Below are positions 1-33,658 of a stretch of DNA of 33,658 nucleotides, one piece after another. The notes beneath the pieces were generated by a model. It was not told where the DNA came from. It ran no database searches and saw only the letters and a program-made list of their open reading frames with translations. Origin of the DNA: Herbinix sp. (lineage in GTDB: Bacteria; Bacillota; Clostridia; Lachnospirales; Lachnospiraceae); assembly GCA_029239365.1 (NCBI GenBank), contig JAQZBA010000004.1:1-33658 (forward strand), written 5' to 3'. A program made the translations under genes and the position numbers. The first letter of the stretch is position 1; each line of letters opens with the position of its first letter.

Positions 1-1294
1 TGGCTATCTCTTTTGATGATATTATAAAGCCACCGGCTGTTTCCCTAACAATTTGTGCTGAGTTTTTCACCGCAGAAGATACATGGACTGTCTTTTCAAT
101 TAATCCCTTCATACTATAAACCATTTCTGATAAGCTATGAATCAATAATTCCAAATCATCCTTGCGCTTGGTTTCAAATGTTACGGTCAAGTCACCGACA
201 GCAGCTCGCTTAACACCGGACACAATATGTTTTATCGTAGTACTGATACCGGTAGATATCATGGTACACACAATCAAGGCAATAAGTACCGCTAAGATAA
301 CGATGCCAATTACTATCATTTTAATATCAGCCACTTGATCAAGTATGATAGCTTCCGGTATCATACTATATAGAATTGAACCGGTCTCACCTATCTTACT
401 ATATACATATAAATACCTTTGATCCTGATAGATTACATCCTTAGATCCGCTATCCTCATCACTCTGTACGCTTTCAACAAAGAACGTCTCTTTATTAACA
501 GCATAAATTTCAGAAGGTAATTTATCCTCCGAACTTGTCTTCCTATGTACTCTTTCATCCCCGGATACAAAGGCGACACTACTCTGATCTCCAAAATCTA
601 TACTATCTAACAATTCCTTAATTCTTTCAGAATCTATATCCATTATTACATACCCGAGCAATTTTTTACCCTTGGTTCTATATAATGGTCTAGTTAACGC
701 CATAGCATATTTGTCCTTCGGTAATTTTAAAGTATCATCGATAAAATTATGATAACCTGACCATATCATTTTTTTCCCTGTTTCAGTAAATTGTAATGCT
801 TCTTCCGAATTCACATAATCTTTATATTCTTCCGTTGCGAAATTGGCATAGGTTGATATCGGTTCATTTTCGGTAGAGATTATATTAATGGAATAGATAA
901 ATTTATCAGCCGCTACCATTGCAATCAAGTCATTATAGGTACTGTCATATGCATCGTATTCTTCTTTGCTGTTTTTTTCATAAACACCGCCATAATACTT
1001 TGTAATGTTTCCATTACTGATAATTTGATTTGATTTTGCTTCTAGATTATTAAAAATCAATTCAAGATAATTACCATTTGCATCGATTGTCTGAATGGCT
1101 GATTTCTTATAATTATCTATAATCACACCCGATGCTTTGGAATAAGTGACCACACCAAGAACGATAATTAGAGCGATTGGTATACTGAAGGATACCATTA
1201 GTTTAGTCTTAATGGACTTGATCTGGAATTTTCTAATTTTACTCTTTTTCACTATCATAATTAGCTTAGGCAAAGTCTTATTCTTATTCTTCAT
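1..1294 (-). CDS. Methyl-accepting chemotaxis protein, C-terminus cut off by window edge
   Basis: Translating the complement from 1294 gives about 431 residues open to the window edge. A short basic N-terminus is followed by a membrane segment (about residues 20-42), a large extracytoplasmic region of dCache type (about 43-315, with a PLYRTKGKKLLGYVIMDID stretch typical of Cache sensors), a second membrane segment (about 320-345), a HAMP domain, and the start of a coiled-coil signalling domain (SSAVKNSAQIVRETAGGFI). That last stretch is MCP-like; there is no INPHF histidine box as in YesM kinases. The start ATG overlaps the stop of the upstream permease gene (ATGA, 1291-1294), with GGAG inside the permease end acting as ribosome site. 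Context says it senses ligands connected with the mannan-oligosaccharide importer. The methylation and CheA/CheW tip regions lie outside the window, so MCP rather than another HAMP protein is well supported but not proven. Confidence 0.82.
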   Translation of the reverse strand, partial: MKNKNKTLPKLIMIVKKSKIRKFQIKSIKTKLMVSFSIPIALIIVLGVVTYSKASGVIIDNYKKSAIQTIDANGNYLELIFNNLEAKSNQIISNGNITKYYGGVYEKNSKEEYDAYDSTYNDLIAMVAADKFIYSINIISTENEPISTYANFATEEYKDYVNSEEALQFTETGKKMIWSGYHNFIDDTLKLPKDKYAMALTRPLYRTKGKKLLGYVIMDIDSERIKELLDSIDFGDQSSVAFVSGDERVHRKTSSEDKLPSEIYAVNKETFFVESVQSDEDSGSKDVIYQDQRYLYVYSKIGETGSILYSMIPEAIILDQVADIKMIVIGIVILAVLIALIVCTMISTGISTTIKHIVSGVKRAAVGDLTVTFETKRKDDLELLIHSLSEMVYSMKGLIEKTVHVSSAVKNSAQIVRETAGGFIISSKEIA

Positions 1295-2184
1295 TTCACC
1301 GCTCCATCCGTAACACCGCTTATAATGTAATTCTGTAAAAAGATATAGATCAAAATCGTAGGAATAGCAATCAATATAATTGCTGCAGACATCAACGGCC
1401 AATCAGCCATACGATCGCCGGCGAAGGTATTAAGGGAAGTTGCTGCCGTCTTTATCTTCGGCATATACATATATGGTGTAAAGAAGTCATTATAGATACC
1501 TAATAATTTCAGAATAACTGTAGTTGCTATCGCCGGTTTTAATTGGGGTAAGATAATACTGTAATAAATCTTAAGCCTTGATGCTCCATCAATACGAGCG
1601 CTTTCATCCAGTGCGATCGGTATCTGGTTAATAAATTGAAGGAAAATATAAATCTGCATGATGTCAGTTCCTATGTATAAGATAATTCCTGCTAAAAATG
1701 AATTATATAAACCTAAGTTCTTAATCAAGGTGAAGGTTGCAATCGTTACTGTCATTGTTGGTACAAAGGTCGGAAACAGGAAGGCCGCAAAAAGAAGCTT
1801 TTTTAATTTAAAGTCAAATCTTCCCAAAGCATAGGCTACCATGGTTCCAAAAACAATCGCGATCGGTACACTAAAGAAAACTAATAAAAAAGTATTCATA
1901 AAGCCCTCACCAAAACCTCCAAGCTTATATGCATTAATAAAATTGCTAAAATTAAAAATATTCTCCGGTAATGCATATACCCCTTTTGCCATATATTCCG
2001 AATTTTCCTTTAAGGAGATATTGAGTATGATTGCCAATGGAGCAAACACTAATAAGATAAGAAAAGCGATAAGTAAATAGCAAAAAAACTTTCCGATCGG
2101 ATTAGAGATTGTGAAGGTACTCGTATTCTCTGAGGAAACTGAATTTTTATTTTTTCGAATTGGAATTATCCTCATATTCATCAT
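1291..2184 (-). CDS. Carbohydrate ABC transporter permease, MalG/UgpE type (mannan locus)
   Basis: A 297-residue inner-membrane protein of the CUT1 sugar importer family, forming a heterodimer with the permease encoded just upstream. It has a cytoplasmic N-terminal tail, a first membrane segment at about residues 30-52, and several further membrane helices. The EAA loop that contacts the ATPase is visible as ESARIDGASRLKIYYSIILP. The start is ATG at 2184, overlapping the previous stop (ATGA), with AAGGAGAG 8 nt upstream. Its own end overlaps the chemoreceptor start, so translation of permease, permease and chemoreceptor appears coupled. No ATP-binding subunit is present here; CUT1 importers in this group of bacteria commonly share one encoded elsewhere. 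The substrate is inferred from context to be beta-mannan oligosaccharides. Confidence 0.93.
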   Translation of the reverse strand: MMNMRIIPIRKNKNSVSSENTSTFTISNPIGKFFCYLLIAFLILLVFAPLAIILNISLKENSEYMAKGVYALPENIFNFSNFINAYKLGGFGEGFMNTFLLVFFSVPIAIVFGTMVAYALGRFDFKLKKLLFAAFLFPTFVPTMTVTIATFTLIKNLGLYNSFLAGIILYIGTDIMQIYIFLQFINQIPIALDESARIDGASRLKIYYSIILPQLKPAIATTVILKLLGIYNDFFTPYMYMPKIKTAATSLNTFAGDRMADWPLMSAAIILIAIPTILIYIFLQNYIISGVTDGAVK

Positions 2185-3056
2185 TTATCACTCTCCTTTA
2201 AAAACGTTCTTTGTATAACAACGATCGCCAGAATGATAAATAATAATATAACACCAAGCGCTGCCGCTTTTCCAAACTTATTATATTGGAACGCTAACTC
2301 CAAGGATTTTACGATAACCGTAGCAGTTCTTCCGTTAGGGCCACCCTTAGTAATAACGAAGGGTTCCAAATAAGCCTGTAACGAGCCATTAATACTTAAT
2401 AAGATAGAAATTTGAAACATGTTTTTGATATTTGGGAATGTGATATGTCTTATCAAACTAAAGAAGCCAGCACCATCCACCCTGGCTGCTTCATATACTT
2501 CTCTGGAAATGGATTGTAATGCAGCAAGGAAAATAACCATAGTAAACCCTACATATTTCCAAAAGCTGATAAAAGATAATGCAAAGTTTGAACTATAATC
2601 CAAGCTAATGAAACGAATCACATGCTCTTCTAAGCCGATTACTTTTAAAATCATATTAATCGGAGAATTCGTAAAATCGTACATATAATTGAACATAAAA
2701 GCAACCGCAACGCCGTTGATGATATAAGGCATAAAAATAATCGCTCGAAATGTTTTTTTCAACTTCAAATTACTATCTAAAAGTATCGCTAAAAATAATC
2801 CAACAAACTGTTGTACAATCGCTGTGATTACATAGGCCATATTATTCCAAATAGACGATAGGTATTCTTTACCACTTAAAACTTCTTTGTAATTATCAAA
2901 CCCTATGATCTTAATGTCAGGAGACATTCCATTCCAATTAGATAAACTAATCTGGAACAGTTTATATAATGGATAATAGGAAAACAGAATTAATAGTATG
3001 ACCGGTATCAGGAGAAACCCTGTTACTGTGATTTTGTCTTTCATCTTGCTCTTCAT
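2181..3056 (-). CDS. Carbohydrate ABC transporter permease, MalF/UgpA type (mannan locus)
   Basis: A 291-residue membrane protein with six predicted membrane helices, the first at about residues 12-32 (GFLLIPVILLILFSYYPLYK, a typical start for this family). The EAA loop reads EAARVDGAGFFSLIRHITFP. It partners with the permease immediately downstream and receives substrate from the lipoprotein encoded upstream. ATG at 3056 is preceded by GAGG at 7 nt spacing. A perfect hairpin (3081-3117) lies in the 123-nt gap before it, which probably sets the level of permease mRNA relative to the binding protein. Family assignment is firm; substrate is inferred from mannanase neighbours. Confidence 0.93.
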   Translation of the reverse strand: MKSKMKDKITVTGFLLIPVILLILFSYYPLYKLFQISLSNWNGMSPDIKIIGFDNYKEVLSGKEYLSSIWNNMAYVITAIVQQFVGLFLAILLDSNLKLKKTFRAIIFMPYIINGVAVAFMFNYMYDFTNSPINMILKVIGLEEHVIRFISLDYSSNFALSFISFWKYVGFTMVIFLAALQSISREVYEAARVDGAGFFSLIRHITFPNIKNMFQISILLSINGSLQAYLEPFVITKGGPNGRTATVIVKSLELAFQYNKFGKAAALGVILLFIILAIVVIQRTFLKESDK

Positions 3057-3080
3057 AGATAGACCTCATTCCCTTAAAGA

Positions 3081-3117
3081 TTTTCTGCTGCATTTTATAT
3101 TAAAATGCAGCAGAAAA
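3081..3117 (-). other. Perfect intercistronic hairpin between binding protein and permease genes
   Basis: Two perfectly complementary 17-nt arms (3081-3097 and 3101-3117) are separated by a 3-nt loop. On the coding strand the stem is followed by AAAATC rather than a run of T, so it is not a classical terminator. A hairpin at this place in sugar importer operons usually protects the upstream binding-protein message or marks an RNA processing site, giving more binding protein than permease. The structure is seen directly; the role is inference. Confidence 0.8.
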
Positions 3118-3179
3118 ATTTATTATACTTGATTAGTGAACGCCTGCTTTGCTGGCTATCCTTCCTATCAATTTGTATA

Positions 3180-4505
3180 TTATTTTACAATATCTGCACG
3201 AGCTGCAGCCCATTTTGCATTCCATTCATCGCAAAGAGCCTTTGCCTTAGCATCATCCGGTTCTAATACATAAGATAATAAGAATCCTTGATCGTCTAAC
3301 TCAATCTGGTTCTTGATATCCATAAATGCTGTCACAGTAATGTCGCTGTTTCCGGCAGGTACACCGAAGGACATTAATTCAGCCGCAAAAACATCATCGA
3401 TCTGTGCGGTAGTATCTGCAGGGATTGTAGAAACAGCCAATGCATGCTTTCCACCTTCGATCATATATTTCAAGTAAGCTTTTGCTAAATCCGGATTTTC
3501 ACAATCTTTGGAAACACCGTAGGACTTACCTGCTGTTGAATAAACATACTTTGCTTCAGGGAACGGGAACATACCAACATCTTCTTTATTAGCACCTGCA
3601 TCAACAACCTGCTGAGGGAACCAGGTCTCTATGTAGTACATACCGGCTTTACCCTGTGCCATATCTAGTTTTAACTGATCCCAGTTAGCGGACATAATGT
3701 CTGCTTCAAGATAACCTTTTTTATTCATTTCTCTAATGATGTTCATGTAGGTTAAGATAGTCTCATCATAAATTTCATCTTTATCTACATAAAGGTTCTT
3801 TCCTTTGGGATCACCATTCATTGCTAATTGTGCAATATTCCAATCACACCAGGGATAGATCGGCCAAATATCTTTAAAAGCGGTTACCATAGGAGTAATG
3901 CCTGCTGCCTTTAATTTTTCACATACAGTCCAGAACTCATCCATAGTTCTCGGTACACTTTCGACACCAGCAGCTTTAAAAGCAGCTTTATTATAAACGA
4001 TACCGGTATAACCAACGCTATCAGCGATTGCATAGATCTTTCCATCGCTACCTGTGTTATTTCTTGAGAATAAGATATCATCCCATTTAATATCCAAATC
4101 ATCTAAAGGAAGAAAATAATCTGCTAAAGTATCCGGAGTCATTCCATCAATTGACATATAGATATCAGGAGCTTCTCCACCGGAGATACGAGTAGCTACA
4201 ACTGTCTCGTAATCTTTGATTGCTTCGTATATAATTTCAGTACCTGGATTTGCATCCATAAAACCTTGTGCTAAATCTTTAAGTGTTGTATCTACAACGT
4301 TAGTCATATTCGTAGCAATAACGATTTTACCGGATAAAGCAGGAACTTCTGCCTCCTCAACCGGCTCTTCTGCTGTGTCCGTATCACTGTTTTCAGCAGC
4401 TGTAGTAGGTTCAGGATTTGTTGTTTCTTTTTCCTCTTTACCGCAAGCAGTAAATGAGGCTAAAACGAGAACAAATACTAATATAGTAGAAATAATTCTT
4501 TTCAT
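3180..4505 (-). CDS. Extracellular solute-binding lipoprotein of sugar ABC importer (mannan locus)
   Basis: A 441-residue family 1 solute-binding protein. The N-terminus is a lipoprotein signal with the modified cysteine at residue 21 (SFTAC), followed by a low-complexity acidic/Thr/Pro-rich linker and a two-lobed binding domain with typical landmarks (GGEAPDIYMS, YNKAAFKAAGV, AQGKAGMYYIETW). It would be lipid-anchored outside the membrane and deliver oligosaccharide to the two downstream permeases. I place the start at ATG 4505: AGGAG is 8 nt before it, whereas the GTG at 4511 lies only 2 nt after the ribosome site. It is the first gene of its operon, with a conserved box and -10 upstream and the mannanase terminator further upstream. 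Mannan-oligosaccharide binding is inferred from neighbours. Confidence 0.93.
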   Translation of the reverse strand: MKRIISTILVFVLVLASFTACGKEEKETTNPEPTTAAENSDTDTAEEPVEEAEVPALSGKIVIATNMTNVVDTTLKDLAQGFMDANPGTEIIYEAIKDYETVVATRISGGEAPDIYMSIDGMTPDTLADYFLPLDDLDIKWDDILFSRNNTGSDGKIYAIADSVGYTGIVYNKAAFKAAGVESVPRTMDEFWTVCEKLKAAGITPMVTAFKDIWPIYPWCDWNIAQLAMNGDPKGKNLYVDKDEIYDETILTYMNIIREMNKKGYLEADIMSANWDQLKLDMAQGKAGMYYIETWFPQQVVDAGANKEDVGMFPFPEAKYVYSTAGKSYGVSKDCENPDLAKAYLKYMIEGGKHALAVSTIPADTTAQIDDVFAAELMSFGVPAGNSDITVTAFMDIKNQIELDDQGFLLSYVLEPDDAKAKALCDEWNAKWAAARADIVK

Positions 4506-4569
4506 TTTCACATCTCCTATTATTCTTTTTTTACTTGTATCTTACTATCAAGTTGCAACTCTTAATTGT

Positions 4570-4622
4570 ATAATACATGATTTCATGGATGTTTGAAACA
4601 GCCGTTTTTTGTATTTCTGTAC
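4570..4622 (-). promoter_or_regulatory. Mannan-regulon promoter of the importer operon: conserved box plus -10
   Basis: The 15-nt box GTACAGAAATACAAA (complement of 4608-4622) is followed after exactly 32 nt by TATTAT (complement of 4570-4575). The same box and spacing occur before the GH26 and GH130 genes. Sequence just after the box (GGCTGTTT) is also similar to that at GH26 (AGCAGTTT). The -35 position holds only TTTCAA, so the promoter looks activator-dependent, consistent with an AraC-type regulator bound next to RNA polymerase. Box conservation is seen; regulator identity is inferred. Confidence 0.75.
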
Positions 4623-4646
4623 ATATCTTTAGATAATCTAATCCAT

Positions 4647-4672
4647 AAAAGCTGGTGTAATCATACACCAGC
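4647..4672 (-). terminator. Intrinsic terminator after the giant mannanase gene
   Basis: Perfect 9-bp arms (4651-4659 and 4664-4672) with a 4-nt loop, followed on the minus strand by TTTTAT. It lies 55 nt after the mannanase stop and before the importer promoter, so the two are separate transcription units. Confidence 0.85.
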
Positions 4673-4726
4673 CCCTTTGGTACTCTTATCGAAAAGTGTG
4701 TTTGTCCCACACCTTTTGAACTAAAG

Positions 4727-7700
4727 TTATTTCTTAATAATAAGTTTCTGTCCAACACTGATTTTATTTGGATCTTCGATATTATTAAACTTGAGTAGTT
4801 CCTTTACAGTACATCCATTATTTCTGGCAATCGTGCTTAATGTATCTCCCTTTTTCACTACATAAGTTATTGTAGTTGTTACGGAAGTGGATGCTTTATC
4901 TGTTACAATAGCTTTTTCTTTTGCAGAAACGACTACTTTAAACTTAACAGATACATCTCCTACCTGTGCAACCACATAATCAGTACCTACTGATTTTGCA
5001 GTAGCTTTACCGGTAGTTTTGTTGATTACTACTACGGATTTCTTAGTTGTTTTCCAGGTGATTTTATCTGAATCAACATCATATCCTTTTGCAGTGAACG
5101 TAAAGTTTTGACCTACCTTCATCTTTGCTTCTGATTTCGTAAGCTTGATATACGGATTTTGTGTATTCTTTACAGTGATGGTAGTAACAAAAGATTTCGC
5201 GATTCCATCGATCGTTACAGTTGTTGTAATTTTGGTATTACCTACCTTTCTTGCAACAACCCTGCCACTACTTGAAACCTCTGCAATTGCCTTATCACTT
5301 GATCCATAGGATACCGTCAGGTCAGACAATTTATTATCAACAACACCTTGTAACAATTCAGGTAAAACAACCTTTAAACTTACTACCTTCTTACTGTTGT
5401 CATCTAAATAAAGAGTCTTACTCTCAGGATTAACTGTAATACCTACATGTCCATCTTCTAGAAGAACGTTTTCATCCATAACAATTACATAGTCCGATGC
5501 ATGCGTAAATAATAACTCTACGGATCCGTCATCATTAACGATACCTGCGGACTGTAGCTCTAGTGTCTTTGTTTCAGGATTATAGTAGAACAAGTTAGCT
5601 ACTTTACCCATGTTATCCTTGTTCATATTAAACTTAAGAGTAGCTTTAAATCCAAAATTACCACTATAGGAAAGCGATATTTGACGTATCTCTTTACCGG
5701 CGAAGGTATCTGTCGCATCGCTCGGTACATTCTTTGTATCTAATTTCACTCCCAAATCGATTGTTTCAAAGCTTTCTACACCTTCAAGATCCTTGGTATC
5801 AATGATCCATTGAATGCCATCTCCTAAATCAAGCGTTACCTTCTTATCAAGTCCTTTCATGCCTTCAAGGAAGTCTTTAGGAAGTTTGGTATTGCCCTTC
5901 ATATCAATTATTACTTCTGCTGCTGTAGAATTCTTTAATGCAGAAACTGCATCATCAGCTTCCAGAGGATTCTTTCCAACTACTGGAGCTGTAGGAGTTC
6001 CACTGTTACCGGGATATTGACCAGGGTTAGTACCAGGATCGGTTGGATCTGTTGGATCTGTAGGATCTGTAGGATCTGTAGGATCTGTAGGATCTGTAGG
6101 ATCCGTTGGATCGGTTGGATCCGTTGGATCGGTTGGATCCGTTGGATCGGTTGGATCCGTTGTAAGGTCACCTGGATCTATACCGGGATAAATCACTGTA
6201 ACACTATTTCTTACTAAGCTAATATCATCAATTGCAAGTCCTTTAGAGCCAATATCTCCATATATTACAACCGTAATATTGTCGACATCAACAGAGATAT
6301 TAGATAATGTAACCTTGATTGCTGAATTAGCTTGCAGACTGCCCAATACACTCTCCTCTACAAGAACTGTTTCACCAGCCATGACTTTTAACTTCACGTC
6401 ATTTACTGTTCCGTCAAATATTCTGATCTTTGCAGAGAAATCATATGCACCATCTTCTACTCCGGTTACATTCTGGGAGAGAGTAAAGGTATATGGTTTA
6501 TCGGCATAACCAACAAATGTACCATTCTCGCCCTTAATCGGTGACCAGCCATCACCACCTTCATAGGTTGTATTCCAATCGGATGGTAAGTTTGGCCATT
6601 CTGTTCCACTTAAAGCAAAATCTCCATTTTTAATCAATGGTATATCCTCTGCTTTAACAAATTTAACATTATCAATCGTAAGACCCTTCGATCCAATATC
6701 ACCGGCAAGAACGATTGTAACAATATCCATTCCCTCTTCGATAAGGATATCACCTAGAACAGCGTCACGACCTGCCTGAAGTTCACTTAATAAATCACCT
6801 TGAATTACAATCCCAATTGCAGAGCCGGTGGCAGTAATTGCCGATCCAGTGACTGCAATTGCTGAGCCGGAGACTACAATTGCAGATCCAGTGACAGTAC
6901 CATTCACAACCCCCAATATAACAGAATTAACCGTACCGTCATTCAAAGTAACATCGGCTGATAATTCATAAATACCCGGCTCTAATCCCGCTATATTTTG
7001 GGATAAAGTAAAAGTATAGGGAGTGGATGCATAACCAACAAATGCGCCATTCTCACCCTTAATCGGTGACCATCCATCTCCTCCTTCATAGGATGCAGAC
7101 CAATCTGTCGGAAGATTTGGCCATTCACTACCTTTTACAGTGAAATCACCATTGACAGCATTGTTCCTTGGCGGTAGATCCGCAACTTTTATAAATGCAA
7201 CATTATCAATTGCAAGTCCTTTTGATACAATATCTCCTGTTATCTTAACTGTTATCGTATCCATACTCTCTTCTACGATAATCTGATTTAATACTGCCTC
7301 GTCACCTGCCATAATATTACCTAATAAGTCATTGGATGCAATAAGACCGGTAGGTGAGTCTACACTGAATACTACAGAATTAATTCCACCGTCATTCGGC
7401 GCAACATCTGCGCTTAATTCATATACACCTGGCTCAATATCGGTAATTGTCTGTGATAGATCAAAGGTATATGCCGCAGATGCATAGCCTACAAACTTAC
7501 CATTTTCACCCTTAATCGGTGACCAACCATCTCCACCTACATAGGATGTTTCCCATCCAGTCGGTAAATTTGGCCAAGTTGCTTCTACTTCTGTGAAATC
7601 ACCATTGTCCGCAAGGTTTAATTCTCCAACCTTGTTCAATTCCACATCATCCACCATGTATACAAGTCCACCTGCAGGAGCATCAGCAAAGAAGTAGATT

Positions 7701-10700
7701 GTAATTTGGTTATTGCTTACTTCAATTGTCTTACCTAAGGATAATGTTTTTTCTGTATCCTGAGTATCCAAAAATGAAGACAAAACTGTTTGAGAGCCGG
7801 ATATTAACCCCATTCTTGCATTATTGAAGCCGCTCTTCACTTTCATTTTTGCTTTTAAGGTATAAATACCGTTAGGAACAGTTAAGGTCTGATACAATCT
7901 TCCTTTATAAGCGTCCATACTCCAACTAACAAAGGAATCATTCTCCAACTTATTCGCAACACCATCGGAAACCGTAAAGCCATTGATGTTCCAATATTTA
8001 AAAGCATCGGAGAAATCTGCATTTCTAGCATAGTTATCATATACTACATCCACCGGTTTATCATTACCCGGTACTCGAAGATTAACCGTAATTTGATCTG
8101 TCTGTATCGGATCCAAGTTATAATTATGGTACAGGATAGAAGCAGATACTTCAATACCGTCGGTATTATAGATACCGCTTTCTGCCGTAAGCTCATAGCT
8201 CCAGGTTCCATCTTCCTTTACAGGAACATTCACTGTCTTGGTTCCAATCTTTAATGTAATATACTTCACATAATTAGCAGTACCTTCCAAGGAATACGGG
8301 AATGTTGTAATTGCCCCTGCATCCGGTGTTATAATATCAACCGTTGCAGTAGCCAAATCAGCAACAAAATTAGCTCCTTTGATATCATCAAAGTAAATTG
8401 TTCCTGTTTCTGCACCACCATCTGCTTTATTGGTGTAAATAGAGAATTGAGTAATATTCAAATTCTTATTTAGGGAGCCTTCTCTCGGATCCCAGCTTGG
8501 AGCTACAAATGAGTCAAATGGCATATATAGCTCGTTGGCGCCTATTCCATTCATATATCCAATTGCTTCCCAGCTTAATCCGTCTGAAGTCTTAACCTGG
8601 AAGGTCAAGGAATTGCCGGAACCATCACCAATATACCAAATCTTAAATCCATCATAATCCTTCAGATTTAAGTAATCCATATTCTTAGTAGCACCTGCGT
8701 AACCTTTGCCCTGATAATCATATTCAAATTTGAGACCATAGGAGCCCTCAGATTTTTCATTCGGATCCAGTGTTAAGTTAAGTGCCCCACCACCTGAATT
8801 TCTTGAATAATTATTCTGTAATAAGGAGTTAGCACCGTTGTAGCCTTCATAATCGTCCACCTTGGTAAGGCTTCCTACATAGATATTATCAACGGTTATA
8901 ATAGAAGCAGCAACTTTGGTATACGCTAACTTCACACCATAATTACCGGTAAAGGAATTAGCTCCATCCAGACCGATTGCTATCTGAGTTGCATCCTTAA
9001 TACCCATGGTAAAGCTCTTCACTTCAGAGAAGTCTTGAGCTGCTTCCGGAGTACTTGGAGTCAATTCGGAAAATTCGAATTTAACCATCTCTCCCGTATC
9101 ACTTGTCAATACTTTTTCTCCGGTCCAAACAACATTATTCTTATCCATTAAGGAAAGAGTTAATGCATTGCCGGAACGATCGCCCTTCACCCATGCAAAT
9201 AATACATCATACTCCGTAAAGTCTGCATTTGAAAGAGTCTTTGATACAGTCGAATCCTCTTTGGTATAAGCTGAATTTATTTTAGAATCACTTCCAAAAT
9301 AGAATTCACCATCTTCCAACACATTTACCGGGGATTTATCCTGCATCGGAAGTCTCTTTGAACCGGAAGCCACCTCTACAGATTTAACAACAACATTACC
9401 TTGTCCTGCAGGATAGGATACTCTTACAAAACGGGTTGGTGTTGTAACATCTACATTAGCAAAAATGTATTTTGTATATTCGCCAACCTCTTCAGTATTA
9501 GTAGATGCAATTACTTTCGTATAAGTAACACCATCCATGGATTCTTCTATTATAGGTTCAGCACCATTCTTAGCATAAGCGGTTACTCTATAGGAAGTCA
9601 TATCTGCTGTTGTTCTATAAATCAGAGTAGCTGTATTTCCATCCGATGTAGCAAGACCTGTAACCTCACCGTCAGTTACAAAACTTAAGTTAGAGGATTT
9701 AAACGCATACATAGCCTGATCAGATGCAAAGGTTTCGTCCTGTATTAAAATATCCTTCGCCAAATTCTGTGGAACATAAATTTCATCGGGATTTCCTGAA
9801 TATTCATATACTGTTTTCACAGAGTCTAGCATGCATCCATTGTTTGCTGCTACATAAACCCTGGTAAAGTATGTGCCTTCCGGTAATGCATCTACCTTAT
9901 AAATAGATCCGGAGCCTGTAACTTCTACCTCTGTATAAACAATATCATTACCGGAGACCATAACCTTTGGTGCGACTTCCGGAGAATTCTTTGTTGTTAT
10001 CTCTATTGAAGTCATCGGAATAGTTGCATTATATGTAATGTAGCCTTCTGTCTCAGTGGTATTTTGAAGCACACCGCCAGAAACTGTTACATTCTCTGAA
10101 TGATCATAACTATAAACGTTACGGATTTCGGTTGGATTTTGATCAGAGCTTGATACACTAATCATATCCAGATTATCCACAACAATATGATTTGCTTCTT
10201 CAACGGTTACAACATTTGACCATAAACCAACTCCAGATTCATTGCATGCTCTTAAACGATATGAGTATACTTGCCCAGTAATTGCAGTTTCATCATGGTA
10301 ACCGGCAATACAAGGGATCTCTTTGTTTTCCCAGTTACGCCCCGAATCATAAACATAATCTGATTCATCAGCAATCATTACCCAATCACCTTCAACAGGA
10401 CTGGTTCCATCAGCTCTTTGAATTTCATACCATGCGCCACCAACTACACCGCGCCATTTGATATCTCCTACCGTAGTAATACCATATAACAGCGGTACCT
10501 CCTCTGTCTCCGGAGCCGGTATCGGCAAAGTCCTTGCTTCTTCTAAAGTGGCTGCATCTCCGTTCATTAACGAAGCATAGGCAAAAATGCTTCTTACGAT
10601 TTTTGTTTCATCGTAATAATCACCGGAAGGGAAGCCCGGCCAGTGATATGCTGCCCAGTTTCCAGGGTCTTCCGGATGATAGAAGTATCCATACCCGTCT

Positions 10701-11833
10701 TTGTGAGCTCTTAAACTCCACATCATCATACCGTTTGTACCGACTTCAAGACCGGCATCAAACACCTTATTAACATCCTCCACTTTAGTGTACGCGCCGA
10801 ATTCACCAAGGATAAAAGGTTTCCCCGGTAAAGGATTACCTTCATTATCCAGTGTTGGAGTTTCACCAGTATTATGAGACAGTATGGTATCCTTTTTTGT
10901 CTTATCCGGATAGTAACCGGTATAATAATGGCTTCCTAAGATATCTACATTAGTATCCTTTAAGGATTCTGCGGATGCATCCATCTTACCGTCTAAAACC
11001 AACTGATGGATACCGGTGCTCTTAATATGAGCAGCGATATCGGTAGTCCATTCTTGATGGAATTTCGGATTAGCTGTATCATCATAGGCAGCAAGCTCAT
11101 TTCCTGTTTCCCAACAGATAACTGCAGGATCATCCATGTATTTAATACCGGATACAGAATTTGTTCTCTCCATCAAATGTGATATCATCTGCTTAAAATA
11201 ATTTCTCGCGGTTGCATTGGTGTAGAACTGCCAAGCATTTGGATCCAAGCTGGAGGTGGTATTAATCGGAATACCGGCCAACTTAACATAACCGTCCATA
11301 CCACCAATCCAATGCCAGTGATCGACCAAAGGAACAATGACACGAACTCCGTATTGATTCGCAAGTGCCAACAAACTATCCAGTTTATCTAAAGCACTCT
11401 CATTAAAGATTAGGTTACCCTCTGAGTCAACACCTGTGACATAAGCTCTTCCATCATTATTTCCATTTGCAACCGGAATGGTATAGGTTCTTGTAACTTT
11501 TCCTCCCATAGCCTTTATTGTCTTTAATGCATTTGCTTGTTCCCATGGATTGTCTGAGGTAGCTTGTGGGTAATTTAATGACACAAACTTTAGCTCATTC
11601 TCCCCATCCATTAATTTTGTTCCGTTCACTGTGATGAAATCAGTAAAAACGGTTTGGAACTCTTTTCCGCCCGTGGTATCCAAATCAATGTCCCCAAACT
11701 TGGATAAAAAAACGGTAGTTGAATCAGCTGCACTTACTACTTTTGTTACGCCTGTATTAGGGCTGACTAATCCAACAAGAAAAGTTAATAATAGCATTGA
11801 GACAACTAATCTTTTCCCCTTCTTTTTTTTCAT
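4727..11833 (-). CDS. Giant secreted multi-module GH5 beta-mannanase with C-terminal LysM
   Basis: A 2368-residue secreted enzyme, start ATG 11833 with AGGAGA upstream. A signal peptide ends near VSA-AD (about residue 35). Residues about 37-430 are a GH5 catalytic domain: acid/base Glu246 in GNEL, nucleophile Glu344 in ILGEFG. A fibronectin III-like domain (about 445-550) follows, then several beta-sandwich regions likely to bind carbohydrate (about 550-1400). Three tandem modules (about 1405-1553, 1554-1730, 1731-1878) share GGDGWSPIKGENG. A (Thr-Asp-Pro)n linker (about 1891-1933) precedes a domain of unknown type (about 1950-2115), two Big2 domains (about 2120-2305) and one LysM (2323-2368, YVVKKGDTLSTIARNNG) that should hold the enzyme on peptidoglycan. 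No dockerin or sortase motif was seen. It is probably cotranscribed with the GH130 gene 66 nt upstream. Mannanase activity is inferred from GH5 plus GH26 and GH130 neighbours; other GH5 activities are possible. Confidence 0.9.
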   Translation of the reverse strand: MKKKKGKRLVVSMLLLTFLVGLVSPNTGVTKVVSAADSTTVFLSKFGDIDLDTTGGKEFQTVFTDFITVNGTKLMDGENELKFVSLNYPQATSDNPWEQANALKTIKAMGGKVTRTYTIPVANGNNDGRAYVTGVDSEGNLIFNESALDKLDSLLALANQYGVRVIVPLVDHWHWIGGMDGYVKLAGIPINTTSSLDPNAWQFYTNATARNYFKQMISHLMERTNSVSGIKYMDDPAVICWETGNELAAYDDTANPKFHQEWTTDIAAHIKSTGIHQLVLDGKMDASAESLKDTNVDILGSHYYTGYYPDKTKKDTILSHNTGETPTLDNEGNPLPGKPFILGEFGAYTKVEDVNKVFDAGLEVGTNGMMMWSLRAHKDGYGYFYHPEDPGNWAAYHWPGFPSGDYYDETKIVRSIFAYASLMNGDAATLEEARTLPIPAPETEEVPLLYGITTVGDIKWRGVVGGAWYEIQRADGTSPVEGDWVMIADESDYVYDSGRNWENKEIPCIAGYHDETAITGQVYSYRLRACNESGVGLWSNVVTVEEANHIVVDNLDMISVSSSDQNPTEIRNVYSYDHSENVTVSGGVLQNTTETEGYITYNATIPMTSIEITTKNSPEVAPKVMVSGNDIVYTEVEVTGSGSIYKVDALPEGTYFTRVYVAANNGCMLDSVKTVYEYSGNPDEIYVPQNLAKDILIQDETFASDQAMYAFKSSNLSFVTDGEVTGLATSDGNTATLIYRTTADMTSYRVTAYAKNGAEPIIEESMDGVTYTKVIASTNTEEVGEYTKYIFANVDVTTPTRFVRVSYPAGQGNVVVKSVEVASGSKRLPMQDKSPVNVLEDGEFYFGSDSKINSAYTKEDSTVSKTLSNADFTEYDVLFAWVKGDRSGNALTLSLMDKNNVVWTGEKVLTSDTGEMVKFEFSELTPSTPEAAQDFSEVKSFTMGIKDATQIAIGLDGANSFTGNYGVKLAYTKVAASIITVDNIYVGSLTKVDDYEGYNGANSLLQNNYSRNSGGGALNLTLDPNEKSEGSYGLKFEYDYQGKGYAGATKNMDYLNLKDYDGFKIWYIGDGSGNSLTFQVKTSDGLSWEAIGYMNGIGANELYMPFDSFVAPSWDPREGSLNKNLNITQFSIYTNKADGGAETGTIYFDDIKGANFVADLATATVDIITPDAGAITTFPYSLEGTANYVKYITLKIGTKTVNVPVKEDGTWSYELTAESGIYNTDGIEVSASILYHNYNLDPIQTDQITVNLRVPGNDKPVDVVYDNYARNADFSDAFKYWNINGFTVSDGVANKLENDSFVSWSMDAYKGRLYQTLTVPNGIYTLKAKMKVKSGFNNARMGLISGSQTVLSSFLDTQDTEKTLSLGKTIEVSNNQITIYFFADAPAGGLVYMVDDVELNKVGELNLADNGDFTEVEATWPNLPTGWETSYVGGDGWSPIKGENGKFVGYASAAYTFDLSQTITDIEPGVYELSADVAPNDGGINSVVFSVDSPTGLIASNDLLGNIMAGDEAVLNQIIVEESMDTITVKITGDIVSKGLAIDNVAFIKVADLPPRNNAVNGDFTVKGSEWPNLPTDWSASYEGGDGWSPIKGENGAFVGYASTPYTFTLSQNIAGLEPGIYELSADVTLNDGTVNSVILGVVNGTVTGSAIVVSGSAIAVTGSAITATGSAIGIVIQGDLLSELQAGRDAVLGDILIEEGMDIVTIVLAGDIGSKGLTIDNVKFVKAEDIPLIKNGDFALSGTEWPNLPSDWNTTYEGGDGWSPIKGENGTFVGYADKPYTFTLSQNVTGVEDGAYDFSAKIRIFDGTVNDVKLKVMAGETVLVEESVLGSLQANSAIKVTLSNISVDVDNITVVIYGDIGSKGLAIDDISLVRNSVTVIYPGIDPGDLTTDPTDPTDPTDPTDPTDPTDPTDPTDPTDPTDPTDPTDPTDPGTNPGQYPGNSGTPTAPVVGKNPLEADDAVSALKNSTAAEVIIDMKGNTKLPKDFLEGMKGLDKKVTLDLGDGIQWIIDTKDLEGVESFETIDLGVKLDTKNVPSDATDTFAGKEIRQISLSYSGNFGFKATLKFNMNKDNMGKVANLFYYNPETKTLELQSAGIVNDDGSVELLFTHASDYVIVMDENVLLEDGHVGITVNPESKTLYLDDNSKKVVSLKVVLPELLQGVVDNKLSDLTVSYGSSDKAIAEVSSSGRVVARKVGNTKITTTVTIDGIAKSFVTTITVKNTQNPYIKLTKSEAKMKVGQNFTFTAKGYDVDSDKITWKTTKKSVVVINKTTGKATAKSVGTDYVVAQVGDVSVKFKVVVSAKEKAIVTDKASTSVTTTITYVVKKGDTLSTIARNNGCTVKELLKFNNIEDPNKISVGQKLIIKK
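6036..6161 (-). repeat. 9-bp tandem repeat encoding the Thr-Asp-Pro linker of the mannanase
   Basis: Fourteen consecutive 9-nt units begin GGATC on the plus strand (complement encodes Thr-Asp-Pro). Units come in blocks: a run of GGATCTGTA copies, then alternating GGATCCGTT and GGATCGGTT. This block pattern points to slippage or unequal exchange. It encodes a flexible spacer between the binding modules and the wall-anchoring C-terminus. Confidence 0.9.
6199..7622 (-). repeat. Three tandem copies of a carbohydrate-binding-like module within the mannanase
   Basis: Coding repeats at roughly 7175-7622, 6640-7172 and 6199-6640. Each starts with NGDF, contains WPNLPxxW, GGDGWSPIKGENG and GSKGL(A/T)IDNV or a close variant, and looks like a jelly-roll module of CBM4/9 type. 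DNA across GGDGWSPIKGENG is nearly identical between copies, so the duplication is recent or kept uniform by exchange. The binding function is inferred. Confidence 0.85.
6816..6899 (-). repeat. Four 21-bp tandem repeats encoding a GSAI heptad inside a mannanase module
   Basis: Four units (6816-6836, 6837-6857, 6858-6878, 6879-6899) encode seven-residue repeats TVTGSAI, VVSGSAI, AVTGSAI and TATGSAI. They lie inside the second of three otherwise similar modules; the first and third modules lack them. The insertion keeps the reading frame. Confidence 0.88.
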
Positions 11834-11899
11834 TACACTTCTCCTTTCAATTTATATTTAAATAAGAAATTATAAAATTGTTATATTATAAATTCTTCC

Positions 11900-13108
11900 T
11901 TAAATTTCAATTTGATTGCCTTTTGAATCGAAGGTACGGATATAATCCACAATCTCGTCAAAATAAGCCCAGGCAATTCCCACCTTTTGATCCGCTGCTC
12001 CGTATGACATAATCAATTCATCTTCTTTCACTATTCCTCCTGTTGTAAAGATACAGGGGCATGCGAACTTGTCCGGTAATTCCCAATCCTGTTTTGCATA
12101 GATCAGTCGCGTAGAGCATCGATGTACGATCTTAGGGAAATTGTTTTCCTGTTCCTTTAAAATCATAAAGGATTGTGTATATCCAAACTCAGGTAACTTT
12201 TTACCATGATACGAAACCAGCCACTCTCCGTTGTTTAGCTCTATGGGAGGAAAGCTGGCTCCAATTCTTTCATCTTCCCAATCAAATATCCCAATAGCCA
12301 GTAATTCATGGGTTGCCTTGTCAGTTACAAAATCCCTGAAATTGTCTGCTGCCGCTATAAACATGGAAGGTTTATGAATCCCCTTTCCTGTTTCAAAGGC
12401 ATCCGGGTTATCCGGTCTATGAAGCATTACATACTGTAACTTTCCGTTTATTTTCATTTTTTGGGGGAAGAAAAAGACATCCCTGTTGTCTGTGAGATTA
12501 CCATCGGTTAAAGTACATACATATTGAAAGGCATGATCATAATCTCTTTCTTTCAACTTATTTAGATTCAATTTAAATAAAACAGTGGATGTGTCATTCT
12601 TATAGGCTGTCGTTCCAAAAGGATTATCTTCTGTCATTGCCCAATCCGGTAAATTATCCCTTCTCTTATCGCCCTCCCAGTAAGGTCCCGGCGGAAACAT
12701 ACGGCAGGCCGTGGTTAAGTAATATTCTTCCTCCACCATAAAAATTCTAGGGTCTTCGATGCACCCATTGGCACAATTAACCACCATATTACCCTGATCA
12801 TCTTTAATATACAGCTTATCCATCTCGTATTCCAAAGCCGGAGCTAAGGCCGGCCTGCTAAAATCAACATCCCAAGTCTCCCCGTTATCTTCACTTTTTG
12901 CATATCCCAAAAAAATAGGATATGGATCGGATAATCCTCTCAAATTTTTATGATGCCAGGGTCCTGTTGCCCGAAATAACATATGAATTGTATTAGATTC
13001 CGGATCCTTTACAATCGCCGGATTTAACACCATTGTATCTGCCCAGCTGCAACCCAATTGAGGTACTATGACAGGCTCCTTTGAATATCGAATGATTGGT
13101 TTCTTCAT
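11900..13108 (-). CDS. GH130 beta-mannoside phosphorylase
   Basis: A 402-residue cytosolic enzyme without signal peptide. GH130 landmarks include SRPALAPALEYEMD, NGCIEDPRIF (carrying the family's catalytic Asp region) and NLTDNRDVFFFP. GH130 enzymes split beta-1,4-mannosyl bonds with phosphate to give alpha-mannose 1-phosphate. The length is closer to 4-O-beta-mannosyl-glucose phosphorylases (about 390 residues) than to the shorter mannooligosaccharide phosphorylases (about 330), but the subfamily is not certain. I choose ATG 13108: AAGGAG is 8 nt upstream and the conserved promoter's -10 lies at 13141-13146, so an upstream ATG at 13150 would fall before the transcript starts. It is the first gene of a unit with the giant mannanase, linking import and intracellular phosphorolysis to secreted hydrolysis. 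Confidence 0.92.
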   Translation of the reverse strand: MKKPIIRYSKEPVIVPQLGCSWADTMVLNPAIVKDPESNTIHMLFRATGPWHHKNLRGLSDPYPIFLGYAKSEDNGETWDVDFSRPALAPALEYEMDKLYIKDDQGNMVVNCANGCIEDPRIFMVEEEYYLTTACRMFPPGPYWEGDKRRDNLPDWAMTEDNPFGTTAYKNDTSTVLFKLNLNKLKERDYDHAFQYVCTLTDGNLTDNRDVFFFPQKMKINGKLQYVMLHRPDNPDAFETGKGIHKPSMFIAAADNFRDFVTDKATHELLAIGIFDWEDERIGASFPPIELNNGEWLVSYHGKKLPEFGYTQSFMILKEQENNFPKIVHRCSTRLIYAKQDWELPDKFACPCIFTTGGIVKEDELIMSYGAADQKVGIAWAYFDEIVDYIRTFDSKGNQIEI

Positions 13109-13140
13109 TCCAACTCTCCTTTTTGTAAGTATTTTTCTGT

Positions 13141-13193
13141 ATAATATCATAATCAGATATCAAAAGTAATTGCACCACTTTGTATTTATATAC
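13141..13193 (-). promoter_or_regulatory. Mannan-regulon promoter of GH130-mannanase operon: box plus -10
   Basis: Box GTATATAAATACAAA (complement of 13179-13193), then exactly 32 nt, then TATTAT (complement of 13141-13146) within TATTATACA, a string also found at the importer promoter. Expected transcript start is near 13134, giving a leader of about 26 nt with the GH130 ribosome site. The -35 region is poor (TTACTT), as expected for an activated promoter. Confidence 0.75.
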
Positions 13194-13206
13194 AATTCTT
13201 TGTTTC

Positions 13207-13259
13207 GTAAAAAACCGACATATTAATTATGCCGGTTAGACACAACTGCTATGTCGGTT
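13207..13259 (-). terminator. Terminator after the GH26 mannanase, with a duplicated upstream arm
   Basis: On the minus strand the distal arm TATGTCGGTT (13213-13222) runs into TTTTTT. It can pair with a near arm AACCGGCATA (13228-13237, one G-U pair, 5-nt loop) or with a perfectly matching far arm AACCGACATA (13250-13259, 27-nt loop). Either way it makes an intrinsic terminator about 80 nt after the GH26 stop and before the GH130 box. Confidence 0.82.
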
Positions 13260-13338
13260 ATTCCATTTATCATATAGTAAATTCTTTTTAGTCAAATTTT
13301 ATTATTTTAAACAAAAATACCATACTTCATCTTATATT

Positions 13339-14739
13339 CTAATTGAACTCCGGCAGCTCATTTTGAACGATAACATTCTGTGCCCAATACAGATTCTGAA
13401 TCACTGAATTAGAATTATAATCAAATGTCATCTCCGCCCAGCTCATAACAAATACCCACCTAGGTTGCGAAGTCAATAAATTTGCAGTCGGAAGAGTAGC
13501 ACATTCTCCGATGGCAATCGGTTTATTTCCGGCTACTGAAAGTGCTGTGTTATATTTTTGGGTCGTAAATCCGTCTCCGTTATACACATCCAGCGCAAAG
13601 ATATCCCAATAATCATTACCCGGATTATATCCGCTCCAATTATAATCTAAATCCTGCATATCCCATACCCAGATAAGATTGGAGAGTCCTTTTATATTCT
13701 CCAGGTAATCATGGGTCAGTCTGTATAACGCCGCTGTACCATTGCTCCCAGATCTTCCTGCCCACCAGAATATTCCTTGATTCATCTCGTGGAACGGACG
13801 GAATAATACGGTAACACCATTATCCTCAAGATATTGAAGATAAGTAGCATAGGTGTCCAAACGTCTCTTCCATGCATTATTTAAGGAACCACCATTGGTT
13901 ATTAAATCATTCCATTGATTATCGGAAAGTTCACTTACAACGCCACCTTCCCAGTTTCCTGGTTCTGATTGCGTCGGTGGCACAACATGAAGCATCAGTT
14001 GTACAATTGACCCATTATCCCATTGGCGTTTGCATTCATAAATCATCGTCCAACGGTTAGCTACATCAGAAGATGAGAATAAGAAATCTCCGCTCCAAAG
14101 TGCCGGATATTGTCCTGTAATACTATATGCCCGCTCTGTCTGTACATCCGGATCCGAATTTGGCTCTCTGTTATGAATACCAATTATGGTTTTGCTGCCA
14201 CTGATGCTGTTGATATAATCCATTACACTACTAGTCCCGCCGGAACCACCGGAGCCGTAAATCTCAAACTCCCATAAGGAAAAACCATAAGTCGTAGCTC
14301 TCAGTATGCAATAAACCTTTACATATCTTGCTGTCGTAGCGGTGAAGGAAATGGTCTGCGTCCCTCCGGTACTGTTGTAGTTTGAATGCACTGTCGTCCA
14401 GGTAGAGTTATTTGTTGAAGTCTGAATTTGGTATTGTGATGCATACGCAGCTTCCCAAGCCAATTTCACTTGTGAGACTGTATAATTTGTACCTAAGTCT
14501 ACAATGAAGTTCTGGTTATTGGCATAAGCCGATGACCATCTTGTATTACCATTTGCGTCTACTGCATTTGATCCTGGGTACGAGGATGATTCCGTTGATG
14601 ATACCGTAACTGATTTACCATACGCCAGATTCTCTGCTGCTTTTGCCGTTTTTGTATTAAAATCTGTCCCAATGTTTAGTAATAACATGCCAATGATTAA
14701 GGTAGTAAATAGTGATAACTTTATTACTTTACACCTCAT
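13339..14739 (-). CDS. Secreted GH26 beta-mannanase with N-terminal discoidin/CBM32-like domain
   Basis: A 466-residue exported protein. The signal peptide ends near AKA-AEN (about residue 34). Residues about 36-163 form an F5/8 type C (CBM32-like) domain (SNAVDANGNTRWSSAYANNQNFIVDLG, shortened: AVDANGNTRW then VDLG). A Gly/Ser linker leads to a GH26 domain (about 170-460) with acid/base Glu318 in FRPFHEMN and nucleophile Glu412 in AIGECAT. GH26 endo-mannanases cut beta-1,4-mannan chains outside the cell, yielding oligosaccharides for the importer. ATG 14739 has GGGAGG 7 nt upstream. It is a single-gene unit with its own conserved box and terminator. Endo-mannanase is the usual activity of this family; a few GH26 members act on other beta-glucans. 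Confidence 0.92.
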   Translation of the reverse strand: MRCKVIKLSLFTTLIIGMLLLNIGTDFNTKTAKAAENLAYGKSVTVSSTESSSYPGSNAVDANGNTRWSSAYANNQNFIVDLGTNYTVSQVKLAWEAAYASQYQIQTSTNNSTWTTVHSNYNSTGGTQTISFTATTARYVKVYCILRATTYGFSLWEFEIYGSGGSGGTSSVMDYINSISGSKTIIGIHNREPNSDPDVQTERAYSITGQYPALWSGDFLFSSSDVANRWTMIYECKRQWDNGSIVQLMLHVVPPTQSEPGNWEGGVVSELSDNQWNDLITNGGSLNNAWKRRLDTYATYLQYLEDNGVTVLFRPFHEMNQGIFWWAGRSGSNGTAALYRLTHDYLENIKGLSNLIWVWDMQDLDYNWSGYNPGNDYWDIFALDVYNGDGFTTQKYNTALSVAGNKPIAIGECATLPTANLLTSQPRWVFVMSWAEMTFDYNSNSVIQNLYWAQNVIVQNELPEFN

Positions 14740-14769
14740 AATATACCTCCCATTTATTATTGTAATTCA

Positions 14770-14822
14770 ATTGTATATGGAAATAATTAATAGAAAAACT
14801 GCTATTTTTTGTATTTCTATAC
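14770..14822 (-). promoter_or_regulatory. Mannan-regulon promoter of GH26 gene: box plus -10
   Basis: Box GTATAGAAATACAAA (complement of 14808-14822), then exactly 32 nt, then TACAAT (complement of 14770-14775). The box differs from the importer copy at one base and from the GH130 copy at one base. AGCAGTTT follows the box, matching GGCTGTTT at the importer in six of eight positions. Confidence 0.75.
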
Positions 14823-14861
14823 CAAATTTTGTTTCCGTGAATTCCCAACATTAGGAGGCAT

Positions 14862-14895
14862 AAAAAAACCGCCAATCATATGTTATGATTGACGG
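14862..14895 (-). terminator. Intrinsic terminator after the YesN regulator gene
   Basis: Arms of 12 nt (14869-14880 and 14884-14895, one mismatch) with a 3-nt loop are followed on the minus strand by TTTTTTT. It lies about 80 nt after the regulator stop and separates it from the GH26 promoter. Confidence 0.88.
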
Positions 14896-14974
14896 TATCA
14901 TGTTTTATTTTTCCACAGACTTGACGAGGAGAAGCATATGATTATATTTAGCTAAAGTACGTTTTTTCTTTCAA

Positions 14975-16540
14975 TTAATATACTGTATTGCGGTATTCCT
15001 TTGGCGACATGCCCACTTTCTTCTTGAATGCTCTTCCAAACGATACCGCATCCTCATAACCAACCATGCATCCAATCTCATATACTTTTATGATCGGATC
15101 CCGTAATAGTTTTCTTGCTACCTGCATTCGAACTTCCAATAAATAATCCGAGAAGTTTGTCCCTACTTCTGTCTTAAATAAATTACTAAAATAGGAAGCA
15201 TTTAATTCAACATGCTCTGCTACATCATTTAATGTTATATTATCTTTATAATTTTCAGAAATATATTTCTTAGCAAGCTCAATTCTTATTTTACTTCTCT
15301 TTTCTCTCTCATTTTTGATGAATTCAATTACATCCTTGATAATGTGATTCATATAGGTTTTTAGTTCATTATATGTATTTATATTATCTAGGAAGAACAC
15401 ATAATCATGAGCACAGCAAAGAATTGCCTCTTGAAAATCCTTAACCTGAAGTATTAAGAGATCAATCATATCTCTCATATGTTTTCTAAACTTGGCGGAA
15501 TCAATATAGCATAGGTCAATAAATATTTGGTCCATAATTCTTTTGGAAGCAATATAATCATATAAGACGATATTTTGAACGAGCTTATTGAGGCTTGGTT
15601 CTAAGTTATAGTTAAAATCGATTATTTTTTTATCAATCTCATTATATTCAATGCGATGATTTTTACCTAAGTAGAACCGGGCATCCGCAGCTTTTTGCGC
15701 TTCGTGATATGCTATTTTTGTATTTTGAATCCCATAATAAACATTACCGACACCAAGGGTATAGGTCGTATCTTCTATCCCTACGCTGCAAATTACAGCA
15801 TATATTTCTTCGGAAATAATTCTTGTATTTATTTTGTCATCAGAATAAATCAAGTAAACGATCTCTGTATTATTAATATATTGCATCATCTGAAAGGTTT
15901 CGATTGTCTCTACTTTATCTTCAATTTTAGAATATATGGTATCCAGAGCACCTTCGTATTCCATGCGCTCCATCTTCTGTTTATAGAAATTATCAATACG
16001 GCATATCATTACAAAATAATAGGATTTGTCCAAATTCAGACTAATCTTACTGAGAATTTTTTCTTGTTCCTCTTTATTTTTGACCGGCGTATGAAATATC
16101 TGCTTTAATGTATTGGCTACTATTAACTGATGGCCTTCCTTACGGTTATTTTTCTCCTTAGCATCAATTTCTAAAGCATCCTGAGTCCTTTTTACAACCT
16201 CGATTAAATCATTTTTATTGATTGGTTTCAGGAGATAATCAACTGCCCCATCAATAAATGCATTTCTGATATATACAAATTCATCATAACCGCTTAATAC
16301 GATTACTTTCGTTAACAGGTAGCGTTCTTTCACTCTCTTAATCAACTCTAGCCCATCCATAATAGGCATACGAATATCAGTAATTAACAAATCTACTTTA
16401 TCGCATTCCTCCATATATTGAAGAGCTAATTCACCATCGGAGGCCTCACCGACAACTGTACAATTAAGGTTACTTTTTTCAATAATACTTCGTAAACCTT
16501 TTCTAATTATCTCGTCATCATCAGCTATAAATACATTCAT
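14975..16540 (-). CDS. YesN-type AraC response regulator of the mannan locus
   Basis: A 521-residue cytosolic transcription factor. The receiver domain covers about residues 2-120, with acidic pocket Asp7-Asp9, phosphoacceptor Asp55 (LLITDIRMP) and the conserved Lys in LLKPI. A long middle region (about 150-400) is typical of large YesN proteins. Two AraC helix-turn-helix motifs occupy about 420-520, ending in VGYEDAVSFGRAFKKKVGMSPKEYR. I choose ATG 16540 (MNVFIADDD): GGAGGG lies just upstream and the receiver begins directly; ATG 16552 has a weaker site. It is divergent from the YesM kinase at 16713, its likely partner. The conserved boxes before GH26, GH130 and the importer are its probable targets. 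Confidence 0.93.
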   Translation of the reverse strand: MNVFIADDDEIIRKGLRSIIEKSNLNCTVVGEASDGELALQYMEECDKVDLLITDIRMPIMDGLELIKRVKERYLLTKVIVLSGYDEFVYIRNAFIDGAVDYLLKPINKNDLIEVVKRTQDALEIDAKEKNNRKEGHQLIVANTLKQIFHTPVKNKEEQEKILSKISLNLDKSYYFVMICRIDNFYKQKMERMEYEGALDTIYSKIEDKVETIETFQMMQYINNTEIVYLIYSDDKINTRIISEEIYAVICSVGIEDTTYTLGVGNVYYGIQNTKIAYHEAQKAADARFYLGKNHRIEYNEIDKKIIDFNYNLEPSLNKLVQNIVLYDYIASKRIMDQIFIDLCYIDSAKFRKHMRDMIDLLILQVKDFQEAILCCAHDYVFFLDNINTYNELKTYMNHIIKDVIEFIKNEREKRSKIRIELAKKYISENYKDNITLNDVAEHVELNASYFSNLFKTEVGTNFSDYLLEVRMQVARKLLRDPIIKVYEIGCMVGYEDAVSFGRAFKKKVGMSPKEYRNTVY

Positions 16541-16591
16541 ATGTCCCTCCATGATCCCTGATTTGAGCCATTCATTCCAATCGCTTATTTA

Positions 16592-16620
16592 ATTATAATG
16601 GATAACACTTGCCTTTACAA
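16592..16620 (-). promoter_or_regulatory. Promoter of the YesN regulator gene
   Basis: TTGTAA (complement of 16615-16620), 17-nt spacer, TATAAT (complement of 16592-16597). This is a good housekeeping promoter, unlike the weak -35 regions of the boxed promoters. Its -35 directly abuts that of the opposing kinase promoter. Confidence 0.6.
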
Positions 16621-16637
16621 CTTCAATTTTGTACAAT
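16609..16637 (+). promoter_or_regulatory. Promoter of the YesM kinase gene
   Basis: TTGCCT at 16609-16614, 17-nt spacer, TACAAT at 16632-16637. The leader would be about 70 nt. A copy of the box core, TTGTATTTC (16662-16670, reverse of GAAATACAA), lies in this leader and could allow feedback by the regulator. Confidence 0.5.
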
Positions 16638-16712
16638 AGTTACAAAGAAGGTTGACCAAACTTGTATTTCGTTCATTTTTATGATTACATTTGAGAGGAT
16701 TTTATAACAATT

Positions 16713-18500
16713 ATGATAAAAAAACTATTAAAAATATATAATAATAAATCCATCCTTTTTCGTTTGTCTTTCATAATACTATTTTTATTTGTTGCATTGA
16801 TAACAATACCTATTATGAATAATATGATTTTTACGACGGATAAGAAAAACTCAATCTATAGTACAGTGAATCAAACAAATCATCAAGCCTTGGATAAAAT
16901 AGATGACTACCTTATTGATATCTCAAATATTACCAAAATACCACTTACCTACAAACAAAACGATAAATCCTACCTTAGAAATCTCGAAGAATTTAATAAA
17001 ACGAATACTTTTACCCGTGATTTCCAAGTAATGAGTGAGCAGATGTTTGAGGAAATCTTTGCTTATAAACGTAATGTAGAGGCATGTTATGTATATAACC
17101 TATCAGGAATAGGTGATTATAAAGTTAGAACACCTGTATATAAAATTATGAATCCGATAAATCACCCCTGGTTTCAAGATAGTATTGACCTATTCGGAAA
17201 ACCGGTCATTCTGGACACCTATGAGCTTCCCTATGTATCCCATGAGAAAAATCCGGTGTACGTTTTTGGAGTTTCAAGAGGAATTGTACGCTTCGAAAGC
17301 AGTAAGGTAATTGGAATCCTTGTTGTTAATACTAGAACTGATTTTTTTCGTGAAGTATGTGATAATATGAAGATAACAGAAAACCACAGAATTATCATTT
17401 TACATGACGACTATGTGATCTATGATACACAAGAGGAGAATATAACTACGATTGCTTCCAACGACCTACTAAAAATCAACTGGAATACACCGGATACCGA
17501 TAAAACTATAGATATTAATGATCAAAAATATATGTCTTCAACGTTACTATCAGATTATAGCGGTTGGAGAATCATCAGCTTAATACCTCATGAAGAAATG
17601 TTTCATGATTTAAAAACCATGCAAAAAACAACGATACTTGTAATCACTTTGGTAAGTTCAATTTCATTATTATTAGTGTTTATCGTTTCTGCCCAAATCG
17701 TTCATCCACTAAAAAAACTTGCTTCGTTGATGCGACTAGCAGAAAACGGTGATTTTAATATTAAAATAAATGTGAATAATAAAGATGAAATAGGCACCTT
17801 AGCACAATCCTTCAATTCGATGACAAGTAAGATAAACGGTCTGATACAGGAAGTATATTTAGAGCAAATCAGACAAAGTGAGTTGGAGCTTCAAATGCTC
17901 CAATCGCAAATAAATCCGCATTTTATATATAATACCCTTGAATCCATCAGTATGATGGCAATCATCCATGATGATAATACCACCTCAGAGATGGCTTCTA
18001 ATCTAGGCAGTATTCTGCGATATGGAATTAATAACACAAAAAAAGAAGTGACTGTGCGCGAAGAACTTGATAACCTTGAAAAATATATTTATTTGCAGGA
18101 TATCCGCTTCCATTCGATTTACACTATTATCATTAATGTTGACCCCGAACTATATTCAATACACATTATTAAACTTATTTTACAACCAATCGTGGAGAAT
18201 GCAATCTATCACGGTATGAAGGATATCCGTTCTGATGGAAAAATCATAGTAAATGGTTATAAGCAAGATAAAAAACTACTTATATTTGAGATTATAGATA
18301 ATGGTAAGGGAATGACTGACCAGTTAACAAAAGATTTAAATGACTATATCAATGATAACAATAATTTATTCAACAGCATTGGACTTAGAAATGTAAATAA
18401 AAGAATCAAGATTAAGTATGGGGATGAATACGGGTTAGAAATCCAAAGCACAGCAAATTCTAACACAACTGTAATCGTCAGATTACCCCTTGCAACATAA
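16713..18500 (+). CDS. YesM-type sensor histidine kinase of the mannan locus
   Basis: A 595-residue membrane kinase, the only real plus-strand gene in the window. A first membrane segment (about 18-40), an extracytoplasmic sensor of Cache type (about 41-300), a second membrane segment (about 305-330), HAMP (about 330-385), then a His_kinase domain with phosphorylated His403 in QINPHFIYNTLE and a HATPase domain (VENAIYHG N-box; DNGKGM and GLRNVNKRI G-boxes). It should sense extracellular sugar, or its binding protein, and phosphorylate the divergent YesN regulator. Start ATG 16713 has GAGG at an unusually long 14-nt spacing; no better in-frame start exists. Its end converges with the second locus across a shared hairpin. 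Confidence 0.93.
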   Translation: MIKKLLKIYNNKSILFRLSFIILFLFVALITIPIMNNMIFTTDKKNSIYSTVNQTNHQALDKIDDYLIDISNITKIPLTYKQNDKSYLRNLEEFNKTNTFTRDFQVMSEQMFEEIFAYKRNVEACYVYNLSGIGDYKVRTPVYKIMNPINHPWFQDSIDLFGKPVILDTYELPYVSHEKNPVYVFGVSRGIVRFESSKVIGILVVNTRTDFFREVCDNMKITENHRIIILHDDYVIYDTQEENITTIASNDLLKINWNTPDTDKTIDINDQKYMSSTLLSDYSGWRIISLIPHEEMFHDLKTMQKTTILVITLVSSISLLLVFIVSAQIVHPLKKLASLMRLAENGDFNIKINVNNKDEIGTLAQSFNSMTSKINGLIQEVYLEQIRQSELELQMLQSQINPHFIYNTLESISMMAIIHDDNTTSEMASNLGSILRYGINNTKKEVTVREELDNLEKYIYLQDIRFHSIYTIIINVDPELYSIHIIKLILQPIVENAIYHGMKDIRSDGKIIVNGYKQDKKLLIFEIIDNGKGMTDQLTKDLNDYINDNNNLFNSIGLRNVNKRIKIKYGDEYGLEIQSTANSNTTVIVRLPLAT

Positions 18501-18507
18501 TAGCTTC

Positions 18508-18555
18508 AAAAATGAGTCTAGTACTGTCCGGTTTACCGAAGCAGAACTAGACTCA
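18508..18555 (-). terminator. Hairpin terminator between convergent YesM kinase and second-locus operon
   Basis: Perfect 10-nt arms at 18513-18522 and 18546-18555 enclose a 23-nt loop that itself contains a small CGGT/ACCG stem. On the minus strand the structure is followed by TTTTTG, so it best terminates the operon ending at 18656. It lies 12 nt after the kinase stop and may also end that message, although the plus-strand side lacks a T-run. The 100 nt between the hairpin and the next stop shows nothing else clear. Confidence 0.72.
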
Positions 18556-18655
18556 ATCTAAATCCCGTTTACATCGCCACAGCGTTTTGATAGCTTCATT
18601 CAGATTTTCTAAGAATCTGTTACCCTATCGTTTCCACCTAAGAGCTTTAAGGCAA

Positions 18656-19447
18656 CTAATTATCACATTCACGGCCAATTATCTGCCAATGAGTCAGCGC
18701 CGGAAATGGAGACGGATCGTTCTCATCCTTGATCAATCTGCATAATTTCACACTCTCTGCAATTATCCCCTTCAAATCAAAGCATTGGTCAATACCAGTC
18801 TTATTAAGCTGTAATGTCATCGTCTGACCATTGCCAAACAGAATATCCACTTGCTTCCAGTAGTTATCATGGGGGAAATCAGATCTTAAATTGATTATAA
18901 GTTTGTTCATAACTACCTTGCGCCCAAAATCAATATGTATTTCAGCATTTGAATCCTCGTTATCTCCCCAGGATGTAAACGGCCATACACCATGTCCATC
19001 AGTCTCTTTCAGCCCATCAATGGTATTTCTTGCCGCAAAAATTGACTCTCCACGGGTTTCAATACTTGCTGTGCAATGAGGAAATACGGTGGTTTTCTCT
19101 CGTACATCCAGCGGATTAGTACTAATATCCCTGTCTTCATACCTAAGTTCAGGTTGTATTTGCATCACGTCCAAAATATGATATTCTCCTTCAAATGCTC
19201 CAACCGGATAAGGTAGCCTATCATCTCCAAAGGGTATGGGGTATTCAAAACTTCCACCGGTAGAATACACATTAGCAGACTCAATACAGGAATCCAGTTT
19301 TACTCTCAGATGTTGCTTCCTATCTGTATACAACACAAACCGATCGCCTTCTTTGTATTCCCTAACAAATAACTGATGGACATGTTGGTCATTCCTATTC
19401 TCCGCTATACATACGCCATCTTTATCATATAATGCGATACTGATCAT
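18656..19447 (-). CDS. Cytosolic discoidin-like (possible carbohydrate-binding) protein of unknown function
   Basis: A 263-residue protein with no signal peptide or membrane segment. The N-terminal half has no family I recognise. The C-terminal half (about 130-260) resembles a discoidin/F5-8 fold: AARNTIDGLKETDGHGVWPF, then IHIDFGRKVVMNKLIINLR and a final strand. Such domains usually bind glycans outside cells, so a cytosolic one is unusual. It is the last gene of the operon, 11 nt after GH30, with its ribosome site AGGAG overlapping the GH30 stop codon. Possible roles are as an accessory to the GH30 enzyme or as an enzyme acting on the same imported glycan; neither is proven. Confidence 0.75.
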   Translation of the reverse strand: MISIALYDKDGVCIAENRNDQHVHQLFVREYKEGDRFVLYTDRKQHLRVKLDSCIESANVYSTGGSFEYPIPFGDDRLPYPVGAFEGEYHILDVMQIQPELRYEDRDISTNPLDVREKTTVFPHCTASIETRGESIFAARNTIDGLKETDGHGVWPFTSWGDNEDSNAEIHIDFGRKVVMNKLIINLRSDFPHDNYWKQVDILFGNGQTMTLQLNKTGIDQCFDLKGIIAESVKLCRLIKDENDPSPFPALTHWQIIGRECDN

Positions 19448-19458
19448 CTCATTCTCTC

Positions 19459-20814
19459 CTAATCCATCTCTAGTAATGCACTCCCTATTCCGCCTGCCGG
19501 TAGAATGAGAGGTATTAGTTTCTTCTCTATTCTCAGATAAAAATCAGCTTCTTCCATCGTACGGTTCATAACTGTAACAACAATTCTTCCATCTGGTCTT
19601 ATAAATGCTGTCACATCCAGCTTCTCAGTAAAGCGGCTCATACCGATTCGGATGCTTCCCGGAATAATAAATTTACTAAAATGTCCAATATAATAATAGG
19701 ACAGCTTCTTTTCCATGATGCCCTTTGCTTCATCATACATGATCGGTGCTTCCACAAAATTACTCACATGATTTGGTCCGCCCTCTTTATTTAGCAATAC
19801 ACACCAGTCGATAAATATCTCGGCACCATGATTTAGATTCCCTGTAATGTCATGTCCATATACCTGTGCATGCTCGATAGGTGCATCTTTACTGTACCTG
19901 CTATATTCCACGCAACCTTCTGTAAAGGCAAGCTTCTTTTCCGGAAATTTTTCTTTCAGCATGGATAATGCTTCAAAATGATCACCTGAATACCAGTGGA
20001 AGGCCACGCCTGTAATCATATCCTGCGTATCTTGATCAATTATGCCCAATGCCCTTTCCAGTATTCTTTCTTTATTATGATCCCAAATATACAATTCTAA
20101 TTTCTCCAACCCATGCTTTTTCAATGTCGGATGTAGATAATCTCTTAAAAACTCCTTCTCCTCTTCCATTGTATAGCAACAAGAATCCCAGATCTGTGTT
20201 GCATTTGGTTCATTCTGTACACTGATCCTGCGTACATTAACACCTTTTTCCTGGTACTTCTCAATAAATACGCAGATATATTCAGCCCACATGGCACGGT
20301 ACTCAAGCTTTAGTTTTCCTCCATGATTTCTCTCATGATTGGTTTTCATAAAAGCAGGAGGACTCCAGGGACTTAAGAAGATAGTAACGGGAACATTATT
20401 TCGTTCCAGACATCCTTTATTAACTGCCTCCCAGAAGGGCAGAATATACAACTCGTCACGTTTTAAGGAAAATGTCTTAAAATCCACATCTTCCGGGTCG
20501 GACATTGCTTCAAAACCTCCCAGACAGGCATCGCAGCTGTCTAGTGACATTCTAGCCTGGGTATAACCCAATCCCTCTTCTCCATAGTAAGCTTCAACCA
20601 ACTCGGCTCTTGTCGAAGCCTCCATCCTACTCCAAGTATAAGCCGCAGCCTCATTCAGTGTACCGCCGAAGCCTTCAAAAGTCTGATAGGTAATGTCAGG
20701 ATAAAGATTAATACAATTAAGCTCCTGCCCCTGATCTTCGTAAACAGTTTTTATTTCGCTTTGTTCTCTGATAACTCCCAACTGATAAAATGTATACTTC
20801 CAATCACATTTCAT
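19459..20814 (-). CDS. Cytosolic GH30 glycoside hydrolase
   Basis: A 451-residue retaining glycosidase of clan GH-A. FEGFGGTLNEAAAY near the start, acid/base Glu202 in SVQNEPN and nucleophile Glu299 in FTEGCVEYS are typical of GH30, and the C-terminal beta-sandwich that goes with the barrel is present (from about residue 385). There is no signal peptide, so it should act on imported oligosaccharides. GH30 activities include beta-xylosidase, beta-glucosidase/glucosylceramidase, beta-1,6-glucanase, beta-fucosidase and glucuronoxylanase; the sequence alone does not decide. Start ATG 20814 has AGGAG 6 nt upstream. It follows the YesM/YesN pair in the same operon, so it is likely induced with the importer. 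Confidence 0.9.
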   Translation of the reverse strand: MKCDWKYTFYQLGVIREQSEIKTVYEDQGQELNCINLYPDITYQTFEGFGGTLNEAAAYTWSRMEASTRAELVEAYYGEEGLGYTQARMSLDSCDACLGGFEAMSDPEDVDFKTFSLKRDELYILPFWEAVNKGCLERNNVPVTIFLSPWSPPAFMKTNHERNHGGKLKLEYRAMWAEYICVFIEKYQEKGVNVRRISVQNEPNATQIWDSCCYTMEEEKEFLRDYLHPTLKKHGLEKLELYIWDHNKERILERALGIIDQDTQDMITGVAFHWYSGDHFEALSMLKEKFPEKKLAFTEGCVEYSRYSKDAPIEHAQVYGHDITGNLNHGAEIFIDWCVLLNKEGGPNHVSNFVEAPIMYDEAKGIMEKKLSYYYIGHFSKFIIPGSIRIGMSRFTEKLDVTAFIRPDGRIVVTVMNRTMEEADFYLRIEKKLIPLILPAGGIGSALLEMD

Positions 20815-20873
20815 TCTTCTCTCCTGTTTTATTAATGTTCTATGCAGATTTTGCCGTGTACATACTCAGTATA

Positions 20874-21617
20874 TTACTCATCGTATATACCGATATTTTG
20901 CCGGTACATCGATGGACTCACTCCCGTTACCTTTTTGAATACCCTGGAAAAATATTTATCATCATGAAACCCTACTTTATATGCAATTTCATAAACTTTC
21001 ATTTTACTGTCATGCATATAAGCACATGCTACGTCGATCCTTGCATGATTCAAATAATCAATGAAGCTACAGTTCAGATTCTGGGTGAACAGAGTTGACA
21101 GATATGACATGGACAATCCTACTTTATCAGCTACCGTAGCAAGACTTAGTTCTTCCGTCAGATGGTCCTTGATATATTCCTTTGCCATCTTTACCTGTTG
21201 ATTTTTCTCTGACTCTGCTTTCGTACTCTTTTTTAGTTGGTGAGTTGCAAGGTTCTCCAGTTTTTCCAAGATTTCACTAGCCTTACATGGTTTCAGTAGA
21301 TAATCCTTCGCTCCTAACCGTAATGCCTGCTGGGCATAAGAAAATGTATCATAGCCGGAAAGAATAATAGTCTCAGGATAAAACCCTGCTGCTCTCGATT
21401 CCTTCAAGACCTCGATCCCTGTTTTGACCGGCATCTGGACATCCAATAGCATGACATCCGGATGATCCCGATAGATCAGATCCAATGCTTCCTGACCGTT
21501 ACATGCATAATCAATCTTTGAAAAAACTGATGTATGCTTACTAATATAATTTTTCATAGCATTAAGAATATTTTCTTCATCTTCTGCGATTAATAAATGT
21601 AAACCCTCTTTCTCCAT
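20874..21617 (-). CDS. YesN-type AraC response regulator of the second locus (short form)
   Basis: A 247-residue two-domain regulator: receiver (about 5-125; phosphoacceptor Asp59 in MLLDVQMP; LLKP lysine) joined directly to an AraC DNA-binding domain (about 145-243, ending VGFHDDKYFSRVFKKVTGVSPSMYR). It lacks the long middle region of its mannan-locus counterpart. It lies 25 nt downstream of its likely partner kinase. Candidate targets are the 16-nt motifs before the importer gene (26787-26802) and the dehydrogenase gene (33388-33403). As it is transcribed with the importer it would regulate its own operon. Confidence 0.93.
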   Translation of the reverse strand: MEKEGLHLLIAEDEENILNAMKNYISKHTSVFSKIDYACNGQEALDLIYRDHPDVMLLDVQMPVKTGIEVLKESRAAGFYPETIILSGYDTFSYAQQALRLGAKDYLLKPCKASEILEKLENLATHQLKKSTKAESEKNQQVKMAKEYIKDHLTEELSLATVADKVGLSMSYLSTLFTQNLNCSFIDYLNHARIDVACAYMHDSKMKVYEIAYKVGFHDDKYFSRVFKKVTGVSPSMYRQNIGIYDE

Positions 21618-21642
21618 AAAAGCACCCCATCATTCATTCTTC

Positions 21643-23445
21643 TCACTCTTTAACTGCAGGAATCCTGATTGAGACCAAAGTTCCTTGCTGCGGCCTGCTT
21701 ATTATTTTAATTTCGAAATCCGTCCCATACCGTAATTCCAAACGTTCTCTTACATTTCTAATTGCGTAACCGCCAACACGTTCATTTAACTTAGCATTGT
21801 CTGTCTTTCCGTATAGAATTTTGTCAGCTTCCTCCTGCTCCATCCCTATACCGTTATCGCAAATATTAAAAACCAGATAGTTATCTTCTTCAACTCCGGT
21901 AATATATACACAACCACCACGATCCTTAGCTTCTAAACCGTGTACAACCGCATTCTCTATAAAGGGCTGTAACGTAAGCTTGCCGATCCTATAATCACCA
22001 ATCGACTCGTCTACTTGTATCACATAAGTGAGTCTTTTTGAAAATCTCATTTCCTGAATCTGAAGATAACAACCGATTAACTCAACCTCTTTTTTAACTG
22101 GAATCTCTTTGTTGCCATGACTTAATACCAGCCGGAACAAAGTTGATAAAGCCAGAATGTTACCAGCTATTTTTTCATTCCCTTCTTCTTCCGCCTGCCA
22201 ATATAGAGAATCAAGAACATTATAAAGAAAATGCGGATTAATCTGGGACTGCAATGCATCCAGCTCGCTTTCTTTCTCTTTTATTTCCATGACATAGTTT
22301 GTATTAATCAATTCCTTAATATCCTCTACCATCCGGTTAAAGGATACTGCAAGACGTCCAATTTCATCCTCGTTTTCAACGGTGATATAAGTATCAAAGT
22401 CACCACTTCTAAATTGCTCCATGGAATCACATAACTGTTGTGTTGGCCTTGATAATGCCTTAGAAATCAATAATGAAAATGGTCCTGATCCTATTAGCAA
22501 TATGACAATCAACACACCGGGTAACACGAGACCTTCTCGCATCTTTGATTTTACATTTTCAACTGGCAGTATATAACAGACACCGACGTCGGAATCCTTA
22601 CACTTACTGATAAAAATATAGTTCTTATACTCAGTGAAAAATTTTGGTTCATCAACACAGGATGAATCCATGTACTTTTTTTCAATTATCCTAGTCAAAA
22701 AAGCTTCATCAACTTGCCCCACAGAGGAAAACACTTCTCCATCACTTGTGATTACAGCGATTCCTTCATTATTACTCTGAAGCATTTTGTTACAAATTTC
22801 GTTATAATTGAGAGCATCCACACCTAATACTAAAAATCCAATTTTATCCTTCTTAGATAGATCAAACAGCATTCTGCAGGCAACCACTTTATCTTTTCTG
22901 TTCTTTAGATAAATTCCTGGTTTTCCTGAATTTATTTTTTCCCAGATGACATCCCCTTTAGCCTGCAAAGCTTTCTTATAAATTGATAATTCTCTAACTT
23001 CTTCCAATGAAGTATTGTGTACACTAGCATCTCTGCTCTGATAATATGGGTCTAATCCATTCTCCGGATAAAGAATTAACGTTTTTATATGGCTCTTTAT
23101 TGCCAGCATATCCTGCTGAAAGGAAATAGGTGTATTGTTATACCAAAAAAGATCGTCGTCTTCATAATTTTTCTTATCAGAAATCAACACTTTATGAATT
23201 TCACTATTCACAGCATAAAAATCTTCAATATCCAGCACATCCCGCTGCATATAACTGATGTCATCCCTTATAGTCTGGCTGAAACGCTTGTATAACTGAA
23301 TAGTCTCAGCCTTGATCTGCCGGCTCTCGTTCACATACAAAAAAATAGAACTTGCAATGATTACAGGCAGTAAAATGGCATATATGGATACAATTATTTT
23401 ATACCTTATCTGCATTTTTGAATAATAATGACTTATTTTTTTCAA
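21643..23445 (-). CDS. YesM-type sensor histidine kinase of the second locus
   Basis: A 600-residue membrane kinase: first membrane segment (about 16-38), extracytoplasmic sensor (about 39-300), second membrane segment (about 303-328), HAMP (about 328-380), then His405 in QINPHFLYNVLDSLYW and a HATPase domain (VENAVVHG; DNGIGM; YAIRNVRERL). The reading frame begins with TTG at 23445 (LKKISHYYSK read as Met), with AGGAAG upstream; the next ATG (23415) has no ribosome site, so a TTG start is likely and may keep expression low. It sits between the permeases and its response regulator and probably senses the imported sugar or its loaded binding protein. Confidence 0.92.
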   Translation of the reverse strand: MKKISHYYSKMQIRYKIIVSIYAILLPVIIASSIFLYVNESRQIKAETIQLYKRFSQTIRDDISYMQRDVLDIEDFYAVNSEIHKVLISDKKNYEDDDLFWYNNTPISFQQDMLAIKSHIKTLILYPENGLDPYYQSRDASVHNTSLEEVRELSIYKKALQAKGDVIWEKINSGKPGIYLKNRKDKVVACRMLFDLSKKDKIGFLVLGVDALNYNEICNKMLQSNNEGIAVITSDGEVFSSVGQVDEAFLTRIIEKKYMDSSCVDEPKFFTEYKNYIFISKCKDSDVGVCYILPVENVKSKMREGLVLPGVLIVILLIGSGPFSLLISKALSRPTQQLCDSMEQFRSGDFDTYITVENEDEIGRLAVSFNRMVEDIKELINTNYVMEIKEKESELDALQSQINPHFLYNVLDSLYWQAEEEGNEKIAGNILALSTLFRLVLSHGNKEIPVKKEVELIGCYLQIQEMRFSKRLTYVIQVDESIGDYRIGKLTLQPFIENAVVHGLEAKDRGGCVYITGVEEDNYLVFNICDNGIGMEQEEADKILYGKTDNAKLNERVGGYAIRNVRERLELRYGTDFEIKIISRPQQGTLVSIRIPAVKE

Positions 23446-23481
23446 TTCACCACTTCTTCCTGTTTTTTCGCTATCTTTATC

Positions 23482-24336
23482 TTATCCCTTGACTGCTCCC
23501 ATTGCAACTCCTTTTGTAATATGCTTATTTAGCATAAAGTACATGATTACCATAGGTGCTGCTGTCAATGACATTACCGCGAACTGCACTGCATAATTTG
23601 ACGAATACAATCCTGTAAATTCAAGCACCGAGAACGGAAGAGTCCTCCATTTAGGACTATTTAAATAAGTGCTTGCCATCATGAATTCATTCCAGTTATT
23701 CAAAAAGGTCATAATAGATACCGTTACCAAAGAAGTCTTAAGTAGCGGTGTAATTATAATAAAGATGACACTGTAAATTCCGCAGCCGTCAATCAGGGCA
23801 GCTTCCTCGATTTCCCTAGGTATACTCTCCATAAAGCTGCAGGTCAGAAATAAGCCTTGCGGAAGAGAAAATGCAATATAAGGAATCAAAAGAGCCCAGA
23901 TGGAATCATTGATTTGCAATCTGTCATAAATCATATAATTGGGTAACAGTGTTGCATGAATCGGAATCATCATTCCAAGAAGAATTAACCCCTTCACTAC
24001 CTTTGATAGCTTCCAGTACATTCTTGAACATGCAAATGCCATGCATACTGAGATAAACAATACGATGATGACAGCAAGTACATTAATTAGGACACTGTTT
24101 TTTAAATATAGTAGGAAGTGACCATCAATGAAGGCTTTTACATAATTATCAAATCGTAACTTCTCAGGCCATACGAGAAGCCCATTCGTAAACATTTCAT
24201 TATTGCTTACCAGAGAAAAATTAACGAGCCAGATCAAGGGAAAGATCTGAACTACTGCAAAAAGAATTAAAATACTCCACATAATAATCCTGCTTGTAGG
24301 ATTTGGTCTTTTATTAATTACGCTATCGTTATTCAT
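23482..24336 (-). CDS. Carbohydrate ABC transporter permease, MalG/UgpE type (second locus)
   Basis: A 284-residue CUT1 permease with six predicted membrane helices and an EAA loop EEAALIDGCGIYSVIFIIITP. ATG 24336 comes 3 nt after the stop of the upstream permease, and its ribosome site GGAGG lies inside that gene's end, so the two are translated together. The C-terminal GVAMGAVKG is typical for the family. It pairs with the MalF-type permease upstream; substrate unknown. No ATPase gene is nearby. Confidence 0.93.
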   Translation of the reverse strand: MNNDSVINKRPNPTSRIIMWSILILFAVVQIFPLIWLVNFSLVSNNEMFTNGLLVWPEKLRFDNYVKAFIDGHFLLYLKNSVLINVLAVIIVLFISVCMAFACSRMYWKLSKVVKGLILLGMMIPIHATLLPNYMIYDRLQINDSIWALLIPYIAFSLPQGLFLTCSFMESIPREIEEAALIDGCGIYSVIFIIITPLLKTSLVTVSIMTFLNNWNEFMMASTYLNSPKWRTLPFSVLEFTGLYSSNYAVQFAVMSLTAAPMVIMYFMLNKHITKGVAMGAVKG

Positions 24337-24339
24337 TGT

Positions 24340-25215
24340 TTAAGCCTCCGCTTTTTCTTTGAATATTCGGTTCAGGATAATGGTTGAAAGAATACAAATA
24401 GAAACAAATGCAACACTTATGGAATTACCATAACCGTACTTAAAGGAACTAAACGCTTGTTTATACAAGTAATTTGCCATAAACTGAGTCTCGTTTCCGG
24501 GTCCTCCGTTGGTCAGCAGATATACTGTCTCCATTTGTTTTAATGCGGTAATAACAGCAAGGGTCACATTCACCTGAATTACCGGCTTCATTAGCGGTAA
24601 TGTTATTCTTAAAAATGATATTTTATTGTCCGCGCCGTCAATTGAAGCCGCTTCATATAGTGTAGGATCTATATTCTTAATACCGGTATAATAAATTAAC
24701 ATTCCCCAACCAAAGCCATGCCAGATTAAAACCACCAACACTGCCCAGATGGCAGTTCCCGTTCCAAGCATGTTAACTTCCCCTTTACCACCGAATATTT
24801 CAATGACATTGTTCAGTAAGCCAAAGCTCGGATTATAAATAAACTTCCACAGATAGGCGATGATTGCGACAGAAATAACATTAGGCAAGAAATATACGCA
24901 TCGAAAAAATCCTTCCGCATGCTTTCCCAAGCGATCCAATATTGCGGCAGTGATAATAGCAAGAGGATGCTGAATCAGTATGAAGCCAGCTGCCAGTAAC
25001 AACGAATTTCTCAGTGACAGCCAGAAATTGGTATCATGGATCAGTTCAATAAAATTTGTTCCACCGATAAAGTTATAATCTCCCAAACCGGAAAAATCCG
25101 TTAAAGCATAATAAACACTCAGGCAGATCGGAGCCAGTACAGCAAATACAAAGGTGAGAATACCCGGTAACACCAAGGATAATATAACTAGTTTATTACT
25201 ATATGCTTTATGCAT
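24340..25215 (-). CDS. Carbohydrate ABC transporter permease, MalF/UgpA type (second locus)
   Basis: A 291-residue CUT1 permease beginning MHKAYSNKLVILSLVLPG, with EAA loop YEAASIDGADNKISFLRITLP. I place the start at ATG 25215, preceded by GAGGG at about 8 nt. The reading frame is open further upstream to 25302, but that stretch covers a hairpin (25247-25285) and would add a highly basic, unfamily-like tail. The resulting 291 residues equals the length of the mannan-locus counterpart. It forms the importer with the downstream permease and upstream lipoprotein. Confidence 0.9.
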   Translation of the reverse strand: MHKAYSNKLVILSLVLPGILTFVFAVLAPICLSVYYALTDFSGLGDYNFIGGTNFIELIHDTNFWLSLRNSLLLAAGFILIQHPLAIITAAILDRLGKHAEGFFRCVYFLPNVISVAIIAYLWKFIYNPSFGLLNNVIEIFGGKGEVNMLGTGTAIWAVLVVLIWHGFGWGMLIYYTGIKNIDPTLYEAASIDGADNKISFLRITLPLMKPVIQVNVTLAVITALKQMETVYLLTNGGPGNETQFMANYLYKQAFSSFKYGYGNSISVAFVSICILSTIILNRIFKEKAEA

Positions 25216-25243
25216 AACCCAATCCCTCTTTCTCTTACTTTCG

Positions 25244-25285
25244 TAAAAAGGGCGGTGACATAACTGTTTCATGCCAGCGCCCTTT
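25244..25285 (-). terminator. Attenuator-like hairpin between binding-protein and permease genes
   Basis: Perfect 8-nt GC-rich arms (25247-25254 and 25278-25285) enclose 23 nt and are followed on the minus strand by TTTTTACG. It lies 52 nt after the lipoprotein stop and 31 nt before the permease start. A leaky terminator here would give more binding protein than permease. Confidence 0.7.
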
Positions 25286-25336
25286 CCTTTCCTAGTCATC
25301 ACATTATTTTTACAGCATGATTTTCAAGTCAACCTG

Positions 25337-26686
25337 TTATTTATATACATTTTCCAGTCCAGTTAAAAATTCCTCTGATGTAATTTTTCCTATGGAAAGA
25401 TCCTGTACGGAATCCTCAGTAACCGTCTTGAATTCAGTTGTTCCTAAATCTCCTAATGGTGAACCTGAAATGTTCGTTGATGTCTTAACAATTTGCATGA
25501 ACTGTTTCTGAATCTCCGTCTCATTTCCGGTTTCAAATTGTGCAAAATCCTGAGCAGACATACATACTCCGTTTTCCCAAGCAAGTTTTGTCCAGCCTTC
25601 TGGTTTAAACATATAATTTAACAGCTTTCTTGCTTCCTCTTTTTGCGCTCCGCTGGAGGTTATGGAATATCCGCCACCGTTCCATGCTGTTATATCTGTT
25701 GCTGTTGCTTTCCCGCCCTGTATTACAGGCATAGTGAAAACACGGATATTATCACGAATTTCAGCAGGAATATCTTGATTGGTAGCCATACTCATATCCC
25801 AGCTTCCCATATAGTACATTGCTGACTGTGCATTCGTAAACAGGTTCTGAGCCGTGCCATAATCCGTTGTTTCAAATCCTATCTCGAATAAATCTCTTTG
25901 TGCAGACTCATACAACAGATCTGCTGCTTGCATAAAAGTTGGATCGGAAAAATCCTTGTTGGTGATTGCCGTCTTAACTTTATCCAGAATACCGGAACCA
26001 TCAATCTTCATCATTAAATCCGTTATAAATATGTACAGAGGCCATTTGTCCCCACCGTCCATCGCAACCGGAATAATGTCTTCCGCGTTTATTTTATCAG
26101 CCAGTGTCAGTAATTCATCGTAGGTCTGTGGTACAGTCCATCCATGATCCTGAAACATTTTCTGATTGTAGTAAAAAGCAAGAACATCAGTATTTCTAGG
26201 CAGTCCGAAAATTACACCATCTTTACTAAAACCGTCCAGAGAACCATTTATGAATCCATATTCTTTGTAATCTTCCTCATGTAAAGGCTCCAGAATACCT
26301 GCGTCAATTACTTCATCAATAAATCCCGGCTGTCCCCATACACTAACCAGGTCAGGCATCTTGCTACCTGCTGCATATGCTTTAAATTTTGTCTTATAAG
26401 CTTCGTCATCCAGTGTCTCAACTTCGATTGTTACATTCGTATTCTCATCCATATAAGCATCGAATAGCGTTTGTTCAACAAATCCCTGGCCTGAGGTTCG
26501 GTCAGGAAGATTGGAGAATACTTTAATTGTTACAGGATCAGCAACGTCCTCAGATTTTTCTACGTCAGTCTGTTCCTTTGTTGTTCCATTCTCTGATGTC
26601 GGTTCCTTAGTACCCTTGGAACTACATGCTACCAGTGAAATTGTCAGTGCTAAAGTCAATATAACTACTAAAACCTTTTTCATCAT
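25337..26686 (-). CDS. Extracellular solute-binding lipoprotein of sugar ABC importer (second locus)
   Basis: A 449-residue family 1 solute-binding lipoprotein: signal MKKVLVVILTLALTISLVAC with modified Cys21, a Ser/Thr/Glu-rich linker, and a mature domain with typical landmarks (FNLL-like FSNLPDRTSGQGF start, FYYNQKMFQDHGW, AMYYMGSWDMSMA). It is first in a seven-gene operon: lipoprotein, two permeases, sensor kinase, response regulator, GH30, discoidin-like protein. ATG 26686 has GGAGA 8 nt upstream; a second ATG follows immediately. Ligand unknown; the intracellular GH30 and GH105-like enzymes suggest a short oligosaccharide, possibly with a uronic or unsaturated unit. Confidence 0.93.
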   Translation of the reverse strand: MMKKVLVVILTLALTISLVACSSKGTKEPTSENGTTKEQTDVEKSEDVADPVTIKVFSNLPDRTSGQGFVEQTLFDAYMDENTNVTIEVETLDDEAYKTKFKAYAAGSKMPDLVSVWGQPGFIDEVIDAGILEPLHEEDYKEYGFINGSLDGFSKDGVIFGLPRNTDVLAFYYNQKMFQDHGWTVPQTYDELLTLADKINAEDIIPVAMDGGDKWPLYIFITDLMMKIDGSGILDKVKTAITNKDFSDPTFMQAADLLYESAQRDLFEIGFETTDYGTAQNLFTNAQSAMYYMGSWDMSMATNQDIPAEIRDNIRVFTMPVIQGGKATATDITAWNGGGYSITSSGAQKEEARKLLNYMFKPEGWTKLAWENGVCMSAQDFAQFETGNETEIQKQFMQIVKTSTNISGSPLGDLGTTEFKTVTEDSVQDLSIGKITSEEFLTGLENVYK

Positions 26687-26758
26687 AAACTTTTCTCCTT
26701 CTCCTTTTAGAAATGACTTTGTTAAAAAAGTTCATTTCGTTGTAATTCAACTATACCA

Positions 26759-26802
26759 ATTATAATGAGTTGCTATAACTCATAGATTTTTGAAATGGTG
26801 TA
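26759..26802 (-). promoter_or_regulatory. Promoter of second-locus importer operon with regulator-like motif and dyad
   Basis: TATAAT (complement of 26759-26764) lies 22 nt after the motif TACACCATTTCAAAAA (complement of 26787-26802), which is 13 of 16 identical to that before the dehydrogenase operon. A perfect 7-bp inverted repeat, ATGAGTT/AACTCAT with a 5-nt centre (26765-26783), sits directly upstream of the -10. The stretch 26797-26811 also resembles the mannan box in 10 of 15 positions at the same 32-nt distance. Confidence 0.6.
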
Positions 26803-26819
26803 TTTTTTTTCACTTATCT

Positions 26820-27506
26820 TTAATTAAATCTTTTTAGTTCCTCAACGATACTCACACTTGCTGTTGATCCTATGCGAGTCACTCCTAAATCGATCATTTT
26901 CAAGGCATCCTCCAACGTCCTAATACCTCCGGAAGCTTTCACCTGAATCTCATCTTTAACGATGCTCTTCATGAGAGTAATATCCTCAGCCGTTGCTCCA
27001 CCCGTACCAAATCCAGTCGATGTTTTGATAAAGTCCGGTCTGATATTGATGGCAATCCTGCATAGCTCTTCTTTTTCTTGTCTGGTCAGGTAACAGTTTT
27101 CAAAAATCACCTTGCTGATACGTCCTTTCATACGACATATCTCAATAATTTCTGCCATTTCCCTCTCAATATAGGCATAGTTCTTTTCTTTTAACTGCGT
27201 AATATTAATAACATAGTCAATTTCATCCGCCCCATCTTCGATTGCTTCCAAGGTTTCGAATTTCTTAACAGCAATACTTGTCTGTCCCAAGGGGAAACCG
27301 ATTGCAGCTCCTACATGGACAGCGCTGTCCTTCAATATGGATTTGCATAATTTTACGGGTGCGGAGTTAATTGCAACCATTTTGAAGCCATAATTCATGC
27401 TCTCCTCACATAGCTTGATAAAGTCTGAGGACTCGGCATAGGCTCTTAACTGTGTATGATCGAAATATTGTGCGAGTAACTGTGGTGTAAGTGTAGTTTT
27501 ATACAT
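26820..27506 (-). CDS. DeoC-type class I aldolase (deoxyribose-phosphate aldolase family)
   Basis: A 228-residue cytosolic TIM-barrel aldolase. The Schiff-base lysine is in FIKTSTGFG, the second essential lysine in QVKASGGIR, and the catalytic aspartate region in GADEIDYVIN. The family normally splits 2-deoxyribose 5-phosphate into acetaldehyde and glyceraldehyde 3-phosphate. The cysteine usually found in the V-C-V/I-N/P strand is Ala here (MVAINSAPV), so specificity may differ. I choose ATG 27506 (MYKTTLT), with AAGGAAAG upstream; a GTG at 27527 lies before that ribosome site. It is last in the six-gene catabolic operon, just after an iron alcohol dehydrogenase that could reduce the aldehyde product. 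Confidence 0.88.
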   Translation of the reverse strand: MYKTTLTPQLLAQYFDHTQLRAYAESSDFIKLCEESMNYGFKMVAINSAPVKLCKSILKDSAVHVGAAIGFPLGQTSIAVKKFETLEAIEDGADEIDYVINITQLKEKNYAYIEREMAEIIEICRMKGRISKVIFENCYLTRQEKEELCRIAINIRPDFIKTSTGFGTGGATAEDITLMKSIVKDEIQVKASGGIRTLEDALKMIDLGVTRIGSTASVSIVEELKRFN

Positions 27507-27550
27507 ATTGATATTCTTTCCTTTCACGTTGACTATTTGCTATAAGATGA

Positions 27551-28735
27551 TTATAATGCCAGTCGGTAAATCCTCTCTACATCTTCTGTTCCAAGTATCA
27601 TAAAATTACCGAGACTCCCTTTTTGAGTTGCTCGCTTCGCCATGGTAGCAATACGGCCATCATCTATGCCCGCTTCAGACAGCCTTGTAGCTAGTCCAAG
27701 GGAGCGAAAAAATTCCTCAAGTTGATTTATTGTTTGTTGAATGAATTCTTCCTCTTTAATGCTTAATTCAACGAAATTATTGTCCACCAAAGTCCGATCA
27801 AGAACCCTTTCGGCAAATTGTAAAAATCGTGCCGGATGTTCCTTATAAACATACCTCATCCATGCCGGAATAATAATAGCCAGTCCTGCACCATGAGCAA
27901 TTTCGTATTCTGCACTGAGTTCGTGTTCAATATTGTGACTAGCCCAATCTTCCTTCCTTCCCGAACCCAGAATACCATTATGTGCGATACAACCGGCCCA
28001 CATTAGATTTGCCCATACATCATAATTTTCCGGATTTTTCAATACCTGAGGAAGTAGTTCAAGTATCGTCTTCATGGTCGCCTCACATAATCTGTCAGAG
28101 TACTCATTTCCACCAACCGGCTCGAAGTACCGTTCCATGACATGTGCAAAAATATCTGCACCACCTGCTGCGATCTGATTTTTCGGGAGTGTAAAACATA
28201 ATTTGGGATTTAATATTGCAAATTTAGGAAAAGCTAGTTCGTTGACCATGGTTCGTTTCTCTATAGTATCTTCTTTCGTAATAACGCTAGCACAACCAGC
28301 CTCACTACCGGCTGCCGGAATGGTGAGAACAACTCCTACCGGTAGCATCTGTTCCGGTGTCTTACCCTCCATATAAAAATCCCATACGTCTCCATTGTAA
28401 CACACTCCAGCAGCAATAGCCTTTGCAGTATCAATTACACTACCTCCACCTGCAGCTAAAATAAAGTCCACCTTATGTTCTTTACAAAAACGAATCCCCT
28501 GGTATACTAAAGACAGCTTTGGATTAGGTTGTACTCCTCCCAGCTCCACAAAAGAAATATTATTATCTTTTAATGACTCAATAATATCTTGATATGTACC
28601 GTTTGTTTTTAGACTTTTTCCACCATATACCAGTAACACTTTATGTCCATAACCTAATATTTGTTCTCCAACCTTCTTGTGCGCATCAGCTCCTAGAATA
28701 ATTCTCGTTGGAGTGTAGGATACAAATTGATTCAT
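27551..28735 (-). CDS. Iron-containing alcohol dehydrogenase (group III, butanol dehydrogenase-like)
   Basis: A 394-residue cytosolic oxidoreductase. GGGSVIDTAKAIAAG is the nucleotide-binding signature; metal ligands are visible in GGADIFAHVMERYFE (Asp, His) and HNIEHELSAEYEIAHGAGLA (His residues). Closest in style to the NAD(P)H-dependent BdhA/YugJ group, which reduces short aldehydes. The start ATG 28735 overlaps the preceding hydrolase stop (ATGA) with AAGGAGG upstream. Beside a DeoC-type aldolase it would plausibly remove acetaldehyde or a related aldehyde while regenerating NAD+. The substrate is inferred. Confidence 0.92.
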   Translation of the reverse strand: MNQFVSYTPTRIILGADAHKKVGEQILGYGHKVLLVYGGKSLKTNGTYQDIIESLKDNNISFVELGGVQPNPKLSLVYQGIRFCKEHKVDFILAAGGGSVIDTAKAIAAGVCYNGDVWDFYMEGKTPEQMLPVGVVLTIPAAGSEAGCASVITKEDTIEKRTMVNELAFPKFAILNPKLCFTLPKNQIAAGGADIFAHVMERYFEPVGGNEYSDRLCEATMKTILELLPQVLKNPENYDVWANLMWAGCIAHNGILGSGRKEDWASHNIEHELSAEYEIAHGAGLAIIIPAWMRYVYKEHPARFLQFAERVLDRTLVDNNFVELSIKEEEFIQQTINQLEEFFRSLGLATRLSEAGIDDGRIATMAKRATQKGSLGNFMILGTEDVERIYRLAL

Positions 28736-29706
28736 ATCAGATAATCCTCCTTACAATTGTTTCTAGCCTGTTCCATCATAATATAGAATGCCTGCCCTTC
28801 CGGAGCGTACCCTGGCTTGTCAAAAGTAGGTGCTCCACATACATCCTGTACAAGGCCGACTTCGTTTACTTTTTTGTCTGCTGCATTTCTTAATTTTTCT
28901 GCCCAGGGTAAGTAATCCGAGGGCATCCAGCCATCCAATACTCCACGATATATGGTATATGCCGTCATTTGTGACATATTTGTCTCGACAAAGGACTCCG
29001 TATCATCCAAAATATTATGAAACAATCCATCTTCTCTAGCATATCTTAATATACTGTCCAGTAACTCCAGTTCCATTTGTATCAGGCGGTGAATGTCTTT
29101 TTCATATTCCTCCTTAGGTAACATTGCTATGACCCTACCGATCCCACTAAGTGTCCATCCGTTTCCGCTTCCCCAATGAGACATATCATATGCATCCGGG
29201 GTATCGTATCCCCTTTCATCCCACATATGGTTTATCAGCCTTGCTTCTCTGTCATACAACTTATCCCAGTAGCCGTAAACCGCATTGAGTGCTTCCTTAT
29301 AATATCCTGCTGCCGCCAGAAAAGGAGGTAGCATATAAATAGAATCTGCCCAGAACTGTTTTCCTGTTGTAAGATGATACAAAAGTCCCTGCCCATCACG
29401 AGGAGCTCTATCCAAAGTCCAGCAAACCAGTTTATCATACCCTTCTTTCAAATATCTACTATCGCTGATTCTGCAAGCACGAAGTAAGCCTTCCCCAACC
29501 GCACAGGAATCGGTTGCTCCGTCAGTTACTCCAATAACTGCAAGGCGACCATCCGGCAGGCTTCTATTTACCGCTTCATATGCCATTTGAACCAGTAGTT
29601 CGTACTGTCCTGTTTCCAACATCGCTTGCATAGCCACACCTTGTTCCCAGGAATGTCTTTGCATAGAAAGTAACATTCCTATTGCCTTATTTATTTTATC
29701 TGTCAT
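28732..29706 (-). CDS. GH105/GH88-like hydrolase (unsaturated uronyl hydrolase family)
   Basis: A 324-residue cytosolic alpha/alpha-barrel protein. Landmarks of the YteR/YesR-type family are SWEQGVAMQAML near the start, TDGATDSCAVGEGLL, FWADSIYMLPPFLA (Asp in the usual catalytic position) and HWGSGNGWTL. GH105 and GH88 enzymes remove 4,5-unsaturated uronic acid ends left by polysaccharide lyases through hydration of the double bond. The usual WGRGNGW has Ser for Arg here. No signal peptide, so it acts after import. Start ATG 29706 overlaps the kinase stop (ATGA), and its end overlaps the dehydrogenase start, so three genes are translationally linked. A related GH family with the same fold is possible. 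Confidence 0.8.
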   Translation of the reverse strand: MTDKINKAIGMLLSMQRHSWEQGVAMQAMLETGQYELLVQMAYEAVNRSLPDGRLAVIGVTDGATDSCAVGEGLLRACRISDSRYLKEGYDKLVCWTLDRAPRDGQGLLYHLTTGKQFWADSIYMLPPFLAAAGYYKEALNAVYGYWDKLYDREARLINHMWDERGYDTPDAYDMSHWGSGNGWTLSGIGRVIAMLPKEEYEKDIHRLIQMELELLDSILRYAREDGLFHNILDDTESFVETNMSQMTAYTIYRGVLDGWMPSDYLPWAEKLRNAADKKVNEVGLVQDVCGAPTFDKPGYAPEGQAFYIMMEQARNNCKEDYLI

Positions 29707-31217
29707 AATTTCAAATCCCTTACTTCCTGTAGTCGTTGGTATATAGGTCTTAATGCTTCATATGACTGATTAAAAATATTATATAATTGTTGATATCTCT
29801 CACGAAACTTAGGATCAGGCTGAATTATTTCTTTCATCTTATTTATTTCATGTATTACTTTAAAATCAGGATACATTCCAATCCCAACTCCCGCGCAAAT
29901 AGCGGCACCAAGGCTGGTTGCCTCAGAAACATAGGCAGGTATCCTGATTGGTTTGTTCCAAATATCAGATAAAATCCGGGTCCAGGCCTTTCCATTGGCT
30001 CCTCCGCCTATCATGACAATATCATTGATTGGTGTATCCTGTTCCAGAGCTTCAAGAATTAGGCGTAGATTGAAACCAACACCTTCCATAACCGCTCTGG
30101 TCATATCTCCATCAGAAGTATTTGCATTCATACCGATAAACGCACCTCTGGCTTTTGTATCCCACCTGGGAGAACGTTCTCCCAACAGATATGGTAAGAA
30201 CAGCACACCACCGGCTCCTGGTTCGGACTGCATCACCTTATCATTAAGAAAATCGTCTTTATGTACCAATTCTCCAAAAAAAGTATCTCGATACCAGCTA
30301 TAGGAATAGCCTGCGGCCTGCATGGTTCCACATGGTGTGAACAAATTAGGGTCCAGATGCAACCAGTTAAAGGTCCGCATTTCCTTATCGAATAATGGTA
30401 TATGGGAAGCTTTTGAAATCCATGAGGAGGTACCTAATACATTATAGGCACTTCCTTCTTCCACTACTCCGGCTCCCACGCAGGCACAGCTCCCATCTCC
30501 TCCGCCAATAATAACAGGTGTTCCGGGGAGCAGACCGGTTTCCATAGCAGCTTCTGCAGTAATCATACCTGCTCTTGCGGTAGAAGGGAACGGATCGGGT
30601 AATAGATCTTCTCTGATATCCCACGCTAGTAGTAGTTCCTTGCACCAGCATTTATTCATGATATCGAATAAATTTGTTCCTGAAGCATCGCTGTAATCTG
30701 TCACCATATTACCGGTCAAGCGGTAATTCAAATAATCTTTTGCTTGTAATATTTTATAACACCTCTGATAAATATCAGGCTCGTTTTCTCTAATCCACAA
30801 TAATTTAGCTGCAGTATAGGATGCACTGATGCGATGCCCGGTTATACGATATACCTTCTCCATCGCAATTTGATCTTTCATCCATGCTTCTTGCTTTACT
30901 GCCCTGGTATCTGCCCATATAATCATATTACGTAACGGAATTCCATATTTATCTACCGGTAGGCAGCCCATCATCTGAGCACTAAACGATACCGCTTCTA
31001 CTTCTTTACTTGTAATTCCGGCTTTTTGAAGCAGTTCCTTTGTTGTTATACAGACAGCTTTCCACCAATCTTCTGCTCTTTGTTCTACGAAGCCGGAATG
31101 TGGATAATAAGTAGGATATGAATAATGTACGCTTTCTTTCAAATTACCGTTTTGTTCATACAAAACCGCTTTATTACCACTGGTTCCCAAATCATGTGCA
31201 ATGATATAGTTTCCCAT
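29703..31217 (-). CDS. FGGY-family sugar kinase (xylulokinase-like)
   Basis: A 504-residue cytosolic kinase. The FGGY N-terminal ATP/phosphate loop is HDLGTSGNKAVLY; the substrate region reads SFSAQMMGCLPVD; the C-terminal adenosine motif is IVMIGGGANGKAW with ATSLGAAICAG after it. FGGY kinases phosphorylate ketoses or polyols such as xylulose, ribulose or glycerol. Overall it is nearest xylulokinase, but AQMMG replaces the usual GQMHG, so the sugar may be different. It sits between the lactonase-like gene (23-nt gap) and the hydrolase, in a pathway that ends with a DeoC-type aldolase, so it likely makes the phosphorylated substrate for cleavage. Confidence 0.88.
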   Translation of the reverse strand: MGNYIIAHDLGTSGNKAVLYEQNGNLKESVHYSYPTYYPHSGFVEQRAEDWWKAVCITTKELLQKAGITSKEVEAVSFSAQMMGCLPVDKYGIPLRNMIIWADTRAVKQEAWMKDQIAMEKVYRITGHRISASYTAAKLLWIRENEPDIYQRCYKILQAKDYLNYRLTGNMVTDYSDASGTNLFDIMNKCWCKELLLAWDIREDLLPDPFPSTARAGMITAEAAMETGLLPGTPVIIGGGDGSCACVGAGVVEEGSAYNVLGTSSWISKASHIPLFDKEMRTFNWLHLDPNLFTPCGTMQAAGYSYSWYRDTFFGELVHKDDFLNDKVMQSEPGAGGVLFLPYLLGERSPRWDTKARGAFIGMNANTSDGDMTRAVMEGVGFNLRLILEALEQDTPINDIVMIGGGANGKAWTRILSDIWNKPIRIPAYVSEATSLGAAICAGVGIGMYPDFKVIHEINKMKEIIQPDPKFRERYQQLYNIFNQSYEALRPIYQRLQEVRDLKL

Positions 31218-31240
31218 GTTACCTTCCTTTTCTCTGTATT

Positions 31241-32227
31241 TTAGAGTGACAATTCCACTAAGGTTGCTGGCATTTCATGCTTTAGATTCACTTTATCCGG
31301 CCCTGTTACCAGATCAAAGCAGGAAGCTATTATTTTTCCATTCCATACAATAGGCTCTCCCGGTTGGTCAAGTCCTCCATCTACACCTGTGCAGTCAGGG
31401 CTCTGAGCTATTCGTTCTACTTTTCCCTCAGGTGTGATTTTTGCAATGGCATTGGCGCAAAAATCCGCTACGTACAGATTTCCATCCTCATCAAATATCA
31501 TACCATCCGTACTCTGCAAATGTTCTGCGTCTTTTGCATAGATGACATCTTCTTTCACTTTTCCATCCTCGGTAAAACTAATCTTATGCACTTCTCCATC
31601 ACCGAAATTACCGACATACATATTACCTTCCTTGTCAAATGCAATACCATCCGCTCCATACTGGCAGTCAGGATTTTCAGTGACAAATGTTATCAGAAGA
31701 TGTTTATCTTCCAGTGAGTTGGTAATCCGGATGTTTTCCTCCTCCAAACCAAACCGATAGACACAGCTCGTTAGTTTTCCGTCAGGACGTTTTACCGGGT
31801 GAAGATAGCTTTGTGTAACATACATAAAGTTACCCATGATTCGAATTCCGTTTGGATGTTCCATATGCTCTGCTACTACTACAGTTTTTTGAATATTTCC
31901 TTCCTGATCCACAGTTACTTTTAGTACTCTGCCTTTATTTAGTAGATCTTCCCTTCCACTCCAACCTTGGTTATCGCAGAGATAAACATTCCATTCCTTA
32001 TCAAAAGCAATTCCCATGTTTCTAGCCACACCCGTTTCCGGATGGACAGGCACATCAAACCATTTCGTAACGCATCCGGATTTACTTATTTTTACTACAC
32101 AGCCGGACATCTTTTCCTCTGCATAGTTTGGGCAAGAAAGTATAAGATTTCCCTGGTTGTCAATTGCCATTCCGTCCGGTGTACAGATATAATCGGGTAA
32201 AATACAAAATAATTTGCTTTCCAGCAT
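31241..32227 (-). CDS. SMP-30/gluconolactonase-like beta-propeller protein
   Basis: A 328-residue cytosolic six-bladed propeller. Repeating strands such as GMAIDNQGNLILS, GIAFDKEGNMYVGNFGDG and GMIFDEDGNLYVADFCANAI are typical of the SMP-30/gluconolactonase/LRE family, whose enzymes hydrolyse sugar lactones using a divalent metal. I choose ATG 32227 because GGAGG lies 8 nt before it; the GTG at 32230 would be too close. It follows the zinc-type dehydrogenase by 15 nt, suggesting that the dehydrogenase makes a lactone which this enzyme opens. A non-enzymatic propeller cannot be excluded. Confidence 0.85.
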   Translation of the reverse strand: MLESKLFCILPDYICTPDGMAIDNQGNLILSCPNYAEEKMSGCVVKISKSGCVTKWFDVPVHPETGVARNMGIAFDKEWNVYLCDNQGWSGREDLLNKGRVLKVTVDQEGNIQKTVVVAEHMEHPNGIRIMGNFMYVTQSYLHPVKRPDGKLTSCVYRFGLEEENIRITNSLEDKHLLITFVTENPDCQYGADGIAFDKEGNMYVGNFGDGEVHKISFTEDGKVKEDVIYAKDAEHLQSTDGMIFDEDGNLYVADFCANAIAKITPEGKVERIAQSPDCTGVDGGLDQPGEPIVWNGKIIASCFDLVTGPDKVNLKHEMPATLVELSL

Positions 32228-32242
32228 CACAATTTCCTCCTC

Positions 32243-33295
32243 CTATTCATATTTGATCACAATTTTCTTTGTTGTCTTGCATCTCTCTTCTACCAGGGAA
32301 AAAGCATCTAGAATATGCTCAAAGTCAAATACATCAGATATGAAGTCCATTGGTTTCAGAACACCCTGATTGATCCAAGCCATAATCTGTGCGTGTGCTT
32401 CTCCTTCTTCTTTTTTACTTGGCCACTGAACAAATTGGAGAGTCCAATTGTAAGGAGCTTTTGTCCAGTCAATTTCCATGTAAGGCTTTGTAGATATACC
32501 ATAACAGCAGATTTTTCCATTATAACGCACCATTTCCATTGCCTGATTAATGAGTGTGTTAATTCCCACCGCGTCCACTACATAATCTATTCCATCCGGG
32601 AAAAGTTTTCGTACTTCCTCGACCAGATCACACTGGGTACTGTTAAAGGCATAATCGGCGCCCATCTCCAATGCAGCCTGCACTTTTTCATCCACAACAT
32701 CCGCTGTAATCACGGTTTTCAATCCTAGGAGTTTTGCGAACTTCGTAAAGCACAGCCCCACTGGCCCTGCCCCAATAATCAGGGCTGATTCATTTGCTTC
32801 AAAACCGAATCTCTTGATAGAACTCAACACCTCTCGGAAGGTCACTATCATGGCAGCCCCGACTGCATCGACTTTGTCCGTTGGTTTTATAATCGATTGT
32901 GCTAGATAGCTCTCATTCCAAAAAGGAGTCCCTTCTCCCATACCATTTGCAGTGTATGCGTCTGCATCACCCACTACTGCAAATTCAGAATAAGCACCCC
33001 ATCCAGAAGCATAACCGTTTATTTTTTCTTCCAGAAATGGAAGTAAAACAATATCACCAACGTCGAGATTTTTCACTTTTTGACCTATTTCTACTACTCT
33101 TCCAACACCTTCATGTCCCAATATTGCCGGGTATGTATCAAAATTCTTAAACTGCTTATGAATCAGTTTTGTATCTGTTCCATTACAGACACCACAGCTT
33201 AGCATTTTCACCAAAGCCTGACATTCGCCATACGTTGGTTTCTCTATCTCTTCCACGGAAAGCTTTCCCTGCGCATCTACAATTAATGTTCTCAT
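32243..33295 (-). CDS. Zinc-type medium-chain alcohol/sugar dehydrogenase
   Basis: A 350-residue cytosolic MDR-family dehydrogenase. The catalytic zinc region is SCGVCNGTD and GHEGVGRVVEIG; the NAD(P) site is IIGAGPVGLCF. The four-cysteine structural zinc lobe is absent: the segment after DVGDIVLLPF has no cysteines. ATG 33295 is chosen because AAGGAGG lies 8 nt upstream; a GTG at 33328 lies before that site. It is first in the six-gene catabolic operon, behind its own promoter. It probably oxidises the imported or released sugar, with the lactonase-like protein next. Confidence 0.9.
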   Translation of the reverse strand: MRTLIVDAQGKLSVEEIEKPTYGECQALVKMLSCGVCNGTDTKLIHKQFKNFDTYPAILGHEGVGRVVEIGQKVKNLDVGDIVLLPFLEEKINGYASGWGAYSEFAVVGDADAYTANGMGEGTPFWNESYLAQSIIKPTDKVDAVGAAMIVTFREVLSSIKRFGFEANESALIIGAGPVGLCFTKFAKLLGLKTVITADVVDEKVQAALEMGADYAFNSTQCDLVEEVRKLFPDGIDYVVDAVGINTLINQAMEMVRYNGKICCYGISTKPYMEIDWTKAPYNWTLQFVQWPSKKEEGEAHAQIMAWINQGVLKPMDFISDVFDFEHILDAFSLVEERCKTTKKIVIKYE

Positions 33296-33350
33296 AAAAA
33301 AATCCTCCTTATAATTTACTTGTGGCACGGATTTAATACACCTTACAGTA

Positions 33351-33403
33351 ATTATAAAGAATCGGGTATTGTCATGGAACTTATTATTTTTTGATTTCGT
33401 GTA
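33351..33403 (-). promoter_or_regulatory. Promoter of the six-gene catabolic operon with regulator-like motif
   Basis: TATAAT (complement of 33351-33356) lies 31 nt after the motif TACACGAAATCAAAAA (complement of 33388-33403), shared with the second-locus importer promoter (13 of 16). The -35 position holds only TTCCAT, suggesting need of an activator. The leader would be about 50 nt. The rest of the gap to 33480 is AT-rich with nothing else recognised. Confidence 0.6.
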
Positions 33404-33474
33404 AGATTTTTCAATCTCAATAGTTTTCGATTAAACCAATTTCTTCAAAAAGTATGAATCAGTTACACTAAAAT

Positions 33475-33500
33475 ACAGAAGGAGGTGCTCCCGCACCTCC
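33475..33500 (-). terminator. Hairpin terminator after the partial YesM gene at the right edge
   Basis: Perfect 8-nt arms (33481-33488 and 33493-33500) with a 4-nt loop, followed on the minus strand by the imperfect T-rich TTCTGTATTTT. It lies about 54 nt after the kinase stop and before the catabolic operon promoter. Confidence 0.78.
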
Positions 33501-33553
33501 AATCCTTTCAATAAGGAAAAGCACCGGCCCAAATGGATCGATGCTTTGACTAC

Positions 33554-33658
33554 CTATAAGGCCGGCATTATTATTTCAACCTTAGTCCCCTCATTCAACT
33601 TACTATTTATGATCAACCCATATTTATCACCGAATGTGAGCCTAATTCTTTTTTGAAT
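33554..33658 (-). CDS. C-terminal end of a third YesM-type sensor histidine kinase (partial)
   Basis: The minus strand is open from the window edge for 34 codons to TAG at 33554-33556. The peptide includes RIRLTFGDKYGLIINS and ends EGTKVEIIMPAL. This matches the end of YesM-type kinases: compare RIKIKYGDEYGLEIQS...VIVRLPLAT in the mannan-locus kinase and RLELRYGTDFEIKIIS...VSIRIPAVKE in the second-locus kinase. Only the last part of the HATPase domain is inside the window. A terminator follows, so it belongs to a separate unit extending to the right. Confidence 0.85.
   Translation of the reverse strand: MQKRIRLTFGDKYGLIINSKLNEGTKVEIIMPAL

What the first reader, a model, noticed from the sequence alone, without database searches (positions are those of the whole stretch)
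4570..14822. One 15-nt box at a fixed 32-nt distance from -10 defines a three-promoter mannan regulon
GTATAGAAATACAAA (GH26), GTACAGAAATACAAA (importer) and GTATATAAATACAAA (GH130-GH5) each end exactly 32 nt before TACAAT, TATTAT and TATTAT. A second patch follows the box at a fixed place (AGCAGTTT, GGCTGTTT, TGCAATTA), consistent with two AraC DNA-binding motifs touching successive turns. All three promoters lack a good -35. The three genes' products form one pathway and the only nearby regulator is the YesN protein at 14975-16540. I do not know a published description of this box.
Basis: partly seen in the sequence, partly recalled or inferred. Interest (0 to 1): 0.75.

Follow-up and report, generated by a model that had tools for sequence, protein, structure and literature searches.

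The report
Mannan-gene control site for YesN
Four sets of mannan-digestion genes in this bacterium, and matching genes in three relatives, carry the same paired DNA site at one exact distance from the promoter, most likely the landing place of a neighbouring sensor-controlled activator; such sites have been hard to find for this kind of sugar switch.

Summary
Three GTAYAKAAATACAAA boxes lie exactly 32 nt before a -10 hexamer at GH26, GH130-GH5 and importer promoters, the only exact copies in the 3.8-Mb assembly. Relatives sharpen it: the box is the junction of two half-sites of a 20-bp direct repeat, YAAA-N5-GYW. A half-site pattern that ignores the -10 finds 16 places in 211 kb; all 16 have a -10-like hexamer at 32 nt (shuffles: mean 0.92 places, none with the hexamer). 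In all 908 kb held it finds 5 more, none with that hexamer. The 16 lie in four genomes with an orthologue of the adjacent YesN: 4, 2, 5 and 5. One, outside the window, heads a transporter and GH2 beta-mannosidase cluster. Model searches of 34 genus and 397 family genomes gave no other strong site (not every candidate was scored). Best explanation: YesM/YesN activates these genes as an AraC-type class II activator. Binding and activation are inferred. It is a new, unusually well-defined member of a known kind. A palindrome at the importer start suggests a second regulator there.

The parts
14820..14831 (-). GH26 promoter, half-site 1 (CAAA-N5-GTA), centre near -62.5 if the -10 begins at -12
14800..14811 (-). 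GH26 promoter, half-site 2 (CAAA-N5-GCA), centre near -42.5
14770..14775 (-). GH26 -10 TACAAT, 32 nt after the box
13339..14739 (-). GH26 beta-mannanase with F5/8 type C domain
   Evidence: Pfam; PDB GH26 matches
13191..13202 (-). GH130 promoter, half-site 1
   Evidence: conserved in L049
13171..13182 (-). GH130 promoter, half-site 2
   Evidence: conserved in L049
13141..13146 (-). GH130 -10 TATTAT (TGA before it)
11900..13123 (-). GH130-family protein, probably a mannoside phosphorylase; solved relatives are distant, so exact substrate is open
   Evidence: Pfam; PDB (best E 4.7e-14, C-terminal half)
4727..11833 (-). 2368-aa protein: GH5-type mannanase domain near the N-terminus, CBM11, LysM
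   Evidence: Pfam (CBM11, LysM; no GH5 model at E 0.001); PDB GH5 mannanase matches within the first 444 residues
4620..4631 (-). Importer promoter, half-site 1
   Evidence: conserved in L049, L101, L107
4600..4611 (-). Importer promoter, half-site 2
4570..4575 (-). Importer -10 TATTAT
4550..4560 (-). AGTTGCAACTT palindrome 9 nt after the -10; operator-like second element, seen at the importer only
3180..4511 (-). ABC importer solute-binding protein
   Evidence: Pfam
2181..3056 (-). ABC importer permease 1
1291..2184 (-). ABC importer permease 2
14975..16552 (-). YesN-type response regulator (receiver, GGDEF-like, AraC HTH); start perhaps 16540, where the G233 and G473 proteins begin
16713..18500 (+). 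YesM-type sensor histidine kinase, divergent partner
   Evidence: conserved in L049, L101, L107

Best explanation
Each promoter carries an operator of two direct half-sites, consensus YAAA-N5-GYW, 20 bp apart and locked to the -10. A dimer of the phosphorylated YesN response regulator, made active by the YesM kinase on sensing mannan fragments, binds the two half-sites side by side on one face of the DNA. The near half-site (centre about -42.5) covers the -35 region, which has no good hexamer, so YesN touches sigma factor and/or the polymerase alpha subunit there and recruits polymerase to a -10 that often has G at -14 (class II activation). It thereby switches on beta-mannanases, the oligosaccharide importer, mannoside phosphorylases and, elsewhere in the genome, a transporter and beta-mannosidase gene cluster. 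Shown: the operator, its spacing, its conservation, its confinement (among genomes searched) to those with a YesN orthologue. Inferred: binding by YesN, phosphorylation, the signal, activation.
For: Same element and 32-nt spacing in G021 (same genus, 2 sites) and in G233 and G473 (another genus, 5 each). A matrix from the 8 G233/G473 sites ranks the 5 window and G021 sites 1-5 in 45.6 kb, both strands; the reverse matrix places 8 of 8 in the top 10 of 145 kb, with two control-locus hits among them. Direct-repeat lag 20 is best of 27 lags (z 3.0, p 0.002 before correction for 27 lags). Half-site pattern without a -10: 16 places in 211 kb, 16 with a -10 at 32; shuffles mean 0.92 and 0; over all 214 loci held, 908 kb with overlaps, 5 further places, 0 with a -10 at 32. 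TAnnnT stands at 32 nt in 15 of 16 sites and in at most 3 at any other spacing from 18 to 55. The G233 GH26 site was first seen by the pattern alone. C188 proved to head transporter and GH2 beta-mannosidase genes. Strong sites (31 bits or more) in none of the other 18, 32 and 395 genomes (sets overlap). Four fetched loci with a GH130 orthologue but no YesN orthologue have none. YesN DNA-binding domain 75% identical between G000 and G233 where the linker is 31%.
Against: No binding, expression or start-site data. Importer orthologues co-occur with the site as fully as YesN does, so an unlinked regulator is not excluded. The pattern was shaped on 13 of the 16 sites, and those 13 had been picked with a -10 at 32 nt; by the looser measure (two mismatches to TATAAT) spacings 30 and 37 also reach 6 of 16. 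At the importers a -10 at 37 nt is possible (G233 has TATAAT there). G233/G473 sites are near copies and the G021 sites are orthologues of window sites, leaving nine distinct promoters by genus. The second half-site is imperfect in ROK, GH130b and SBPb promoters. No site lies between yesN and yesM. Model searches scored only the best 13-150 first-look candidates per genome, and one search used stricter filters. Other sigma-70-like pairs lie near the GH26 start (14783-14756, 14766-14738).
Confidence: 0.82

Rival explanations
1. The operator is real but is bound by another AraC-family or response regulator (for example the one at 20874-21617 or one encoded elsewhere).
For: The genome holds many YesN-like proteins (16 matches scored, 137 first-look candidates), and one site lies on another contig, C188.
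Against: In the fetched G021, G233 and G473 loci the window's second regulator matches only YesN itself (the G021 contig is only 11.9 kb); YesN/YesM sit beside the main cluster of sites in all four genomes.
Confidence: 0.12
2. YesN binds these sites but represses, or acts both ways.
For: The near half-site covers the -35 region, a place repressors also use.
Against: No good -35 for polymerase alone (1-4 of 6 matches in 16 sites); in PMC8579813 three of five AraC-type two-component regulators had tandem sites upstream of the promoter and were judged activators (passages read).
Confidence: 0.05
3. The shared box is only promoter sequence inherited by duplication, with no binder.
For: The promoters could be copies of each other, and the DNA is AT-rich.
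Against: Between G000 and G021 the operator is an island in mostly diverged upstream DNA; different genes in another genus keep the same columns and spacing.
Confidence: 0.01

Closest known systems
AraC-type two-component regulators of Caldicellulosiruptor (MosSQ, AviRS, BxgRS; PMC8579813, passages read)
   Same: Two-component regulator beside a CUT1 sugar importer; tandem-repeat sites upstream of the promoter for three of five, judged activators; MosSQ was predicted to activate a mannose-oligosaccharide transporter.
   Different: There the search assumed 21- or 32-bp periods; here the period is 20. Here one site code serves importer, mannanases, phosphorylases and a beta-mannosidase cluster. 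Its motif letters are in figures that are not held, so no letter comparison was made.
XydS/XydR and XuaDSR of Ruminiclostridium cellulolyticum (PMC3572039 discussion part 1 and passages; PMC12175519 one passage)
   Same: Same type of system for hemicellulase and transporter genes. The XydR paper's table of shared sequences includes CAAAA-N14-CAAAA and CAAAA-N15-CAAAA, listed at -39 from the predicted -10: periods 19 and 20, close to the CAAA repeat here.
   Different: XydR authors stated no consensus and did not single out that repeat; XuaDSR authors could not identify conserved sites. Here the site is sharp and the spacing constant.
MelR, RhaS, AraC and MtlR operators (MtlR: PMC4514859 passages; the others recalled)
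   Same: Direct half-sites upstream of the promoter; MtlR uses two 15-bp blocks, -72 to -58 and -50 to -36. MelR sites 20 bp apart at -62.5 and -42.5 are recalled, from no call.
   Different: One-component sugar-binding regulators with other half-site letters.
LacI-type mannan regulators GlyR2 (Clostridium thermocellum) and MosR (Caldicellulosiruptor) (passages)
   Same: Control of mannan genes.
   Different: LacI-family regulators, not two-component AraC-type activators.

Membership tests
YesM/YesN-type two-component system with AraC-family response regulator | Receiver plus C-terminal AraC HTH, and a His_kinase/HAMP sensor beside it | tested here: met
   kept side by side in four genomes
AraC-family class II activator operator | Two direct half-sites about 20-21 bp apart | tested here: met
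   lag 20 best of 27, p 0.002 uncorrected; half-site pattern
AraC-family class II activator operator | Fixed phase to the -10, near half-site over the -35, weak -35 | tested here: met
   16 of 16 at 32 nt; best -35 matches 1-4 of 6; start sites not mapped
AraC-family class II activator operator | Protein binding and activation shown | not testable with these tools
   no experiment
Mannan-utilisation regulon | Target genes encode mannanase, mannoside phosphorylase, beta-mannosidase, oligosaccharide importer | tested here: met
   by family membership; importer substrate not tested
Mannan-utilisation regulon | Induction by mannan | not testable with these tools
   no expression data

The most novel reading that the evidence does not exclude
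The geometry is a general code: YesN-family regulators read a 20-bp direct repeat always held in the same phase to the -10, with only the half-site letters changing, so the targets of the many orphan YesM/YesN systems of Clostridia could be read from sequence alone. Two leads: in G348, another genus with no YesN orthologue at E 1e-57, a site upstream of a solute-binding protein gene keeps half-site 2 and TATACT at exactly 32 nt, half-site 1 being poor; and the XydR target promoters share a CAAAA repeat of period 19-20 listed at -39 from the -10, which I had overlooked at first and which moves my odds from 0.30 to 0.35.
Probability: 0.35. Interest if true: 0.68.

Novelty: new member of a known kind. 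Interest (0 to 1): 0.52.

Why it matters
Here the site, its spacing and its target list are sharp enough for a direct binding test, and they tie an importer, secreted mannanases and phosphorylases to one sensor.

Tried and rejected
The bare 15-nt box as the recognition unit: rejected, because the GH26 promoters of G233 and G473 and contig C188 keep the half-sites but not the middle of the box. In the window the box at 3 mismatches was not significant (14 against 8.6 expected; 7 of 100 shuffles).

GH130 orthologues as a guide to more sites: G016, G368, G313 and G283 have 62-64% GH130 orthologues but no YesN orthologue in the fetched locus and no site.

The search for related loci with YesN gave 2 loci of 28-33% identity, not orthologues. 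Apart from G021, listed YesN matches in the 117 genomes were 33% identical or less.

Weak hits: of the R1 hits above C188 I fetched only G368:C70 and G000:C96, which carry no half-site pair; C188 ranked lower (15.9 bits) and was fetched because its match was full length and its contig was known to carry a GH130. G410:C33:9862 shows no sugar gene beside it; G348:C21:42940 is kept as a lead. Five further half-site places in the loci held have no -10 at 32 nt and were dropped.
Full report
Observation. Exact copies of the degenerate box occur three times in the 3.81-Mb, 433-contig assembly, and all three are these. With up to two mismatches the box alone is no commoner than its reversed control (76 against 74); with spacer and -10, up to three mismatches, 8 against 1. 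Three-way sharing of 13 of 15 columns was not reached in 200 shuffles (maximum 11).

Relatives. In 117 genomes, this one included, YesN has one orthologue besides itself (G021, 70%; the next listed are 33% or less); in 397 family genomes at E 1e-57, one besides itself (G233, 44%); in G233's genus (2 genomes), one more (G473, 45%). G021 keeps kinase, YesN, GH130, importer and a second GH130 in order, without GH26 between YesN and GH130. Aligned with the window, its GH130 and importer upstream regions are mostly diverged except for the operator, the -10 and, for the importer, a palindrome and the ribosome-site end. G233 and G473 keep YesM/YesN beside GH130 and importer, with other neighbours.

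Operator. A scan with box, second patch and -10 over 11 loci gave 13 sites: 3 window, 2 G021, 4 G233, 4 G473, and none in the four control loci. Their alignment shows a third patch, YAAA, 6-9 nt before the box. The lag test picks 20 bp (z 3.0, p 0.002, uncorrected for 27 lags; lag 21 p 0.04). Written as two YAAA-N5-GYW units with period 20 (second unit slightly relaxed), the pattern finds 16 places in 13 loci, 211,025 bases, both strands: the 13, plus GH26 promoters of G233 and G473, plus C188 of the own genome. All 16 have a -10-like hexamer at 32 nt (at most two mismatches); 60 shuffles gave a mean of 0.92 places (maximum 3) and none with the hexamer. Over all 214 loci held (908,072 bases, overlaps counted) the pattern finds 21 distinct places; the 5 extra ones have no -10 at 32 nt.

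How circular is this? The pattern was shaped on the 13, which had themselves been chosen with a -10 at 32 nt. Two of the three later sites were first seen as weak hits of models that include the -10; the G233 GH26 site was first seen by the pattern alone. The cross-genus matrices are the cleanest test: ranks 1-5 one way; 8 of 8 within the top 10 the other way, with two control-locus hits between them.

Geometry. If the -10 hexamer begins at -12, the half-sites span -68 to -57 and -48 to -37, centres -62.5 and -42.5. The best -35 matches are 1-4 of 6 in the 16 sites; G stands at -14 in 12 of 16 and TG at -15/-14 in 5 of 16. This is how a class II AraC-type activator sits; the MelR positions that I compare with are recalled. 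PMC4514859 (passages) gives MtlR two 15-bp blocks at -72 to -58 and -50 to -36. At spacing 37 nt, TAnnnT stands in 3 of 16 sites, so the importer -10 is not certain.

Regulon. In G000: GH26; GH130-GH5; importer; and C188 (13082-13146), heading two permeases, a solute-binding protein and a GH2 beta-mannosidase, adjacent and on one strand (5n6u match E 3.6e-100). In G233 and G473: ROK-GH130, importer, a second importer, GH26, and a second GH130. In G021: GH130 and importer. Model R1 (13 sites; 22 genomes) scored those 13 at 33-50 bits and nothing else above 20.2. R2 (16 sites) gave, in 34 genus genomes, 6 hits at 31-42 bits and nothing else above 19.1, and in 397 family genomes 9 hits at 31-48 bits in G000 and G233 and two at 23.4 in G348 and G410. 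Model members score high by construction; the point is the emptiness elsewhere. These searches scored the best 150 or 13 first-look candidates per genome, and one search used stricter filters. The G000 assembly is 81% complete, so targets may be missing.

Regulator. YesN has receiver, GGDEF-like and AraC domains; YesM has HAMP, His_kinase and HATPase. G000 against G233: receiver 50%, linker 31%, DNA-binding domain 75% identical, as expected if the operator is kept. In the relatives' fetched loci the window's second regulator matches only YesN. The pattern finds no site between yesN and yesM.

Literature. In seven answered searches of the open-access library I recognised no paper on this site from titles and abstract starts; the box letters were not searched, and most subscription papers are not held. 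PMC8579813 (passages) predicts tandem-repeat sites for AraC-type two-component regulators and ties MosSQ to a manno-oligosaccharide transporter. PMC3572039 (discussion part 1 and passages) states no consensus for XydR, but its table of shared sequences has a CAAAA repeat of period 19-20 at -39 from the -10. PMC12175519 (one passage) could not identify conserved sites for XuaDSR. PMC10766802 was seen in passages only. So the kind is known and the member is new.

Verdict. The host family is not named by the tools; I take it for a Lachnospiraceae-like member of Clostridia, by inference only.

Noticed in passing
window 4550-4560 (-): Palindrome AGTTGCAACTT exactly 9 nt after the importer -10, kept at the same place in G021, G233 and G473. 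3 copies in the own genome, control 0; over 34 genus genomes 43 against 17 control, perfect palindromes counted on both strands. Looks like an operator for a second regulator of the importer.
   Followed up: partly
window 26759-26783 (-): Upstream of the second solute-binding protein gene (25337-26686) an inverted repeat ATGAGTT-ATAG-CAACTCAT (26765-26783) stands directly before TATAAT, with arms like the palindrome above.
   Followed up: no
window 20874-21617 and 21643-23445 (-): A second, shorter AraC-type response regulator and kinase, flanked by importer genes and a GH30-like enzyme; not seen in the relatives' mannan loci fetched.
   Followed up: no
G000 C188 (L141, L145): Two permeases, solute-binding protein and GH2 beta-mannosidase under the same operator, on a contig that also carries a GH130.
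   Followed up: yes
L212 5940-5995 (G348): In another genus, a site about 170 nt upstream of the likely lipoprotein start of a solute-binding protein keeps half-site 2 and a TATACT at 32 nt while half-site 1 is poor; possibly another YesN-type regulator with the same geometry.
   Followed up: partly
window 4727-11833 (-): 2368-aa mannanase-type protein with a long DPT-repeat linker and a C-terminal LysM domain, suggesting cell-wall display.
   Followed up: no
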